Positions 1 to 64,000 of a stretch of 64,000 bases of DNA are shown here, piece after piece. Made by a program: the position numbers and the translations under genes. Origin of the DNA: Comamonadaceae bacterium ALPHA2B (GTDB lineage Bacteria > Pseudomonadota > Gammaproteobacteria > Burkholderiales > Burkholderiaceae_C); contig SCOE01000031.1 of assembly GCA_005503065.1 (NCBI GenBank), forward strand, positions 1-64,000, read 5' to 3'. Under the pieces are notes generated by a model that saw nothing but the letters and a program-made list of their open reading frames with translations, ran no database searches and was not told the DNA's origin. Within the stretch, counting starts at the first letter, position 1; every line of letters starts with the position of its first letter.

Positions 1-1
1 G

Positions 2-2422
2 TCCGATGGTCTTGAACGCGGTGTTCTCGAAGGAGGTGGCGAGCCCCTTGACTTCGGGTCCTGCACAGTTTTGCAGCTTGATGGCCGCGGCGTTCTCGAT
101 GGCGAGACCGACGAAGTTGTTGACCGCCAGGGCCAGCGCGGTATCGATGCTCAAGCCCACGAACGTCGAGCGCGCCATGCCCAGGTTGGCCTCGCTGTTG
201 TTGCCGATGTAGCCGCTGGAATTGGCGCCGAGCACCGTGGTGTTGGAGCCGATCGAGGTGGCGTCGATATTGCCCACCGACATGACCTCGATGTTGGTGC
301 CGGACATCAACTTGATCAGGTTGGCGCCCAGCCGCAGCGGGCCGGCCGGCACCGTGATGTTCTGCGAGTTGGCGCCGGTGACGACCCAGTCGACGTGCGC
401 CGCCTCGAAGCGCATGTTGGCGGCCTTGTAGCTCAGGTTGCCGGTCACGGCGACGGTCTGGTTGCCCACGACCGTGTGCTTCTCGCCGGCGCGGAAGGTG
501 GTGCTGCGCGCGCCGGTCACGTCCACGGTGCTGGTGCCCTTGACCTTGAGGGAATCGTCGGCATCAACGAATGACTCGCGGTTGCCCACCACCTGGTTGT
601 TCTGGTTGCCCTTGACCGTGTTCTTCTGGTCGACCACGACCATGTTGGTGTCGTTACGGGTGACCGTGCTCTTGCGGTCGCGGTCGACGTGGTTGGTCTG
701 GTCGCGCTTGACGGTGATGCTCTGGTCGCGGTCGACGGTGGTCGAATCGTCGCGTTCCACGCTGCGGCTCATGTCCAGCTCGGCGTGGATGTTGATCTTC
801 TCCGCCCCCTTCTTGTCCTCGAACATGATCTCGTTGCCGGTGGTGCTGTCGCCACCGGGCGTGGACCGTGTCTTGAAGCCGCTCTGCGTGGGCGACTTGT
901 ACGGGATGGGCTGGTCGTCGTTGTACATGCGCCCGATCACGATCGGCCGGTCCGGGTCGCCATTGAGGAAGTCGACGATCACCTCCTGGCCGATGCGCGG
1001 CATGAAGTAGCCGCCCCACCCCTTGCCGGCCCAGGGCTGCGACACGCGCACCCAGCAGGTGGATTTCTCGTTGCTCTCGTCGTAGCGATCCCAGTGGAAA
1101 TGGACCTTGATGCGGCCGAACTCGTCCACGTGCAATTCGTCGCCCTTCGGACCGACCACGATCGCCGACTGCGGCCCCGGCATGGGCTTGCGCGGCGTCA
1201 GGCGCGGTGGCCTGAAAGGCATCGCGACTGGGTGCAGCGTGAGCAGGAACGCGCAGGCGCCTCGACCTGCCCGAACGAGGTCCGGATGCGCCTCCACCAG
1301 CTCCTGCGCCATGTCCAGCGAGACGGCATTGACCGCGTCCTCGGCCAGCAGCCGCTGCAGCAGCGGCACCACCGGCGCGGCCGCTTCGGCGAGGCTCATG
1401 CCCTCGTATCCCGGGTGCGCCACCACCATCGTGCAGCCCGATACCATGTATTCGCCGTCGTGCACGCCGTCCGGGTCGCCCTCGAACTTGAAGGTTCGCC
1501 CAGCCGCCACGTCGGGCCACGAGGTGAAGGCCCAATGCCGGTCGCGCCGCGCCATCAGTTCGTCGCCCCGGACCTTGGCTGCCGCCTCGGCATCGTCGGG
1601 GGTGAAGTAGTCGCCGGGGAACTCGAACACTTCCAGGTCGGCCAGCTCGTGGTCGTCCGAGGCGTCGATGGTGGCGCCTACCTTCTTGCGGATGGCCTTG
1701 AAGTTGCTGTCCACCGCCGCGTGCTTGCCGGTGTCGAAACGGCGGGCGCTGACCCAGCGCGTGATCTCGGCCTGACGCGGCGCCTGGCTGGCCGACTGGC
1801 TGACGTAACGCAGCGTGCCCACGGCCGGCAGCGCCTCGTGCGCCACCGCGCTGTTGTCCGACAGGTGCATGGTGCCCGGCGCGTCGTGCGCATCGAACCA
1901 GTAGTAGATGCCTTCTTCCTCCAGCAGGCGCGACAGAAAGTCGTAGTCGCTCTCCTGGAACTGCACGCAATAGCGGTGCGGCTCGTGCCGCCCCGCGACC
2001 TGGTCGGTCTTGAGCTTCTTCAGGCGCTTGATCGGGCTGTCCTCGATCACCGCGTCCAGCACCTCGAGCACGGGCTTGTCCTGCAGGATGCGTGCGTTGG
2101 CACGCTTGCTCAGCAGCCAGAACCAGGAGCGCAGTTCGATGCGGTACTCGAAATATCGGCCCGCCTGCGCGAGGCGCGTGAAACGCACCGCATGGCCTTG
2201 GAAATGGCGCTGATGCTTGCCGCCGTCGGCGTCCTCGAAACCGATCACCACGTCGAAGGCATGGCCCAGGATGTCCTTGGCGTCGATGTTCCGGTTCTTC
2301 GACAGCACAGTCAGCTCGTAGGCCGCCGGGCGCGACAGACCCTCGTGCCCGGCCAGGCGCCAGAACATCAACTCGGAGACGGCGGGCGAATCGCTCTTGA
2401 TCTCGTATTCGGTGGCGGCCAT
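2..2422 (-). CDS. vgrG: VgrG/TssI spike protein of the T6SS, 3'-truncated by the window edge
   Basis: This is the trimeric needle-tip protein that caps the Hcp tube and carries effectors. The frame is open from an ATG at 2422 to the left edge (about 807 residues), so the C-terminus is missing. The N-terminal half is the gp27-like Rhs/VgrG core (e.g. YCVQFQESDYDFLSRLLEEE near residue 155). The gp5-like OB domain follows (VGPKGDELHVDEFGRIKVHFHW), then KSTCWVRVSQPWAGKGWGG, which is diagnostic of VgrG. A repetitive beta-helix (DRDQSITVKRDQTNHVDRD, VKGNQNNQVVGN) comes next. It is the last gene read in the T6SS operon, 29 bp downstream of clpV. Whether a C-terminal effector or DUF2345 extension exists cannot be seen. 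No ORF of its own is bounded by a stop, and the smaller overlapping frames here are shadows. Confidence 0.93.
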   Translation of the reverse strand, partial: MAATEYEIKSDSPAVSELMFWRLAGHEGLSRPAAYELTVLSKNRNIDAKDILGHAFDVVIGFEDADGGKHQRHFQGHAVRFTRLAQAGRYFEYRIELRSWFWLLSKRANARILQDKPVLEVLDAVIEDSPIKRLKKLKTDQVAGRHEPHRYCVQFQESDYDFLSRLLEEEGIYYWFDAHDAPGTMHLSDNSAVAHEALPAVGTLRYVSQSASQAPRQAEITRWVSARRFDTGKHAAVDSNFKAIRKKVGATIDASDDHELADLEVFEFPGDYFTPDDAEAAAKVRGDELMARRDRHWAFTSWPDVAAGRTFKFEGDPDGVHDGEYMVSGCTMVVAHPGYEGMSLAEAAAPVVPLLQRLLAEDAVNAVSLDMAQELVEAHPDLVRAGRGACAFLLTLHPVAMPFRPPRLTPRKPMPGPQSAIVVGPKGDELHVDEFGRIKVHFHWDRYDESNEKSTCWVRVSQPWAGKGWGGYFMPRIGQEVIVDFLNGDPDRPIVIGRMYNDDQPIPYKSPTQSGFKTRSTPGGDSTTGNEIMFEDKKGAEKINIHAELDMSRSVERDDSTTVDRDQSITVKRDQTNHVDRDRKSTVTRNDTNMVVVDQKNTVKGNQNNQVVGNRESFVDADDSLKVKGTSTVDVTGARSTTFRAGEKHTVVGNQTVAVTGNLSYKAANMRFEAAHVDWVVTGANSQNITVPAGPLRLGANLIKLMSGTNIEVMSVGNIDATSIGSNTTVLGANSSGYIGNNSEANLGMARSTFVGLSIDTALALAVNNFVGLAIENAAAIKLQNCAGPEVKGLATSFENTAFKTIG

Positions 2423-2451
2423 GGCTGGGTTGTCTCTGTGCGCCGATGCGC

Positions 2452-5226
2452 TCAATCGAAAGCGTAGGTGAAGTCGCTGTCCTTCACGTCCAGCGCCACC
2501 TTCTTGATCTCGCCACCCGACGCGAGGCGTTGCAGATATTCGACCGAGATGGTCGGCAGCACGGTGTTGGTGAGGATGGCGTCGATGACGCGGCCGCCCG
2601 ACTCCGGGTCCTGGCAGCGCGCCACGACCTGGTCGACCACCGCGTCGCTGTACTCGAAGGGCACGCCGTGGTTGGCCTCGACGCGCTTCTTGATGCGGCC
2701 CAGCTGCAGCCGCACGATCTTCTTCATCATGTCGGGCGACAGCGGGTAGTAGGGGATGGTGACGATGCGCCCCAGCAGCGCGGGCGGGAACACCTTCATC
2801 AGCGGCGCCTTCAGCGCATCGGCCAGGGCGTTCGGGTCGGGCAGCAGCTCGGGGTCGCGGCACATGCTCATCACGAGCTCGCTGCCGGCGTTGGTCGTGA
2901 GCAGGATGATGGTGTTCTTGAAGTCGATGAGGCGGCCCTCGCCGTCTTCCATCCAGCCCTTGTCGAAGACCTGGAAGAAGATCTCGTGAACGTCCGGGTG
3001 GGCCTTCTCCACCTCGTCGAGCAGCACCACGCTGTAGGGCCGGCGACGCACCGCCTCGGTCAGGATGCCGCCCTCGCCGTAGCCCACGTAGCCCGGCGGC
3101 GCGCCCTTGAGCGTGGAGACGGTGTGCGCCTCCTGGAACTCGCTCATGTTGATGGTGATGATGTTCTGCTCGCCGCCGTACAAGGCCTCGGCCAGCGCGA
3201 GCGCGGTCTCGGTCTTGCCGACGCCGGAGGTGCCGCAGAGCATGAAGACGCCGATCGGCTTTTGCGGGTTGTCCAGCCGCGCGCGGCTGGTCTGGATGCG
3301 CCGCGCGATCATCTCCAGCCCGTGCTTCTGGCCGATGACGCGCTGGTTCAGCGTGTCGGCCAGCTTGAGCACCGCCTCGACCTCGTTCTTCACCATGCGG
3401 CCGACGGGAATGCCGGTCCAGTCGGCGACGACCGAGGCCACGGCCTGCTCGTCGACCGAGGGCAGGATCAGCGGCGATTCGCCCTGCACCGCGTGGATCT
3501 TCGCCTGCAGCTCGTGCAGTTCGGCCAGGAGCGCGGCGCGGCCGTTGTTGACCAGATCGCCACCCCCCGTTCGGGCTGAGCTTGTCGAAGCCGGGGCCGG
3601 CACTTCGACAGGCTCAGTGCGAACGGTGGGGGCGGCATCCTCGCCCTTGGACTCTTGCGGCGCATCCACCGGCCGGTTGCCCGCGCGCAGCTGACTGCGC
3701 AACTCCAGCAGGCGATCGACCAGGCCCTTCTCCTCCTGCCAACGGGCATTCAATTTCTCCAGCTCGGCCTTCGATTCGGCCAGCATCGCGCTGACCTGCG
3801 CCGCGCGCTTGGTGACGTCGATGCCGATCGCCTCCTCGCGGCCGATGATCTCCTGCTCCACCGTCAGCGCCTCGATGCGGCGCATGCAGTCCTCCACCTC
3901 GGGCGGCGTCGCGTGCTGGCTCACGGCCACGCGGGCGCAGGCGGTGTCGAGCAGGCTCACGGCCTTGTCGGGCAGCTGGCGCGCGGGGATGTAGCGGTGG
4001 CTGAGCTTGACGGCCGCCTCGATGGCCTCGTCGAGCAGCTGCACGCGGTGGTGCTTCTCCAGCACGCTGGCCACGCCGCGCAGCATCAGGATCGCCTTCT
4101 GCTCGTCGGGCTCGGGCACCTGCACGACCTGGAAGCGCCGCGTCAGCGCCGGGTCCTTCTCGATGTACTTCTTGTACTCGGCCCAGGTGGTGGCGCCGAT
4201 GGTGCGCAGGTTGCCGCGCGCGAGCGCCGGCTTGAGCAGGTTGGCCGCGTCGCCGGTGCCGGCCGCGCCGCCCGCCCCCACCAGGGTGTGGATCTCGTCG
4301 ATGAAGAGGATGATGGGCGTGGGCGAGGACTGCACCTCGTCGATCACCTGCCGCAGCCGCTGCTCGAACTCGCCCTTCATGCTGGCGCCGGCCTGCAGCA
4401 GGCCGATGTCCAGCGTGAGCAGCTTCACGTCCTTGAGCTGCGGCGGCACATCGCCGCGCGCCAGGCGCTGCGCGAAGCCTTCGACCACCGCGGTCTTGCC
4501 CACGCCCGCCTCGCCGGTGAGCAGCGGGTTGTTCTGGCGGCGCCGCATGAGGATGTCGACGATCTGGCGGATCTCCTCGTCGCGGCCGGTGACCGGGTCC
4601 ATCTCGCCCTTCCTGGCTTTCTCGGTCAGGTCGATGGCGAACTTCTTCAGCGCGTCGCCCTTGCCCATGGCAGCTGGCGCCATGGCGCCCGTTTCGTCGC
4701 CCACATCGCCGCTGCCCATCCCGGTGCCATCCTGCGCACGCATCTTCGACTCGGCCGAGGCATCGCAGATCTTGGCGAAGTTGTCGCCCAGGTCCTCGAC
4801 CTTCACCTTCTCGAACTGCTTCGACAGTCCCAGCAGCGGGTTGCGCAGGCTGGGCGACTTGAGCATGCCGAACACGAGGTAGCCGGTGCGCACCTGCGCC
4901 TCGCCGAACTGCAGCGTGGCATAGGTCCAGGCGCGCTCGATGGCGTTCTCGATGTGGGGCGAGAAGTCGCTGATGGCCGTGGCGCCGCGTGGCAGGCGGT
5001 CCAGTGCAGCCGTCATGTCCTTGGCCAGCACCGAGATGTCGAGCCCGTAGTGCTGCACGATGCGGTGCAGGTCCGACTCCTGGTTCTGCAGCAGCTGCGC
5101 GAACCAGTGCTCGAGCTCGACGTACGGATTGCCGCGCATCTTGCAGAAGACGGTCGCGCCCTCGATGGCCTTGTAGGCCAGCGGGTTGAGCTTGCCGAAA
5201 AGGGCGGTGCGGCTGATCTCACTCAT
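2452..5226 (-). CDS. tssH (clpV): ClpV/TssH, AAA+ unfoldase that recycles the T6SS sheath
   Basis: ClpV is a hexameric cytoplasmic AAA+ ATPase that disassembles contracted TssBC sheaths. The 924-residue protein has a Clp-N double repeat (residues 1-160), AAA1 with Walker A GEAGVGKT and IILFIDEIHTLVGAG, a middle coiled coil, and AAA2 with GTSGVGKTETALALAE and VVLLDEVEKAHPDVHE. The start chosen is the ATG at 5226 (MSEISRTALFGKLN), the normal ClpV N-terminus. The open frame extends upstream but only into another gene. The sequence encoding residues ~531-556 of the middle region is an in-frame palindromic repeat, giving VRTEPVEVPAPASTSSART. This tract is foreign to the family and probably forms a surface loop. 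The protein is otherwise full length. Confidence 0.96.
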   Translation of the reverse strand: MSEISRTALFGKLNPLAYKAIEGATVFCKMRGNPYVELEHWFAQLLQNQESDLHRIVQHYGLDISVLAKDMTAALDRLPRGATAISDFSPHIENAIERAWTYATLQFGEAQVRTGYLVFGMLKSPSLRNPLLGLSKQFEKVKVEDLGDNFAKICDASAESKMRAQDGTGMGSGDVGDETGAMAPAAMGKGDALKKFAIDLTEKARKGEMDPVTGRDEEIRQIVDILMRRRQNNPLLTGEAGVGKTAVVEGFAQRLARGDVPPQLKDVKLLTLDIGLLQAGASMKGEFEQRLRQVIDEVQSSPTPIILFIDEIHTLVGAGGAAGTGDAANLLKPALARGNLRTIGATTWAEYKKYIEKDPALTRRFQVVQVPEPDEQKAILMLRGVASVLEKHHRVQLLDEAIEAAVKLSHRYIPARQLPDKAVSLLDTACARVAVSQHATPPEVEDCMRRIEALTVEQEIIGREEAIGIDVTKRAAQVSAMLAESKAELEKLNARWQEEKGLVDRLLELRSQLRAGNRPVDAPQESKGEDAAPTVRTEPVEVPAPASTSSARTGGGDLVNNGRAALLAELHELQAKIHAVQGESPLILPSVDEQAVASVVADWTGIPVGRMVKNEVEAVLKLADTLNQRVIGQKHGLEMIARRIQTSRARLDNPQKPIGVFMLCGTSGVGKTETALALAEALYGGEQNIITINMSEFQEAHTVSTLKGAPPGYVGYGEGGILTEAVRRRPYSVVLLDEVEKAHPDVHEIFFQVFDKGWMEDGEGRLIDFKNTIILLTTNAGSELVMSMCRDPELLPDPNALADALKAPLMKVFPPALLGRIVTIPYYPLSPDMMKKIVRLQLGRIKKRVEANHGVPFEYSDAVVDQVVARCQDPESGGRVIDAILTNTVLPTISVEYLQRLASGGEIKKVALDVKDSDFTYAFD
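3560..3632. repeat. REP-type palindrome inserted in frame in clpV
   Basis: Two inverted arms of about 25-28 bp face each other across a short loop: CGTTCGGGCTGAGCTTGTCG (3568-3587) and, reversed, CGTTCGCACTGAGCCTGTCG (3605-3624). The core 'CTGAGC-TGTCGAAG' is a repetitive extragenic palindrome widespread in proteobacteria. Here it is inside a coding sequence and remains translated without a stop or frameshift. Confidence 0.85.
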
Positions 5227-5267
5227 CGGAATCTCCAGTCGGAAGAACGAACGAAGGGCGCGGCATT

Positions 5268-6605
5268 TCAAGCCTGGCCGCTGGAAAGGGGACGCTGTGC
5301 CGCCGCGAGCCAGCCGCGGACCTCGCGCCCGGCCTCCTCGCGCGGCACCACGGCCTGCAGACGCGCCGGGGCGAAGCCGGCGGCCGCCAGCGCCGCGCGC
5401 ACGTGGCCGTCGGAATGGGTGTAGCGGCCGCTCAGCTCGAGGCGAAAGGGTGCCTCGTCCTGCTCGAGCGCCTCGACGGTGAAGACCAGCCAGCCGCCGG
5501 GGCGCAGCGCCTGCGCGGCGGCGCGCGCCGCGGCGTGCAGGTCGCCGAAATAGCACAGCGTGTCGGCCGACACCACCAGGTCGAAGGCCGCCGGCTGGGT
5601 GGCGAGGTAATGCACCAGCTCTGCCTGGTGCAGGCGGTCGTAGCCGCCGCGCCGCTTGGCCTGGCGCAGCATCCCGGCCGACAGGTCGCAGCCCGCCAGC
5701 AGCCGCGCCCAGGGCGCCAGCAGCGGCGCCATGAGGCCGGTGCCGCAACCCACGTCGGCCACGTCCAGCGCGCGGGCCGGCTCGCCGAGCGCGTCGTGCA
5801 CCGCGCGGGCCACCAGTGCCGGCGCCTGGTAGTTCAGGCGCTGCAGGCTGGCGTCGAAGCTTTCTGCGTACGCATCGAAGACGCGCGAGACGTACGCGTC
5901 GCTCGCACGCTCGGGCGCGCGTCCCTCGCAGGCGGCCAGCAGGTGCTGCGCCACCGGGTCTTCAGGCGATTCGGCCAGCCATTCGCGCAGCAGGCCGGCC
6001 GCACGTTCGCGCTCGCCGATCACCATGAGGGCGCGCAGGACCTGCGCGCGCCCGGAGGCTTCCTGCGGCAGCAGCGCGATGGCGCGGCTGTAGGCTTGCA
6101 CGGCCTCGGCCACCTCGCCCTGATCGGCCAGCAGGCGCGAGAGGATGTACCAGCCCGGCCCGTGCGCGGGCTGCAGCGCCAGCGCGCTGCGACAGGCCTG
6201 CACGGCCTCCTCGGGCCGGCCCAGCTTGCGCAGCAGCGCCGCCAGGTTCGCCCACCCGTTGGCGGCCTGGCCGGCGTTGGCCGCATGCGCGATCCCCTGG
6301 CGGTAGCTCGCCGCGGCCTCGTCGGCCTGGCCGGCCTCCACCAGCAGGTTGCCCAGGTTGTTCCAGGCCGCGCCATTGCGCGGCCGCAGCGACAGCGAAC
6401 GGCGCACCAGGCCGATGCCTTCGCCGGTGCGGCCCTGGCGGTGGCGCAGCACGCCATGGAAATGCAGCACGTCCGCGTCCCCCGGCTGCCGGCGCGACAG
6501 GGCGTCCAGCGCCGCATCGGCATCGTCCAGCTGACCGGCGCGCAGCCAGTCGATGGCCTGCGAGAGCGCGGCCGGGGCACGGGCCGTGGAGACCGGTGCG
6601 CTCAC
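5268..6605 (-). CDS. TPR-repeat SAM-dependent methyltransferase embedded in the T6SS operon
   Basis: This is a 445-residue fusion. Residues ~8-220 hold tandem TPR repeats (RNGAAWNNLGNLLVEAGQAD, GPGWYILSRLLADQGEVAEA). From about residue 245 there is a class I methyltransferase with motif I (VADVGCGTGLMAPLL, near residue 280), an acidic ribose-binding segment (LLAGCDLSAGMLRQA) and motif IV-like VVSADTLCYFGDL. The GTG start at 6605 overlaps the tssG stop as GTGA, and clpV starts 41 bp downstream, so it is co-translated within the operon. It is not a core T6SS gene. The substrate is unknown. TPRs could dock a secretion component or cargo, and a small-molecule substrate is equally possible. The domain assignment is firm; the T6SS role is inferred only from position. 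Confidence 0.85.
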   Translation of the reverse strand: MSAPVSTARAPAALSQAIDWLRAGQLDDADAALDALSRRQPGDADVLHFHGVLRHRQGRTGEGIGLVRRSLSLRPRNGAAWNNLGNLLVEAGQADEAAASYRQGIAHAANAGQAANGWANLAALLRKLGRPEEAVQACRSALALQPAHGPGWYILSRLLADQGEVAEAVQAYSRAIALLPQEASGRAQVLRALMVIGERERAAGLLREWLAESPEDPVAQHLLAACEGRAPERASDAYVSRVFDAYAESFDASLQRLNYQAPALVARAVHDALGEPARALDVADVGCGTGLMAPLLAPWARLLAGCDLSAGMLRQAKRRGGYDRLHQAELVHYLATQPAAFDLVVSADTLCYFGDLHAAARAAAQALRPGGWLVFTVEALEQDEAPFRLELSGRYTHSDGHVRAALAAAGFAPARLQAVVPREEAGREVRGWLAAAQRPLSSGQA

Positions 6606-7711
6606 GGCACGCCCCCTGCCGCCACACCGGCAATGCGCACGTCGGCCGCATGGCGCGCGCGCGGCCGTTCGCCGAGCCACGACACCCACCCCAGCCGCGG
6701 TCCGTTGCCGGCCCGCGTGCCGAGGCGGGTGGGTGGCACCTCCTCCTTGCGCAGCGCGAGCTGCGCGTCCCATTCCAGTTCGTCGCCGAGCAGTTGCTGC
6801 ACCCAGCGCGCGAGCACCGGCCGCGCCGAGCCGATGGGCAGGAAGCGCCGGTACTGCTCGAGCGACAAGGGCCCCAGGTGAAGCCGCACCTTGTGCTGGC
6901 GGTCCCAGACCTGGCGGCCCATGACCGCGCCCAGCCCCAGCGTGCGCGACGCCGCGTTGGGGTTGCTGGCCCCCAGGCGCGTGAGCTCGTCGCCGGGCAG
7001 GCGCATCCAGTGGCCGACCCAGCGCTCGAGGCGCGCCGGCACGCCGAAGTACGCCGACACCACCGACTCCACGCCCTCGACGTTGTGCACGCGGCGCGCG
7101 AGCCAGCCCGAGAAGTGCAGGCGTGCGTCGTCGTGCACCTCGTCGCGTTCCTGCCGCGCCGGGCCGCCGATGCCCGCGAAGGCGCCGACGTGGCGGCGGA
7201 ACGGATCTTCCTGCGGGCGGTCCAGCCCGGTCACCGGCCGCGCCTTGGCCCAGGCACGGTAGATCTGCAGCGCGAAGCGGTGCGAGAAGGTGTCGAGGAA
7301 GGCGAGCCAGGTCGGGTCGCCATGGTTGAGCGCCCGTTCGCGGATGAAGTCCGACAGATGCACGGGCAACGGCCCGTTGGGCCCGATGTAGCCGAAGAAG
7401 TGCTGGCGCAGCCGCGGCGGCGCATCGGGCGTGGCGGGCTCGAAGCGGCTGAAGGGCGCCGGCGCGAAGGACAGCGAGGGCTCCTGCCCCACGCGAACGG
7501 CCTCGGCAGAAGGCCGCAGGGCCTGGCCCCAGCGCGGGGCCCGCGGGTCCATGCATTCCAGCCGCCGCAGCGTGGCGAAGTAGTCGTAGGCCCAGGCGCG
7601 GTCGGCCCGCGCGGCCAGCCAGGCGCCGGGCGTGGTGGCCCGCGCGTCACTGCCGGCGGCCACGCTCACAGGATCGGCCGGGTCCCGCACTGCGGCCTCC
7701 ATCGCATCCAT
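6602..7711 (-). CDS. tssG: TssG baseplate protein
   Basis: TssG is a wedge component of the T6SS baseplate, acting with TssE, TssF and TssK. The sequence shows the family's early aromatic/basic block (RAWAYDYFATLRRLE), then QHFFGYIGPNGPLPVHL and LAFLDTFSHRFALQIYRAW, which are TssG hallmarks. The start is uncertain. ATG at 7711 follows an AAGGG sequence and gives 369 residues, overlapping tssF by 46 nt. An in-frame GTG at 7669 forms a GTGA overlap with the tssF stop, would give 355 residues (closer to the usual length) and matches the coupling style of this operon. Confidence 0.93.
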   Translation of the reverse strand: MDAMEAAVRDPADPVSVAAGSDARATTPGAWLAARADRAWAYDYFATLRRLECMDPRAPRWGQALRPSAEAVRVGQEPSLSFAPAPFSRFEPATPDAPPRLRQHFFGYIGPNGPLPVHLSDFIRERALNHGDPTWLAFLDTFSHRFALQIYRAWAKARPVTGLDRPQEDPFRRHVGAFAGIGGPARQERDEVHDDARLHFSGWLARRVHNVEGVESVVSAYFGVPARLERWVGHWMRLPGDELTRLGASNPNAASRTLGLGAVMGRQVWDRQHKVRLHLGPLSLEQYRRFLPIGSARPVLARWVQQLLGDELEWDAQLALRKEEVPPTRLGTRAGNGPRLGWVSWLGERPRARHAADVRIAGVAAGGVP

Positions 7712-9549
7712 TCGCCCTTGCCCGCGCCGCGCAGCACGGTCTCGACGAAGTGGTTCACCTCGACATGGCGCGTGAGCCAGCGCGACATGACGGCGCCGAA
7801 GAGAAAGGCACTGTGCCCATGGAAGGCCGGCGGATCGACCTCCAGCGTCACCTCCAGCCCGCGGCCGAAGGCGATGGGACCGGGCAGCGGCAGGCGTCGC
7901 ACCAGCGGCTTGCAGCGCACCGAGAGCAGGCCGCGCACCTGCCCCTGGCGCGCTTCGTCGGCATGCACGGCGTAGAGCATGAGCATCTCGCGCAGCGCCG
8001 CGGCACCTTCGGAGGGCGAGCTGTCGGCCAGCGACAGGTAGTTGAGCGCGAGGTGGTCGACGACCTTCCAGCCCAGCCCCTGCTGCACCACCGGCGACAC
8101 CGGCCGCGAGGGGCCGCGCACCATGCGCACGCTCTGCACCGGGAAGGCGTCGACGCAGTCGAAGTCGTTCTCGCGCCCGACCGGCAGCAGCAGCGCCAGG
8201 TCGCGGTTGGTCACCAGCCCGGTGACGGCGAGCTGGCGCAGGGCGCCCGAGAAGGGCGCCTGCTGCGGGTCGACCACCTGCAAGTAGAGCTCCGAGCCGA
8301 TGTGGCTGCTTCGATGCCCTTCGCCGCGCTGGCGCGCCGACATCACGCGCGGCTCGCGCGTGACCGTGTAGTAGGCGGGATGGGCCTCGCGGCTGCCGTG
8401 GAAGGCGGCGTAGAAGGGGCGGAACAGCTGCTCGCGCGCGCCCTCGCCGCCCGCGATGGCGGCTGCATGGCCGACCACCTCGGTGAGTGAATGCACCTCG
8501 AAGTCCTGCGGCCGGGTGCGGTCGGCCAGCAGGTGGAACTGGCTCACGCCCTCGGTCACGCTGACGCGGTCGAGCCGCTTGGGGAAGAGGTTGACGACCG
8601 GCACGCAGTGCAGCAGCACGTTGTCGGCGCTGACCAGCTTCTCGAGCACCGCATCGCCGCGGGAGAACAGCAGCACCAGCTCGACCTCGTCGCCGCCGCA
8701 GGCCGCCAGCGCGGCACGCAGCCCGTCGATGCGGGCGAATCGGAAGCGCTCGGGAAAGGCGAAGTACTCCTGCACCAGGCGAAAGCCCGAGAAGCCCGTG
8801 GCGGTGACCGGCAGCAGCGCCTCGTCGTCGCCGAAGCCGACCTCGGCGATCGCGCTGCCGGGCAGCGTCGTGACCGGCCCGGTGGCCGCGGCGCGGCGCA
8901 CCAGCACGCCGACGGGCTGCGCGAGCGCGCATTCGTGCAGTTGCCAGGCCACGTCGTCGGCACCGCCGAAGTACAGCATGAGCGTGTCCAGCGCGATCTG
9001 GTCGAAGCTCAGGCCCGCGGTGGCCTTCAGCCCGATGCGCAGGCCGCCGCGGATGTCGCGGGCACGCGGATGCTGCGCCAGCGGCAGGTCGGCCGCGTAG
9101 GTGAAGTACTGGGCGCGCGTGAGCTCGACCGGCCACACGCGCAGGTCATGCGCGGTGCGGAATTCGCAATGCGTGTTCTGGCCCACGGCCTGGCGCGCAC
9201 GCAGTGCGCTGCCGCGCGGCAGCGTCGGCCCCGTGGCCAGCACGGCGTCGCCCAGCTCGGGCCGGAAGGCGCACACGCCGCAGGCCGGCGTGGGCGCGAG
9301 GAAGTGCGGGTAGACGATGTCGAGCAGGTGGCCGGTGAAGCGCGGGTACTCGGCATCGACCTTGAGGTGCACCCGTGCCGACAGGAAGGCCGTCGCCTCG
9401 ATGAGCCGCTCCACGTAGGGGTCGGCGACCTCCTGCCCGTCCACGCCGAGCCGGGCGGCGATCTTGGGAAAGGCGCGTGCGAACTCGCCCGTGCTCTCGC
9501 GGAAGTAGCGCAGTTCCTGTTCGTAGAGCGTGAGCAGCCGCGGGTCCAT
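7666..9549 (-). CDS. tssF: TssF baseplate protein
   Basis: TssF is the major wedge protein of the T6SS baseplate (two copies per TssG). The 627-residue length is typical. The N-terminus (MDPRLLTLYEQELRYFRESTGEFA) is a signature, followed by FPKIAARLGVDGQEVADPYV and LLDIVYPHFLAPTPA. The C-terminus holds the usual FGAVMSRWLTRHVEVNHFVE segment. It overlaps tssG. Unlike most junctions here, it is separated from the upstream tssE by about 178 bp (9550-9727) in which I see no gene and only part of a dispersed repeat. Confidence 0.96.
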   Translation of the reverse strand: MDPRLLTLYEQELRYFRESTGEFARAFPKIAARLGVDGQEVADPYVERLIEATAFLSARVHLKVDAEYPRFTGHLLDIVYPHFLAPTPACGVCAFRPELGDAVLATGPTLPRGSALRARQAVGQNTHCEFRTAHDLRVWPVELTRAQYFTYAADLPLAQHPRARDIRGGLRIGLKATAGLSFDQIALDTLMLYFGGADDVAWQLHECALAQPVGVLVRRAAATGPVTTLPGSAIAEVGFGDDEALLPVTATGFSGFRLVQEYFAFPERFRFARIDGLRAALAACGGDEVELVLLFSRGDAVLEKLVSADNVLLHCVPVVNLFPKRLDRVSVTEGVSQFHLLADRTRPQDFEVHSLTEVVGHAAAIAGGEGAREQLFRPFYAAFHGSREAHPAYYTVTREPRVMSARQRGEGHRSSHIGSELYLQVVDPQQAPFSGALRQLAVTGLVTNRDLALLLPVGRENDFDCVDAFPVQSVRMVRGPSRPVSPVVQQGLGWKVVDHLALNYLSLADSSPSEGAAALREMLMLYAVHADEARQGQVRGLLSVRCKPLVRRLPLPGPIAFGRGLEVTLEVDPPAFHGHSAFLFGAVMSRWLTRHVEVNHFVETVLRGAGKGEWMRWRPQCGTRPIL

Positions 9550-9727
9550 GCCTCAGTGCCTCCTGTACAGGCCCGAAACGCCAAAGCGCAATCGGCCTGC
9601 AGCCCTTGCCACACCTGTGCCGGCGCCAAACTCGTAACGATCGTGACTATTGCAATCCGCACCGGCGGCACACGGCCGCGCCGGTGCTTGCACGCACCGG
9701 GAGCGGGGGCGGTCTCGCGGATCGGCG

Positions 9728-10237
9728 TCAGCGCGCTGGATTGGACAGGTCATCGATGGCGATGCGCCCTTCCTCCAGGTCGACGCGGCTGCGCATCAGG
9801 AACTCCAGCGGCACCGGCTGCGCCCACAAGCTTCCGCGCACCAGCAGGCTGATGCAGTTGTGGGAATCCAGGGACGAGCCTTCCATGACGATTTCGACTT
9901 CGAGCGTTCGGGGCAGGATGCGCGGCTCGAACTGCAGGATGGCGTTCTTCAGAGCCTGTTCCATGCTGACACGCTGGATGGAGGACGTGAACTGGCCGGA
10001 CAGCATAGGCAATCCGTAGTTCAGCACCGAGCGCGCCGCCTGCGGATGGCGCTTCTCGTCGATCGCATCGCCCGTGGCATTGAGCAGCCAGGCCAAGTCG
10101 CGCAGCACCGCCTGGCGCAGCGCCTGCCGCGTGAGGGTGCGCTTGTCGTCGCCCTCGCGCTTCTGGTCGGGCGCGTGGTCGACCAGACGATCGAGCAGCG
10201 AGGGCTGCAGCCGCTCCTGGACGGTGAGCTCAGCCAT
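9728..10237 (-). CDS. tssE: TssE, gp25-like baseplate protein
   Basis: TssE is the gp25-like lysozyme-fold component that links baseplate and sheath. It has 169 residues starting MAELTVQERLQPSLLDRL, the classical TssE opening. It contains RDLAWLLNATG in the middle and SVLNYGLPMLSGQF, characteristic of the gp25/TssE family. The ATG at 10237 is preferred to earlier in-frame starts because it matches the family start; it overlaps the tagJ stop by 8 nt, consistent with translational coupling. Confidence 0.95.
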   Translation of the reverse strand: MAELTVQERLQPSLLDRLVDHAPDQKREGDDKRTLTRQALRQAVLRDLAWLLNATGDAIDEKRHPQAARSVLNYGLPMLSGQFTSSIQRVSMEQALKNAILQFEPRILPRTLEVEIVMEGSSLDSHNCISLLVRGSLWAQPVPLEFLMRSRVDLEEGRIAIDDLSNPAR

Positions 10238-11069
10238 GGTCTGCCGCAGTGCCGGCCGCATCGCCGTGCGCCGGGGCAGCGGCATCGAAATCGATCTGGC
10301 GCACATCCATCAGCGCATGCTCCCCCGCGTCGCTGCCCAGCAGGCGCTGGCCCAGCCCGCACCACACTTCGGGCGCGAGTTCGCGCCAGTCGGTGCGGCG
10401 CGCCAGCAGCAGCGCGCCGTCGTCGCTCTTCTCGGTGCCCTCGTAGCGCGTGGGCACCAGGGCCAGCGTCTCGCCGCCGTTCTCGAACAGCAGGTGCACC
10501 GGCATCCACACGCAGTCGCGCAGGTCCTCGGGCGGCTCGACCTTGACCTGCGCCAGGCGCGCGAAGGGCACCCAGTAGTAGCGGCCGTTGATGTAGGCCT
10601 CGAGCACCGGGCCGAGGCGCATGTCGGCATCGGCCAGCCACTCGAAGGGCGTGCCGTCGATGCGGCCGGCCGCCGCCGGCGCCTCGTCGAAGGCGCGCGC
10701 GCGCAGTTGCTCGGCCGCGGCCGCATCGCCGGCGCCGCGGCGCAGCAGCGACTCGACCAGCAGCGCCAGCCAGGGGTCGGGCTGGCCGAAGACCATGGGC
10801 GTGCGCTTGCCCGCGAAGACCTCGGCGCGCAGGCCCTCGCAGCGGATCGCCTCGCCGTAGACCTGCTTCATGGGCACGGCCAGGGCGTCGAGTTCGGCCG
10901 CGACGCTGAGCTGGTTGAGCGCACGCTCCCACTGGCCGAGCACGCACAGCAGCTGGGCCATGAAGACGCGCAGGCGGCTGTCGCCGGGCTTGGCGCGCAC
11001 CTCCTCGGTGAGGGCGCGGAGTGCGCCGGCAGGGTCGGCGCTGCGGATGAGTTCGGAGGCGGTGCTCAT
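10230..11069 (-). CDS. tagJ: TagJ/ImpE, T6SS accessory protein
   Basis: TagJ (ImpE family) binds TssB and modulates sheath recycling by ClpV in systems that carry it. The 279-residue protein has an N-terminal TPR-like helical part (residues 1-110, e.g. RVFMAQLLCVLGQWERALNQL) and the SciE/ImpE domain after it: DMRLGPVLEAYINGRYYWVPF, CVWMPVHLLFENGGE and a C-terminal QRLLGSDAGEHALMDVRQIDF. ATG 11069 follows a GGAG at about 8 nt. The Hcp-tagJ-tssE order is normal. Because TagJ acts through TssB, a tssB gene is expected elsewhere in the genome. Confidence 0.93.
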   Translation of the reverse strand: MSTASELIRSADPAGALRALTEEVRAKPGDSRLRVFMAQLLCVLGQWERALNQLSVAAELDALAVPMKQVYGEAIRCEGLRAEVFAGKRTPMVFGQPDPWLALLVESLLRRGAGDAAAAEQLRARAFDEAPAAAGRIDGTPFEWLADADMRLGPVLEAYINGRYYWVPFARLAQVKVEPPEDLRDCVWMPVHLLFENGGETLALVPTRYEGTEKSDDGALLLARRTDWRELAPEVWCGLGQRLLGSDAGEHALMDVRQIDFDAAAPAHGDAAGTAADHG

Positions 11070-11084
11070 GGTGCGGCTCCGGTG

Positions 11085-11645
11085 TCAGGACATGCTGGCC
11101 ACGATGATCTGGCACTCGCGGGTGGCGCCGCGCGAGCCGGTGCCCTGCTGCGGCGCCGTCCTGATCTCGATCTTGCGGTAGCTGAAGACCAGGATCTCGT
11201 AGAGCATCACGTCGCCCGGCGCGGTGATGAAGTACTGGGCCGTGATCTGCGCCTCGTCGATCTTCAGCTCGAACATCGGCAGCGTGTCGGCCGTGACGCT
11301 GGCGTCGCCGCCGGCGAGGTACTTGCTGATGGTCGCCCGCAGGTTGGCGGCGCGGGTGTTGGTGAGCTGCGTGAGGATGGCGCTGGCCGAATCGGCCTGG
11401 CGCACCACGGTCAGCGGCGCATAGCTGCGCGGGCCCTGCGCCGCGCCGCCGATGGTGGCCGATGCCAGGCCCCAGCTCATGCCCACCATGTCAAGCCGCG
11501 GCTTGCCGTCGGGGTATCGCCGCACGTTGTCGCCCGTCACGGGCGTGCCGCTGTTCTCCATGGCCATCACGAGGTCGGCCCCCATCTGGTTGGTGTGCGC
11601 CAGCCGGGTGAGCTGCAGGAGGTTGTCGATGCTGTAGAGCGACAT
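11085..11645 (-). CDS. hcp (tssD): Hcp-like T6SS tube protein
   Basis: Hcp stacks as hexameric rings to form the expelled inner tube. The 186-residue protein is divergent at its N-terminus (MSLYSIDNLLQLTRLAHTNQ), but central and C-terminal parts fit the Hcp fold. These are VGMSWGLASA (compare the family's 'SWG' beta-strand), SYAPLTVVRQADSASAILTQ and the terminal YEILVFSYRKIEI strand preceding a short tail. An AAAGGA Shine-Dalgarno lies 8 nt before ATG 11645. Position directly upstream of tagJ-tssE supports the call. It is somewhat longer than typical Hcp (about 160-170 residues). Confidence 0.78.
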   Translation of the reverse strand: MSLYSIDNLLQLTRLAHTNQMGADLVMAMENSGTPVTGDNVRRYPDGKPRLDMVGMSWGLASATIGGAAQGPRSYAPLTVVRQADSASAILTQLTNTRAANLRATISKYLAGGDASVTADTLPMFELKIDEAQITAQYFITAPGDVMLYEILVFSYRKIEIRTAPQQGTGSRGATRECQIIVASMS

Positions 11646-11684
11646 GGGAGCTTCCTTTCTCGAAAGGTTGGAGGTCGGGGTCCT

Positions 11685-13670
11685 TCAGCGCGCAGAAGCC
11701 GCCGCGGTGCCCTCGGTCTGGATTCGCACGGCGTAGACGGCGCGGCGCCGCTCGGGCTGCAGCTGGCCGCGCACGCGCAGGTCGGCCACCGGCTCCGGCG
11801 GGCCGGCGCCGAAGAGCCGCGGCCCGCTGTAGGGCGCGGCGGGTGCTGCGACCACGAGCAGCTGCGCGCCGGGCTGCGCGAGCCAGGGCAGGTCGAAGCG
11901 CTTGGCCGCGGGCTGCTCGCGCGTGCCGCGCTCGAAGCGGTTGCTCTCGGCCCCGTCGGGCGGGTAGACGGCGCGCATCGCACCCTGGGCATCGATGCCG
12001 ATCACCGCCAGGTCGATCGACTGGCCGCTGGTGTTGTGCACGTTGAGGGCCATGCGCTGGCCCCCGGCGGGCGCAGGCAACGCGGCCAGTCCCAGCGCGT
12101 CGTCGGTGCGCAGGAGTTGCGCGCCCTGCCAGCGCTCGATCTGCACCTCCAGCCCGTCGACGCGGCCGCCCTGCGCCAGGGCCGGCAGGCGCGCCAGCCA
12201 CTTCAGGCGCGCGAGGGTTTCCAGGCGCTGGCGCAGCGCCTGTGCATCGGGCAGCGTCACGGCGGCGGCCGGGCCGCCGAGTTCGGGCGCCAACAGCTCG
12301 AGGCGCCACCCCCCGCCGCCCGCCGGCACCGCGCGCACGTCGGCCGTCGCATCGGGACCGGTCGCGATGGATGCCGGATAGGCCAGCGACAGGCCCGCCG
12401 GCAAGGGCCGCTCGGCACGCACCTGCAAGGCCAGCGCCGCCGGCCCGGCCACCGGCTGCACGCGCCACAGCGCGGAGCCGGCCACGTCCTGCAGGGCATC
12501 GGGCACGCGCAGGCTGGACTGGTCGAGCCCGACCTCGCCCAGCTCGGTCTCGGCCTCGCGCTGGGCGCCGTCGTCGAGCACGGCCGTCACGCGCACCCGC
12601 TGCCTCGCCACCAGGCCGTCGATCTGGCCGGCAGCGAGCGCGAGCATGGCGCCGCCGCGCCGCGCCGGCCACAACGGACGCGTGGTGACCGCGCCGGCGG
12701 GGTTGGCGAACAGCGGCAGGTCGAGGTTGCCCTCGGCCACGGGCGAGGGCAGCTCGCGCGCGGGAAAGCGCTGCGCGAGCTCGTCGATCACCGGCGGATA
12801 CAGCGACAGCACGCCGTCGAACAGCGCGCGCCAGGTCTGCGGCCGGCGCTGCAGCGACTGCGCCACCGCCCAGGTCAGCAGGCCCTGCGGCCGCGCCTGG
12901 CGGTCGCCGCGCGGCAGGCGCAGCTCGGGCGTGACCTGGTGGCTCTCCGAGGCGAAGAAGGCCACGTAGCGGGCGCGTGCCACGGCTTCGGCCGCGGGCG
13001 CGGCGGGCACGGCGTCGTCGGCCGGTGCCGCGGCGGCCGCGAGCTGGTCCACGCGCACGCCACGCCAGCGCACCTCGTCGCCGGCCGGCTGCGCGGGCTC
13101 GGTGCGCAGGCCACGCGTCATCGACGCGGCCGAGCAGGTGTCGAAGACCGACCACACGAACACGTTCTTCGCCAGGAAGGCCTGCACCCAGCCGTCGAAG
13201 TCGACGTCGCGCATGCCGCCGCCGAGCAGGCCGGCGCCGCCGATGGCGCCTCGCACGTCGCGCGCCAGGAAGTTCTCGGCCAGGCCGTCGGGCTCCTGGT
13301 AGCGCTTGGCGGTGTCGCGCACGCGCGTGCCGTGGCCCGAGAAGTACAGCACCACGAAGTCGCCGCTTCGCGATTGCGCGAGCAGGCGCTGCAGCCCGTC
13401 GCGGATGGCCTGCGCGTCGGGCAGCGCGGCACCGGGCACGCCGTCGGCCAGCACCGTGATGTCGGCCGGCGCGAAGCCCTGGCGCGCAAGCGCGTCGCGC
13501 ATCAGCAGCACGTCGTTGCGCGGCGCCTGCAGCCACAGCGAAGCGGGCTGGTTGGCCAGCTCGGACACGCCGACCAGCAAGGCCCGCTGCGCCGCGCCTG
13601 CCCAGGCGCTCGCGAGCAGCAGCCCGACAAGGAGCAGCACGTGCAGCGGACGGCGCGAGGCGGCGTGCAT
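11685..13670 (-). CDS. Secreted caspase-family (C14) protein in the T6SS locus
   Basis: This is a predicted exported cysteine peptidase of the caspase/metacaspase fold, 661 residues. An N-terminal signal peptide (HVLLLVGLLLASAWAGAAQ) is followed by ALLVGVSEL. The catalytic His is in VLYFSGHGTR (His113) and the catalytic Cys in VFDTCSAAS (Cys179), so the dyad is intact. The long remainder lacks recognised enzyme motifs, but its last ~120 residues (DLAVIGIDAQGAMRAVYPPD...) resemble the DUF4384-type beta domain also present in the nearby kinase. A GTG one codon earlier (13673) is an alternative start. It follows the membrane-protein gene by 6 bp. Caspase-like proteins are not core T6SS parts; the role could be regulated proteolysis in the periplasm or stress signalling. 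Confidence 0.85.
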   Translation of the reverse strand: MHAASRRPLHVLLLVGLLLASAWAGAAQRALLVGVSELANQPASLWLQAPRNDVLLMRDALARQGFAPADITVLADGVPGAALPDAQAIRDGLQRLLAQSRSGDFVVLYFSGHGTRVRDTAKRYQEPDGLAENFLARDVRGAIGGAGLLGGGMRDVDFDGWVQAFLAKNVFVWSVFDTCSAASMTRGLRTEPAQPAGDEVRWRGVRVDQLAAAAAPADDAVPAAPAAEAVARARYVAFFASESHQVTPELRLPRGDRQARPQGLLTWAVAQSLQRRPQTWRALFDGVLSLYPPVIDELAQRFPARELPSPVAEGNLDLPLFANPAGAVTTRPLWPARRGGAMLALAAGQIDGLVARQRVRVTAVLDDGAQREAETELGEVGLDQSSLRVPDALQDVAGSALWRVQPVAGPAALALQVRAERPLPAGLSLAYPASIATGPDATADVRAVPAGGGGWRLELLAPELGGPAAAVTLPDAQALRQRLETLARLKWLARLPALAQGGRVDGLEVQIERWQGAQLLRTDDALGLAALPAPAGGQRMALNVHNTSGQSIDLAVIGIDAQGAMRAVYPPDGAESNRFERGTREQPAAKRFDLPWLAQPGAQLLVVAAPAAPYSGPRLFGAGPPEPVADLRVRGQLQPERRRAVYAVRIQTEGTAAASAR

Positions 13671-13676
13671 CACGGA

Positions 13677-14792
13677 CTAGGGTGAGCCCAGGGCCTCGAC
13701 CAGCGGCGAGGACTGCAGCACGCGCCGGCCTTCCTCAGGCTGCAGCAGGTGCAGCGACCAGGTGCCCGCGGCATCGGGGCCACCGACCACGGTGGCCCCG
13801 GCACTGCGCAGCAGCTGCGCGGCGGCGGCCATGTCGGTGCCGGCCTTCCAGCGCAGCGTGAAATCGACCTGCGGCGCGGCGGCCGCGGGCGGCGCGCCGC
13901 GAAAGCGCACCTCCTCGGCCTGCGGCAGCAGCAGGCCGGCGTTCTGCACCAGCACGACCAGCGCCAGCACGGCGAGCGCGGGGCGCCAGACGCCGTCGCC
14001 CAGCAGCCAGCCGCGCAGGCGCGTGCCCCAGCCCGCGGGCCGGCCCGGCGCTTCGACGCGCGGCATGCCGGCCGCGGGGCGCACGGCGCCGGTCGATGCG
14101 TTCGACAGGGCATTCAGCCGCGCGGCGGCCTCGGCGTACAGCGCCTGGTAGTCCGTGCGCGGATCGCCCTCGGGCGCGAGCGGCGTGCCCGACAGCACGG
14201 TGAAGGTGTCGGCCACGGTGCGCAGCGCGATGCGGCCGGGCTGCGCTGCGATGCCGGTCGCGGCCTTCGTCGCGCATTCGTCGGCCACGGCGCGCAAGGC
14301 GGCCAGGCGCGTCGCCGACACCTCGCCGAGCACGCGCGCGCACAACTGCGGCGCCGGCACCAGCGTGACGGGGTTCCAGGCCTGGACCATGCCGAAGAGC
14401 GGCTCGAAGGGTTCGTCGCCGGGCTCGAGCAGCACGTCGTGGGCACCCGCCCAATCGGCCTCGCTCGCGGCCATCCAGCCGTGCCAGCGCTCGCCCTCGG
14501 TATTCGTGTCGCAGCGGTCGAGCAGCACACCGAGCAGGCGCCCCTCGTGCAGCACGCTGACCAGGCGGCCCGGCGCCCAGCGCGCGGGAAAGGCCCGCGC
14601 CGCCACCGCTTCGCGGCGGCGCGCCAGTTCGGTCAGCGGCAGCAGCAGCTCTTCGAGGGGATGCCGGCCGCCCGGGCCCGCAATGCGAGGGTGCACGGGC
14701 GCCGTGGCGGCGGCGGCGCCGGCCGCGGCCGCCGCCGGCGGCCCGAAGGCGCTGCGGATCACGTTCAACGGCGGCCAGAGTTCGGTGGGCAT
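13677..14792 (-). CDS. Single-pass membrane protein, candidate anti-sigma factor
   Basis: I do not recognise this 371-residue protein from a named family. The N-terminal ~250 residues look cytoplasmic. One hydrophobic segment (ALAVLALVVLVQNAGLLL, around residue 260) is followed by an ~85-residue C-terminal domain ending LRSAGATVVGGPDAAGTWSL and HLLQPEEGRRVLQSSPLVEA. That C-terminal pattern resembles the extracytoplasmic tail of many ECF anti-sigma proteins. The gene starts 27 bp after the sigma-like gene stops and is followed at once by the caspase gene, the arrangement expected of sigma / anti-sigma pairs. No CHCC zinc motif is visible. The function is inferred from topology and order. Confidence 0.55.
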   Translation of the reverse strand: MPTELWPPLNVIRSAFGPPAAAAAGAAAATAPVHPRIAGPGGRHPLEELLLPLTELARRREAVAARAFPARWAPGRLVSVLHEGRLLGVLLDRCDTNTEGERWHGWMAASEADWAGAHDVLLEPGDEPFEPLFGMVQAWNPVTLVPAPQLCARVLGEVSATRLAALRAVADECATKAATGIAAQPGRIALRTVADTFTVLSGTPLAPEGDPRTDYQALYAEAAARLNALSNASTGAVRPAAGMPRVEAPGRPAGWGTRLRGWLLGDGVWRPALAVLALVVLVQNAGLLLPQAEEVRFRGAPPAAAAPQVDFTLRWKAGTDMAAAAQLLRSAGATVVGGPDAAGTWSLHLLQPEEGRRVLQSSPLVEALGSP

Positions 14793-14819
14793 GGCGTGTG
14801 TCCTGAAAGGGCTATGACT

Positions 14820-15584
14820 TCAGGCGTAAGACGCTTCAGCGCCGAGGATTTTGAAAACCAGCAGGATCGCGGCCCCGTTGTCGGGCCGGATGGCAATGCC
14901 CAGCGTGTCCTGGATCCAGCCGCCGATCTGCGTGCGCGCGTAGTCGGCCGGCAGGGCCTCGCGCTTGTGCACGAGCCCGAGCCGGCCCGCGCGGTAGTGG
15001 TACGAGGCAATGGCATGGCGCGCCGCCACGCCCGACAGCCCGCCGGCCGCCTCCTGGCCGAAGCCTTCGCACAGCAGCAGGCGCTCGGGCGGCGCCAGGC
15101 CGGCGATGAAGGCGCGCGCCGAAGCCTGCACGGCGGCAGCGCTCAGTCCGTGCTCGCGCAGGCAGTCCCCCGCGTCTTCCGCCGCGCCCAGCTGCGCCTC
15201 GAGCTGGTTCTCGCTGACTTCGTCGCCGATCGACAGCTTGCGCCGGAAGCTGCTGGCCCGCGTGCAGTCGATGAGGTAGCGGCGGAAGTACGCGCACAGC
15301 GCGAAGGCGCTCGACGGCGCGCTGTGGCCGCTGCGCTCGCGCGGATCGGGCTCCTCGCCCTCGTCGGCCTCGGCATCCAGCCGCAGCACCTTGACGTAGA
15401 TGAACTGCGCCACCAGTTCCTGGCGCCCCTCGCCCAGCGCATGCAGCTCGGGCGGGGTGCAGCCGCGCAGCGCGCCGCCCACGATGCCGTACATGCGCCC
15501 CATCTCGTCGGGCGACAGCGTCTGCCGGCGCCGCCACAGGCGGACCAGCTCGGCACTGTCTTCCGACGAGAGGGTGTCCTGCAT
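14820..15584 (-). CDS. Sigma-70-like (ECF-like) regulator
   Basis: This 254-residue soluble protein resembles an extracytoplasmic-function sigma factor. A helical region-2-like part (ELVAQFIYVKVLRLDAE, then FALCAYFRRYLIDCTRASSF) is separated by an acidic linker from a region-4-like helix-turn-helix (GLAPPERLLLCEGF, GLSGVAARHAIASYHYRAGR). The ATG at 15584 (MQDTLSSEDSAELVRLWRRR) is chosen; the frame extends upstream into a repeat. A T6SS-encoded sigma factor together with a Ser/Thr kinase recalls EcfK/PknS of Xanthomonas citri. The assignment rests on pattern reading and could be wrong if region 2 does not score as sigma. Confidence 0.55.
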   Translation of the reverse strand: MQDTLSSEDSAELVRLWRRRQTLSPDEMGRMYGIVGGALRGCTPPELHALGEGRQELVAQFIYVKVLRLDAEADEGEEPDPRERSGHSAPSSAFALCAYFRRYLIDCTRASSFRRKLSIGDEVSENQLEAQLGAAEDAGDCLREHGLSAAAVQASARAFIAGLAPPERLLLCEGFGQEAAGGLSGVAARHAIASYHYRAGRLGLVHKREALPADYARTQIGGWIQDTLGIAIRPDNGAAILLVFKILGAEASYA

Positions 15585-15631
15585 GGAACCGCCCGTCAGC
15601 GCTGGCGCGCGCAGGGCGCCGGCACGCAACT

Positions 15632-15695
15632 TTTCAATCGAAACGTGGCCGCAGCGCCCGCCCCGTCTGCGGAAGCAGCTATGCATTTGATAGCG
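15632..15695. repeat. Copy of the ~60-bp dispersed repeat
   Basis: This copy lies between mltA and the sigma-like gene. It contains the conserved blocks GGCCGCAGCGCCCGCC, GAAGCAGCTAT and TTTGATAGC, in the same layout as the copies at 27120 and 62741. No gene lies in the 165-bp spacer. Confidence 0.75.
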
Positions 15696-15749
15696 AACAG
15701 CGCGCAGGCGAAGCAGGAAGCGGCGAAGCCGCCTGGGGGGTGCATTCCT

Positions 15750-17348
15750 TCAGTCATCGGCGCAGTTCTGGTCGTCGGGCACCAGGCAGTTGGCGAGCGA
15801 ACCGCCGACGCCGCGGGTGCGCGTGCCGCCCGGGCCGCGCGCCACGGTGGCGGTGGCGGCGGCCACGGCCTGGCCGCGCGGCAGCAGGATCCACAGCTGG
15901 CCCCGCTCCTTCATGCGGCGCGCCTGGTTGGCGGCGAGCTGGCCGTTGCCGAAGAAGTAGTCGGCCCGCACCGCGCCGCGGATGGCGCCGCCCGTGTCCT
16001 GCGCGATGGTCAGGCGCTGCATCGGCGTGCCGGAGCCGGGCTGGCGCGTCGACACGAACACCGGGTAGCCCAGCGGCGTGCTGCGCGGGTCGACCGCGAT
16101 CGACCGACCGGGCTGCAGCGGCACGCCCATCGCGCCCACGGGGCCGGCGGTGCTGGTCTGCACTTCCTTGAAGAAGACGTAGCTCGGGTCCTTGATGCCC
16201 GATCCCGTGACCGGGCCCGACGCGCGCTGCCCCGGCACCACCACCGCGCCGCTGGCCACCGGCCGCGCGAGGGTGAAGCCGCGGGTACGCACGGCGCCGA
16301 TGTCGCCCACGTCGTCGTCATCATCCACTTCCAGCTCGATGGTGTTGCCCCGCGTGCGCACCGCGCTCTTGCCGCGACCGCCCGGCGCCTGCGCCAGCGT
16401 GGGCCGGAAGGGCTGGCCGTTCTGCTCCGCATAGCCGATGCGGATCACCTCGCCGTTGGGCAGGCGGATGCGGCCGGAGCCCTGGATCTGCATCTCGTAC
16501 AGCGCGGTGGCGCTGCTCACGAAGGCCAGCACCTTGGCATTCGGTGCACCGCGGGTTTCGATCTCCTCGCGCGTGTAGTAGGGCAGCAGGCGCTGGCCGT
16601 CGATGCGCACGCGGGCCTTGCGGTCGATGGTGTCGCGCACGATCTGCGACAGGTCCAGCGCATAGAGTCCGGGGGCGCCCATGTCGCGCGTCGACAGCCC
16701 CGTCTGCACCACCACCTGGTTGCCCTGCACGCGTGCCGCCACCGTGCCGTTGCCGGGGGGCAGCCGCCGGGTGTCGAGGAAGAGCATGTCCTGCGGTTGG
16801 CCATACACCGGGTAGATGAAGGGCGGTGCGTAGCTGCGGCTGCCCTCGATCTCGGGTTCGAAGTAGCCCGTCACCACGCCGTCGGGGCGGCGGTCGTCGT
16901 CGCGGATCTGGTAGGCCGCGAATTCGCGTTCGAAGAAGGAGCGGATCGCGGGATTGCTCTTGCCGTCCACGCTGCTCGCACGGCCGCACACCTCCTGCCA
17001 CTGCGCGCCGCGCCCGTTGAGCACGCGGCAGCTGGTAAGGAAGGCCGGCCAGCTCTCGGCGAAGTCGTCGCGGCTCCAACCGGGGACGCTGTCGAAGTTG
17101 ACGGCCGTGTAGGTGGCGATCTGGGTCGAGAAGGTGCGCGCCTGGCCGGCCACGCTGGCGTTGGCCGGTGCGGGTGCAGGGGCCGGCGCGGGTGCCGGCG
17201 CGACGGCCACCGGTGCCGGCGGCGGCGCGGCAGGCGCAGGGGCCGGTGCGGGCGCGGTGGCGCAGCCGGCCAGGCCCAGCGCCAGGGCGCCGGCCCACAG
17301 CGCATGCACCGGTCGCGGTGCCTGGTGGGGATGCGGGGCTGGGTTCAT
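15750..17348 (-). CDS. mltA-like: MltA-type lipoprotein lytic transglycosylase within the T6SS locus
   Basis: This is a predicted outer-membrane-anchored lytic transglycosylase that cleaves the glycan MurNAc-GlcNAc bond. It has 532 residues. A lipobox (LALGLAGCAT, Cys about residue 29) is followed by an Ala-Pro-rich linker (residues 30-63). MltA domain signatures are VVTGYFEPEIEGSRSY and YEMQIQGSGRIRLPNGEVIR; the 3D/barrel part is SIAVDPRSTPLGYPVFV with IAQDTGGAIRGAVRADYFFG, which holds the catalytic Asp. It also carries a polar insert with a run of Asp (VDDDDDVGD). Between the T6SS kinase and the sigma-like gene, it probably opens peptidoglycan for apparatus assembly, as MltE does for enteroaggregative E. 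coli. It could instead be ordinary housekeeping MltA. Confidence 0.92.
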   Translation of the reverse strand: MNPAPHPHQAPRPVHALWAGALALGLAGCATAPAPAPAPAAPPPAPVAVAPAPAPAPAPAPANASVAGQARTFSTQIATYTAVNFDSVPGWSRDDFAESWPAFLTSCRVLNGRGAQWQEVCGRASSVDGKSNPAIRSFFEREFAAYQIRDDDRRPDGVVTGYFEPEIEGSRSYAPPFIYPVYGQPQDMLFLDTRRLPPGNGTVAARVQGNQVVVQTGLSTRDMGAPGLYALDLSQIVRDTIDRKARVRIDGQRLLPYYTREEIETRGAPNAKVLAFVSSATALYEMQIQGSGRIRLPNGEVIRIGYAEQNGQPFRPTLAQAPGGRGKSAVRTRGNTIELEVDDDDDVGDIGAVRTRGFTLARPVASGAVVVPGQRASGPVTGSGIKDPSYVFFKEVQTSTAGPVGAMGVPLQPGRSIAVDPRSTPLGYPVFVSTRQPGSGTPMQRLTIAQDTGGAIRGAVRADYFFGNGQLAANQARRMKERGQLWILLPRGQAVAAATATVARGPGGTRTRGVGGSLANCLVPDDQNCADD

Positions 17349-17400
17349 GATTCACTCCTTGGGATCGAAGCGGCCCGGACGGGCCGATGTCCACAGACGA

Positions 17401-19260
17401 TCACTTCTCGACGATTTTGAAAGTGCCGACGCCGTAGACGTCCTGGCAGCCGCCGCCCGAAGGGCACACCGGCCTGCCCAGCAGCGGTGTCGGCCCGCCC
17501 GCGCGGGCGGCCTCGAGGGCCGACAGCACCGTGAGCGGGAACTGCGGGAACACGCCGTCGTTCTGCACGCCGGATTCGCTGAAGTCCCGCTCGTTCTGGC
17601 TCACGAGCACCGCGAAGTGGTTGGTGCCCGGTGGCCCGCCGGCATTCATGGGCCAGGAGGCACGCGGCAGCGACAGCGTGCCGCCCGCGCTGATCTTGTT
17701 GTACTTGTCGAGCAGGTTGGGGAAGAGCAGGAACATCTCGCCGCCGCTGGACAGCAGGTAGACGTAGACGTAGCCGTCGCGCTGGCTGCGCACCTCGAAG
17801 TCCAGCTTGTCGCGGCCCACCGCGACCTCGGCCTTGCGCGGCGTCGCGCTCACGCCGAAGCCGGCGGTCGCGCCGGCGCCCAGTGCTTCGAGCGACTGCA
17901 GCGGCGTGCGGCGCACGGCGGGTGCCGGCGGCGGCGCAAGAGGCGGCGGTGGCTCGGGCGCCGCCGAAGGCGCCGGGGCCGCGACCGGCGGTGGTGGTGC
18001 GCTCGCCACCACGGTGTCGGCCTTCCGGCCCTGCATCCACCACCAGGTGCCGCCCGCGATCACCGCCAGGGCCAGCACGCCGCCGGCAGCCACCCGCTTC
18101 GCGCTGCCGCCGGCGCCGGGCACCGGTGCCGGCACGGGCTGCGGCGTGGCCTTCGCGCCCCGCGCAGCCGCCGGTGCCGCGCTGCTGCGCGCGCCGCTGG
18201 AGCGCAGCGGCGCGATGGTGGTCGTCTCTTCCAGGCCCAGCTCGGCGCGCAGCTCGCCCATGGACTGCGGACGCGCCTCGGGCCGCACCTGCAGCCCGTG
18301 GTCGATGGTCTCCAGCAGACGCAGGCTGTAGCGCTGGCGCAGCACCTCGTTGCCGGCCAGCGGCACGTAGCTGTCGGAGATCAGCCGCGCCACCGAGGGC
18401 GGCGGCGCACGGCCGCACACGGCCACGTGCATGACGGCCGCGAGCGCGTAGACATCGGTCCACGCGCCCTGCGACATGTCGGGCATCTCGGCGTACTGTT
18501 CCACCGGCGCGTAGCCGGGCTTGAGGATGACGGTGATGGCCTGCGTCTTGTCGGTGATGACGCGACGCGCCGCGCCGAAGTCCAGCACCACCGGTCGGCC
18601 CGTGCCCTCGAGCAGCATGATGTTGTCGGGCGCGATGTCGCGGTGGTAGCAGTTGGCGTTGTGCATCACCGCCAGCGCCTGCGTGACGCCGTCCATGACG
18701 CGCATGAGCCAGCCCTCGTCCACCGCGGGCATGGCCGCCAGGGCCTGGCGCATGGTCTGGCCGCGGTACAGCGGCATCACCATGTAGGTGGTGCCGCGCT
18801 CCTGCCAGAAGCGGTAGACCTTCAGCAGCGAGGGATGGTCGAACTGCGCCAGCAGCCGCGCCTCGTTGATGAAGCTGCGCATGCCGAGGTCGAAGGTCTC
18901 CTTGTGCTTTTCCGACAGCGGCGAGACGGTGCCGTCCTGCGCGCGCGTGGAGAGCGAGGTCGGCAGGTACTCCTTGATCGCGACCGTGCGCTCGAGCGTG
19001 TGGTCCCAGGCCTCGTACACGGCGCCGAAGCCGCCCTGGCCGATCAGGTGCGTGATCTCGAACTCCGCCATGCGGCTGCCGGCCGGCAGGGTGCCGGTCT
19101 CCGCGCCGCCGCCCGCGGCGGGCGGCGGGGCCGGCGGCATCGCGCCGGGCGACGAGATCACCGTGGCCGCATCGGCCTCGCGCGACGGGCCGCGGCCGGT
19201 CATGACCTGGGTGCGGTCGTCGCCGCCTTCGGGCGGCAGGGGTGCGGATGGGGTGCTCAC
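17401..19260 (-). CDS. Membrane Ser/Thr protein kinase of the T6SS locus (PpkA/PknS-like)
   Basis: This is a transmembrane eukaryotic-type kinase, 619 residues. The glycine loop is IGQGGFGAVYE (72-82), the ATP Lys is K96 in VAIKEYL, the catalytic loop is HRDIAPDN (206-213) and the DFG triplet is at 227-229, so all key residues are present. A Pro/Ala linker precedes one membrane helix (VLALAVIAGGTWWW, ~395-408). The exported C-terminal domain (GYVYVYLLSSGGEMFLLFPN, NHFAVLVSQNERDF) looks like DUF4384 rather than PASTA or VWA. ATG 19260 overlaps the tagF stop as ATGA. PpkA regulates T6SS firing via Fha in Pseudomonas; no fha gene is seen here, so a sigma-factor target (as with PknS) is an attractive alternative. 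Confidence 0.93.
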   Translation of the reverse strand: MSTPSAPLPPEGGDDRTQVMTGRGPSREADAATVISSPGAMPPAPPPAAGGGAETGTLPAGSRMAEFEITHLIGQGGFGAVYEAWDHTLERTVAIKEYLPTSLSTRAQDGTVSPLSEKHKETFDLGMRSFINEARLLAQFDHPSLLKVYRFWQERGTTYMVMPLYRGQTMRQALAAMPAVDEGWLMRVMDGVTQALAVMHNANCYHRDIAPDNIMLLEGTGRPVVLDFGAARRVITDKTQAITVILKPGYAPVEQYAEMPDMSQGAWTDVYALAAVMHVAVCGRAPPPSVARLISDSYVPLAGNEVLRQRYSLRLLETIDHGLQVRPEARPQSMGELRAELGLEETTTIAPLRSSGARSSAAPAAARGAKATPQPVPAPVPGAGGSAKRVAAGGVLALAVIAGGTWWWMQGRKADTVVASAPPPPVAAPAPSAAPEPPPPLAPPPAPAVRRTPLQSLEALGAGATAGFGVSATPRKAEVAVGRDKLDFEVRSQRDGYVYVYLLSSGGEMFLLFPNLLDKYNKISAGGTLSLPRASWPMNAGGPPGTNHFAVLVSQNERDFSESGVQNDGVFPQFPLTVLSALEAARAGGPTPLLGRPVCPSGGGCQDVYGVGTFKIVEK

Positions 19261-19937
19261 GTCGGGTCCACCTTGTCCGCCTCGCGGGCGTCGGACGGTC
19301 CGGCGGCTTCACGGGCCGGGGCGAAGAGCAGGTCGAAGCGCTCGTCGCGCGGCAGGCCGGCGCTCAGCAGGCGCTGGCCCTCGCCGCACGGGTGCGTGAG
19401 CCACAGCGACTGGCCGCCGGCGGGCCAGGCGGGCGGCGTGCCGAGCTCGTCCTGCGCGACCGGGGTGTCCGCGGCGCCGGCGAACAGGCGTGCCAGGGTG
19501 CCATCGAAGCGCGCCGCGTCCTGGTCCTGGTCCAGGCCTTCGAGCGCCGCCTGCGCCGCGCGCTGCCACCACCGGTGCAGGGCCGGCCATGCGGCCGCGG
19601 GCAGGGAGGGCCAGGGCTGGCGCAGCTCGCAGGCCACGGCGAAGGGAAAGTAGCGGCCGACGCCGTCGACCGACGGCATGACGACGCCCACCCAGCACGA
19701 GGGGCCCGCCACGTCCTGCGCCAGCGCGAAGAACCACACCGGACCCTCGAGGTAGCGCGCGGTCCAGTCCTCGTGGCGCAGCCGCAGTTGCATCATCCCG
19801 TGCTGCAGCCACTGGTCCCAGCGCGCGCGAAAGACCTCCGGCAGCCGGCGATGCGCGAAATCGCCCATGCCGGGCAGCTTGCCGAACCAGCCCGGCAGGG
19901 CAACCGGGTCCGAGAGGATGCCGTCCAAGCCCCTCAC
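19257..19937 (-). CDS. tagF: TagF, T6SS-associated protein
   Basis: TagF is a cytoplasmic post-translational repressor or modulator of T6SS assembly. It has 226 residues. The family opening is VALPGWFGKLPGMGDFAHRR, followed by FFALAQDVAGPSCWVGVVMP and DGVGRYFPFAVACEL, which are diagnostic. The GTG at 19937 overlaps the tssM TGA as GTGA, and its own stop overlaps the kinase start as ATGA, so tssM-tagF-kinase are tightly coupled. The downstream kinase and TagF are often functionally linked. There is no fused PppA phosphatase domain and no separate phosphatase gene in the window. Confidence 0.94.
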   Translation of the reverse strand: MRGLDGILSDPVALPGWFGKLPGMGDFAHRRLPEVFRARWDQWLQHGMMQLRLRHEDWTARYLEGPVWFFALAQDVAGPSCWVGVVMPSVDGVGRYFPFAVACELRQPWPSLPAAAWPALHRWWQRAAQAALEGLDQDQDAARFDGTLARLFAGAADTPVAQDELGTPPAWPAGGQSLWLTHPCGEGQRLLSAGLPRDERFDLLFAPAREAAGPSDAREADKVDPT

Positions 19938-22900
19938 AAGCCCTCCGGGCAGGAGAACTCGCGCAACTCCTTCAGGCGGATCGGGTGCTGCACGCTGTTG
20001 GTCGTCACCTCGAACTTGGCGCGGCGCGCGTCGAGCTGGAAGGTGATGAGGAACTTCTCCGGTCCCTCGCCCGAGGCGAGCTGACCGCGGTCGAGCATCT
20101 TGAACAGTGCCCACGGCCCCTCGGTGACCTGGCCCGAGGTGCCGCCCGCGGTCGGCGGTTGCACGGTGATGCGCACCTGGTTGGTGTTGCGCGGCCCGGG
20201 CCACTGCACGGTCATCGGCACGATGGGGCCATGCGCGTACTTCACGAGCTGGCCGTCGACGTCGAGCGTGAACTGGGTGATGCCGGCATCGAGTTCGACC
20301 GGCTTGAAGTCCAGGCGCATCGCGGGACCGCGGCCACCGCCGCGGAAGAACACCTGCTTGATCAGGTCGGCGCGCTCGAACTGCTGCAGCGCCGAAGTCG
20401 AGATCGCGCCCTGCTCCGCCACCGGCTTGTAGCGCCACGGGCGGCGGCTGGTGTCCACCAGCTGCGCGAGGCGCTTCTGGAAGAAGTCGTCCATCATCCC
20501 CCCCGGCCCGAACATCTGGCCGAAATCCTCGGGCAGCACGTCGCGGCTGCTCGATTCGACGAAGGGATAGCGGCCCGTGATGGCGCGCTGGCAGAACTCG
20601 GTGACGGGCCGCAGGTCCTGGCTCAGGTTGCCGCGCTCGGCCACGCGGGCCTGCGCGGCGCCGCTGGTGCTGAGGTTCTCGACCATCGAGCGCACCGGCT
20701 CGGGCAGGCGGCCCGCATCGGACTTGAGCTTGCCAGCCACATCGCCCGGCGGCGGCGAGCTGCGGCTCTTGACGGCCGTGTCCACGGCCGTGAGGTAGAC
20801 GTAGACCTCGTTGAAGAGCTTCAGCGCATCGTCCAGGGGCGCGGGGCCGCCGGGCGTGGGCGACACCACCAGGCGGCGCAGCGATTCGAAGCGGTCGTCG
20901 ACGATGCTCTCGATGCGCTTGCCCGGAGCGAGCTGCTGCCGGTTCGCGTCGCCGCCGCCGAAGAGCTCTTCCAGGCCCTTGCGGGTGTTGCGCACGGTCT
21001 CCGCCGCCTTGCCGACGGCCGACTTGTCGCCGTCTTTGGGCGTGAGCGTGGTCTCCTTGACCACCGCGCGCAGGAAGTTGGCCAGCGGCGAATCGGCACC
21101 CGAGAGGATGCGCGCGATCTCGATGTTCTTCTCGAGGCCGGACACGCGGATCAGCCGCACGTCGGCGAGCATCGCCTCCCACACCTTCACGTATTCCTGC
21201 AGGTACAGGCGCCGCACGCGGTCGGTGAGATCGCCCAGCGCCGCCGCGTCGCGCAGGCGGTCGGCCGCGCCGGTGCCCTGCCCGAGCACCCACGGGTCCT
21301 CGGCGGCGATGAGCCCGGTGACTACGACCACCTCGTTCTGGAAGCGCCTGTGGTAGCCGTCGTAGGTGAACATGCCCGGAACGCCCTCGGTCAGCGGCTT
21401 GCCGCTGGGCCGCTCGAACACCAGCGGGCCCGACGGACCGGTGGCGGCGGCGATGCTGAAGTTGGGCACGTCCTTGCCCAGGCGCTGGCGCTTCAAGCGG
21501 CTGAAGATGCGCTGCTCGGTCGGGTAGCTGGCCAGCAATGCGCGAACGCTGCGCACCAGGTTCTCGTCCATCTTCAGCGGCGCGCGCGGCGGGCCCTGCG
21601 CGATGAGGATGTCGAGCTGGTCCTCCAGCAGCTTGCGCTGGTCCTCGGGAATGCCGCGGTCGAGGCTGCGCGCCCAGTCGAGCGTGATCCAGGCCTTCAG
21701 TGCCTCGGCGTCGAAGTGCTCGGGCTGGTGGATCATGAGGTAGCTCTTGAGCGCCTCGTAGGTGAACTCCAGGTTGTCCTTCTGCGCGGTGCGCAGCTGG
21801 TCCTCGATGCGCTTGGCCAGCTGCGGCAGGAAGGCCTCGTTGAGCGCGCGCTGGTGCGCGGTCTGCGCCGCGGCGTCGAGCTTGTCCCCCTGGTACAGGC
21901 CCAGCGTCATCGAGAAGGGCTCGTTGCCCTCGCGGTTGAGCGGCGTCTTCCAGATGTCGCGCAGGCCCTGCAGCACGGGCGCCACCTGCACCAGGTTCTG
22001 CGTCTGCGCCGGCAGCCCGGCGAGCTGCTGGCGCGCGGGTTCGACCCGCGCCTCCACCGACTTCACGTACGCGAGGTTCTGCCAGGCGCTCCAACCCCAG
22101 CCGGCGAGCAGGCCGACGGTCACCAGCAGCATGGCCGTCATGCCGGCCAGGCGCAGCGCATGGCGGCGCCGCTCCAGCTTCACGTCGGCACCGGCCAGGC
22201 GCTGCTCGGGGAACACCACGTCCTTGAGCAGCGTGGTGAGGAAGTAGCTGCGGCCGCTGCTCTTCTGCGGCGCGAGGATGGCGCGCTCGAGCCCGAAGCT
22301 GCGCGCCAGGCTTCCCATCACGCGATCGATCGGGCTGCCCTCCTGCGTGCCGCTGGTGAAGTACACCCCACGCACCCACGGCGGCTGCGCGAAGCGCGAG
22401 CCGGTGAAGACCTGGTCGAGCAGGTCCTGCAGCATGGGCCCGATGGACGCGAACTGTGCCGGAAAGCCGAAGATGGCCGCACGGCGCGTGCCGTCGGTCT
22501 CCTGCTGCATGCGCTCCAGCAGGCCGCCGTTGACGCGGTCGTGCAGCAGCGCGAACTCGCGCTGGAAGGGCGCGTTCAGGCCGTGCTCGGCCAGGTGCGT
22601 GCCCTCCTCAGGCGGCAGCGTGAAACCGAAGACCTGCGCACGCTGCTCCTTGCCCAGGTCGGCGAAGTAGTCCGTGAAGCCATAGAGCAGGTCGCTCTTG
22701 GTCACGAGCACATAGACCGGCAGGCGCGTGGTGAGGCGCTCGTCCAGCTCCAGCAGGCGCGCTCGGATCGAGGCGGCAAGCGCGCTGCGCGCCTCCACGC
22801 CCTGGCTCAGCAGGTCGGCCACGCTGACGGTGAGGAACACGCCGTTGAGCGGCCGGCGCGGGCGCGCCTTCTTGAGCAGGCCCAGGAAGCCGTCCCAGGC

Positions 22901-23536
22901 GCTCTTGTCCTCGCTCTGGTGGCTGTCCTGCGTGGTGTAGCGGCCGGCGGTGTCGATGAGCACGGCCTCGTCGGTGAACCACCAGTCGCAGTTGCGCGTG
23001 CCGCCCACGCCGCGGATCGCGCCGGGCCCGAACTTCTCGGCCAGCGGGAACGAGAGGCCCGAATTGACCAGCGCCGTGGTCTTGCCCGAGCCCGGCGCGC
23101 CGATGAAGACGTACCAGGGCAGGTCGTAGAGGTAGCTGCCGCCCGAGAGCGAGAGCCAGTCGCGCAGCCCCGGCTTCCTGCCCGCGGCATGCAGGCGCAT
23201 CTTCTTGAGCGTCGCGATGGCCTCGGAGAAGCGATCGCCGAGGATCTTCTGCTCGCCGTTCTCCGGCGCGGTGGTCTTGACCGTCGGCGCCTTCATCAGC
23301 CCTTCGGTCAGGTGGCGGCTGGCGGCGCGCACGCGCCAGCGGCGGATGAGCGCGCGCAGCACGACGAGCAGCACGATGGCGCCGATGAGGAGGGCGCGCG
23401 CCAGCTCGCTTTCCAGCGGCGCCTTCTCGCCGATCCTGACCAGCGGGCCGATCCACCAGATCAGCAGGCCCAGGATGAGCAGGGCCAGCACCGTGAGCAG
23501 CACGGGGTGGAAGAGGAAGCGGAAGAACTTCTTCAT
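19934..23536 (-). CDS. tssM: TssM/IcmF inner-membrane channel protein
   Basis: TssM forms the envelope-spanning core with TssJ and TssL. It has 1,200 residues, a full family length. Two N-terminal membrane helices (residues ~12-31 and ~48-62) are followed by a cytoplasmic NTPase domain with intact Walker A GAPGSGKT (146-153) and an aspartate-bearing VLIDTAGRYTTQD. A third helix lies near residue 445 (GMTAMLLVTVGLLAGWGW). A long periplasmic part ends with the IcmF C-terminal beta domain (FFRGGGRGPAMRLDFKPVEL). ATG 23536 overlaps the tssL stop as ATGA. Its usual lipoprotein partner TssJ is not encoded in this window. Confidence 0.97.
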   Translation of the reverse strand: MKKFFRFLFHPVLLTVLALLILGLLIWWIGPLVRIGEKAPLESELARALLIGAIVLLVVLRALIRRWRVRAASRHLTEGLMKAPTVKTTAPENGEQKILGDRFSEAIATLKKMRLHAAGRKPGLRDWLSLSGGSYLYDLPWYVFIGAPGSGKTTALVNSGLSFPLAEKFGPGAIRGVGGTRNCDWWFTDEAVLIDTAGRYTTQDSHQSEDKSAWDGFLGLLKKARPRRPLNGVFLTVSVADLLSQGVEARSALAASIRARLLELDERLTTRLPVYVLVTKSDLLYGFTDYFADLGKEQRAQVFGFTLPPEEGTHLAEHGLNAPFQREFALLHDRVNGGLLERMQQETDGTRRAAIFGFPAQFASIGPMLQDLLDQVFTGSRFAQPPWVRGVYFTSGTQEGSPIDRVMGSLARSFGLERAILAPQKSSGRSYFLTTLLKDVVFPEQRLAGADVKLERRRHALRLAGMTAMLLVTVGLLAGWGWSAWQNLAYVKSVEARVEPARQQLAGLPAQTQNLVQVAPVLQGLRDIWKTPLNREGNEPFSMTLGLYQGDKLDAAAQTAHQRALNEAFLPQLAKRIEDQLRTAQKDNLEFTYEALKSYLMIHQPEHFDAEALKAWITLDWARSLDRGIPEDQRKLLEDQLDILIAQGPPRAPLKMDENLVRSVRALLASYPTEQRIFSRLKRQRLGKDVPNFSIAAATGPSGPLVFERPSGKPLTEGVPGMFTYDGYHRRFQNEVVVVTGLIAAEDPWVLGQGTGAADRLRDAAALGDLTDRVRRLYLQEYVKVWEAMLADVRLIRVSGLEKNIEIARILSGADSPLANFLRAVVKETTLTPKDGDKSAVGKAAETVRNTRKGLEELFGGGDANRQQLAPGKRIESIVDDRFESLRRLVVSPTPGGPAPLDDALKLFNEVYVYLTAVDTAVKSRSSPPPGDVAGKLKSDAGRLPEPVRSMVENLSTSGAAQARVAERGNLSQDLRPVTEFCQRAITGRYPFVESSSRDVLPEDFGQMFGPGGMMDDFFQKRLAQLVDTSRRPWRYKPVAEQGAISTSALQQFERADLIKQVFFRGGGRGPAMRLDFKPVELDAGITQFTLDVDGQLVKYAHGPIVPMTVQWPGPRNTNQVRITVQPPTAGGTSGQVTEGPWALFKMLDRGQLASGEGPEKFLITFQLDARRAKFEVTTNSVQHPIRLKELREFSCPEGL

Positions 23537-24885
23537 CGCGGGGCTCCGGGCGTAGCGGCAGCCGGTGGCGTGGAAGGCGGCGACGACGCGATGCGTTCCG
23601 GCTCGGTCAGCAGCACGATGTCAACCCGGCGGTTGCGCGCGCGGTTGGCCGGCGTGTCGTTGGCGGCCACCGGCTCGGCGTCGGCCTTGCCTTCGGCCTT
23701 CATCCGGGCCGGATCGACCAGGCTCGTCAGCGCCGTCTTCACCGCGTCGGCGCGCGCCGTGGACAGGTGCCAGTTCGACGGATAGCGCAGCGAGCGGATC
23801 GGCTGGTTGTCGGAGTGGCCGGTGATGAGCACGTCGCCCTTGACCTCGGCCAGCGCCTGGCCGATGCGCACCAGCACCGGCATCGACGCCGCCATCGGCT
23901 CGGCGCTGCCCGAGGCGAAGAAGGCGTCGCCGCGCAGGCGCACCACCGAGCGGTCGGCCTCGTCGGTCACGGTGACCAGGCCCTGGCGCACCTCGGGCTC
24001 GAGGAAGCGCGCGAGCCGCGGCGCCTTGGCAGGCGGCGCGGGCGGTGCGACCTGCACGTTGGGCATGCGCAGGCTCGCGAGCTGCGACCAGGTCGTGTCG
24101 GAACGGTTGTTCAGCCAGATGCGCAGCGCGAACCAGCTCAGGGCCAGCAGCAGAAGCAGCCCGGCCCCGATGACCCACAGCGGGATCGACTCGCGCAGCC
24201 GCGCCGTGCCGCCACCCTGCCCGCGCCAGTGCGGCGACAGCGCCGGCTCGACCGCGGGCCGCTCGCGGCGGATCAGGTCGGCGAGGCGCTGGCGCACGGT
24301 GTCGATCTGCGCCTTGCCGTTGTCGAGCACGCGGTAGCGGCCCTCGAAGCCCAGCGCCAGCACGCAATAGATGAGTTCGAGCAGGTCGCGGTGCCCGGGC
24401 ACGTCCTGCGCGAGCTTGGCCAGCAACTGGAAGACCTTCTCGCCTCCCCAGGTCTCGTTGTGGAACTGCACCAGCAGGCTCTGCTTGTTCCAGCCGGCCT
24501 GCACGCCCCAGGGGGTGTTGGCGACGGACTCGTCGAGGGCGGTGCACAGGATGTAGCGCGCGGCGAGCACCGATTCGTTCGATGCGCCGGCGCGCCGCGC
24601 GGCGGCGTCGAACTGCTGCACGGCCTCCGCCGTCGATGCACGCAGGGCCGGCACGTTGGGTTGCTGTACCAGGTTGCGCAGCTTGCCGATGAGCACCAGC
24701 AGGCGGCCCGCAGCCGACACGAGCGGGTTGAGCAGACCGAGGTCGCCCAGTTCGGCCGGCAGCGGTTCGGCGGCTGCGGCCGGGATGGGCATCGGTGGCG
24801 GTGCCGAGCCGCCGGGCGAGCGCGGCTTGGGCTTGATGACCGTGCGCTCGGATTCGAAGGCGGCGAAGGGATCGGGGGTGCTCAT
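23533..24885 (-). CDS. tssL: TssL with C-terminal OmpA-like peptidoglycan-binding domain
   Basis: TssL (DotU/IcmH) is the C-tail-anchored partner of TssM; this is the 'evolved' version anchored to peptidoglycan. It has 450 residues. A Pro-rich N-terminus precedes the DotU domain (AARYILCTALDESVANTPWG, FHNETWGGEKVFQLL, YCVLALGFEGRYR). One membrane helix (IPLWVIGAGLLLLLALSWFA, ~228-247) leads to a periplasmic OmpA domain (DVLITGHSDNQPI, NWHLSTARADAV, NRARNRRVDIVL). It begins an uninterrupted coupled run tssL-tssM-tagF-kinase but is cut off from tssK by a 748-bp non-coding stretch. Confidence 0.96.
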   Translation of the reverse strand: MSTPDPFAAFESERTVIKPKPRSPGGSAPPPMPIPAAAAEPLPAELGDLGLLNPLVSAAGRLLVLIGKLRNLVQQPNVPALRASTAEAVQQFDAAARRAGASNESVLAARYILCTALDESVANTPWGVQAGWNKQSLLVQFHNETWGGEKVFQLLAKLAQDVPGHRDLLELIYCVLALGFEGRYRVLDNGKAQIDTVRQRLADLIRRERPAVEPALSPHWRGQGGGTARLRESIPLWVIGAGLLLLLALSWFALRIWLNNRSDTTWSQLASLRMPNVQVAPPAPPAKAPRLARFLEPEVRQGLVTVTDEADRSVVRLRGDAFFASGSAEPMAASMPVLVRIGQALAEVKGDVLITGHSDNQPIRSLRYPSNWHLSTARADAVKTALTSLVDPARMKAEGKADAEPVAANDTPANRARNRRVDIVLLTEPERIASSPPSTPPAAATPGAPR

Positions 24886-25633
24886 GATCCGGTGGCCTCG
24901 GTGATGGGATGGACGTGCCGCTTCCTGCGAGGCGGGGGCTTCGTCCTGGCCTTGCTGTTGGTTTGAATGCGGGAGCCGGGAGTGCCGCCCGGCGGCGGCC
25001 TAACTTTCTTTTGCTTCGCCAAAAGAAAGTCAGCAAAGAAAAGGCGACCCCACTGTCTGCGTCCCTCCGCTTCGCTGCGGGCAACCTGCGGTGCTCGCGG
25101 CTGGCGGGGTCCGCGCAAACTCGCTTCGCTCAAACATGCGCGGCCCTTGATCCGCCAGCCGCTGCGCTCCTCGGCGCAGACAGAGGGGACCAGGGTCAAC
25201 AAGGCTGCTGCGCAGCCTTGTCCTTCTTCAATGTTTTGGCGAGGGCCGAGCGAAGCGATGGCCCGTCCTGATGGGTCCCTTCTGGATGCGCCTGCGACGT
25301 GGCGATGGCGGGGTGGCCGCTGTGCCGCGTGCGGCAACAGCGGCTTCGTGATCTGACTCGCTGCAGCTGTCTGAGCGCAGCGCGTAGCGCGTAGCGAGTT
25401 CTGCAGCGCACCCCGGCAGCGTCGCGGCGCAGGTTGCCCGCAGCGAAGCGGAGGGTCGCAGCCAGCAGGGTCGCCTTTTCTTTGCCTACTTTCTTTTGGC
25501 GAAGCAAAAGAAAGTAGGTGCGCCGCCGGGCGCACATCCCGGCCCCTGCCCACAACCAACCAGCAAGGCAGGAACAAAAGTCCGAATGCCCTCGCCCCGT
25601 GAGAGAGGGAGTCAGAAGGAGCTCGCCATGCCT
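24886..25633. other. 748-bp non-coding spacer between tssK and tssL
   Basis: No credible gene is seen. The short open frames have repeat-derived, low-complexity products and no recognisable domain. Most of the interval (about 24983-25533) is the inverted-repeat element described separately. The rest holds nothing I can identify, although a secondary promoter for tssL-M-tagF could lie near 24890-24970. Confidence 0.7.
24983..25533. repeat. 551-bp element with ~105-bp inverted termini, each carrying a hairpin
   Basis: The left arm (about 24983-25090) and right arm (about 25428-25533) are imperfect inverted copies. Each contains a strong hairpin (stem ACTTTCTTTTG, six-base loop; 25003-25030 and 25486-25517), then AGCAAAGAAAAGGCGACC or its complement, then CCGCTTCGCTGCGGGCAACC. 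The middle has a further palindrome AAGGCTGC-TGC-GCAGCCTT near 25201-25219. There is no transposase. It resembles a non-autonomous, MITE-like unit of a kind I associate with Comamonadaceae. Confidence 0.8.
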
Positions 25634-26965
25634 TCATGACCGAATCGCCCAAAACGCCAGGTCGAGCCCCGGAAAGTCCCCCGCGATGTGCATCGCCATG
25701 CCCCCCGACTGCTCCAGCTGTCGCCACAGTTCGCTGTTGCGCGTCTCCAGCTCGAAGTAGTTGGCCCCCGTGTGGAAGGGAATCTGCCGCGGCGCCACCG
25801 GCATCGGCGTGAGCGTGACGCCCGGCAGCTGCAAATTGACCAGGTCGCGGATCCGCTCGACCGGGCCGATCTTGACCTGCGTGGGAAAGCGCGCACGCAG
25901 TGCCTCGGCCGCCATCTGCGACTGCACCGCGAGCACGAAGGTGGCGTGGCGCTGCAGCTCGACGTCGGGGATCAGGGCCACGCGCACGCCGTGCTTGCGG
26001 TCGTGCAGCTCGATGCGGATGGCCGACTGCTCCAGCACCATCGACAGGCTGCGCCGCAGGTCGTCCATCACGGGCCGGAAAGTGGCTTCCAGGTCGTCGT
26101 GCACGTAGGGGCCGAAGCGGGCCGAGCGCCGCGCGTCGCGAAAGGTGCCCAGGTCGCCCGCGAGCTGCAGCGCCTCTTCGTAGAAGTGCAGCGGATGCAG
26201 GGTGGCGCAGCGCGTGAAGTGTGCGAACAGCGGCTCGTAGCGGTTCACGGTCTGCAGCAGCAGGAAGTCGGCGATCTCGGCCACGCCGCCGGTGCCGCCC
26301 TGCGTCATGCGCCCGGCCAGGGCCTCGGCGCGCTGGCGCAGCAGGCCCAGGAGCTCGTCGACCCAGCCGCGCACGACCGCATGGCCCGCCACGTCCAGCA
26401 GCGGCGGGACCAGGCCGCGGTGCAGCTGCACCTGGTTGTCGACGCGGCGTTCGACCACGCGCGCGACGTTGAGCGTGGTCCAGGCATCGGTGGCCTCGCC
26501 CGCGCGCAGCAGGCGCGTGTGAAGCGCGCCGAGCTGCAGCATGGCGGTGCGCTCGCCCGTGGTGTTGGAGTCGGGCACCTCGGCTTCGAACACGCGGTGG
26601 CGCACCAGCTCCTCGTCGCCTTCGGCGTCGGCCTCGCGGGCGCCCGCGCGGCGCACGGGCAGGGCCAGCACCACGGCCTCGTCGCGCATGGAGGCCGGGA
26701 TGTCGATCGGCTCGGGCAGCGGGTCGACGGCCGGCATGTCGAAGGCCGTGCCGTCGCCGAACACGCCCACGGCACGCACCAGCGCCAGCTTGCCCAGGCT
26801 CAGCGCCGCGGCGTCGATCTCCAGTTCGGAAAAGCCCCAGGCGTACGGGGTGGTGCCGCGCAGCAGCACATGGCGGGCGTGGTCGGCATGGCGCTCGGCT
26901 TGCTGCAGGTGCTGGGGCTGCAGGAGCATCCCCTCGCTCCAAACCACTTTTGTTCGCCAACTCAT
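25634..26965 (-). CDS. tssK: TssK baseplate-to-membrane adaptor
   Basis: TssK trimers connect the baseplate to the TssJLM complex. It has 443 residues from the ATG at 26965 (MSWRTKVVWSEGMLLQPQHL), the near-universal TssK opening. Earlier in-frame starts are ignored for that reason. Other family features are FAHFTRCATLHPLHFYEEAL, ELHDRKHGVRVALIPDVEL and the C-terminal IPFHTGANYFELETRNSELW. As the most upstream T6SS gene on this strand, it probably carries the main promoter. A direct-repeat motif lies 102-123 bp upstream. The following spacer is occupied by the inverted-repeat element. Confidence 0.97.
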   Translation of the reverse strand: MSWRTKVVWSEGMLLQPQHLQQAERHADHARHVLLRGTTPYAWGFSELEIDAAALSLGKLALVRAVGVFGDGTAFDMPAVDPLPEPIDIPASMRDEAVVLALPVRRAGAREADAEGDEELVRHRVFEAEVPDSNTTGERTAMLQLGALHTRLLRAGEATDAWTTLNVARVVERRVDNQVQLHRGLVPPLLDVAGHAVVRGWVDELLGLLRQRAEALAGRMTQGGTGGVAEIADFLLLQTVNRYEPLFAHFTRCATLHPLHFYEEALQLAGDLGTFRDARRSARFGPYVHDDLEATFRPVMDDLRRSLSMVLEQSAIRIELHDRKHGVRVALIPDVELQRHATFVLAVQSQMAAEALRARFPTQVKIGPVERIRDLVNLQLPGVTLTPMPVAPRQIPFHTGANYFELETRNSELWRQLEQSGGMAMHIAGDFPGLDLAFWAIRS

Positions 26966-27065
26966 CCGCGCGCGCTCCGTCAAAGGCAAGGGTTGCCAAG
27001 GAGCGTCGAGTTTCCAGGCGTGGCAGGAAGCGGCAAATCCGCCGGACGGCCTAGCCCGGCACAGG

Positions 27066-27088
27066 CGCCTAATGCGAAGGGACTAGAG
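27066..27088 (-). promoter_or_regulatory. Direct-repeat motif upstream of tssK
   Basis: Read on the minus strand this is CTCTAGTCC, 8 bases, TAGGCG, about 100 bp before the tssK ATG and pointing to it. The same layout occurs upstream of the gene at 31608 and of the CHAT operon (46225). A further CTAGGC lies 12 bp downstream (27054-27049). The identity of the binding protein is unknown. Confidence 0.5.
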
Positions 27089-27119
27089 CCACGCCGCGCG
27101 CCTGGCCGCCGCGCGATGC

Positions 27120-27181
27120 TTCAAGCCAAAAGGGCCTGCAACGCCCGCCCCGCTTGCGCGAGCAGCTACGTTTTCGATAGC
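27120..27181. repeat. Copy of the ~60-bp dispersed repeat
   Basis: It lies between tssK and the downstream PhnD-like gene. Recognisable blocks are TTCAAGCCAAA, GCCTGCAACGCCCGCC, GCGCGAGCAGCTA and TTCGATAGC. Its right end includes the last codons of the PhnD-like gene, whose C-terminus (LLSKT) is encoded by repeat sequence. Confidence 0.8.
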
Positions 27182-28227
27182 AGGTCGCTCTGCTCGAGCC
27201 AACGCACCTGCCGCGCGTGCTCGGCCTCCAGCCGTGCCAGCCGGGTGCGGCGGGCCTCCTCGCTCACCCACTGGCCGGCCAGCGCCCGCTGGCGGGCCAA
27301 CTGGTGCTCCAGCCGGGCCACCGGCAGCAGCGCGCTGTTGTCGGCCACCCGCCAGCCACGGTCGGCATGCAGCGAGCGCAGCACGGCGCGCTGGGCCTCG
27401 CCGCGCGGGCCGGGCTCGCGGCCATAGGCGGCCAGGAAGCCCCGCACGCGCTGCTGCAGCTCGCGCGGCCAGTCCGCGCGCACCACGATCTGCGCCGGCG
27501 GCGTGGGCTCCGACTGCCAGATGACCTGCAGCCGCGCCGCTTCGACGGGGAACTGCTGCCGAAAGCGCTCCAGGTCGGTGGTGTTGTTCGTCGCCACGTC
27601 GGCATCGCCGTTGGCCACCGCGAGCGCCGTCTCCTGGTGCGTGCCGATCACCTCGCCCACGAAGCGGGTCTCGATCTCGATGCCATGGGGCAGGAAGAGC
27701 TGGGCCTGCGGCACGATGTAGCCCGACACCGAGCGGCTGTCGCCGCGGGCAATGCGCCAGCGCTCCGGCGCGGCCAGCAGTGCGGCGAGCGAGTTGAACG
27801 GCGGGGCCTTGCGCGCCAGCAGCACGGCGCGGTGCGCGGCGGCCCGGCCCTCGACCCGCTCCACCTCGGCCACCACGCGCATGCGCTGCTCGAGCACCGC
27901 GTCCAGCGCCAGCTTGCCCGAAAGGAAAGCCAGGTCGACCTGGTTGTGGGCGATCGCGCGCTCCAGCGATTCGTAGCTCGGGACCGAGACCGAGGCCACC
28001 GGGCGCCCCACGGTGCGGCCCATGTCCTCGAGGACGGGCTCCCAGTTGCGCCGCGACTCGAAGGCGCCGCCCATGGGCAGCACGCCGAAGCGCAGCGCGG
28101 GCGAAGGCAGCTCGGCGAGGCGGCCCTGGGCGCCGGCGGGCGAGCCGGCGAAACAGGCCGCCGCGGCACTCCAGCCCAGGAACGTGCGGCGCGGAAGGCC
28201 GGCGATCGGGACTGCAGCGGCGCGCAT
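27166..28227 (-). CDS. PhnD-like periplasmic binding protein (second of a tandem pair)
   Basis: This is a phosphate/phosphite/phosphonate-type substrate-binding protein (PhnD family), 353 residues. The N-terminus has a Tat-like signal (RRTFLGWSAAAACFAG) and the mature part starts LRFGVLPMGGAFESRRNWEP. Two-lobe features follow: VDLAFLSGKLALD, GDSRSVSGYIVPQAQLFLP, ALAVANGDADVATNNTTDLE and IVVRADWPRELQQ. It is clearly paralogous to the upstream gene at 28227-29300, and ATG 28227 shares one base with that gene's stop (TGATG). No permease or ATPase gene is nearby, so a sensory rather than transport role with the divergent hybrid kinase is likely. The ligand is unknown. Confidence 0.85.
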   Translation of the reverse strand: MRAAAVPIAGLPRRTFLGWSAAAACFAGSPAGAQGRLAELPSPALRFGVLPMGGAFESRRNWEPVLEDMGRTVGRPVASVSVPSYESLERAIAHNQVDLAFLSGKLALDAVLEQRMRVVAEVERVEGRAAAHRAVLLARKAPPFNSLAALLAAPERWRIARGDSRSVSGYIVPQAQLFLPHGIEIETRFVGEVIGTHQETALAVANGDADVATNNTTDLERFRQQFPVEAARLQVIWQSEPTPPAQIVVRADWPRELQQRVRGFLAAYGREPGPRGEAQRAVLRSLHADRGWRVADNSALLPVARLEHQLARQRALAGQWVSEEARRTRLARLEAEHARQVRWLEQSDLLSKT

Positions 28228-29300
28228 CACGGCGGGCTGTCGCGCAACGCGGCCAGTTGATCCGCGTAGGTGGCTTCGATGCGCTGAAGGCGCGCCTGGC
28301 GCGCCGCCTCGTTGACGAACTGGCCCGTCAGCGCGTTCTGCCGCGCGAGTTGATAGGCCAGCTTGGCGGCCGGCACCAGCGAGGTGTTGTCTGCCGGCAG
28401 GAAACCGGCGAGGTCGTGAAGCGACTTGAGCACCGCGCGCTCGGCGTCGCCCTTGGACCCCTTGGCCTTGGCGTACCCCGTCAGGAAGCCCTGCACGCGC
28501 TGCTGGAATTCCGGCGGGTAGTCGCGCCGCACGACGATCTGCGCGTGCGGGATCAGCTCCGACTCCCAGATCACCTGCAGGCGCGCCGCCTCGGCCGGGA
28601 ACTGCAGCTTGAAGCGCTCGAAGTCGGCGGTGTTGTTGGTGGCGACGTCGGCCTCGCCGTTGGCCACCGCCAGCGCGGTCATCTGGTGGGTGCCGACCAC
28701 CTCGCTGCGAAAGCGCGTCTCCATGACGATGCGGTTGGGCAGGAAAAGCTGCAACTGCGGCACGATGAAGCCCGACACCGAGCGCGACTCGCCGCGCGCC
28801 AGGCGCCAGCGGTCGGGGTCGCCCAGCACCGCGTCGAGCGAGGCGATCGGGCCGCCCTTGCGCGCCAGCAGCAGCGCCCTGTAGCCGGGCAGGCCGTCGT
28901 GCCGCGTGACCTGGGCCACCACCTTCATCTGGCGCAGGGTGACGGCGTCCAGCGCCATCTTTCCCGAGAGGAAGGCCATGTCGACCTCGTTGCGCTGGAT
29001 GGCCTGCTCCAGCGCGTCGTAGGAGGTGACGGAGAGCACCGCCACGGGCCGGCCGATCGCCTTGCTGAGGTCGGCCAGCAGCGGGTCCCAGTCGTTGCGC
29101 GACTCGAAGGCGCCGCCCAGCGGCAGAATGCCGAAGCGCACCGGCATGCCCGCCGTCTGGGCCGCCGCCGCCAGCGGCAGGGCCAGCGCCAGCACCGCGA
29201 GCGCGCAGCGCCAGAGCATCGGCCACCGCTGCAGCCAGCGGGCCGCGGTCGGGGCCTGCGGAAGGACGGTCGGCGGGTGGAGAGCGGCGTGACGGCGCAT
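28227..29300 (-). CDS. PhnD-like periplasmic binding protein (first of a tandem pair)
   Basis: This protein has 357 residues with a Sec signal (MLWRCALAVLALALPLAAAA). The mature part shares blocks with its neighbour: VRFGILPLGGAFESRNDWDP, VDMAFLSGKMALDAV, GESRSVSGFIVPQLQLFLPN, ALAVANGEADVATNNTADFE and IVVRRDYPPEFQQRVQGFLT. It begins only 107 bp from the divergent hybrid histidine kinase, so the three genes probably share a control region. The pair looks like a tandem duplication with one-base overlap. Absence of ABC transporter partners suggests it supplies a signal to a periplasmic sensor domain; this is inference. Confidence 0.85.
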   Translation of the reverse strand: MRRHAALHPPTVLPQAPTAARWLQRWPMLWRCALAVLALALPLAAAAQTAGMPVRFGILPLGGAFESRNDWDPLLADLSKAIGRPVAVLSVTSYDALEQAIQRNEVDMAFLSGKMALDAVTLRQMKVVAQVTRHDGLPGYRALLLARKGGPIASLDAVLGDPDRWRLARGESRSVSGFIVPQLQLFLPNRIVMETRFRSEVVGTHQMTALAVANGEADVATNNTADFERFKLQFPAEAARLQVIWESELIPHAQIVVRRDYPPEFQQRVQGFLTGYAKAKGSKGDAERAVLKSLHDLAGFLPADNTSLVPAAKLAYQLARQNALTGQFVNEAARQARLQRIEATYADQLAALRDSPP

Positions 29301-29407
29301 GGTCAGGGAGGCCCCAGGCGTCGGCCAAGCGGCTGACTGGTCAACGCCGGAAGCCGGGGCACACAATTAGAAACCATAAAAGACTGCGATTTTGTGAAGT
29401 TTTCCCA
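29301..29407. promoter_or_regulatory. Divergent promoter region
   Basis: This 107-bp spacer separates the PhnD-like pair (minus) from the hybrid kinase (plus). Its middle (about 29365-29400) is distinctly AT-richer than the surroundings and must contain promoters for both directions. I cannot assign convincing -35/-10 hexamers. Confidence 0.4.
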
Positions 29408-31360
29408 ATGAGCGATCCGCTGGAGACCGTCCCGCCCGCGGTGGCCGCGCCCGGTGCGCCGGTCCGTGCGCGGCGTGCCGCGCGCAGCGCAGGCGGACGC
29501 CTGGGCCAGTTGTCGCTCGTGCAGCAGCTGGTGCTGCTGGCCGTGCTGCCGGCGGCGCTGGCGATGCTCGGCACGATCGCCGTGCTGACGCGCCAGTACC
29601 TGGCTGGGGTGAACGACCTGATGCGCGCCAACGCCCAGACCGTGGCCCTGCAGATCGCCACCGCCGCCCAGGCGCCGCTGGCGCACATGGACCGGCGCGC
29701 GCTGCTGCGGATCGCGCAGTCGGGCACCTTCCAGCCCCATGTGCAGCAGGTCCAGGTGTGGTCGGAGGACGGCGAGATCGTCGCCAATGCCGAGACCGTC
29801 GACCGGCAGCGCAGCGAGGGGGTCCAGGTGGTGGTGCCCGTCGTGACCGACGACGGACAGCCCAGCGGCAAGGTGATGGTGGAGATGAGCCTGGCCGCGG
29901 TGCGCAGCGCCCGCAACACCGTCTGGTTCAACGTGCTGCTGGTGCTGGGCGCCAGCCTGCTGGGCGTGGTGCTGGCCGGCGCCTGGGCCGCGCGCCGCAT
30001 CAGCGCGCCGATCCGCCGCCTGGGCGAGGCCGTCGACCGCCTGGGCGCCGGCGAGGAAGCGCAGGTGCCCGTGGAAGGCACGGCCGAGGTGCGGCACCTG
30101 CAGGCCGGCTTCAACCAGGCGGCCAGCGCCCTGGCCGAGAGCCAGCGCCTGCTGCAAAGCCGCATCGAGGTGGCCACCGCCGAGTTGGCGCGCAAGAACC
30201 AGCAGCTGGAGGTGGCGAGCCAGGCCAAGACCCGCCTGCTGGCCGCCGCCAGCCACGACCTGCGCCAGCCGCTGCACGCACTCACGCTGTTCTCCGACGG
30301 CCTGGCCAACGGCGAGCACGATCCCGTGCGGCTGCAGCGCATCGCGCACATCCGCGAGTGCGTCGATTCGCTCGACCGGCTGTTCTCGGAACTGCTGAAC
30401 CTCTCGCAGCTCGACGCCGGCGTGCTGCAGCCGCAGTGGGTGGACTTCCCGCTCGACGGCCTGCTCGACGAGATCAGCCGCAATTTCCGCCCGGTGGCCG
30501 AGCAGCAGGACCTGCGCCTGGTGGTGCGCAAGACCGACCTGTGGGTGCGCAGCGACTACGTGATGCTCTCGCGCGTGCTGTCCAACCTCGTGTCGAACTC
30601 GCTGCGCCATACCCTCGAGGGCGGCGTGCTGGTGGGCGCTCGGCGGCGCGGGCGCTCGGTGCGCATCGACGTGTGGGACACCGGCGTGGGCATCGCGCCG
30701 CAGCACCAGACGAAGGTGTTCGAGGAGTTCTACCAGGTCGACCCGCAGCGCACGCAGGCCGCGCGCGGGACCCGGGGCATGGGCCTGGGCCTGGCCACGG
30801 TGCAGCGCCTGGCCGGCCTGCTCAACACGCGCGTCGAGCTGCGCTCGCGGCCCGGCCGCGGCACCTGCGTGAGCATCACGGTGCGCACCGTGCCCCCGCC
30901 GGCGGCGCCCATGCCGGTGCCGGCGGCCGCAGCGGCCGAGGACGACATCCGCTTCGACGGCCTGCGGGTGATGGTGATCGACGACGAGCGCACCATCCTC
31001 GAAGGCCTGCAGGTGGTGCTGGGCCAGTGGGGCGCGCAGGTGCTGGCGGCGCAGACCCGTGCCGAAGCCCTGTCGCTGGCCGACCAGTGGGCCGCGCCGC
31101 CCGACGTGGTGGTGAGCGACCTGCTCCTGCAGGGCGGCGACAACGGGCTGGACGTGCTGGCCGCGCTGGAGCGCCACCCGCACGGCATCGGGCCGCACAC
31201 GGCGCGCCTGCTGGTCACCGGCGAGACCAAGCCCGACCGCCTGCGCGAGGTCGCGTCCGCCGGCGTGACGGTGCTCTACAAGCCGGTGTCGCCGCGCGCG
31301 CTGCGGCAGGCGATCGCGGCGCAGCTTGCGGGCCTGCGGGCCGCCAGCGGCACGCGCTAG
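29408..31360 (+). CDS. Hybrid sensor histidine kinase with C-terminal receiver domain
   Basis: This membrane hybrid kinase has 650 residues. The first membrane helix is at ~37-60 (LVLLAVLPAALAMLGTIAVL). A periplasmic sensor of ~110 residues and a second helix (~172-192, VLLVLGASLLGVVLAG) follow, then HAMP, a coiled coil and HisKA with phospho-acceptor His283 (AAASHDLRQPLHA). The HATPase carries the N and G boxes (SNLVSNSLRH, DTGVGIAP, GMGLGLATV). The receiver domain has phospho-acceptor Asp571 (VVVSDLLLQGG) and Lys in LYKPVSPRAL. No DNA-binding output domain is present and no response regulator gene is nearby. The divergent PhnD-like proteins are candidate signal carriers. Confidence 0.92.
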   Translation: MSDPLETVPPAVAAPGAPVRARRAARSAGGRLGQLSLVQQLVLLAVLPAALAMLGTIAVLTRQYLAGVNDLMRANAQTVALQIATAAQAPLAHMDRRALLRIAQSGTFQPHVQQVQVWSEDGEIVANAETVDRQRSEGVQVVVPVVTDDGQPSGKVMVEMSLAAVRSARNTVWFNVLLVLGASLLGVVLAGAWAARRISAPIRRLGEAVDRLGAGEEAQVPVEGTAEVRHLQAGFNQAASALAESQRLLQSRIEVATAELARKNQQLEVASQAKTRLLAAASHDLRQPLHALTLFSDGLANGEHDPVRLQRIAHIRECVDSLDRLFSELLNLSQLDAGVLQPQWVDFPLDGLLDEISRNFRPVAEQQDLRLVVRKTDLWVRSDYVMLSRVLSNLVSNSLRHTLEGGVLVGARRRGRSVRIDVWDTGVGIAPQHQTKVFEEFYQVDPQRTQAARGTRGMGLGLATVQRLAGLLNTRVELRSRPGRGTCVSITVRTVPPPAAPMPVPAAAAAEDDIRFDGLRVMVIDDERTILEGLQVVLGQWGAQVLAAQTRAEALSLADQWAAPPDVVVSDLLLQGGDNGLDVLAALERHPHGIGPHTARLLVTGETKPDRLREVASAGVTVLYKPVSPRALRQAIAAQLAGLRAASGTR

Positions 31361-31410
31361 CGGCGTCACAGCCTTCCGGGCAACTCTTCGCGAATCCCCG
31401 CGCAGGGCAT

Positions 31411-31433
31411 CGCTAGGCCATCCGGCATAGGCC
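31411..31433 (+). promoter_or_regulatory. Direct-repeat motif upstream of the second binding-protein/kinase operon
   Basis: CGC then TAGGCC, 8 bases, TAGGCC: a perfect direct repeat of the hexamer with a 14-bp period. It is in the same orientation relative to the downstream gene as the sites before tssK and the CHAT operon. It lies about 175 bp before the ATG at 31608. The rest of the 247-bp spacer shows nothing recognisable. Confidence 0.5.
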
Positions 31434-31607
31434 GCGCGGGCGTCGCCATGCAGCCGCCCGCGGTCCGGCAGGCCGCGCCGGCGGCGGCCTAAGCCCTCTG
31501 CGTTATCGCGCTGCGGCACGCCGCTCCGTACATTGGTGCGCAAGGACCCGCTGTCGGCGCCCGCGCCGCCGGCCGGTCTTCCTGTCCGCATCCGTCCCAC
31601 CGCATCC

Positions 31608-32648
31608 ATGCGCTTCCCGCTCACGTCCGCGCCCCGCGGGGCGCCGCCGCAACCCTGGCGGCCCGTCGCCGCCGTGCTGATGGCCGCGCTGCTCGCCGCC
31701 GCGCCGGCCCTGCCCGCGCGCGCGGCTGGCTGGACCGTGCTCACCGCCGACGATGCGCCGGCGCACGCCGAGTTCGTGCGCGAGCTGCAAGGGGGTGCCG
31801 AGGGCGGACCGCGCATCGAGTGGGTCCGCATCGCGCCGGGCGCCGATGCTCCCGCCGCGGCGCCGGAGGCCCTCGCGCAGGCCGACGAGGACCGTGTGAC
31901 GGCCGGCGTGCGCACCCGCGGCATCCGCCGCAGCGCGCCGGCCAGCGATGGCGTGATCGTGGCCGTGGGCCCCGCCGCGGCCCGACTCGCGCTGGACCGC
32001 CCCGGCCAGGAGCCGCTGCTGCTGGCGATGCTCAGCCGGCTGGATTACGAAGGCCTCAAGCCGCTGCCCGCGCTGCGCCGCAGCGAACGTCCGATCGGCG
32101 TGCTGCTGCGCGAGCCCGCGATGGGCGACCAGTTGGCGCTGATCGACGCGGTGCTGCCGGGCAGGCGCCGGCTGGGCCTGGTGGTGACGGGCGAGTCCGA
32201 ACCGGTGCTGCGCGAGCTCCAGCGCGTCGCACAGGACTGGCAACTGCAGGTCGAGTACGCGCCCGATGCGCGCTCGCTCGGTGCCGCGCTGCGGGCCGTG
32301 GTGCCGCGCAGCGACGCGATCATCGTGCTGCCCGACCTGATCGGCGAGAGCCAGGCCGCGACGCTGGCCGTGCTGCGCGCGGGGGCCGGCGCCGGGCTGC
32401 CGGTGTTCGGCAGCAACGAAGGCATGGTGCGCTCGGGCGGGCTGGCCGCCGCGGTGTCCACGCCTGCGCAGCTCGCCCACCAGGCCCGCACGATGGGCAC
32501 GCGCCTGGCCGGCGGCGGCGCGGCGGCGCCCATGGTCGAGAGTGCCACGCCCGCCAGCGTGCGCGTGAACGCCACCGTCGCCCGCGGCCTGAACCTGCGG
32601 CTGCCGCCCGAACAGGACCTGGCCCAGCGCGTCACCGCCCCACGATGA
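31608..32648 (+). CDS. ABC-type substrate-binding-like protein coupled to a hybrid kinase
   Basis: This exported binding-protein-like gene product has 346 residues from ATG 31608. A signal peptide (VAAVLMAALLAAAPALPARA) is followed by a two-lobe fold of the 'ABC_sub_bind' type: GVIVAVGPAAARLAL, RPIGVLLREPAMGDQLALI, RLGLVVTGESEPVL, DAIIVLPDLIGESQAATLAV, LPVFGSNEGMVRSGGLAAAV and VRVNATVARGLNLRLP. An upstream TTG in frame (31533) is less likely because it would bury the signal peptide. Its stop overlaps the kinase start as ATGA. There are no transporter genes. It is the likely periplasmic signal receptor of that kinase, comparable in logic to TorT/TorS. Confidence 0.8.
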   Translation: MRFPLTSAPRGAPPQPWRPVAAVLMAALLAAAPALPARAAGWTVLTADDAPAHAEFVRELQGGAEGGPRIEWVRIAPGADAPAAAPEALAQADEDRVTAGVRTRGIRRSAPASDGVIVAVGPAAARLALDRPGQEPLLLAMLSRLDYEGLKPLPALRRSERPIGVLLREPAMGDQLALIDAVLPGRRRLGLVVTGESEPVLRELQRVAQDWQLQVEYAPDARSLGAALRAVVPRSDAIIVLPDLIGESQAATLAVLRAGAGAGLPVFGSNEGMVRSGGLAAAVSTPAQLAHQARTMGTRLAGGGAAAPMVESATPASVRVNATVARGLNLRLPPEQDLAQRVTAPR

Positions 32649-34639
32649 GCGAAGCGCCCGCGCCGCCGGCCGGGGCCATGCGCCCCCTGGAAGCCGCCGA
32701 CCTCGCCAGCGCGCCCATGCCGCTGACGGGCCAGCCGCAGCCGCTGGTGGTGCGCGGCAGCCTGCAGCGCGACCTGGTGCGCCTGGGCGTGCTGCCCTGC
32801 GCCGCACTCGCGCTCGCGCTCACGGCCTGGTTCACGCACAGCCGGCTGAGCACGCTGGAGGCGATGTTCACCGCCGAAGGCCAGGCCATCGCGCGGCAGG
32901 TGGCCGCGATGTCGGACCTGAGCCTGTTCGCCGGCGACATGCCCGCGCTGCAGAACGTGGCCAACGCGGCGCTGCGCAGCGGCCAGGCCACGCGCGTGGA
33001 GATCAGCAACAGCGCAGGCATCTTCGTGGCCGCCGGCGCCAACCCCGCCACCGGCACGCTGCGCACCTTCTCGGCGCCCGTCACGCTGCGCGAGGCCTCG
33101 CGCGCCGCCGCCTTCGCGCCCGCAGGCACGACGGCCGCCGGCGACGCGCCCATCGGCATGGTGCAGGCTTTCCGCGACACCACGGCCTACGCGCAGGAGC
33201 GCACGCGCTCGCTCATGGCCGGCATCGGCCTGGCGCTGCTCGCGCTGCTGGCGGCCTGGGTCGCGGTGCGGCACATGGCACGCAACATCTCGCGCCCGCT
33301 GCGCCGCGTGTCGCGCACGGTGGCCGCGCTGCAGGCCGGGCAATTCGACGCGCGCTGCGAGGTCGTCGGCCGGCCCACGCGAGCCGGCCGCAACGGCCGC
33401 GCGCCGCACCACGAGTTCGCCACCCTGGCCGGCGACGTGAACCGCCTGGCCGAGCGCCTGCAGCAGCACCGCCAGGCGAGCGAGTCGCGCGTGCGCGAGG
33501 CCACGGCCGTCGCGCTGATGCGCATGGCCGAGGCCGAACAGGCCGCGCTGTCGCGCGCGCGCTTCCTGGCCGCCGCCAGCCACGACCTGCGCCAGCCGCT
33601 GCATGCCATGGGCCTGTTCATCGACGGCCTGCTGCCCACCGCCACCGACGCGCAGCGTCCCGCGGTGCTGCGGCTGCAGGAGAGCGCGGCCTTCATGGGC
33701 GTGCTGCTGGACGACCTGCTCGAAATCTCGCGCCTGGACGCGCAGGTGCTGGCGCCCGAGATGGAAGACCTGCGGCTGTCGGCCCTGTTCGACGCGCTGG
33801 CCGCGCAGCATGCCGCGCAGGCCGCCGAGGCGTGCGTGCGCGTGGTGTGGCGCGACCGCGGCCTGGCGGTGCGCAGCGACGCCGCGATGCTGCAGCGCGT
33901 GCTGGGCAACCTCGTGGGCAACGCGATCCGCCATGCGCCGCTGGACGGCACGGTGCTGGTCGTCGCGCGGCGCCGCGGCGATGGCGTACGCATCGAGGTG
34001 CGCGACAACGGCGTGGGCATCGCGCCCATTCACCACGCGCGCATCTTCGAGGAGTTCTACCAGGTGGCGAACACCGAGCGCGACCGGCGGCACGGCTTCG
34101 GGCTGGGCCTGGCCATCTGCGCGCGCATCGCGGCCCTGCTCGACACGCGCATCGCGCTGCGCTCGGCACTGGCACAGGGCAGCACCTTTTCGATCGAGCT
34201 GCCGGCGGCACGCGCCGAGGTGCCGCGGCCCGTGCCGGCCGTGGCGGCGCCGGCCGCCGCGCTGGCCGGGCTGCGCTGCCTGGTGGTCGACGACGACCGC
34301 CCGGTGCTCGAAGCCACCGCCGCGCTGCTGCGCCAGTGGGACTGCCACGCTGAATGTGCCGCCACCGGCCGCGACGCCGTTGCGCGCCTGGGCGCGCCCG
34401 GCGCGCACTTCGACGCCGTGCTGTGCGACCTGCAGCTCGCGGGCGACGAGGACGGCATGGCGGTGATCGACGCCGCGCGCCGGCTGCAGCCCGGCGCGCT
34501 GGCGGTCGTGGTCTCGGGCGCCACCGGGCCCGAGATGCTGCAGCGCCTGCGCCAGAGCGGCGTGCTGCTGCTGACCAAGCCGGTCGCGCCCGCCAAGCTG
34601 CGCGCCCTGCTCTCGGCCCGGCAGGGGGTGGCCGCATGA
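32645..34639 (+). CDS. Hybrid sensor histidine kinase with C-terminal receiver domain
   Basis: This protein has 664 residues with the same architecture as the kinase at 29408 but divergent sequence. The first membrane helix is at ~50-66; a periplasmic sensor and a second helix (~190-208, IGLALLALLAAWVAV) follow. Then come HAMP, HisKA with His313 (AAASHDLRQPLHAMG), HATPase (GNLVGNAIRH, DNGVGIAP, GFGLGLAIC) and a receiver with Asp595 (AVLCDLQLAGDEDG) and LLTKPVAPAKL. It is translationally coupled to the upstream binding protein. The 'HDLRQPLHA' H-box is the type shared with many hybrid kinases lacking their own output domain. The cognate response regulator is not in the window. Confidence 0.92.
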   Translation: MSEAPAPPAGAMRPLEAADLASAPMPLTGQPQPLVVRGSLQRDLVRLGVLPCAALALALTAWFTHSRLSTLEAMFTAEGQAIARQVAAMSDLSLFAGDMPALQNVANAALRSGQATRVEISNSAGIFVAAGANPATGTLRTFSAPVTLREASRAAAFAPAGTTAAGDAPIGMVQAFRDTTAYAQERTRSLMAGIGLALLALLAAWVAVRHMARNISRPLRRVSRTVAALQAGQFDARCEVVGRPTRAGRNGRAPHHEFATLAGDVNRLAERLQQHRQASESRVREATAVALMRMAEAEQAALSRARFLAAASHDLRQPLHAMGLFIDGLLPTATDAQRPAVLRLQESAAFMGVLLDDLLEISRLDAQVLAPEMEDLRLSALFDALAAQHAAQAAEACVRVVWRDRGLAVRSDAAMLQRVLGNLVGNAIRHAPLDGTVLVVARRRGDGVRIEVRDNGVGIAPIHHARIFEEFYQVANTERDRRHGFGLGLAICARIAALLDTRIALRSALAQGSTFSIELPAARAEVPRPVPAVAAPAAALAGLRCLVVDDDRPVLEATAALLRQWDCHAECAATGRDAVARLGAPGAHFDAVLCDLQLAGDEDGMAVIDAARRLQPGALAVVVSGATGPEMLQRLRQSGVLLLTKPVAPAKLRALLSARQGVAA

Positions 34640-34661
34640 TCGGCGCACCACCGCCGTCGAC

Positions 34662-34729
34662 TGCTATCGAAAAGAGAGCTTTTGGCCCAGACAGGACGGT
34701 CGCCACAGCCTCTTTTTGTGCTGAAAACT
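34662..34729. repeat. Divergent copy of the dispersed repeat
   Basis: TGCTATCGAAAAGAGAGC followed by ACAGGACGGTCGCCACAGCC and a T-run matches the 'GCTATC...GACGGGCGC..GCAGCC...TTTT' layout of the element at 42321, with more mismatches than the other copies. It fills most of the spacer between the kinase and the first glycosyltransferase. Confidence 0.55.
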
Positions 34730-34748
34730 GCCCGGACGCGAGGCTGCG

Positions 34749-35525
34749 ATGCTCGACCCCGCGGCGCTGAGCGCCATCCGCCCCTTCGTCGCCACGCCCA
34801 GCCACAGCGGCACGCTCAGCTCGCTGTATGTGCGCAGCCTGCTGGGCTTGGTCAACCTCGCATGGACGCGGGGCTTCGCGATGCAGACGCGCTTTCTCGA
34901 CGGCGACAGCCTGGTGACCCGCGCGCGCAACCGCCTGGTCGCCGAGTTCATGGCCGATCCGCGCTGGACCCACCTGTTCTGGATCGATGCCGACATCGGC
35001 TTCGAGCCCGAGGCCGCGCTGCGGCTGCTGCTGGCCGGGCGCGAGGTGGTGGCCGGCGTCTACCCGCACAAGAGCGACGGCTGGCCCGCCGGCGGCCTGG
35101 CAAAGGCGCTGCCCGCCGGCAGCACGCGCGAGGACTTCGCGGCGCGCCACGCGCGCTTCGCCTTCAACCCGCTGCCGGGCGTGCAGCGAGCCGACGAGGA
35201 CGGCTTCGTCGAAGTGCTCGATGCGCCCACCGGCTTCATGCTCATCGCGCGCACCGTGTTCGAACGCCTGGCCGCCGCGCTGCCGGAGCTGCGGTACACG
35301 CCCGACGCTGGCGAGCACGCCAACGCGCACCTGCCGCACTGGCGCTTCTTCGACACGTTGGCGGAGCCGGGCAACGGGCGCTACCTCAGCGAGGACTACG
35401 CCTTCTGCCGCCGCTGGCAGCAGGCCGGCGGGCGCGTGTTCGTGGACGTGCAGTCGCGCCTGGTGCACCAGGGCACGCAGGACTACCGTGGCGACCTGCC
35501 ACGCTCGCTCGGGCTGGCCGGTTGA
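34749..35525 (+). CDS. GT-A-type glycosyltransferase
   Basis: This soluble glycosyltransferase-like protein has 258 residues. It has a metal-binding DXD motif in LFWIDADIGFEPEAAL and the associated DSLVTRARNRLVAEFM and VVAGVYPHKSDGW segments, followed by a possible catalytic acidic region SEDYAFCRRWQQAGG. There is no signal peptide or membrane segment. Its stop overlaps the next gene's TTG start (TTGA). The pair converges on the TpsA exoprotein gene, so glycosylation of that adhesin (or of surface polysaccharide) is a reasonable hypothesis. Donor and acceptor are unknown. Confidence 0.8.
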   Translation: MLDPAALSAIRPFVATPSHSGTLSSLYVRSLLGLVNLAWTRGFAMQTRFLDGDSLVTRARNRLVAEFMADPRWTHLFWIDADIGFEPEAALRLLLAGREVVAGVYPHKSDGWPAGGLAKALPAGSTREDFAARHARFAFNPLPGVQRADEDGFVEVLDAPTGFMLIARTVFERLAAALPELRYTPDAGEHANAHLPHWRFFDTLAEPGNGRYLSEDYAFCRRWQQAGGRVFVDVQSRLVHQGTQDYRGDLPRSLGLAG

Positions 35526-36724
35526 AGCTGCTCCTCCTGGACCCCGGCCTGTCGTCGCCCTACGGGCACAACGCCGCGACCGTGCGCGAGCTGGACCTGC
35601 ATGCGCGCGAGCGAGCCGGCATCGCGCTCAGCGTCGCCACGCACGAGCGCGTCGATCCCGCCCCGCTGGGTGCGACGTGCTGCCGCTGGCTGCCTGGCCT
35701 GCGCCTGCACGGCTATGCGCGCTTCGGCAGCGCTGGCGTGCCGCAGGCGACAGCCGAAGCCGATTGGCGCGAATGGCTGGCCCTGTGCGTGCAGGATCTC
35801 GAGCGGCTGGACCTGGCGTCCTTCGACGGCGTCTGGATGCCGACCGCCTATCCCCTGCATCTGGCGGCGCTGGTGCAGCTCGGTGTCCGGATGCCGGCGC
35901 TGCGCGTGCAGGTGGGCCTGCTGATGCCGCCGCGCTTCTGGGCCGCCGACGGGCCGGCCGGCGTCTGGCTGGAGGGCTTGACGTGCCAGTCCCTGCGCAC
36001 GGCCGCCACCCTGGCGAACTGGCACATCCACAGCGAATCGGACCATGTCTGCGCGGGCGACCTTCGCCTGGCGACACCGACGCTGCTCACGCCGCTGGCC
36101 GACGCCTCCCGCGCCCGCCTCGACGCGCAGCGCACGCACGGTGACACCCCGCCGGCGCCCGGCAGCCGCATCCGCTTCGGCTTCATGGGCGAACCGCTCG
36201 CGCGCAAGGGCTTCGCCGTGGTCGCACAGGCCCTGGCGGCCGGCCTGCCGCCAGGCATCGATCTGCAGCTGGCGATGCCGGCCCACCATGCCGCGCGCGC
36301 ACTCGTCGTGCACGGCCGCGCGCCGGGGCTGCACGTCCGCCCCCTCGGCACGGACAACAGCGCGTACTTCGATGCGCTGAACGACATCGACGTGCTGCTC
36401 GCGCTGTACGACCCCGCGCTGCATGGCGAGCAGATGTCGGGCATCGTGGGCGAGGCGATCGCGCTCGGCAAGGCCGTCCTCGTCGGCGCGGGCTGCGAAG
36501 CGATCCTGGCCTTCCTGCGCCGATGGGCACCGGGCAGCTTTCGCGTGGCGCCGCCCACGGCCGAAGGGCTCCACGCGGCCTGGCAACTGCCGCCGGAGGC
36601 CTGGGCATCGTGCCGTCGCGAGGCGATGGCAGCGGCACCCCGCGTGCTCGCCCTCAAGGACGTCGCACGCCATCTGCGCTTCATGCGACACGCGGCCGAC
36701 CCCCCGGACGCCGGCCGCGCGTGA
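35522..36724 (+). CDS. GT-B-like glycosyltransferase
   Basis: This 400-residue protein begins at a TTG that overlaps the previous stop as TTGA; the first strand LKLLLLDPGLSSPYGHNAA fits a GT-B N-terminal Rossmann fold. The C-terminal half has IRFGFMGEPLARKGF, a beta-alpha unit, ALNDIDVLLALYDPALHGEQ and SGIVGEAIALGKAVLVGAGC, the usual nucleotide-sugar-binding 'E-x7' helix (GEAIALGK). No ATG lies near the N-terminus, which supports translational coupling to the GT-A gene. It ends 24 bp from the convergent TpsA stop. Substrate specificity cannot be read from the sequence. Confidence 0.75.
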   Translation: MKLLLLDPGLSSPYGHNAATVRELDLHARERAGIALSVATHERVDPAPLGATCCRWLPGLRLHGYARFGSAGVPQATAEADWREWLALCVQDLERLDLASFDGVWMPTAYPLHLAALVQLGVRMPALRVQVGLLMPPRFWAADGPAGVWLEGLTCQSLRTAATLANWHIHSESDHVCAGDLRLATPTLLTPLADASRARLDAQRTHGDTPPAPGSRIRFGFMGEPLARKGFAVVAQALAAGLPPGIDLQLAMPAHHAARALVVHGRAPGLHVRPLGTDNSAYFDALNDIDVLLALYDPALHGEQMSGIVGEAIALGKAVLVGAGCEAILAFLRRWAPGSFRVAPPTAEGLHAAWQLPPEAWASCRREAMAAAPRVLALKDVARHLRFMRHAADPPDAGRA

Positions 36725-36748
36725 AGGCACCGACCGGGCCGGGCGCGC

Positions 36749-39700
36749 TCAGAAGTCCGCGCAGCCGTTCTTGCGCTCGGTGTCGATGCAGCTCGTGAGG
36801 TTGGGCCGCGAGCGCACGCGCGACCATTCGCGCGCCAGCAGGTCGTCGCCCTGCTGCGCCCGGTCGCCACCCAGTGGCCCGGTCGCGAAGCAGATCGGCG
36901 GCGCGCCGATGTTGCGGTCGAAGGTGTAGGTGTTGGGCACCTCGCGCAGCACATCGGGCAACGGCAGGCTGGGCGGCAGGCTCACACGCAGGTTGCCGGG
37001 CACGACGTTGACGAGGTAGCCCTCGGCCGAAGTGAAGCTGCCCGTGATCGGATAGAAGCCGGGCGGACTGAAGGCGTTGGCCGTCGTGCTCAGGGTGCCC
37101 GAGAAGCCGAGACCGCGGTCGCCGAGGATCAGCCCGGTGATGCTGTAGGTGAACAAGGGGTCGGGCGCACCGTAGAAGCGGTTGGCATCGCCGATCACCA
37201 CCGTGGCGACCGGCTGCTGCGCATAGATGAAGTGGTTGTCGCCGGGCGAGATGCTCACGGTGCACAGTCCCAGGTACGCGCAGTGGTAGAGGTTGGGCGT
37301 GATGCCCGAGCCGGCCAGGCCGCCGCGCGTCTCGCCCACCCAGGTGTCGGCCCACACGCGCCACGGCGCGCCGGCGATGCCGAAGGCGCCGGCGTTCTGG
37401 AAGCGCGACGCGGCGATCAGGTCGGTGCCCGAGGTGCTGCCGACGTTCGTGGCCAGCGTCAGGTCGCCCGACAGCGTGCGCACGTAGACGGTGTCGGCCG
37501 CCATGGAGCCGGTCGCCACCACCTGCGGCAGGTTGCCCGCGGCGTCGTAGCCGACGACGGAGACATTGCCCACGCGCAGCGCATCGACGTCCTGGTAGCG
37601 GAAGGCACCGGCCGCGCCGCCGCCCAGCGTGGCGGCGCTCACGTTGTTGGCCGCCTGGTCGAGCAACACGCTGCCACCGCTTGAAGACGCCAGCAGGGTG
37701 CCGGCGGTGATCGGCGCCGCCGCCGTCTGCGTGATGTTGCCCGCCGAGACCAGGCCCAGCGTGGGCGCGGCGATGGGCGCGTTCAACACGATGTTGCCGC
37801 CGCCCCCGTTCTGCAGCGTCAGCGCCGAGCCGGTGTTGATCGCGCCCGCCACCGTGATGTCGGCCGCGTGGGCGTTGCTGCCGAAAACCAGTGTCGGTGC
37901 CGCGATGCGGGTGAGTTCGGCGGCCGACACCGCGAAGCCCGTGGCGGCGGCCCCGCCGAGCGTGATCGCGTTCGCGGGCCGATCGACCGGCGTGGCCACA
38001 TAGGCGTCCGGTGTGCCGGCCAGGTTCATGCCGCCGGGCCGCAGGTTCATCACCCCACCGGCGCTCGCCTGGCTGCCAGCGCCCAGCGCCAGCGCGTCGG
38101 CGCTGCCGTCGTTGGCCGCGCGCAGCACCACGTTGCGCCCGCCCGAGACGATGCCGCCCTGCTGCGTGCCGAAGGTGTCGCTGAAGGTCGGGGCGAACTC
38201 CACGCCGGCGCCGCGGCCCTGCATCTCGCCCGTGATCTCGATGTCGCCGCGCCCGGTGGTCGTGAGCTGCGCGTTGGCGCCCACGCGCACGCCGGCCCCC
38301 GGGCCCGAGCCGAAGCCGGTGCCCTCGCCGGCCTGCCGCAGCCCGCGCACGGTGATGTTGCCGTCGACGCTGGCGATGCGCGGCTGGCCGGCCGCGTTGA
38401 AGGGCGGCGCGCCGATGACCACGCCGTAGCCCGGCGCATAGCTGCCGCTCGGCGTATAGCCTCCGACGCCGGTCACGCTGATGTTGCCGCTCGTGCTGAA
38501 GAGTCCGCCCACGCCCTGCGTGGCCTGGATGATCACGCCCGAGCCGCCGTCGGTGCTGCCGAAGACATCGATGTTGCCCGAGCCGCTGCGGATGCTGGTG
38601 CCCTCGATCGCCACGCCGTCGTAGCTGTTGAAGGCGTTGTTGGAGACCGTGCGCCCGGAGATGGCCACGTTGCCACCTGGCTGCGCATCGCTGCCGCCGC
38701 TGTTGGCGAACCGCGCCGGATCGACGGCATCGACCACCTGGGTGTTGCCTGCACGCGTGTCGATCGCCTGGCCGTTGAGGCGTACGCTCACCGTCGCCGC
38801 CGCATTGGCGGCGGCGCCGCGCATGGTCACGTTGCCGCCGTTGGAATAGATGTTGCCGCTGTAGCTGATCTGCCCGCCGCCCGTGGCCAGGCCACCGTTC
38901 TCTGCATCCGCGTTGAAGACCACGTTCAGCTTCCGGTCCGCGCCTGCGGCGGCGATCGTCACGTCGACGTCCGAGCGCACGCTGTTGGTCGCGTTGAGCG
39001 TCAGGGTGCGCTCGCCGGTCGTGTTCTGGTTGTAGTTGATCTGCACGCCATTGAACATCGTGATGTCGCCGGCCTGCGTGCCCCCCGAGGCCTGGGTGGT
39101 GGCGATGGTGACGTTCGAGCCGCCGTTCAGGGCCGCGTTGATGTCGCCGTCCTGGATGACCGAGGTGGCCAGCGCCGTGAACGGGTTCGCGGCCAGGCTG
39201 CCGGCGGCGGCGCCGTGGACGATGGTCACGTCGTACGGGTCGACCAGCCAGGTCCCGGCCTTTCCGCCCGTTCCCGAGGCATCCACGCGCAGGCCGGCCA
39301 GCTCGAAGGTCGGCGCCGAGGTTTCCACCAGCCCGCCGTTGCCGCCGCCCGCGCCGCCGCGCGCGGTGAGCGTGCCGTAGCCGACGAGGCTGGTGTCGCC
39401 GATGACGTCGACGCGGCCGCCGTTGCCGCTGCCCAGCGCATCGGCCTGCAGCAGTGCGTTCGCGCCGACGGCGACGATGCCGCTGTTGGGGTTGTCCGCC
39501 TCGGCCGTCGCCCTCAGGCTCACCGTGCCGGCCTGGCCCACGCCGCTGCTGTCCAGGCGCGCGGTGGCGCCCCCAAGGCCATCGACCACGATGTTGCGGC
39601 CGCGGATGTCGATGGTGCCGCCTGCGCCGGTGCTGCTGGCGGTGCTGATCGCGCGGCTCGGGCCATCGGGCCCCACCAGCTCGTCGGCCGTCGCGCGGTA

Positions 39701-42283
39701 GACGGCCACGTCCCCGTTGCCGGTCAGGCGCACCGTGCCGCCCTCGGCGGTGAGCGCCTTGCCCGGCGTGGCGCCGATGCCGATGCCGAAGGCATCGTTC
39801 GCAGCCGGAACGGCGACGCCATTGCCGCCACCGTCGAGCGCGAAGGTGTAGCCGCGGCTGCCCGCGGTGCCATCCACCTGCAGGGTACGCCCGCGGCCGG
39901 CCGAAACGTCGCTGCCGGTGAGCACGACGCCGTTGCCGGCGGCGAAGCCCTGGCCCGCATTCGCCAGCGTCGCCATGAGGGCCGGCTGGGTCACGATGCG
40001 CGACAGGTCCCCGCCGGTTCCGCCGATCGCCACGTTGCCGCCGGTGGCGACCGTGGCGCCCAGCACCGACACGCCGGTTCCGGCCCCGAAGGCGCCGGCG
40101 GCGCCGGTCGGGTTGCCGGCCACCAGCACCGCGGGGTCCGTCTGCAGCCAGGACCGCGAGCTGCCGGTCAACGCGATGTCGCCGGTGGCCGAACGCAGCA
40201 CCGTCGGGCCCCCTTCGGCCGCCAGGATGGACAGCCCCGCCGAACCCATGCCGCCGCGCCCGTCGACGCGCAGCGCGCCCGTCCCGGTCTCGACCACGCT
40301 GCCGACGATGGAGACGCCGACGCCGCTGAACACGTTGGCATCGCCAAAGCGGGTCGTGCCGCCTTCGCCCCGCAGGCTGATCTCGCCCCCCACGCCGCTG
40401 CAGTCGCTGCCGGCCGCACAGGTGGCGACGCGGCTGTCCTGGATCAGGACGCCGGGGACGTTGAGTGCACCGAGCGCGCGGCCCTCCTCGGCGCTCCCTT
40501 GGCCGTAGAAGCGGATGTCGCCGCCACCCGATTCGATGGTGGCGCCCTGCAGCGAGATCACGCCGGCGCGCGGGCTCGTGCCGCCGCCGCCGAGATCCTG
40601 GATCGCCTGCTGCGCCGGCAGGGGATCGCCTTGCGCATCGGCGTTGAAGTCCACGTTCAGCGCCCCACCCTGCGAACGGATCGCCGAGCCGCTGCCCATG
40701 GCGATGCTGGTGCGCGAGTCGACCTGCAGGCTGGTGGCCCGGCCGCCGGTCTTGATGACCTGTGCGCCGTCGGCGAACGTGATGCCTGCCCCGCCGGTGG
40801 CGGGCTCCCCGGGAATGACGGCCGCCTTGCTGGAGAGCGTGACGTCGGTGCCTTGGCTCAGCGCCCGGCCGAGCGCCGCGTCGCCCACGCGCGAGGTGGC
40901 GTTGCCGTCGACATAGCCCGCGGGCTGGTAGGCGATGTCCTCGCCGGTGACGCTCAGGTCGTTGGTGCTCTGTACCTGCCACTTGCCGTTGGCACCCGAA
41001 GCGCCGGCGGCGCTCACGGCGGTGCCCTGGCCGACCTCCACCGACTTGCCGTTGAAGACGACCACGCCGCCGTCGGTCGCACCGGTGGCCGAGAAGGCGC
41101 CGTCCGCATGCACGCTGGTCAGGCCGAGCAGGCCGACGGCGCCGCCCTTGCCGGTGCTGCCGTCGGCCTTGAAGCTGTTGGCGGGCGACATCATCACGTC
41201 GCCGGCGACGCCGAGGATCACCCCGCCATCGGTGCCGCTCGCATCGACGGTCGCGCCATCGATGCGCAGCGCACCGCCGCTCATCTGCACGGTGCCGCCC
41301 CCCACCTTCGCCGTCGTGCCGCTCGCATCGAGCGTGCCCGAGACCTGCACCTCGTTGCTGCCGCCGCCGGTGAGCACGATCTGGCCGCCGCGCGACTCCA
41401 GCGAACGCGCCTGCACCAGGCCCTGCTGGTTGACGACCAGTGCGCTGGCCTCGGTCGACAGCGCCGCGATGTTGACGCGGCCGCCATCGGCCGTGATCTG
41501 GCCCAGGTTGGTCACCAGCGCCTTGGCGGCAACGTTGCCCGCGGTGCTGCTGACCTTGAAGGTCGTCAGGCCGTCGCCGGCGTAGTCGAGGGTGGCACTC
41601 AGGCCCGACAGCAGGCCGACGCTGCCCTGGGCGACGTTGATCTGGCCGGCGTTGTTCACCTCTTGCCCCATCAGCGCGACGGTGCCGCCGGCCGTGGTGG
41701 TGATGCTGGCGCCCTTGTCGACGGTGATCTTGCCCGTGACGCCATCGGTGCGCGTGAAGGTGAGCGCACCGCCGCCGGCCAGCGGCGTGTTGACGCGATC
41801 GCCGCCGGCGAAGGCATCGTCGCCGATGTCCAGCGTCGAGGCCACCAGTCCGCCGACGTTGACCTGCGAGCCCGCGCCGAACAGCACGCCGGCCGGATTG
41901 ACGATGAACACATGCCCCGGCGCGGTGATCGTGCCGAAGATCTGCGACGGGTTGCCGACCGTGGTGACGCGGTTGAGCGTGACGCTGCCCGCGCCCATCG
42001 CCTGGTTGAAGGCGATGCTGTTGCCGCCGGCGAGCGAGAAGCCGTTCCAGTTGATGACGGCGCGCCAGCTCGCCTGGTCGATGTTCATCGCCGTGCCGTT
42101 GATCCCCCAGCCGGAGATGGTCCCGGCCGCCACGCTGCCGACCGCGGGAAAGCCGGCGATCGAGTTCGGGTTGATCTGGGCCCACGCCGGTGGCGCTGCG
42201 GCCCCGATGCAGGCCAGGGACAGCGCCAGCGGACGCATCCGCCAGTGCCGCCGCGCAGCGCGGGAAGAAAGGCGTGAGCTCAT
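36749..42283 (-). CDS. TpsA: filamentous-haemagglutinin-type exoprotein of a two-partner secretion system
   Basis: This secreted beta-helical exoprotein has 1,844 residues. A signal peptide (PLALSLACIGAAAPPAWAQ, cleavage near residue 35) precedes the TPS recognition domain (SIAFNQAMGAGSVTLNRVTT, NPSQIFGTITAPG, and FIVNPAGVLFGAGSQVNVGG, the NPNGI-type motif). About 1,300 residues of Gly/Asn/Thr-rich helix follow. Residues ~1685-1768 form an MBG-like domain (NRFYGAPDPLFTYSITGL, GFYPITGSFTSAEGYLV). The tail has three cysteines and no autotransporter barrel or toxin motif. An AGGGG lies 8 nt before the ATG at 42283. It is last in the CHAT-TpsB-TpsA operon. The likely role is adhesin or surface matrix. 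Confidence 0.92.
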   Translation of the reverse strand: MSSRLSSRAARRHWRMRPLALSLACIGAAAPPAWAQINPNSIAGFPAVGSVAAGTISGWGINGTAMNIDQASWRAVINWNGFSLAGGNSIAFNQAMGAGSVTLNRVTTVGNPSQIFGTITAPGHVFIVNPAGVLFGAGSQVNVGGLVASTLDIGDDAFAGGDRVNTPLAGGGALTFTRTDGVTGKITVDKGASITTTAGGTVALMGQEVNNAGQINVAQGSVGLLSGLSATLDYAGDGLTTFKVSSTAGNVAAKALVTNLGQITADGGRVNIAALSTEASALVVNQQGLVQARSLESRGGQIVLTGGGSNEVQVSGTLDASGTTAKVGGGTVQMSGGALRIDGATVDASGTDGGVILGVAGDVMMSPANSFKADGSTGKGGAVGLLGLTSVHADGAFSATGATDGGVVVFNGKSVEVGQGTAVSAAGASGANGKWQVQSTNDLSVTGEDIAYQPAGYVDGNATSRVGDAALGRALSQGTDVTLSSKAAVIPGEPATGGAGITFADGAQVIKTGGRATSLQVDSRTSIAMGSGSAIRSQGGALNVDFNADAQGDPLPAQQAIQDLGGGGTSPRAGVISLQGATIESGGGDIRFYGQGSAEEGRALGALNVPGVLIQDSRVATCAAGSDCSGVGGEISLRGEGGTTRFGDANVFSGVGVSIVGSVVETGTGALRVDGRGGMGSAGLSILAAEGGPTVLRSATGDIALTGSSRSWLQTDPAVLVAGNPTGAAGAFGAGTGVSVLGATVATGGNVAIGGTGGDLSRIVTQPALMATLANAGQGFAAGNGVVLTGSDVSAGRGRTLQVDGTAGSRGYTFALDGGGNGVAVPAANDAFGIGIGATPGKALTAEGGTVRLTGNGDVAVYRATADELVGPDGPSRAISTASSTGAGGTIDIRGRNIVVDGLGGATARLDSSGVGQAGTVSLRATAEADNPNSGIVAVGANALLQADALGSGNGGRVDVIGDTSLVGYGTLTARGGAGGGNGGLVETSAPTFELAGLRVDASGTGGKAGTWLVDPYDVTIVHGAAAGSLAANPFTALATSVIQDGDINAALNGGSNVTIATTQASGGTQAGDITMFNGVQINYNQNTTGERTLTLNATNSVRSDVDVTIAAAGADRKLNVVFNADAENGGLATGGGQISYSGNIYSNGGNVTMRGAAANAAATVSVRLNGQAIDTRAGNTQVVDAVDPARFANSGGSDAQPGGNVAISGRTVSNNAFNSYDGVAIEGTSIRSGSGNIDVFGSTDGGSGVIIQATQGVGGLFSTSGNISVTGVGGYTPSGSYAPGYGVVIGAPPFNAAGQPRIASVDGNITVRGLRQAGEGTGFGSGPGAGVRVGANAQLTTTGRGDIEITGEMQGRGAGVEFAPTFSDTFGTQQGGIVSGGRNVVLRAANDGSADALALGAGSQASAGGVMNLRPGGMNLAGTPDAYVATPVDRPANAITLGGAAATGFAVSAAELTRIAAPTLVFGSNAHAADITVAGAINTGSALTLQNGGGGNIVLNAPIAAPTLGLVSAGNITQTAAAPITAGTLLASSSGGSVLLDQAANNVSAATLGGGAAGAFRYQDVDALRVGNVSVVGYDAAGNLPQVVATGSMAADTVYVRTLSGDLTLATNVGSTSGTDLIAASRFQNAGAFGIAGAPWRVWADTWVGETRGGLAGSGITPNLYHCAYLGLCTVSISPGDNHFIYAQQPVATVVIGDANRFYGAPDPLFTYSITGLILGDRGLGFSGTLSTTANAFSPPGFYPITGSFTSAEGYLVNVVPGNLRVSLPPSLPLPDVLREVPNTYTFDRNIGAPPICFATGPLGGDRAQQGDDLLAREWSRVRSRPNLTSCIDTERKNGCADF

Positions 42284-42320
42284 GTCGATGCCCCTGCACG
42301 CCCGTGCCCGGACGCTCTTT

Positions 42321-42386
42321 GTGCTATCAATTCAATAGCTGCACGCACTTGCTGGACGGGCGCTGCAGCCACTTTTTTCTCAAAAG
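42321..42386. repeat. Copy of the dispersed repeat between tpsA and tpsB
   Basis: GTGCTATCAATTCAATAGCT, then GACGGGCGCTGCAGCC and TTTTTTCTCAAAAG. The copy fills the 115-bp spacer between the TpsB stop and TpsA start. The short terminal palindrome TTTT..AAAA could act as a weak attenuator. Confidence 0.75.
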
Positions 42387-42398
42387 TGCGGGCCATGC

Positions 42399-44081
42399 TC
42401 AGAAACTCTTCTGCGCCTGGATGTACAGCCGCGCGCCGCGCTTGCCGCCGTCGGTGCGCGCCGGCTCGGTGCCTGCGCGCCAGGCCAGCGTGGTGTTGAT
42501 GGCGAAGTTGCCGGCGCGCACCCACGACAGGCCGACGCCGCCGCCGCGCAGGCTGCGCCACGGCGAGCCGATGTCGTAGAGCGACGGGTCCTTGACGGTC
42601 TTGCCGCGCGCCGCGTCGTAGAACACGAAGGGCGTGAACTCGGCGTTGTACGACCAGCGCCACTCCACCGTGGCGATCAGGCCCTGGTCCACCAGCGCCT
42701 CGCTCGACGGGTAGGCGCGCACCGCGCGCGCGCCCCCCAGCGAAAGCTTCTCCGAGGCATCGAGGTTCTTGCTCGCCCACTGCCCGCCCAGGGACACGTA
42801 GAGCGAATGCTGCGGCAGCACCGCCTGCAGGCGCGAGATCTGGAAGGTCGTCTTGGAGAAGCCGCCTTCGGTGCGGTGGCCGCCCAGGCCCTGGTCGGAC
42901 TGGAAGGAATCCGCATCGCGCAGCGACAGCTTGCCGTGGTAGAGGGTGCCGGCGCTGGCCCAGTAGCCGCCGCCGAACAGGTCGTCACGGCGCTCCCAGG
43001 TCCAGCCCAAGCCGAAGCCGTCGACGCGCTTGCGGGCCGAGAAGTTCACGGCCGTGAAGTCGTCGGTCAGGCGCTTGCTGTCGGCCGACAGGCGCAGGAA
43101 GAGGTTGTGCTGGCGCTGGCGGATCAGCGGGTAGTTGAGCGAGACGTCGACCACGTCGGCCTTGCCCTGCGCGCCCAGCTCCTCGAATTCGCCCCCGAGC
43201 TCGTAATTGACGCGCGAGATGCCGACGCCCGCGCGCAGCCCGCTGGTGCCGACGGGCGCCTCGTAGGACACGCGGCCGAACTGCAGCGCGTTGCCGTTCG
43301 ACACCATGGCCCGCACGTCCAGGTTGTCGCCGATGCCGAAGGGGCTGTTCCAGCGCACCGTGCCGCCGATGCGGTAGCGGCCCGATTCCTTCGTGCCGTG
43401 GTTGTCGGCTTCGGCCGAGAAGTTCCAGCGCTGTCCTGCATTGACGTCCACCGCCAGGTCGGTGGTGCCCGTCTGCGTGCCCTCCTGCAGCGAGGAGCCG
43501 ACGCGCAGCCCCGGCTGGTCCGACAGCAGCAGCATGGCCCGCTCGTAGGCCGGGCCGCTCACGGCCTGGCCGACCGCCAGCGGCGCGAGGAAGCTGCGCA
43601 CCCTTGCCTCGCTGATGGGCGCCTCGGGCGCGACGGTCACGTCCATCCTGCCGATGCGGCCTTCGACGATGCTGATCTCGACCACGCCGTCCTGCACCGT
43701 CTGCACCGGCACGATGGCCTGCGCCAGGAAGTAGCCGCGCTCGCGGTAGCGGGCCGTGATGTCGCGGGCCAGCGCCTCCAGGTCGGCCAGCGTGACGTCG
43801 CGGCCGACGTAGGGGGCCGTGACGCTGCGCAGGTCCTCGGCGCTCAGCGCCTGCGCGCCATTGAGCCGCAGGTCGTTCAGGCGGAAGGCCGGCGATGCCG
43901 GCGCCGCCGCTTGCGGCGCGGCGGCGGCCGGGTTGACGGGCGCGGCGCAGGCCGCGCACGGATCGCCCGTGGGCAGCAGCGTGGTGGTGCCGGGCAGCGA
44001 CTGCGAGGGCGCCTGGGCCAGCGCGCCGCAGGACGCCGCCGCACCGAGGGCGGCAGCCCACGCGGCCGGGCGGCGCCTCAC
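42399..44081 (-). CDS. TpsB outer-membrane transporter (ShlB/FhaC/HecB family)
   Basis: This Omp85-superfamily pore exports the TpsA protein. It has 560 residues. After an N-terminal signal and a Cys/Ala-rich linker come POTRA 1 (~70-145: RLNDLRLNGAQALSAEDLRS, RYRERGYFLAQAIVP) and POTRA 2 (MDVTVAPEAPISEARV...), then a 16-stranded barrel ending in the expected C-terminal Phe (QAQKSF). The conserved L6 motif appears as VRAYPSSEALVDQG (VRGY variant). The GTG at 44081 overlaps the CHAT stop as GTGA. The barrel strands (ARAVRAYPSS, WRWSYNAEFTPFVFYD) are typical. TpsA is the obvious substrate. Confidence 0.95.
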   Translation of the reverse strand: MRRRPAAWAAALGAAASCGALAQAPSQSLPGTTTLLPTGDPCAACAAPVNPAAAAPQAAAPASPAFRLNDLRLNGAQALSAEDLRSVTAPYVGRDVTLADLEALARDITARYRERGYFLAQAIVPVQTVQDGVVEISIVEGRIGRMDVTVAPEAPISEARVRSFLAPLAVGQAVSGPAYERAMLLLSDQPGLRVGSSLQEGTQTGTTDLAVDVNAGQRWNFSAEADNHGTKESGRYRIGGTVRWNSPFGIGDNLDVRAMVSNGNALQFGRVSYEAPVGTSGLRAGVGISRVNYELGGEFEELGAQGKADVVDVSLNYPLIRQRQHNLFLRLSADSKRLTDDFTAVNFSARKRVDGFGLGWTWERRDDLFGGGYWASAGTLYHGKLSLRDADSFQSDQGLGGHRTEGGFSKTTFQISRLQAVLPQHSLYVSLGGQWASKNLDASEKLSLGGARAVRAYPSSEALVDQGLIATVEWRWSYNAEFTPFVFYDAARGKTVKDPSLYDIGSPWRSLRGGGVGLSWVRAGNFAINTTLAWRAGTEPARTDGGKRGARLYIQAQKSF

Positions 44082-46225
44082 GCGGCGCTCCCGACGGTGA
44101 GGCGCCAGTTGCCGATCAGGTTGAACGGCGCCCAGAAGAAGGGGTGCGACATCTTGGGATCCTTCAGCACGGCCAGTTGGCCGGCCTGCATGGCGCGCTG
44201 CAGGTCGCGCCCCTTGGCGAGTTCGCCGTACAGCGTGCCCATGAGCACCTCGGTGGCGTCGTCGGAGACCGGCCACAGCGACGCGATCAGGCTGGAACTG
44301 CCCGCCGACAGGAAGGAGCGCGTGAAGCCCAGCACCTCGTCGCCCTGCGCGATGCGGCCCAGGCCGGACTCGCAGGCCGAGAGCGTGACGAGCGCGGTGC
44401 CCTGCATCGGCAGTTCGAGGATCTCGTGCGCCTCCAGGAAGTTCTGCCGCCCGCCCTCGTTGGCCAGCAGGATGCGCGAATAGAGCGGGTCCACCTGGTC
44501 GGCCTCGGCGTGCGCGGCCACGTGCATCAGCGGTGCGCGCGAGGCGACCTCGCGGAACTGCGTCTTGGTGGCGGCCGCACCCATGAAGACGCTGTTGCGC
44601 GGGAACAGGCGCGCGAGCTGCTTCACCTCGGCCTCGGAGCCGGGCAGGTCGTACTTGTCCTCGATGCGCGGGTTGCCGAAGGCCGTGAGCGTGGGATCGA
44701 CGCGCGGCGAGCGCTGGGCCAGCTGCACCGCGATGCTCATCGACGGCGACACCGCCACCGGGTGCGTCTCGATCAGGTAGCGGCCATCCAGCCGCAGCGC
44801 CTGGAAGGGCAGGTAGTGCAGCGGCCCGTGCGGCACGATCACCAGGCGCTGGCCGGGCGAAAGGCCCAGGGGCCCGATCAGCGCCGCGCCCAGCTTGTCG
44901 CCATTGCCCACGGCCGTGCGCCGGCCGCGGACGATCGAATTGCGGAAGGTGTCGACCAGGTCGGTGAGTTCGTCGCGCTTCACCGCGATGCTCTGCGACT
45001 TGATGCTGTCGGGTCCGACGACCCACACCTGCAGGCGCTCGGGCAGCGAGTGGAACTCGACCACGCGTTCGTCGGCCTGGAGAGAGCGCTGCAGCGTCGC
45101 CAGGTCGATGGTGGCGGCCGCCTGCTCGCTCACTTTCGCGCGGCCGCGCACCGCGTCCAGCAGCGCGCGCGAGCGGCTGCGCTCGCTGATCTCGAAGGCG
45201 CGCTGGGCATCGCCCACGTCGCTGTACAGCCCGACGGCCCGCTCGAACACCGACTGCAGGTCGGAGAACAGGCCCATCTTGAACTCCTCGCTGCGAAAGC
45301 GCGAGCGCACCTGGTCGACGCTGCCGATGGCGCGGCCCAGCGCATCGGCCGCCGCCTGCTTCTGGCCCAGCGCGAGGTCGCTGCGGGCCACGCCGTCCCA
45401 GGCCCAGAGGCGGTAGTACTCGGTGTCGGTGCCCATCTGCCGGGTGGTGAGCGCGGTGTACAGCGCCTTGGCCTCGGCCGGCTTCTTCTCGGCCAGCAGC
45501 AGGTTGGCGCGCGTGCGCTCCAGCTGCGCGGCGAGCGGGGCCTCGCGCGGGGTGCCCATCGCATCGAGCACCTGGCGCGCACGGCCGGTGTCGCCCGATT
45601 CGATCAGGGCATTGGCCAGGGATGCGCGCACCAGCGGTGCGTAGCGGTCCGAGCTGCCGGCCAGCGCCTCGTCGTAGCTGCGCACCGCGCCGGCGTAGTC
45701 GCCGCGGCGCGCAGCCACGTCGCCCAGCACCTTGTTGGCGGGGCCCACGACGAGCTTGGGGTCGCGCACCGGCTGCTTGAGCGCATCGCGGGCGAACTGC
45801 TCGGCTTTCTCCAGTTGCCCGGAGTAGCTGTAGACGATGGCCAGGTCGCGGTTGGCCATGGCCAGCAGGTTGGGGTCGCGCGTGGTGTTGGCCAGGTGCA
45901 GCGCCTTGCTCGCCGCGCGCACGCTCTGGCGGAACTCGCCCGCCTCGGCCAGCGCGACGGCCTGGCTGCAGTACTGGTAGCCGCTGAGCTTGACCTTGTC
46001 CTGGCTGTAGAGGATGGCCCCGTCGTTGGTGAGGGCCAGCAGCGTGTCGGTATCGGCCAGCCGGGCCTGCTCCTGCCGACTGGCCGCGGCTTCGGCATCC
46101 GGCGCGGGCTGCGCGTGGGCCATGAGCGCCGTCGCCAGCCAGGACGCGATGGCCCCCGCTTGCAGGAGCCGCGTGAAGCGCGCGTGCCTGGACGGCCCGC
46201 CGTGTGTGTTCGTCAACCGTTCCAT
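44078..46225 (-). CDS. Exported TPR-CHAT protein (caspase-like protease fold)
   Basis: This protein has 715 residues. A signal peptide (GAIASWLATALMAHAQ, cleavage near residue 39) indicates the periplasm. TPR repeats span ~70-330 (LAMANRDLAIVYSYSGQLEK, YDEALAGSSDRYAPLVRASL). The C-terminal CHAT domain (~400-715) has LVIVPHGPLHYLPFQAL, catalytic His572 (LMHVAAHAEAD) and Cys618 (TLSACESGLGR), then FLSAGSSSLIASLWPVSDDA, so the protease dyad is intact. The start at ATG 46225 is preferred because it places the signal peptide correctly. It is the first gene of the TPS operon and is coupled to TpsB. A role in processing or quality control of TpsA/TpsB is inferred from context only. Confidence 0.92.
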   Translation of the reverse strand: MERLTNTHGGPSRHARFTRLLQAGAIASWLATALMAHAQPAPDAEAAASRQEQARLADTDTLLALTNDGAILYSQDKVKLSGYQYCSQAVALAEAGEFRQSVRAASKALHLANTTRDPNLLAMANRDLAIVYSYSGQLEKAEQFARDALKQPVRDPKLVVGPANKVLGDVAARRGDYAGAVRSYDEALAGSSDRYAPLVRASLANALIESGDTGRARQVLDAMGTPREAPLAAQLERTRANLLLAEKKPAEAKALYTALTTRQMGTDTEYYRLWAWDGVARSDLALGQKQAAADALGRAIGSVDQVRSRFRSEEFKMGLFSDLQSVFERAVGLYSDVGDAQRAFEISERSRSRALLDAVRGRAKVSEQAAATIDLATLQRSLQADERVVEFHSLPERLQVWVVGPDSIKSQSIAVKRDELTDLVDTFRNSIVRGRRTAVGNGDKLGAALIGPLGLSPGQRLVIVPHGPLHYLPFQALRLDGRYLIETHPVAVSPSMSIAVQLAQRSPRVDPTLTAFGNPRIEDKYDLPGSEAEVKQLARLFPRNSVFMGAAATKTQFREVASRAPLMHVAAHAEADQVDPLYSRILLANEGGRQNFLEAHEILELPMQGTALVTLSACESGLGRIAQGDEVLGFTRSFLSAGSSSLIASLWPVSDDATEVLMGTLYGELAKGRDLQRAMQAGQLAVLKDPKMSHPFFWAPFNLIGNWRLTVGSAA

Positions 46226-46347
46226 TCGACCCCCACGCTCTGTCTGCAGTCCGCGAGCGTGGACTCTCGACGCCATGAACGTGTGCGCCTCTCAGACATC
46301 GCGGTCGGAGTCTAGGAAGCCCCCCCCGGCGGGCCAATTCACAAGAT

Positions 46348-46370
46348 GGCCTAACGCTTATGGTCTAGAG
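46348..46370 (-). promoter_or_regulatory. Direct-repeat motif upstream of the CHAT-TpsB-TpsA operon
   Basis: On the minus strand this is CTCTAGACC, 8 bases, TAGGCC, about 123 bp before the CHAT start codon. It has the same sequence logic and orientation as the sites at 27066 and 31411. It lies between the katE terminator and the operon, where a promoter or operator is expected. Confidence 0.5.
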
Positions 46371-46394
46371 GCGATGGCGGGCGACGACATCCCT

Positions 46395-46427
46395 TAAAAA
46401 AAAGCGCCGGCCCCAGGGGCCGGCGCT
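46395..46427 (-). terminator. Intrinsic terminator after katE
   Basis: A perfect 12-bp GC-rich stem (AGCGCCGGCCCC / GGGGCCGGCGCT, 46403-46414 and 46416-46427) with a one-base loop is followed, on the minus strand, by eight T residues. It is 26 bp downstream of the katE stop. It insulates the CHAT operon from read-through. Confidence 0.93.
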
Positions 46428-46452
46428 CGCGTTCGAGCCTGCGTGGACGCGT

Positions 46453-48636
46453 TCAGGCGGGCACTGCCTCCACACCCGCGCGGTCCCAGTGGCGGTGCTT
46501 GCCGATGGCGGCGACGAAGGCCTGCGCGATCGCCTGGGCAGCTTCCGTGTCGCCGGTCTGCACGGGTGGCGTGTCGGCCACCACCACACCCGAAGGGGCC
46601 TGGCCGCCAGCCTCCACGCCCACCGAAGCAAGCAGTTGGACGCCCTCGCCCACCAGGCACAGGGCCTTGCAGTGCTTGAAGGCCTCGAGCACGAAGTGCT
46701 GCGCATCGCCGTTCTGCCGCAGCGCCTGCACGCCCTCGGCACCGGCCGGCACCAGCACCGCGTCGAACATGATGGATGGCATGTTGACGTAGGTGGCGTC
46801 GACCACGATCTGGCGCTTGGAGGCACTTGTCACGCTACCCAGTCGGGGCCCGACCACCTTGCACTGCGCACCCGCCGCCTCGACGGCTTCGCGGATGGGC
46901 TTGAGCGAGGCCGAGTCGATGCCGTCGGCCACGAGGATCGCGACCTGCCGTGTCTTGGCCGACCCATCGCCGGTGCCGAGCATGCTGAGCGACGGCGCCT
47001 CCTCGATCGGCAGCTGGATGCGTGCCTCGCGGTAGCCCGCCTGGCCCGCGGCGGCCTTGGCGTCGGGCGGCTCGATGCCGAGTGGCTCGGCCACGCGGCG
47101 TGCGAGCTTTTCGTCCACCTGCGCCAGGTTGTCGACCATGCGCTGGCGCACGGCCGGCACCTGCACCTTCGACAGCTCGAAACGGAAAGCCGCGACGATG
47201 TGTTCCTTCTCTGCCACGCTCTGGCTGTTGAAGAACAGGCGTGCCTGCGTGAAGTGATCGTCAAAGCTGGGGCTGCGGCGGCGGATCTTGGGCGACTCGA
47301 CCGCCTCGGGGTAGCTCACGAAGCCGTCGCTGTCGCCGTCGACGCGGAACTGCGCGCCGTTGGCCAGGGAGTTCGGCTCGTAGGCCACCTGCCCGCGACC
47401 GATGGTCTGGCGGTGCATGCCGTCGCGCTGGAAATTGTGGAAGGGGCACACGCCACGGTTGATGGGCAACTCGTGGAAGTTGGGGCCGCCCAGGCGCGAG
47501 AGCTGCGTGTCGGTGTAGCTGAACAGGCGCCCCTGCAGCAGCGGGTCGTTGCTGAAGTCGATGCCCGGCACGACGTGGCCGGGGTGGAATGCCACCTGCT
47601 CGGTCTCGGCGAAGAAGTTGTCGGGATTGCGGTTGAGCACCATCTTGCCGACCGGCGTGATGGGCACCATTTCCTCGGGGATGAGCTTGGTGGGGTCGAG
47701 CAGGTCGAAACCCAGCGAATGCTCCTTGTCCTGCGGGATGAGCTGCACGCCCAACTCCCACTCCGGGAAGTCGCCGTTCTCGATCGCGTTCCAGAGGTCG
47801 CGGCGGTGGAAGTCGGCGTCCTTGCCGGCGATCTTCTGCGCCTCGTCCCACGCCAGGCCGTGCACGCCGAGCTTGGGCTTCCAGTGGAACTTGACGAAGT
47901 GTGCGTCGCCGTGCGCGTTGACCCAGCGGAAGGTGTGCACGCCGAAGCCCTGCATCATGCGGTAGCTGCGCGGGATGGCGCGGTCGCTCATGGCCCACAT
48001 CAGCATGTGGGTGGTCTCGGGCATGAGCGAGGCGAAATCCCAGAAGGTGTCGTGCGCGCTCGCGGCCTGCGGCATGCCGTGGTGCGGCTCGGGCTTGACG
48101 GCGTGGACCAGGTCCGGGAACTTCATCGCGTCCTGGATGAAGAACACCGGGATGTTGTTGCCCACGAGGTCGTAGTTGGCCTCCTGGGTGTAGAACTTGA
48201 CCGCGAAGCCACGCACGTCGCGCACCGTGTCGGCCGAGCCCGCGCCGCCGGCCACGGTGGAGAAGCGCACGAACACGGGCGTCTCGACCTGCGGGTCCTG
48301 CAGGAAAGCGGCCCGCGTGAACTGCGACATCGACTTGTAGACCCTGAACACGCCATGCGCCGCACTGCCGCGCGCGTGCACCGCGCGCTCGGGAATGCGC
48401 TCGTGGTCGAAGTGCGTGATCTTCTCGCGCAGGATGAAATCCTCGAGCAGCGAGGGACCACGCACGCCGGCACGCAGCGAGTTATGGTTGTCGGCGATGC
48501 GCGTGCCCTGGTTGGTCGTGAGGTACGGCAGCGGCAATTCCGTGCTGAAGCCCGCGAGCTGTTCCTGCTTGGCCAGCGACGGGTCGCCTGCCTTGGCGCG
48601 CCGCGCCGCAGGCGGCTTGCTGTTCCTGGATGTCAT
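46453..48636 (-). CDS. katE: KatE, large-subunit (HPII-type) catalase
   Basis: This is a monofunctional heme catalase (2 H2O2 to 2 H2O + O2), 727 residues, the clade-2 large type. The catalase core spans ~30-540, with active-site His87 in RAVHARGSA, the [16 protein letters not shown] segment with [11 protein letters not shown], and the heme-ligand Tyr region [14 protein letters not shown] (near residue 373). The C-terminal ~150 residues form the DJ-1/PfpI-like domain ([29 protein letters not shown]). The mRNA just before the ATG is almost pure pyrimidine and lacks a normal Shine-Dalgarno sequence. A small membrane-protein gene lies 45 bp upstream; a strong terminator follows. Confidence 0.97.
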
Positions 48637-48681
48637 CGAGAAGAAGGAGAGGGAGAAAACAACAGAAAAAGGAGAGCGGCC

Positions 48682-48828
48682 TCAGCCGGCTTCCGCATCG
48701 AGGAACATGTCCAACGCGTTGACGAGGGCCACCAGTCCGATCGCGCCCGTCAATGCCGCCACGCCCCAGACGAGCACGTCGTCCACCCAGGGGCCGTTGA
48801 TCGCACCGAACAGCGATGCCAGTTCCAT
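48682..48828 (-). CDS. Small membrane protein upstream of katE
   Basis: This 48-residue ORF (MELASLFGAINGPWVDDVLV...) has one or two short hydrophobic stretches (VLVWGVAALTGAIGLVALVN) and an acidic C-terminus. A GGAG lies 7-8 nt before the ATG at 48828, so translation is plausible. It reads in the same direction as katE with a 45-bp gap and may be co-transcribed. I do not recognise a family. It may be a small stress-related membrane peptide or a chance ORF. Confidence 0.5.
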   Translation of the reverse strand: MELASLFGAINGPWVDDVLVWGVAALTGAIGLVALVNALDMFLDAEAG

Positions 48829-49124
48829 GATTCGCTCCAGAAGAAGGGGTTGAACAGATCGGGGAGAAACCTGCGCCGCAGCTTTTCTGCGAGCGAGCGT
48901 GGAGCGTAGGAGGCGCATGATCCGTTGCACGTAGTGGCCGCGCGTCGTGCACTGTGGGAGCGCCAAGCTGCCCACGGTAGGACCGCACCGACGCTGCGCC
49001 CGTGCGCTGGCGGACTACAGCCGCTCGCGCCGTGGCGGCTCCGTGGCGACGCCGGCACGCTTCTAGCATCGGCACTCCGTGCTCACACACCATTCACTTC
49101 GATCCGCGCCTGAAGGGAGGCACC

Positions 49125-49943
49125 ATGCTCATCCGCATCGGCTATGACATCGAGCTGGGGCTCACCGGCCCCACCGCGCTCATCTTCCTGCTGCAGGTGC
49201 ACCCGGATCGGGCGCGCGACCTCGTGGCGCCCGAGCACCCAGTGGTGGATCCGCCGCTCTGGACCGACCAGTACACCGACAGCTTCGGCAACCGCTGCGC
49301 GCGAGTGCGCGTGCCGGCGGGCGTGCAGCGCGTGCGGCTGCACAACGAGGCGCTGATCCACGACACCGGCTGGACCGACCCGGTCGACTACGGCGCCTGG
49401 CAGCACCCGGTGGACGAACTGCCGGTCGAGACCCTGCCCTTCCTGCTCGGCAGCCGCTATTGCGAGGTGGACAGCGAACTGCTTCCTTTCGCCTGGCAGA
49501 CCTTCGGCCAAACGCCGCTGGGCTGGGCGCGCGTGCAGGCGGTGTGCGACTTCGTGCACCAGCATCTTCGCTTCGACTACCAGCGGGCGTTCGCAGGACG
49601 TACCGCGCTGGGGGGCTTTCGCGACCGCGTGGGCGTATGCCGCGACTTCGCCCACCTGGCGGTGACGCTGTGCCGCTGCCTCAACATTCCGGCGCGCTAC
49701 GTCACCGGCTACCTGGGCGACATCGGCGTGCCGCCGGTGCCCTACCCGATGGACTTCAGCGCCTGGTTCGAGGTCTTCCTGGGCGGCCGCTGGCACACCT
49801 TCGACGCCCGCCACAACGTGCCGCGGATCGGCCGCGTGGTGATTGCGCGCGGGCGCGACGCGGCCGACGTGCCGATCACGATGGTCTTCGGCGAGCACAC
49901 GCTGCAGCGCTTCGAGGTGGTGACGGACGAAGTGCGCGGCTGA
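49125..49943 (+). CDS. Transglutaminase-like protein (atypical active site)
   Basis: This is a 272-residue cytoplasmic protein of the transglutaminase-like family. A ~130-residue N-terminal beta domain (RIGYDIELGLTGPTALIFLL) is followed by the papain-like core: nucleophile Cys172 in GVCRDFAHLAVTLCR, RYVTGYLGDIG, then FSAWFEVFLGGRWHTFDARH. At the position of the usual catalytic His (H-A-W-x-E-V) there is Ser212; Asp227 is present. An AGGGAGG sequence precedes ATG 49125. The 296-bp spacer before it (48829-49124) shows no gene. The substrate is unknown; it may be a protease-like or non-catalytic member. Confidence 0.85.
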   Translation: MLIRIGYDIELGLTGPTALIFLLQVHPDRARDLVAPEHPVVDPPLWTDQYTDSFGNRCARVRVPAGVQRVRLHNEALIHDTGWTDPVDYGAWQHPVDELPVETLPFLLGSRYCEVDSELLPFAWQTFGQTPLGWARVQAVCDFVHQHLRFDYQRAFAGRTALGGFRDRVGVCRDFAHLAVTLCRCLNIPARYVTGYLGDIGVPPVPYPMDFSAWFEVFLGGRWHTFDARHNVPRIGRVVIARGRDAADVPITMVFGEHTLQRFEVVTDEVRG

Positions 49944-49959
49944 GCCGCGCACACCGCTT

Positions 49960-50018
49960 GCAAGCGAAATCGGCCTGCAGCGCCCGCCGGGCGGGCGCGA
50001 GCAGCTATCGATTCAGGA
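49960..50018. repeat. Copy of the ~60-bp dispersed repeat
   Basis: GCAAGCGAAATCGGCCTGCAG, CGCCCGCCGGGCGGGCGC and GAGCAGCTATCGATTCAGGA lie between the convergent transglutaminase-like gene and ligD. The right end supplies the ligD stop codon region. Confidence 0.8.
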
Positions 50019-52607
50019 GCGTTTCGCGTCTTCGGGCGTGAAGCCCAGCAGCTTCATCGGGCCGGCCAGCCCCCTGCGCGCGCGCTCCATGCCATCCCAG
50101 GGCGCGTTGCCGGGTTCGAAACGGGTGCGCACGTCGGCCAGCGTCCACTGCGCGCCGCCGGTGAGTTGTGGCAGCTCGTCCCAGTCCACGGGCACCGACA
50201 CACCGAGCCCGGGCCGCGCACGGACCGACCAGGCGCTCACGGTGGTGGCGCCGAAGCCGTTGCGCAGGTAGTCGACGAAGATCTTCCCGACACGGTTTTT
50301 CGGCCCGCTCTTGACCACGAAGCGCTCCGGAATGGTCTGGGCCAGGTGCGCGACGACGGCGCGCGAGAAGTCCTTGACCGTGTCCCACCCGTGCTGCCGG
50401 CGGATCGGCACCACCACATGCAGGCCCTTGCCCCCGCTGGTCTTGAGGAACCCCACGAGCCCCAGTTCGTCGAGCAGCGTGCGCACCAGCAGCGCCGCCT
50501 CCTGCATGTGCGGCCAGCCCACGCCTTCGCCGGGGTCGAGGTCGAAAGTCATGCGGTCGGGCGTGTCCAGCTTGTTCGAGGTGCCGTTCCAGGTGTGGAA
50601 CTCCAGCGTGTTCATCTGCGCGGCGGACAGCAGCCCGCGCGCGGCGTCGATCTGCAGCAGCGGGTCATGGTCTCGGTCGAGCGACGGGTCGAGCAGCTTC
50701 ACGCCCGGCAGCTCGGTGTGCTGCGCGTGCTTCTGGAAGAACAGCTCGCCGCCCACGCCCTCGGGTGCGCGCACCAGCGACACCGGCCGGCCCTTCAAGT
50801 GCGGCAGCATCAGCGGCGCCACCTCGGCGTAGTAGCGCACGAGATCGCCCTTGGTCGTGCCGCTGGCCTTGTCGATCACGCGGTCGGCGTTCGTGATGCG
50901 CAGGCCGCCCGCCTTGCCAGGGGCCTTGGCGGGCGTGGAGGAGGAAGACGAAGCGGGCATGGCAGGGGCATCCACGGGCTGGGCATGTTCGCGCACGATC
51001 TGGCGCGGCGGCTTGTCGGTGCGCAGGCCATGGAACACGGCCTGGCGCACGCGGTCGTCACGGGTCCATTCGCCGAATTCCACTTCGGCGACCAGGCGCG
51101 GCCGGACCCACTGCACCGTGCCTGCGCGCAGGCCGGTCGGCCGCGGATCGAAGGGGCAGGTGTCGGTGTCGAGCCGGCGCAGCCGGGCATGCACGTCGGC
51201 CAGCCGCTGCGCATCGAAACCGGTGCCGACGTTGCCCGCATAGTGCAGGCGGCCCTGCGCGTCGTGCACGCCCAGCAGCAGCGCGCCGAATCCCTGGCGC
51301 GTGCCCTTGGGGGCGGTGTAGCCACCGATCACGAACTCCTGCCGGCGGTGGTTCTTGAGCTTGATCCAGTCGGGCGAGCGGCGCGAGACGTAGGGTGCGT
51401 CGCGGCGCTTGCCGATGATGCCCTCGAAGCCGATGCGCGCCGACGAGGCCAGCAGGTCCGCGGGCGACGCGTCGAAGGCCTCGCTGAAGCGCAGCGCGGG
51501 CGGCGTTCGGCCATCCAGCCGCTGCGACAGCGCCTCGCGCCGCGCCTGCACCGGCAGGTCGCGCAGGTCGCGGCCCTCCAGAAAGGGCGCATCGAAGAGC
51601 CAGTACACGATGCCGCCCGTGGCGTGGCGGTCGAAGGCGTTCTGCAGCGCCTGGAAATCGGGCGCGCCCTGCGCGTTCTCGACGCCGATCTCGCCGTCCA
51701 GCCATGACGAGCGCAGCTTCAGCGTCTCCAGGTCCTTGGCGAGCTCGGGCAGGCGCGAGGTCCAGTCCAGGCCGTTGCGGGTGAAGCAGCGCACGCGTCC
51801 CTGCGCGTCGAAGCGCGTCAGGAGCCGGTAGCCGTCGAACTTCAGTTCCCACAGCCATTCCTCTGGGTGGGCCGGCGGGGCGGTCGCCAGGGTGGCCAGC
51901 TGCGGTGACAGCTCGGCGGGCAACGGGGTCTTGGGGGCGCGTGACGGCGTCGCCGCCTTGGCCTTCGCCGGTGCCGCGGCAGCCGGCTTGCGGGCCGCCG
52001 CGGGCGCAGGGCGTGCGAGCACGCTGTCGGGTGCCTCGGCCTCGACGTCGTACTCGCCCAGAGGGCGGGCCTGGGCGTCCTTCTCCTTGATGAGCAGCCA
52101 GGTCGGCTTCCTGTCGCTGCCGCGCGGCTTCATGCGCACCAGCGTCCAGTGGCCCTTGAGCTTCTCGCCGCGCAGTTCGAACTTGAGCTTGCCCTCCTTG
52201 AGTCCTCGGCGCGCGTCGCCCTCGGGCCACCAGGTGCCGCGGTCCCAGACGATCACGGTGCCGGCACCGTAGTGGCCTTCGGGGATGGTGCCCTCGAAGC
52301 CGCCGTAGGCCAGCGGATGGTCCTCCACCTCCACGGCCATGCGCTTGACGCTGGGATCCAGACAGGGGCCCTTGGGCACGGCCCAGCTCTTGAGCGTGCC
52401 GCCCTGTTCGAGCCGGAAGTCGTAGTGCAGGTGCGAGGCGTCGTGCTTCTGCACGACGAACGCCAGCCCGCCGGCCGCCGGCTGGCCACCCTCCGCAGGC
52501 TCGGGCGTCGCCGCGAAGTCGCGCTTGCGGCGGTAGTCGGCCAGGGCGCGGTGGGCCGCGCCGTCCCCGGTGCCGGGCGGTGCGGAAGCTTTTCTCTTCG
52601 TTGCCAT
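50013..52607 (-). CDS. ligD: LigD, multidomain NHEJ DNA ligase
   Basis: LigD seals and fills double-strand breaks with Ku in bacterial non-homologous end joining. It has 864 residues, domain order PE-LIG-POL. The 3'-phosphoesterase domain (~45-190) has HDASHLHYDFRLEQGGTLKS. The ATP ligase domain (~235-530) has the adenylation Lys motif ELKFDGYRLL, LDGEIGVENAQG, FEGIIGKRRDAPYVSR and DWIKLKNHRRQEFVIGGY. The primase-polymerase domain (~570-860) has the metal-binding MTFDLDPGEG, LKTSGGKGLHVVVPI and FVDYLRNGFGATTV. All three activities look intact. ku is 21 bp upstream on the same strand. An Ala/Lys linker separates PE from LIG. Confidence 0.97.
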   Translation of the reverse strand: MATKRKASAPPGTGDGAAHRALADYRRKRDFAATPEPAEGGQPAAGGLAFVVQKHDASHLHYDFRLEQGGTLKSWAVPKGPCLDPSVKRMAVEVEDHPLAYGGFEGTIPEGHYGAGTVIVWDRGTWWPEGDARRGLKEGKLKFELRGEKLKGHWTLVRMKPRGSDRKPTWLLIKEKDAQARPLGEYDVEAEAPDSVLARPAPAAARKPAAAAPAKAKAATPSRAPKTPLPAELSPQLATLATAPPAHPEEWLWELKFDGYRLLTRFDAQGRVRCFTRNGLDWTSRLPELAKDLETLKLRSSWLDGEIGVENAQGAPDFQALQNAFDRHATGGIVYWLFDAPFLEGRDLRDLPVQARREALSQRLDGRTPPALRFSEAFDASPADLLASSARIGFEGIIGKRRDAPYVSRRSPDWIKLKNHRRQEFVIGGYTAPKGTRQGFGALLLGVHDAQGRLHYAGNVGTGFDAQRLADVHARLRRLDTDTCPFDPRPTGLRAGTVQWVRPRLVAEVEFGEWTRDDRVRQAVFHGLRTDKPPRQIVREHAQPVDAPAMPASSSSSTPAKAPGKAGGLRITNADRVIDKASGTTKGDLVRYYAEVAPLMLPHLKGRPVSLVRAPEGVGGELFFQKHAQHTELPGVKLLDPSLDRDHDPLLQIDAARGLLSAAQMNTLEFHTWNGTSNKLDTPDRMTFDLDPGEGVGWPHMQEAALLVRTLLDELGLVGFLKTSGGKGLHVVVPIRRQHGWDTVKDFSRAVVAHLAQTIPERFVVKSGPKNRVGKIFVDYLRNGFGATTVSAWSVRARPGLGVSVPVDWDELPQLTGGAQWTLADVRTRFEPGNAPWDGMERARRGLAGPMKLLGFTPEDAKRS

Positions 52608-52628
52608 CGGCCGCTGCGATGGGGTCGA

Positions 52629-53687
52629 TCAGGCGGCGCGGCGCTTCTGCGCCGCGGTGCGGGTCGAGGTGGCGCGCTTGGCGGGCGTGCTGCTGCGCTT
52701 GCGTGCCGCCGGCTTGGCCGGCGCCTCGTCCTCCGCATCGTCGTCGTCGCCCTCGGCGTCCTGCGCCGCACCGCCGCCGCGCCCGCCGCGGCCCTTGTTG
52801 CGCAGGCTGCGCTGGAGCAGCTCGGTGAGGTCGAGGATCTTGGCGCCCTGGCCTTCGGTGCGCTCCACCGGATCGGGCTTCGTGACGGATTCGGTCTGGC
52901 CGGCGGCGACCTTGCGGTCGACCAGCGCCATGATCTGGTTCTTGAACTCGTCCTGGTAGTCCTCGGGGTCCCAGTCGGCGCCCATGTCGGCGACAAGTTG
53001 CTCCGCCATCTTGAGCTCGCGCGGGGTGATGCCGGCCTTCTTCGCGTCCTCGGCCGGCAGCGGAAGGTCTTCCCAGGGCCGGATGTCGGCGCCCCAGCGC
53101 AGCAGGTTGAGCACCAGGCCCGGGCCGGCCGGGATCATGGCCGCCAGGTGCTGCTTGGTCTGGATGACGACGCGGGCGATGCCGATGCGGCCGCTGCGCT
53201 GCAGGGCCTCGCGCAGCAGCGCATACACCTTGGCCCCACGGTTGATGGGCGCGACGTAGTAGGGCCGCTCCAGGTAGACGAAGGGGATCGCGTCGGCCGG
53301 CACGAAGCTCTCGATCTCGATGGTCTGCGTGGTCTTGGGATAGGCGTCGGCGATCTCCTTGTCGCTCAGGACGACGTACTGGCCGTCCTCGTAGGCCACG
53401 CCCTTGACGATGTTCTCCTTCGTGATCTCCTTGCCGGTCTTCTTGTTGATGCGCTTGTAGCCCACCGGGTCCATGCTGCGCTTGTCGAGCCAGTCGAAGT
53501 CCACGCCGCTGTCGCGCGTGGCCGAATACAGCGCGACCGGGATGTGCACGAGGCCGAAACTGATGGCGCCCTTCCACAGCACGCGCGGCGCCGGCGCGTG
53601 GCGGGCCGCGTCCTGGGCCCTGGCGGCCGGCTTGCGTGACGATGAGGCGGTCTTGCGACCGCTGGCGGCTTTCTTCGAGGCGGGCAT
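52629..53687 (-). CDS. ku: Ku, DNA end-binding protein of NHEJ
   Basis: This homodimeric ring protein loads on DNA ends and recruits LigD. It has 352 residues from ATG 53687 (MPASKKAASGRKTASSSRKP), preceded by AAGGAAA. The basic N-terminal tail is followed by the Ku core: VLWKGAISFGLVHIPVALYS, YKRINKKTGKEITKENIVKG, IEIESFVPADAIPFVYLERP, ARVVIQTKQHLAAMIP and LVADMGADWDPEDYQDEFKN. The C-terminus is a long acidic then Lys/Ala-rich extension (~285-352), probably extra DNA-binding. The core length is normal; both tails are longer than in minimal Ku. It forms an operon with ligD. Confidence 0.97.
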   Translation of the reverse strand: MPASKKAASGRKTASSSRKPAARAQDAARHAPAPRVLWKGAISFGLVHIPVALYSATRDSGVDFDWLDKRSMDPVGYKRINKKTGKEITKENIVKGVAYEDGQYVVLSDKEIADAYPKTTQTIEIESFVPADAIPFVYLERPYYVAPINRGAKVYALLREALQRSGRIGIARVVIQTKQHLAAMIPAGPGLVLNLLRWGADIRPWEDLPLPAEDAKKAGITPRELKMAEQLVADMGADWDPEDYQDEFKNQIMALVDRKVAAGQTESVTKPDPVERTEGQGAKILDLTELLQRSLRNKGRGGRGGGAAQDAEGDDDDAEDEAPAKPAARKRSSTPAKRATSTRTAAQKRRAA

Positions 53688-53794
53688 GGGGTTTTCCTTT
53701 CCTCCAGGGGCGCCGAGGCTACGCCTGCGCCGCCTGTCGCGCTGTAGGAAGGAAGCCGAGCCGGCGGCCGTCGTTACCGCCGAAGGCCAGGTGT

Positions 53795-54769
53795 TCAGCC
53801 CAGGCGGCGCTCGCTCAGCGTGGCGAAGTAGAACCACTCGCTGCCCGGCAGCGCGCGGGCGTTCGGGAAGACGATGAAGCCGTCGCCGGGCGCCACCAGC
53901 AAGGTGCCGTCGTGGCGGTGGCCGATGGGCTCGCCGGCCGACACGGCATCGAAGGTGGCCCATTCGCGCACGAAGCGGTCGCCCTCGTGCAGGCGGTCGG
54001 TCACGCTGGCCAGGCGCAGCAGCCGCGGGTGGGACGGTTGGGGTTCATCGGCCAGTTCGGGCGGCAGCTCGGCCATGCCCAGCAGGGCGAGGGTGCGGCG
54101 GATCGCGCGCCAGGCCACGCCGGGCGCGGCCGGGTCGCGGTGCTGCCCGCATTCGAGCGTGACGCCGTAGCCCCCGCGGCTGCGGATGTACTCGTTGGTG
54201 CCGCAGCCGTAGGCGATCTCGTCCGCCGTAGGCGCCGCGCCGCCGGCCCGCTGCGCCAGGCCCGCCGCGTAGATGTCGAGCCAGCCTTCCACCACCGTGG
54301 GGGTGCCCAGGGCGCGCGCCAGGCGCCCCTCCTCCTCGGCGCGCCCGAAGGGCTCCAGGGTGCCCGTGTTGTTGCGCGGTCCGATCATGGCGAAGGCTTC
54401 GCCCTGGCTTTCGAAGGAATGCAGGTCGAGCAGCACCTCGTGCCGGTCGATGATGGGGCACAGCAGGTTGGTGAGGTGGTCCTCGTAGTCCACCGGCGCG
54501 GTGCGCGGCTGGAACGAGCGATTCAGGTTGCGCTCGCCCTCGCGCTGCAGGCGCCGCCGCGCGAGCGGGTTGGCCACCGGCACCATCGTCAGCTGGCCGC
54601 GGCGCAGCGTCAGCGTGCCGCCGTCGAGCTCGGCACGCACGCGCTCGATGCCAGCGGTGCCGCAGGTCTCGTCGCCGTGCACGCCGCCCATCACGAGCAG
54701 ACGCGGGCCGGACTGGAGGGCCGCGTAGCCGATCGTGCGCAGGGTGTCGTCGGGGGGAGTCACAGGCAT
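53795..54769 (-). CDS. Succinylglutamate desuccinylase/aspartoacylase-family zinc hydrolase
   Basis: This 324-residue zinc-dependent amidohydrolase-like protein has M14-type ligands: LLVMGGVHGDETCGTAG (His and Glu), LANPLARRR-type segment VPVANPLARRRLQREGERN with LNRSF, and LLDLHSFESQG (third ligand His). A later YGVTLECGQHRD holds the probable catalytic Glu. The C-terminal ~80 residues form a beta domain. It is not accompanied by arginine-succinyltransferase genes, so it is probably not AstE in the arginine pathway; a different N-acyl amino acid or related amide substrate is likely. It starts near the repeat at 54796. Confidence 0.85.
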   Translation of the reverse strand: MPVTPPDDTLRTIGYAALQSGPRLLVMGGVHGDETCGTAGIERVRAELDGGTLTLRRGQLTMVPVANPLARRRLQREGERNLNRSFQPRTAPVDYEDHLTNLLCPIIDRHEVLLDLHSFESQGEAFAMIGPRNNTGTLEPFGRAEEEGRLARALGTPTVVEGWLDIYAAGLAQRAGGAAPTADEIAYGCGTNEYIRSRGGYGVTLECGQHRDPAAPGVAWRAIRRTLALLGMAELPPELADEPQPSHPRLLRLASVTDRLHEGDRFVREWATFDAVSAGEPIGHRHDGTLLVAPGDGFIVFPNARALPGSEWFYFATLSERRLG

Positions 54770-54795
54770 CGAAGGATTATGGGCCGGCCCGGAGT

Positions 54796-54853
54796 TGCTA
54801 TGAAATCAGGAGCGCGCCGCGCCCATCCGGCGGACGCTGCAGCCCGATTTGAC
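54796..54853. repeat. Copy of the ~60-bp dispersed repeat
   Basis: TTGCTATGAAATCAGGAGCG, GCGCCCATCCGGCGGACGCTGCAGCCC and GATTTGA match the inverse orientation of the copies at 49960 and 62741. It lies in the 185-bp divergent spacer between the hydrolase and the next small gene. Confidence 0.7.
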
Positions 54854-54954
54854 CCTCCACACCCCTGGCCTACGCGGGGCGCCCGGTCCGTCCTACCAGG
54901 GGCGGCAGGCGCCCGCGCCACCATGACAGGCCACGAGTCGCAGGAGACCATGAC

Positions 54955-55212
54955 ATGTCGAATTCACCCGCCAGCCCGAAACCCGACGATCCCTTGCGCG
55001 ACGCCGAGGGCGGCCAGACCAAGGTTGAACAGGGCGGCGAATCGGCGCCGCGCCTGCCGCACGAACGCGACCAGTCGGCCGACAGCCAGGCCACGAAGGA
55101 CGGCCAGCCGCCCGAGGTGGGCCGCCGCGCCCACGACGACGTCGAGCGCGGCGCGGTCGACACGGACCGCGGGCCGGTGACGGAACGCACGTACGAAAAA
55201 CTCAAGCGCTGA
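54955..55212 (+). CDS. Small hydrophilic protein of unknown function
   Basis: This 85-residue highly charged protein (MSNSPASPKPDDPLRDAEGG...) is rich in Asp, Glu, Gln and Arg. It has no hydrophobic segment, cysteine or signal, and ends TERTYEKLKR. The composition suggests an intrinsically disordered or desiccation-protective type protein, but I recognise no family. The start at 54955 has GGAGACCATGAC just before it. It ends 18 bp from the convergent rpe gene. Confidence 0.7.
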   Translation: MSNSPASPKPDDPLRDAEGGQTKVEQGGESAPRLPHERDQSADSQATKDGQPPEVGRRAHDDVERGAVDTDRGPVTERTYEKLKR

Positions 55213-55230
55213 GGCCGGGCGGCCGGGTGC

Positions 55231-55926
55231 TCAACGCGCGCCGGCCAGTTGCTCGCGCATCGCACCGATCACGCCCGCGTAGTCCGGCGCGTTGAAGATC
55301 GCGCTGCCGGCGACGAAGGTGTCGGCACCGGCGGAAGCCACGCGGGCGATGTTCTCGGTCTTGATGCCGCCGTCCACCTCCAGCCGGATGTCCCGGCCGC
55401 TGGCGTCGATGCGCTTGCGCGCCTGCTCGATCTTGCGCAGCGCCGAGTCGATGAAGCTCTGGCCGCCGAAGCCCGGGTTCACGCTCATGATGAGGATGAG
55501 GTCGATCTCGTCGATCATCCAGTCCAGGATCTCCAGCCCGCGCGCCGGGTTGAACACCAGCCCGGCCTTGCAGCCTGCCGCCTTGATGGCCTGCACGCTG
55601 CGGTGCGTGTGCGGCGACGCATCGGGGTGGAAGCTGATGTAGTCGGCGCCGGCCTTCGCGAAGGCCGCGGCCAGGGCATCCACGGGCTCGATCATGAGGT
55701 GCACGTCGACCGGCACCGGCGTGCCGTCGGCCTTCTTCGCGTGCGGCTTGAGCGCTTCGCAGACCATCGGGCCGAAGGTGAGGTTGGGCACGTAGTGGTT
55801 GTCCATCACGTCGAAATGGATCCAGTCGGCGCCGGCGGCGATCACGTCGCTCACCTCGGCGCCCAGGCGCGCGAAGTCGGCCGAGAGGATGGAGGGCGCG
55901 ATGCGGAAGGTGGGGCTCGGGGTCAT
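55231..55926 (-). CDS. rpe: Ribulose-phosphate 3-epimerase
   Basis: Rpe interconverts D-ribulose 5-phosphate and D-xylulose 5-phosphate in the pentose phosphate pathway. It has 231 residues, standard length, TIM barrel. Visible features are [35 protein letters not shown] (metal His/Asp), [36 protein letters not shown] (catalytic Asp) and [17 protein letters not shown] (phosphate binding). It is divergent from apaG with a 63-bp shared upstream region. Confidence 0.97.
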
Positions 55927-55989
55927 CCCCGCATTTTCGCAGCAGGGCCGCGGTGGCGCGGAACAATGTCACGCCACTAAGATCGGAGG

Positions 55990-56394
55990 ATGTCCAACCC
56001 GCCGATGACCGTCGAAGTGGCGCCGCAATACCTGGCGGACCAGTCCTCTCCTGCGGAGAAGATCTACACCTTCGCCTACACGATCACCGTCACCAACGTG
56101 GCCGAGGTCGCGATCCAGCTGATCGCGCGGCACTGGCTCATCCACGACGAATCGGGCCACGCGCAGGAGGTCAAGGGCCTGGGCGTGATCGGGCAGCAGC
56201 CGCTGCTCGCGCCCGGCGAGTCCTTCCGCTACACCAGCGGCTGCCGCCTGCATGCGCCCAGCGGCACCATGCACGGCAGCTACTTCGTGGTGAGCGAGAC
56301 GGGCGAGCGCTTCGACGTGCCGATTCCGATGTTCGCGCTCGAGGCCGATGCGGGCACCGGCCCGCTCGCCGGCGCCTCGCGCGTGCTGCACTGA
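55990..56394 (+). CDS. apaG: ApaG-family protein
   Basis: This small beta-sandwich (fibronectin-III-like) protein is linked to Co2+/Mg2+ homeostasis phenotypes and Ap4A in enterics; its biochemical role is unresolved. It has 134 residues with TFAYTITVTNVAEVAIQLIA, RHWLIHDESGHAQEVKG, GVIGQQPLLAPGESFRYTSG and GTMHGSYFVVSETGERFDV, all family hallmarks. A GGAGG abuts the ATG at 55990; a second ATG at 56005 (MTVEVAPQYL) is the alternative start and matches many ApaG N-termini. Confidence 0.95.
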   Translation: MSNPPMTVEVAPQYLADQSSPAEKIYTFAYTITVTNVAEVAIQLIARHWLIHDESGHAQEVKGLGVIGQQPLLAPGESFRYTSGCRLHAPSGTMHGSYFVVSETGERFDVPIPMFALEADAGTGPLAGASRVLH

Positions 56395-56473
56395 TCCGCG
56401 CCGCGGTCCGCCGCCCTGTTGTTCTTCCCGGCGCTGCGCACGCCGCATCGCCACGATTCACGCCTGTTCATCG

Positions 56474-57739
56474 ATGTCTTTCTTCTCTTCCGATCTGCTG
56501 GGCTTCTGGTCCGAATGGATCCGCCCCTCGGCCGGACTGCCCACGGTGTGGTGGGCCCTGCTCGTCGCCGCGGCTGCCGCGGTGGGCCACCTGGTGCAGC
56601 GCTACATGGGCCTGCCCAAGGTGGTGGGCTACTCCCTCGTGGGCACGGCGGTGGGCCTGGCGGGCTTCGAGGGCGCCGTCTGGCCGCTGCAGGGCACGGC
56701 CCTCTTCCTGCTCGAGCTGGGCGTGGCCATCGTGCTCTTCGAGGCCGGCGGCCGCCTGCCGCTGGGCTGGTTCCGCCACAACCCGATGGTGCTGGTGCAG
56801 TCGCTGGTCGAATCCACGCTCACCTACTTCGCCGTTTTCTGGACCATGCACTGGCTGGACGTGCCCGACCCCGTGGCGGTGCCGCTGGCGCTGATCGCGG
56901 TGGCGGCCTCGCCGGCCGTGCTGTCGCGCGTGGCCATCGACACGCGCGCCTCCGGCCCCGTGACCGAGCGCGCGATGACGCTGGCCACGCTCAACACCTT
57001 CTATGCGCTGATGCTGGGCTACGCGCAGGCCGGCCTGATCGAGCGCACGCCGCTGGGCCTGTTCCAGAAGGTGTACCCGGTCATGGTGGTCGTCGGCCTG
57101 TCCTTCGTGGTCGGTGCGCTGATGGCGCTGGCGCTGCGCTCGGCCCTGCGCGTGATGAGCCCGACCAGCGAGAACACCTCGATCCTGCTGCTGGCGATCA
57201 TCGCCGCCGGCGCCGCGGTGGCCACCTATTTCGGCGGCGCGGCGCCGCTGGCCGCGCTGATCGGCGGCGTGCTGCTCAAGCTGCTCAACCCGCGGCCCTG
57301 GGTGTGGCCGCGGCAGCTGGGCACGGCCTCCTCGCTGGTGACGATGCTGATGTTCGTGCTGGTGTCGATGGTCGCGGCCCAGGCCGAATGGAGCCTGCCG
57401 GTGGCCACCACCGTGCTGGCGCTGATCGGCGTGCGCAGCTTCGCCAAGATCGCCGGCGTGGCCATCGCCAACCCCGGCAGCGGCGCGAGCTGGCGGCAGG
57501 CGATCTGGATGGGCTGCGCGATGTCGCCGCTGTCGTCGATCGCGCTGCTGATCGCATCCACCTTCGTCACGGCCTCGCCGCTTCTGGGCCACATGATCAC
57601 GCAGGTCGCGCTGCCCGCCATCCTGGTGATGGAGGTGGTCGGCGCGGTGCTGGCCACCGTCGCCATCTACGGTGCCGGCGAGAGCTCCCGCCCCTGGCGG
57701 CCCGAGGCCTTCGTGGCCGCGGAGGACACCCAACGATGA
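56474..57739 (+). CDS. Kef/CPA2-type cation:proton antiporter, short form
   Basis: This inner-membrane monovalent cation/proton antiporter has 421 residues and about 11-12 hydrophobic segments. The CPA2 fold is seen in [40 protein letters not shown], the core motif [20 protein letters not shown], and [16 protein letters not shown]. There is no C-terminal TrkA-N/RCK domain, unlike KefB/KefC, so gating by NAD or glutathione is not expected. ATG 56474 is chosen; the frame opens earlier in apaG. The stop overlaps the ybdK-like start as ATGA, suggesting functional coupling with a glutamate-cysteine-ligase-like enzyme. Confidence 0.9.
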
Positions 57740-58956
57740 GCACGCCACCGCCTTCCTCGCCCTTCTCGTCGGCGCCGGTGCCCGACACGCTGGTCGCGCC
57801 CGCCTTCAAGAGCCAGGCCGACAGCCGCATGGTCCCGCTGGAGCCCTTCAGCAGCTCCAAGGCGCTGTCGCTGGGCGTGGAGCTCGAACTGCAGCTGGTG
57901 AACACGCACGACTACGACCTCGCGCCCTACGCCGAGGACATGCTGCGCGGCATGGCGCAGTTCGAGCTGCCCGGCAGCGTGGTGCCCGAGATGACCTCGA
58001 GCATGATCGAGATCTCGACCGACGTGTGCCACTCGGCCGAGGAGGTGCTGGCGCAGCTCTCGCCGATCCGCGACGCGCTGGTGAAGACGGCCGACAAGCT
58101 CAACATCGCCATCGTCGGTGGCGGCACGCACGCCTTCCAGCAATGGCACGAGCGCCGCATCTACGACAAGCCGCGCTTTCGCGAGCTGTCGGAGCTGTAC
58201 GGCTACCTGAGCAAGCAGTTCACCATCTTCGGCCAGCACGTGCACGTGGGCTGCCCCGATGCCGACGCGGCGCTGCTCATGCTGCACCGCATGAGCCGCT
58301 ACATCCCGCACTTCATCGCGCTGTCGGCCTCCTCGCCCTTCGTGCAGGGGCAGGACACCGCCTTCGACTCGGCGCGGCTGAACTCGGTGTTCGCCTTCCC
58401 GCTCTCGGGCCGCGCGCCCTTCACGCTGAGCTGGAAGGAGTTCGAGAACTACTTCGGCCGCATGACGCGCACCGGCGTCGTCAAGAGCATGAAGGACTTC
58501 TACTGGGACATCCGGCCCAAGCCCGAGTACGGCACCATCGAGATCCGCGTGTTCGATACGCCGCTCACGGTGGAGCGCGCCGCGGCGCTCGCGGGCTATG
58601 TGCAGTCGCTGGCCTCGTGGTTCCTGCAGGAGCAGCCCTTCATGCCGAGCGAGGACGATTACCTCGTCTACACCTACAACCGCTTCCAGGCCTGCCGCTT
58701 CGGCCTCGACGCGGTGTATGTCGACCCGGCCACCGGCGACCACCTGCCGCTGCGCGAGCACATCCTGCGCACCATGACCCAGCTCGAATCCCACGCCGCC
58801 ACGCTCGACGCCACCCGCGCCTTCGCCCGCCTGCGCACCGACGTCGAGGCGAGCCAGAACGACGCGCGCTGGCTGCGCGAGCGCCAGGGGCGCGAGAAGC
58901 TGCTGGCCGAGGTGGTGCGGCAGGGAGCGCTGAGGTTCAGGACGCCTGCACCTTGA
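57736..58956 (+). CDS. ybdK: YbdK-family carboxylate-amine ligase
   Basis: This ATP-dependent ligase belongs to the glutamate-cysteine ligase-2 family (E. coli YbdK has weak gamma-glutamylcysteine synthetase activity). It has 406 residues. Motifs are [19 protein letters not shown] (metal/ATP glutamates), [58 protein letters not shown] and [20 protein letters not shown]. The N-terminal ~40 residues are a Pro/Ser extension. It is coupled to the antiporter gene (ATGA) and ends 7 bp from the convergent vapC. Confidence 0.93.
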
Positions 58957-58963
58957 GGCCCAC

Positions 58964-59371
58964 TCAGGCCGCCCAGTTCTGGACCTTGAGTTGCGGTACG
59001 CGCTTGAACTCGCGCTCATTGTTCGTAACCACGGTCAGCCCGGCGCTGCGCGCATGGGCCGCGATCCACAGGTCGTTGCCGCCGATGGGCTGGCCCTTGG
59101 CTTCCAGCGCGGCGCGAATGGCGCCGTAGTGGGCGCCGGCATCCTCATGCATCGGCAGGACCGGAATGAGCGATGCGAATTCGTGGAGCACATCCATTGC
59201 GCGCGTGCGCTGCATGCTCTTCTCGGCGCCATACAGCAGTTCGCCCCAGGTGATGACCGAGATGGCCGCTTCGCCCGCCTTCAGCTTCGAAAAGCGCGCC
59301 AGCACCTCCGGCGGGCGCTTGCGCTGCACGTAGATGCAGATGTTGGTGTCGAGCAGGAAGCGCATCGCCAT
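58964..59371 (-). CDS. vapC: VapC-type PIN-domain toxin
   Basis: VapC is a Mg2+-dependent ribonuclease toxin (VapC toxins cleave tRNA or rRNA). It has 135 residues with a complete PIN acidic set: RFLLDTNICIYV (first Asp), ISVITWGELLYGAE (Glu), IGGNDLWIAAHA (Asp) and VTNNEREF. The start ATG shares a base with the vapB stop (TGATG), the usual coupling. In-frame ATG two codons later is an alternative. The two-gene size and order (antitoxin first) are normal for type II modules. Confidence 0.95.
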   Translation of the reverse strand: MAMRFLLDTNICIYVQRKRPPEVLARFSKLKAGEAAISVITWGELLYGAEKSMQRTRAMDVLHEFASLIPVLPMHEDAGAHYGAIRAALEAKGQPIGGNDLWIAAHARSAGLTVVTNNEREFKRVPQLKVQNWAA

Positions 59372-59601
59372 CAGAGCTCTTCGCGTACCTGGGGCGGATC
59401 GTCGCGCCGGCCGTCGGCCATGAAGTCATCCGGCAGCCGGCTCAAGGCCTCGAATGCGCGGATCATGCCGCGCGCAGGCTCGCGCAGCACGATCTCGTCG
59501 CCGCGGCGGAAGATCTCCACTTCGGCGCCCTTCAAGCGAAACTCCTTGGGAAGCCGGACAGCCTGGCTGTTTCCCGACATGAAGACACGGGCCGTAGACA
59601 T
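59371..59601 (-). CDS. vapB: VapB-type antitoxin
   Basis: This 76-residue AbrB/MazE-like swapped-hairpin antitoxin starts at ATG 59601: MSTARVFMSGNSQAVRLPKE and FRLKGAEVEIFRRGDEIVLR are the DNA-binding beta-hairpin signature. The C-terminal ~25 residues (PPQVREEL end) should wrap VapC. Upstream Met codons in frame would place the start inside the operator palindrome, so the shorter protein is preferred. Autoregulation through the palindrome at 59619-59639 is expected. Confidence 0.93.
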   Translation of the reverse strand: MSTARVFMSGNSQAVRLPKEFRLKGAEVEIFRRGDEIVLREPARGMIRAFEALSRLPDDFMADGRRDDPPQVREEL

Positions 59602-59618
59602 GGTGCGAAGCTCCGATG

Positions 59619-59639
59619 GATATACATTTGAGTATATAC
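59619..59639. promoter_or_regulatory. VapBC operator/promoter palindrome
   Basis: The inverted repeat TATAC-ATTTGA-GTATA (59621-59636) is extended by flanking GA/TATAC, 17 bp upstream of the vapB ATG. It is strikingly AT-rich within a GC-rich region, and its position matches autoregulatory sites of vapBC modules. Confidence 0.8.
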
Positions 59640-59687
59640 TTCGCCCCTTTTTCACGCGAGCCGCGAGCTTGTCTGCCGACCTGAGCC

Positions 59688-60671
59688 ATGGGTGAATTCG
59701 ACCTCATCGCGCGCTACTTCGCGCGCCCCGCGCGGCCCGGTACCGGCCTGGCGCTGGGCGTGGGCGACGACTGCGCGCTGCTGGCGCCGGCGCCGGGCAT
59801 GCAGCTGGCCGTCTCGACCGACATGCTGGTCGAGGGGCGGCACTTCCTCTCGACCGTGGACCCGGCGCGGCTCGGCCACAAGGCGCTGGCGGTGAACCTC
59901 AGCGACCTCGCGGCCGCAGGCGCGAAGCCGCTGGCCTTCACGCTCGCGCTGTCGCTGCCCTCGGTCGACGAGGCATGGCTGGCCGGCTTCGCGCGCGGCC
60001 TGTTCGCGCTGGCCGACGCGCACGGCTGCCAGGTCGCGGGCGGCGACACGACCCGCGGGCCGCTCAACATCTGCATCACCGTCTTCGGCGAAGTGCCGGC
60101 GGGCGCGGCCCTGCTGCGCTCGGGCGCGCGGCCGGGCGACGACGTGTGGGTCAGCGGCACGCTCGGCGATGCGCGGCTGGCGCTGGAAATCTTCCGCGGC
60201 ACGCTGGATGCACCGGCCGAGGTCTTCGCCGCCGCCCGCGCGCGCATGGAACAGCCGACGCCACGCGTGGCATTGGGCCAGGCGCTGCGGGGTGTTGCGA
60301 CCAGCGCGGTCGACATCAGCGACGGGCTCGTCGGCGACCTCGGCCACATCCTGCGCGCCAGCGGCGTCGGGGCCACGCTGGATGCTGACGCCGCTACGGA
60401 TTTGATAGCTGCTCGCGCAGGCGGGACGGGCGCCGCAGCCCTTTTCGATCTGCAAACCTGGCGCACACTGGCGCTGGCCGGCGGCGACGACTACGAGCTG
60501 GCCTTCACCGCGCCCGCGGAGCGCCGCGAGGCGGTCGAGGCCGCGGGCCGCGCCAGCGCCACGCCCGTCGCCCGCATCGGCCGCATCGAAGCCGAACCGG
60601 GGCTGCGCATCGTCGACGCTGCAGGGCGGCCGGTGCAGCAGCGCTTCGCCAGCTTCGACCACTTCGGCTGA
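59688..60671 (+). CDS. thiL: Thiamine-monophosphate kinase
   Basis: ThiL phosphorylates thiamine monophosphate to thiamine pyrophosphate, the last step of cofactor synthesis. It has 327 residues. Motifs are GEFDLIARYF, LGVGDDCALL (ATP/Mg), STDMLVEGRHFL, GHKALAVNLSDLAAAGAKPL, GGDTTRGPLNICITVFGEV, AVDISDGLVGDLGHIL and LAGGDDYELAFTAP. Residues ~238-255 (LIAARAGGTGAAALFD) are encoded by an in-frame copy of the dispersed repeat and make the loop before the GGDDYEL motif about 8 residues longer than in E. coli ThiL (from memory of that sequence). The start at 59688 gives the usual N-terminus. It is the likely first gene of thiL-pgpA-pncC. Confidence 0.96.
   Translation: MGEFDLIARYFARPARPGTGLALGVGDDCALLAPAPGMQLAVSTDMLVEGRHFLSTVDPARLGHKALAVNLSDLAAAGAKPLAFTLALSLPSVDEAWLAGFARGLFALADAHGCQVAGGDTTRGPLNICITVFGEVPAGAALLRSGARPGDDVWVSGTLGDARLALEIFRGTLDAPAEVFAAARARMEQPTPRVALGQALRGVATSAVDISDGLVGDLGHILRASGVGATLDADAATDLIAARAGGTGAAALFDLQTWRTLALAGGDDYELAFTAPAERREAVEAAGRASATPVARIGRIEAEPGLRIVDAAGRPVQQRFASFDHFG
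60400..60449 (+). repeat. Dispersed repeat inside the thiL coding sequence
   Basis: TTTGATAGCTGCTCGCGCAG, then GCGGGACGGGCGCCGCAGCC and CTTTTC: the same order of blocks as the intergenic copies, but read through in frame as part of ThiL. No stop codon arises in this frame. Confidence 0.8.
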
Positions 60672-60782
60672 GAAGGCGCGCGGGCGGCCGCGGCGCGATG
60701 GAGCCGATACCATCGCGCCACGGCGCATCGCCCCGCGATGCCTTCGTTTCGCCTCACGCGACGCCCTGCCCCTGTTTCCCGC

Positions 60783-61358
60783 ATGACCGACCCCGCGCCG
60801 AGCGCGTTCCCCTCCTCTTCGTCCTCCTCCTCGTCGACCGTGGCGCCGCGCCGCCCCGACTGGCGCTTCTGCTGGTCGCACCCCGCGCATGCCATCGCAC
60901 TGGGCTTCGGCTCGGGCCTGTCGCGCGTCGCGCCCGGCACCGTGGGCACGCTGTGGGCCTGGGTGGCCTTCCTGGTGCTGCAGCGCTGGCTGCCGGCACC
61001 CGCCATCGGCTGGCTGATCCTCGTGTCGCTGCCGGTCGGCTGGTGGGCCTGCACGCGCGCCGCGCGCGACCTGGGTGTCGCCGACCCGGGGGCCGTGGTG
61101 TGGGACGAGGTCGTCGCCTTCTGGATCGTGCTGTGGCTGGTCACGCCTGCAGGCCTGTGGCTGCAGTTCGTCGCCTTCGTGCTGTTCCGCGTGTTCGATG
61201 CGGCCAAGCCGGGCCCCGTGGGCTGGGCCGACCGGCTCTACAAGGCTGCGCCGGGCAGCTCGCCGCACTGGCCGAAGGCCGGCTTCGGCATCCTTTTCGA
61301 CGACCTGGTCGCGGCCTTCTGCACCCTGATCGTCATGGCCCTCCTGCGTGCCTGGTAA
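60783..61358 (+). CDS. pgpA: Phosphatidylglycerophosphatase A
   Basis: PgpA dephosphorylates phosphatidylglycerol phosphate to phosphatidylglycerol in the inner membrane. It has 191 residues from ATG 60783 (MTDPAPSAFPSS). The conserved IALGFGSGLSRVAPGTVGTL, DPGAVVWDEVVAFWIVLWL (acidic metal site), FVLFRVFDAAKPGPVGWADR and GFGILFDDLVAAFCTLIVM match the family. An earlier ATG at 60738 would add 15 residues of no conservation. A run of eight serines (residues 11-18) is encoded by a TCC/TCG-rich triplet tract. Confidence 0.95.
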   Translation: MTDPAPSAFPSSSSSSSSTVAPRRPDWRFCWSHPAHAIALGFGSGLSRVAPGTVGTLWAWVAFLVLQRWLPAPAIGWLILVSLPVGWWACTRAARDLGVADPGAVVWDEVVAFWIVLWLVTPAGLWLQFVAFVLFRVFDAAKPGPVGWADRLYKAAPGSSPHWPKAGFGILFDDLVAAFCTLIVMALLRAW

Positions 61359-61363
61359 GACCG

Positions 61364-61864
61364 ATGAACGACGACGACTTCGACATCCCCGCCCTGGTGG
61401 CGCAGCTCGCTGCGCTGCTGATCGCGCAGCGCCGCCAGCTGGCCACGGCCGAGAGCTGCACCGGCGGCCTGATCGCCGGCGCCTGCACCGAGCTGGCGGG
61501 CTCCAGCGCCTGGTTCGAGCGCGGCTTCGTGACCTACTCCAACGAGGCCAAGGCCGAGTCGCTGGGCGTGGACGCGAAGCTGATCTTCGCGCACGGCGCC
61601 GTGAGCGAGCCGGTCGCGCGCGCCATGGCCGAGGGCGCGATCGCGCGCTCGCGGGCGAACGTGGCGGTGGCCGTCACCGGCGTGGCCGGGCCCACCGGCG
61701 GCTCGCCCGAGAAGCCCGTGGGCACGGTGTGGTTCGGCTGGTCGGTCGACGGCGCGACGCGCACCGAGCGCCGCCGCTTCGATGGCGACCGGCGCACCGT
61801 GCGCCTGGCGACGGTGCAGCATGCGCTGCAGACGCTCGTCACCCGCCTGCAGTCGCCGCACTGA
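61364..61864 (+). CDS. pncC: Nicotinamide-nucleotide amidase (CinA C-terminal domain)
   Basis: PncC deamidates nicotinamide mononucleotide to nicotinate mononucleotide in NAD recycling. It has 166 residues, the stand-alone CinA C-terminal domain. Signature motifs are LATAESCTGGLIAGACTELA (catalytic Ser), FVTYSNEAKAESLGVDAKLI, AVSEPVARAMAEGAI, VAVTGVAGPTGGSPEKPVGT and VWFGWSVDG. It starts 5 bp after the pgpA stop, so it is co-transcribed with thiL-pgpA. Confidence 0.96.
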   Translation: MNDDDFDIPALVAQLAALLIAQRRQLATAESCTGGLIAGACTELAGSSAWFERGFVTYSNEAKAESLGVDAKLIFAHGAVSEPVARAMAEGAIARSRANVAVAVTGVAGPTGGSPEKPVGTVWFGWSVDGATRTERRRFDGDRRTVRLATVQHALQTLVTRLQSPH

Positions 61865-61906
61865 CGCAGGACCGCGGACTATCATCGCGCCGCCACGAGG
61901 AGCCCC

Positions 61907-62398
61907 ATGCCCGCCGACAACGCCCTGACGATCCGCCGCTTCTACGACGCCTTCGCGGCACTCGATGGCGACACCATGGCCGCCTGCTACGCCGAGGACG
62001 CCGCCTTCGACGACGAGGCCTTCTCGCTGCGCGGCCGGCGCGAGGTCGGCAGCATGTGGAAGATGCTGTGTGGCGCCACGCGCGACAAGGGTGCCGACGT
62101 GTGGAAGCTCACATACCGCGACGTGCAGGCCGACGGCGCGCGCGGCAGCGCCCATTGGGACGCGCACTACCGCTTCAGCAGCACCGGCCGCATCGTCGAC
62201 AACCACATCGACGCCGCCTTCACCTTCACCCCCGACGGCCTGATCGCCACGCACCGCGACCGCTTCGACTTCTGGGCCTGGTCGCGCCAGGCGCTGGGCA
62301 CGCCCGGCCTGCTGCTGGGCTGGACGCCGATGCTGCGCCACAAGGTGCGCGCCACCGCCGCCGCCAACCTGGCCCGCTGGATGAAGAGCAACGCCTGA
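61907..62398 (+). CDS. SnoaL/NTF2-like protein
   Basis: This 163-residue single-domain protein has the cone-shaped NTF2/SnoaL fold: an N-terminal helix pair (LTIRRFYDAFAALDGDTMAA), YAEDAAFDDEAFSLRGRREV, and strands with WKLTYRDVQADG, IVDNHIDAAFTFTPDGLIAT and HRDRFDFWAWSRQALG. The fold serves both enzymes and binding proteins, so no reaction can be assigned. The start follows GAGGAGCCCC. It is close to pncC and the GNAT gene and may be in the same transcript. Confidence 0.85.
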   Translation: MPADNALTIRRFYDAFAALDGDTMAACYAEDAAFDDEAFSLRGRREVGSMWKMLCGATRDKGADVWKLTYRDVQADGARGSAHWDAHYRFSSTGRIVDNHIDAAFTFTPDGLIATHRDRFDFWAWSRQALGTPGLLLGWTPMLRHKVRATAAANLARWMKSNA

Positions 62399-62422
62399 CA
62401 TGCACCACGGAGCCCCCTTGCC

Positions 62423-62737
62423 ATGACCGCACCCGAGCTGCGCTTCACGCGCGACACCGAACGCAACCGCTTCGAGGCCTGGGAGGGCGACCAGCTTGCC
62501 GCCTACGTCGAGTACAGCCCGCTGGCCAACGGCATCCTCTTCTCGCACACCGAGGTCATCCCGGCCTTCGAGGGCAAGGGCGTCGGCTCGGCCATCGCGC
62601 GCCATGTGCTCGACACCGCGCGCGCCGAGGGGCAGCAGGTGATCCCCGTGTGCCAGTTCATCGCCGGCTACCTGCGCCGCCACCACGAGTACCTGGACCT
62701 GGTGTCCGAGGCCTCGCGGCGCGCGTTCAAGATCTGA
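62423..62737 (+). CDS. Small GNAT-family N-acetyltransferase (YjdJ type)
   Basis: This 104-residue minimal GNAT, of the short 'GNAT_acetyltransf_3/YjdJ' type, has ILFSHTEVIPAFEGKGVGSA with the acetyl-CoA-binding Q/R-x-x-G-x-G/A-like EGKGVGSAIARHVLDTARAE, then VIPVCQFIAGYLRRHHEYLD. It lacks the N-terminal strands of full-length GNATs but is the normal size for this subfamily. It is 24 bp after the NTF2-like gene. The substrate is unknown. Confidence 0.9.
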   Translation: MTAPELRFTRDTERNRFEAWEGDQLAAYVEYSPLANGILFSHTEVIPAFEGKGVGSAIARHVLDTARAEGQQVIPVCQFIAGYLRRHHEYLDLVSEASRRAFKI

Positions 62738-62740
62738 CGG

Positions 62741-62804
62741 GTTTCAAGCCAAATCGGCCCGCAGCGCCCGTCCGGCGGGCGCAAGCAGCTATCGAATCGA
62801 TAGC
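62741..62804. repeat. Copy of the ~60-bp dispersed repeat (best-preserved)
   Basis: TTTCAAGCCAAATCGGCCCGC, AGCGCCCGTCCGGCGGGCGC, AAGCAGCTATCGAATCGATAGC. Includes an internal palindrome CGCCCGTCCGGCGGGCG and a terminal palindrome GCTATCGAATCGATAGC. It lies between the convergent GNAT and SDR genes. Confidence 0.85.
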
Positions 62805-62812
62805 AATGCCGA

Positions 62813-63613
62813 TCAGACGACGGACGGAAACTTGGCCCCGTCCATCGCGATCACGGCGCCCGTGATGTAGCTCGCGCGCGCCGAGGCGAGGAAAAGCACC
62901 GCGTCGGCGATCTCGCGCGGCTCGGCCACGCGGCCCAGGGGCTGCTGCCGGTTGGCGCGGGCCAGTGCCTCGTCGGCCGAGATGCCCAGCAGCTGCGCCT
63001 CGGCCTTCGCGCCTTCGTGCAGGCGCCCGGTGGCGACGGGCCCCGGGTTCACCACGTTCACCCGCACGCCGCGCGCCGCGTAGGCATTGGCCAGTCCGCT
63101 GCTGGCCAGCATCAGCGCCGCGTTGGCCGCGCCGCCGGCCAGGTGCGTCGGGCTGGCGACCTTGCCGCCCGCGCCCACCACGTTGACGATGGCGCCCGCG
63201 CCGCGTGCGGCCATGCGCTTGACCAGCGGGTCCATGATGTGGACGTAGGTGAAGTACTTCGCCTCCATCGCCGCGTGCCACTTGGCGGCGTCGAGCTCGT
63301 CGGGCGGCGTGCGCCGCGCGGCGCCGGCCGAATTGACCAGCACGTCGACGGGGCCGTGCGCCTGCTCGATGCGCTCGGCCAGCGTCAGCGTGGCCTGCGC
63401 GTCGGTGAGGTCGGCGGCGAAGGTGGCGATGCGCCGCTCGGCGTCGGCATGCGCATCGGCCAGGCCCAGCGCCGCCCGCGCCAGCGTGCCGGCGTTGCGC
63501 GCGACGAGGCTGACGCGTGCACCCTCCTGCAGGAAGGCGCGCGCACAGGCCAGGCCGATGCCCCTGCTGCCCCCGGTGATGAGCACATGCTTGCCTGCGA
63601 GTTCAAGGTCCAT
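62813..63613 (-). CDS. SDR-family oxidoreductase-like protein lacking the usual catalytic Tyr/Lys
   Basis: This 266-residue protein has a Rossmann fold with an intact NAD(P) motif (GKHVLITGGSRGIGLACARA), the NSAGA block (VLVNSAGAARRTPPDEL) and the typical C-terminal VRVNVVNPGPVATGR and YITGAVIAMDGA. In the catalytic region, however, the sequence reads VNVVGAGGKVASPTHLAGGAANAALM: the usual Ser after 'VNV' is not present and the YxxxK pair aligns with Gly and Asn. It may be inactive, use other residues or serve binding. ATG 63613 (MDLELAGKHVLITGG) is the best start; an earlier in-frame start would add nine residues. Confidence 0.87.
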   Translation of the reverse strand: MDLELAGKHVLITGGSRGIGLACARAFLQEGARVSLVARNAGTLARAALGLADAHADAERRIATFAADLTDAQATLTLAERIEQAHGPVDVLVNSAGAARRTPPDELDAAKWHAAMEAKYFTYVHIMDPLVKRMAARGAGAIVNVVGAGGKVASPTHLAGGAANAALMLASSGLANAYAARGVRVNVVNPGPVATGRLHEGAKAEAQLLGISADEALARANRQQPLGRVAEPREIADAVLFLASARASYITGAVIAMDGAKFPSVV

Positions 63614-63728
63614 GCGGCGATTGGGGCGGAAGGCGTGCACGGTGTCAAATGCCCATCCGAATGCCCCTTCGGAACATGGCAGCCGCGCCCATCAATCCGA
63701 GGCAGGCATGGGTCCGAGCCCGCCGGGC

Positions 63729-64000
63729 TCACTCCAGGTCGTATTGCGACTCGCTCGCCGTCAGGCACAGCGACATGGTGATCGTGCCACTGCAGCCGGT
63801 GGTCCTCAGATAGATGGCGGTGCTCAGATTCTTGCGGAAATAGCGCCAGCCCTGCGCGGCCTGAGCATTGGCTTGATCGACGACGCCCTGGCTCATGAAC
63901 AGCTCGTTGCCGGGGCTGGTATCGATCATGTGCTCGAATGTGGCCGCCTGCGTGGTGTCCTTCACGAAGACGTCGTCCGTCCACCCGTGGACCGGACGGA
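63729..64000 (-). CDS. Unknown protein, 5' end outside the window
   Basis: The frame is open from the right edge to a stop at 63729 (about 89 visible residues, ...TDDVFVKDTTQAATFEHMID...). A GTG at 63965 could also start a 78-residue protein. Recognisable are a moderately hydrophobic C-terminal segment (RTTGCSGTITMSLCLTASES) and no known motif. I do not recognise the family. It may be the end of a larger gene. Confidence 0.55.
   Translation of the reverse strand, partial: RPVHGWTDDVFVKDTTQAATFEHMIDTSPGNELFMSQGVVDQANAQAAQGWRYFRKNLSTAIYLRTTGCSGTITMSLCLTASESQYDLE

Follow-up and report, generated by a model that had tools for sequence, protein, structure and literature searches.

A membrane Ser/Thr kinase and a sigma factor are encoded together in the T6SS of Xanthomonas citri, where they are named PknS and EcfK. 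A kinase is known to phosphorylate a T6SS sigma factor directly, and PknS carries a periplasmic TPR region, as stated in the portions of PMC13147305 drawn on here. In ECF43, the group of kinase-activated sigma factors to which this circuit belongs, the DAED motif is replaced and a phosphorylatable Thr lies in region 2.2, according to the corresponding part of PMC8999054. Caspase-family proteins have been linked to sigma factors as well. Metacaspase/sigma-70 operons of Myxococcus, Anaeromyxobacter, Haliangium, Sorangium, Ralstonia and Fibrobacter were noted in 2012 (PMC3501461, section 13), and the caspase-family protein Csx29 is described as cutting Csx30, which inhibits an ECF-like sigma factor (PMC10028731, in part). 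The latter was the only report retrieved by literature searches for an ECF sigma factor, an anti-sigma factor and a caspase-like protease together.

Here we analyse a window of 64,000 nucleotides from Comamonadaceae bacterium ALPHA2B, in which a caspase gene lies within a T6SS locus. A sequence-only reading of this DNA had considered such a caspase new as a T6SS regulator or effector. Its proximity to a sigma factor gene has a precedent in the operons of PMC3501461; for its position inside a T6SS, literature searches on T6SS with caspases, metacaspases or C14 yielded no earlier case among titles and abstract openings, and to that extent it is new.

A five-gene block in comamonad T6SS loci

The block is transcribed from the minus strand in the order Ser/Thr kinase, MltA lipoprotein, SIG, TM371 and exported C14 caspase (Table 1); all five open reading frames were found where the sequence-only reading had placed them. 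That reading had bounded the block at 13677..19260, an interval that holds four of the genes but not the caspase gene, which lies 3 bp downstream of it. The kinase gene also overlaps the TagF gene by 4 bp. The complete set is present in 53 of the 63 comamonad loci, where the median intergenic gaps are 28 bp between SIG and TM371 and 14.5 bp between TM371 and the caspase, and conservation of the block is far above chance. Retention of the block next to tss genes in related genomes, on which the proposal had been made to depend in advance, holds in 58/63 loci, each with at least one Tss, Tag, Hcp2 or VgrG match; the remaining five are contigs that end in TM371 or no more than 100 bp from it.

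Table 1. Features of the locus, with coordinates in the window and the basis of each assignment
Feature	Coordinates	Strand	Basis
TagJ/ImpE	10230..11069	-	ImpE 9.1e-44
Hcp-like protein, after caspase	11085..11645	-	T6SS_HCP 0.00075, under family cut-off
Exported C14 caspase, 662 aa, weak DUF4384-like C region	11685..13673	-	Peptidase_C14 3.9e-9
TM371, 371 aa: cytoplasmic MazF-fold domain, TM helix, small periplasmic domain	13677..14792	-	homology, model
TM371 periplasmic beta-alpha-beta-beta-alpha-beta domain, residues ~311-371	13677..13862	-	model pLDDT ~96
TM371 juxtamembrane EEVRFR, residues 292-297, candidate caspase cut site	13902..13919 (calculated from residue numbers)	-	conserved R[FLYVIM]R
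TM371 TM helix, ~residues 270-289 (DSSP helix 270-288)	13926..13985 (calculated from residue numbers)	-	hydropathy 2.19; helix in model
SIG, divergent sigma-factor-like protein, 254 aa	14820..15584	-	top structural matches; no Pfam match
MltA/3D-domain lipoprotein, 532 aa	15750..17348	-	MltA 4.6e-30, 3D 1e-20
Membrane Ser/Thr kinase, 619 aa	17401..19260	-	Pkinase 6.1e-27; C-terminal (periplasmic) DUF4384 3e-15; relatives aligned
TagF	19257..20150	-	TagF_N 3.4e-38; match starts at residue 87 of reading

The kinase and the MltA-type lipoprotein are borne out by their profile matches, and the latter has a lipobox-like LAGC, judged by eye in the translation; its domains make it a probable lytic transglycosylase. 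The kinase is found in 61/63 comamonad loci, a count that includes L041 and L050, in both of which its reading is fragmented, and two other contigs start too late to include the kinase region. Kinase and MltA genes lie together upstream of SIG in 61 of the 63 loci. The kinase-MltA unit is nevertheless separable from SIG-TM371-caspase, since in genome G054 it lies ~21 kb away on the opposite strand.

The catalytic pair of the caspase is intact as claimed, being H114/C180 when counted from the 662-aa start and H113/C179 from the next Met, and both residues are present in all 54 caspases of the named loci. Among relatives of the caspase, Peptidase_C14 is matched in 17/17 and DUF4384 in 7/17 (best 0.0012). 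The N-terminus contains a signal-peptide-like stretch, judged by eye. A role of the caspase as a T6SS effector was set aside in view of this start and of the sigma genes beside its relatives.

The sigma-like protein and its membrane partner

SIG looks like a sigma factor in its predicted structure. The model (pLDDT 76.2, pTM 0.49) matches sigma-2 and then sigma-4 folds, in sigma-70 order, and sigma-factor complexes occupy ranks 1-16 of a structural search. Sequence comparison gave a different answer: SIG matches no Pfam or NCBIfam profile, sigma Pfams such as Sigma70_r2 and Sigma70_r4 match 0/29 members of its family at E values up to 1, a search against PDB sequences gave no support for sigma identity, and profile comparison with 12 ECF sigmas, including a decoy test with a threshold of 19.2, gave nothing to marginal support. 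Thus, the sigma-like assignment of the 254-residue protein stands on predicted fold and not on profile search. The family is rare, because only 2/369 genomes of the class matched, one of them the source genome of the window.

The membrane protein TM371 had been credited with an anti-sigma-like tail, and its TM/periplasmic half is indeed homologous to anti-sigma factors, with profile matches over positions ~222-345 and E values as low as 1.5e-12. No zf-HC2 or other anti-sigma Pfam domain was matched in 23 TM371 members, and searches of PDB sequences with the whole protein and with each half found no relative. The cytoplasmic domain has a MazF-like predicted fold, with PF02452 (MazF) matched by 0 of the 23 members. 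At the position of the catalytic Thr of MazF/PemK toxins, TM371 has Ala and its relatives Gly or Ser, and this Thr is apparently lost. TM371 as an active MazF RNase was set aside, as the Thr is not conserved. Literature searches linking MazF with anti-sigma factors and ECF sigmas returned nothing relevant among titles and abstract openings.

Of 56 TM371 proteins linked to a caspase, 54 carry an R-x-R motif (R[FLYVIM]R) just outside the membrane, which is a candidate cut site of the caspase. A looser Arg/Lys motif scarcely separates S8-linked from caspase-linked proteins.

The caspase is missing from 3/63 comamonad loci in which the downstream region is present, and these three T6SS loci form one clade (98/97). 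All three retain SIG, the kinase and the cytoplasmic N half of TM371, and the kinase and MltA genes lie upstream of SIG in each. The other half of TM371 has a weak TM segment in L078, no TM segment in L080, and neither TM segment nor C domain in L079. In the clade without caspase, the TM/periplasmic half of TM371 thus decays while the cytoplasmic half persists. This decay is compatible with the caspase acting as trigger and with the caspase being an output alike.

Recurrence outside T6SS and possible modes of action

Among the anti-sigma factors that share the TM/periplasmic half of TM371, 18 of the 19 fetched directly follow an ECF sigma gene (12 of those ECF sigmas had served to build the ECF profile), and the genes after them encode S8 proteases in 10/10 cases tested. 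For caspase relatives outside T6SS, 5/10 regions combine the caspase gene with genes for an ECF sigma and an anti-sigma-like single-TM protein; no sigma or anti-sigma neighbour was found in regions L192, L193, L197, L200 and L201. SIG-TM371 pairs occur outside T6SS, too.

We propose that SIG, TM371 and the caspase form a module of sigma factor, membrane anti-sigma-like protein and exported protease that controls expression of, or with, the surrounding T6SS, a proposal whose chances we judge to be even. In its favour are the conserved set and order of the genes, the homologies of their domains, the predicted folds, the R-x-R motif, the recurrence of sigma/anti-sigma operons with an exported S8 protease or a caspase, and the loss of the TM/periplasmic half of TM371 by degrees in the clade without caspase; cleavage of Csx30 by Csx29 is a precedent. 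We read the module as having been captured by a T6SS, and cleavage of TM371 by the exported caspase as the best reading of the genomic logic. In the resting state, the cytoplasmic MazF-fold domain of TM371 would keep SIG at the membrane. An envelope cue, possibly acting via the DUF4384 regions of the kinase and the caspase, would render the periplasmic caspase active, which may then cut TM371 behind the juxtamembrane Arg that is conserved (V-R-F-R); SIG would be released once ordinary intramembrane proteolysis has followed. The kinase, belonging to the neighbouring T6SS unit, could add phospho-control at a site other than the EcfP-type Thr. It is possible, if doubtful, that the MazF-fold domain is a membrane-anchored anti-sigma factor of a new kind and that the periplasmic caspase turns the T6SS on by cutting its anchor, in which case caspase-triggered transmembrane signalling would control a bacterial weapon.

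The same operons could be explained with the caspase as the output, SIG driving an exported-protease operon and the prodomain-like periplasmic domain of TM371 sensing or restraining the protease. A protease gene after the anti-sigma gene in every ECF operon tested is expected of a regulon member too. In addition, prodomains inhibit proteases, and the common C domain resembles a subtilase prodomain, with 2/10 TM371-related ECF anti-sigma factors exceeding the Fervidolysin prodomain cut-off. However, the caspase is not a subtilase, so that restraint by a subtilase-type prodomain would not be expected, and we regard this explanation as rather unlikely.

The company of the kinase and MltA genes in 61 of the 63 loci, also in those without caspase, favours a circuit like PknS/EcfK, in which the kinase phosphorylates SIG directly, a step with precedent in a T6SS sigma factor (PMC13147305, in part), and TM371 and the caspase are accessories. 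The SIG alignment nevertheless lacks an EcfP-type phospho-Thr: at the DAED-equivalent motif, as placed by our own alignment, the window has GRQE and relatives include SRQE, DKEE and DRED. The kinase differs in its sensor domain, is not a neighbour in G054, and no gene of its kind was seen beside the SIG-TM371 pairs outside T6SS. Such a circuit is unlikely. That the MazF-fold protein and the caspase act as toxins, killing or arresting their own cell or an adjacent one when the T6SS misfires or comes under attack, is highly improbable, for although the predicted fold and the frequent discussion of prokaryotic caspases with cell death (PMC3501461, in part) are in its favour, the catalytic Thr and PF02452 matches are absent from relatives, TM371 is membrane-anchored, and the caspase has a signal-peptide-like start and relatives that adjoin sigma genes.

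If the sigma/anti-sigma-like/protease module works as proposed, there is a concrete candidate for what a prokaryotic caspase cuts and where, such caspases are tied to weapon control rather than cell death, and a MazF-like fold joins the possible ways of holding sigma factors inactive. Since sigma/anti-sigma operons with an S8 protease or a caspase recur, the idea is testable in many bacteria.

Comparison with known systems

As with PknS/EcfK, a T6SS locus encodes both a membrane Ser/Thr kinase and a sigma-like protein, and to that extent the analogy drawn in the sequence-only reading holds. It is weakened in that the kinase is separable and carries a periplasmic DUF4384 instead of TPR, SIG is unmatched by sigma Pfams and has no Thr at the EcfP-type site, and TM371 and the caspase are additional; the parallel is loose. 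With the MazF/Kid family, TM371 shares the predicted fold of its cytoplasmic domain, but it is membrane-anchored, apparently without the catalytic Thr, and has no sequence-family match.

As in the metacaspase/sigma-70 operons, a caspase gene lies in one operon with the gene of a sigma factor, here the sigma-like SIG, although section 13 of PMC3501461 names neither T6SS nor an anti-sigma factor. Like Craspase/CASP, made up of Csx29 (TPR-CHAT), Csx30 and CASP-sigma as portrayed in the part of PMC10028731 used here, the locus links a caspase-family protease genetically to a sigma factor and its inhibitor, both putative here. That system is RNA-triggered and CRISPR-linked, whereas in the present one the protease is a C14 caspase whose start resembles a signal peptide, its partner is a transmembrane protein and the setting is a T6SS locus. 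With the operons of ECF sigma, anti-sigma factor and exported S8 protease, it has in common the gene order and, in the protein encoded in the middle, the TM helix and the periplasmic domain; here, SIG replaces the ECF sigma, the MazF-fold domain replaces zf-HC2, and the caspase replaces the S8 protease.

Gene block and T6SS surroundings

The five genes that the sequence-only reading placed in one block are all present as it described, on the minus strand, with the domains listed in the table. The caspase gene lies outside the interval 13677..19260 that this reading gave. TagF, TssM (named by position and size), TssL and TssK are encoded upstream of the block, while an Hcp-like protein, TagJ, TssE, TssF, TssG, a TPR-methyltransferase, TssH and VgrG are encoded downstream. 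Another contig than the window's carries a gene closely related to the sheath gene tssC. Elsewhere near the T6SS are a TPS-domain exoprotein, a ShlB-type transporter and a TPR-CHAT protein, CHAT being another caspase-family protease; relatives occur in the T6SS locus of genome G054 (L161, L015) and in that of a Paraburkholderia MAG (L092).

Features of the window and of other loci
Source	Coordinates	Strand	Feature
Window	5268-6605		TPR-methyltransferase gene, flanked by tssG and tssH; several related loci have a match
Window	11685-13673	minus	Caspase gene: Peptidase_C14
Window	13677-14792	minus	TM371 (membrane protein), 371 aa: no Pfam match
Window	14820-15584	minus	SIG (sigma-like protein), 254 aa: no Pfam match
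Window	15750-17348	minus	MltA lipoprotein gene: MltA + 3D
Window	17401-19260	minus	Kinase gene: Pkinase + DUF4384
Window	27166-29300		Upstream of tss genes: two phosphonate-type periplasmic binding proteins in tandem
Window	29408-34639		ABC-type substrate-binding protein flanked by two hybrid histidine kinases
Window	36749-46123		TPS-domain exoprotein, ShlB-type transporter, TPR-CHAT protein
L160 (Polaromonas)	3267-13611		Three caspase-like proteins, CHAT-like protein, CHASE2-like membrane protein (last by eye)
L129; also L017, at its end	3054-4700		Non-T6SS SIG-TM371 pair, then a gene whose product shows a zinc-ribbon-like CxxC motif pair close to its start (by eye)

Conservation of the block and absence of the caspase

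SIG is present in 8 of 200 family genomes, seven of which have a T6SS locus with SIG followed by TM371; the caspase accompanies them in five of these seven and is absent from G064 and G027. A scan of named genomes yielded 190 stretches and 117 relatives. The best 80 of these comprise 17 loci of Paraburkholderia/Burkholderia and 63 of comamonad type, the latter from Variovorax, Xenophilus, Pseudacidovorax, Rhodoferax, Polaromonas and unclassified assemblies. The full five-gene set occurs in 53 of the 63 comamonad loci, near-copies such as L020 and L021 being included in the counts. Median spacing is 28 bp from SIG to TM371 and 14.5 bp from TM371 to the caspase, and the catalytic His and Cys are kept in 54/54 caspases.

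Six of the ten incomplete loci come from contigs that stop inside TM371 or ≤100 bp from it, and one from a contig that starts at SIG and has the caspase. In the other three, L078-L080 (two Rhodoferax, one Polaromonas), the contig continues and the caspase is absent. These form a single clade in the SIG tree (98/97), for which the program flagged meeting long branches, while a caspase is present in G054, which is more distant; the simplest reading is therefore that the caspase was lost once. The N half of TM371 is retained there, with a weak TM segment in L078 (hydropathy 1.28), none in L080, and neither TM segment nor C domain in L079.

Separable units and relatives outside the T6SS

In G054, TssK-TssL-TssM-TagF-kinase-MltA occupy one strand and TssA-TssB-TssC-Hcp (by eye)-SIG-TM371-caspase-Hcp2-TagJ-TssE-TssF-TssG-TssH the other. 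Since they are on separate strands, with kinase and SIG ~21 kb apart, kinase-MltA and SIG-TM371-caspase make two units. SIG-TM371 pairs also occur outside the T6SS, two in G158 and one in G819, and one G158 pair adjoins a different, divergent caspase gene (by eye). Neither TM371 nor the window-type caspase was found in any of the 17 Paraburkholderia-type loci with SIG (L081-L097); a hybrid histidine kinase related to that at 29408-31360 of the window is nearby in 15 of them, and L092 adjoins a T6SS that includes a PP2C-like phosphatase (by eye) and the beginning of a kinase.

The caspase profile matched in 26 of 399 order genomes. Five of ten fetched caspase regions (L194, L195, L196, L198 and L199) combine the caspase gene with genes for an ECF sigma factor and an anti-sigma-like single-TM protein, a grouping missing in the other five. 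Sigma Pfams confirm the sigma genes of L194, L196 and L198, and zf-HC2 is above cut-off in L198. Because the TM371 profile at 1e-4 matched 0/5 of the middle proteins, their kinship with TM371 is judged only from arrangement and by eye. Operons of metacaspase with sigma-70 genes were already noted in 2012 (PMC3501461).

A candidate cut site and a proposed switch

Of 56 caspase-linked TM371 proteins, 54 have R[FLY]R in the juxtamembrane linker and the remaining two have VLFR there. R-x-R was found in 0/10 anti-sigma factors encoded beside ECF sigma genes and followed by an S8 protease gene, and in 0/5 caspase-linked anti-sigma-like proteins outside the T6SS; given its absence from both control sets, the motif marks the T6SS version. 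A hydrophobic residue plus Arg/Lys is found in 4/10 and 5/5 of these sets, respectively, at ≤20 residues, and in 8/10 and 5/5 at ≤30. Orthocaspases cleave after positively charged residues (PMC6426788), and the R-x-R of TM371 is a candidate caspase cut site only.

We propose that the caspase would cut TM371 outside the membrane, that this cut would release SIG for T6SS transcription, and that the kinase could be a second input to the switch. The kinase has a clear DUF4384 match, and the caspase a weak one (7/17 members, best 0.0012); a stretch of a Polaromonas caspase-like protein (L160) shares 42.7% identity with the DUF4384 region of the kinase. According to PMC6426788, DUF4384 accompanies kinase domains and is also found in one clade of caspase homologues. 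Kinase and caspase may therefore possibly answer a common envelope cue. The nearest tested precedent is a CRISPR system whose caspase-family protease cuts the protein that inhibits an ECF-like sigma factor (PMC10028731).
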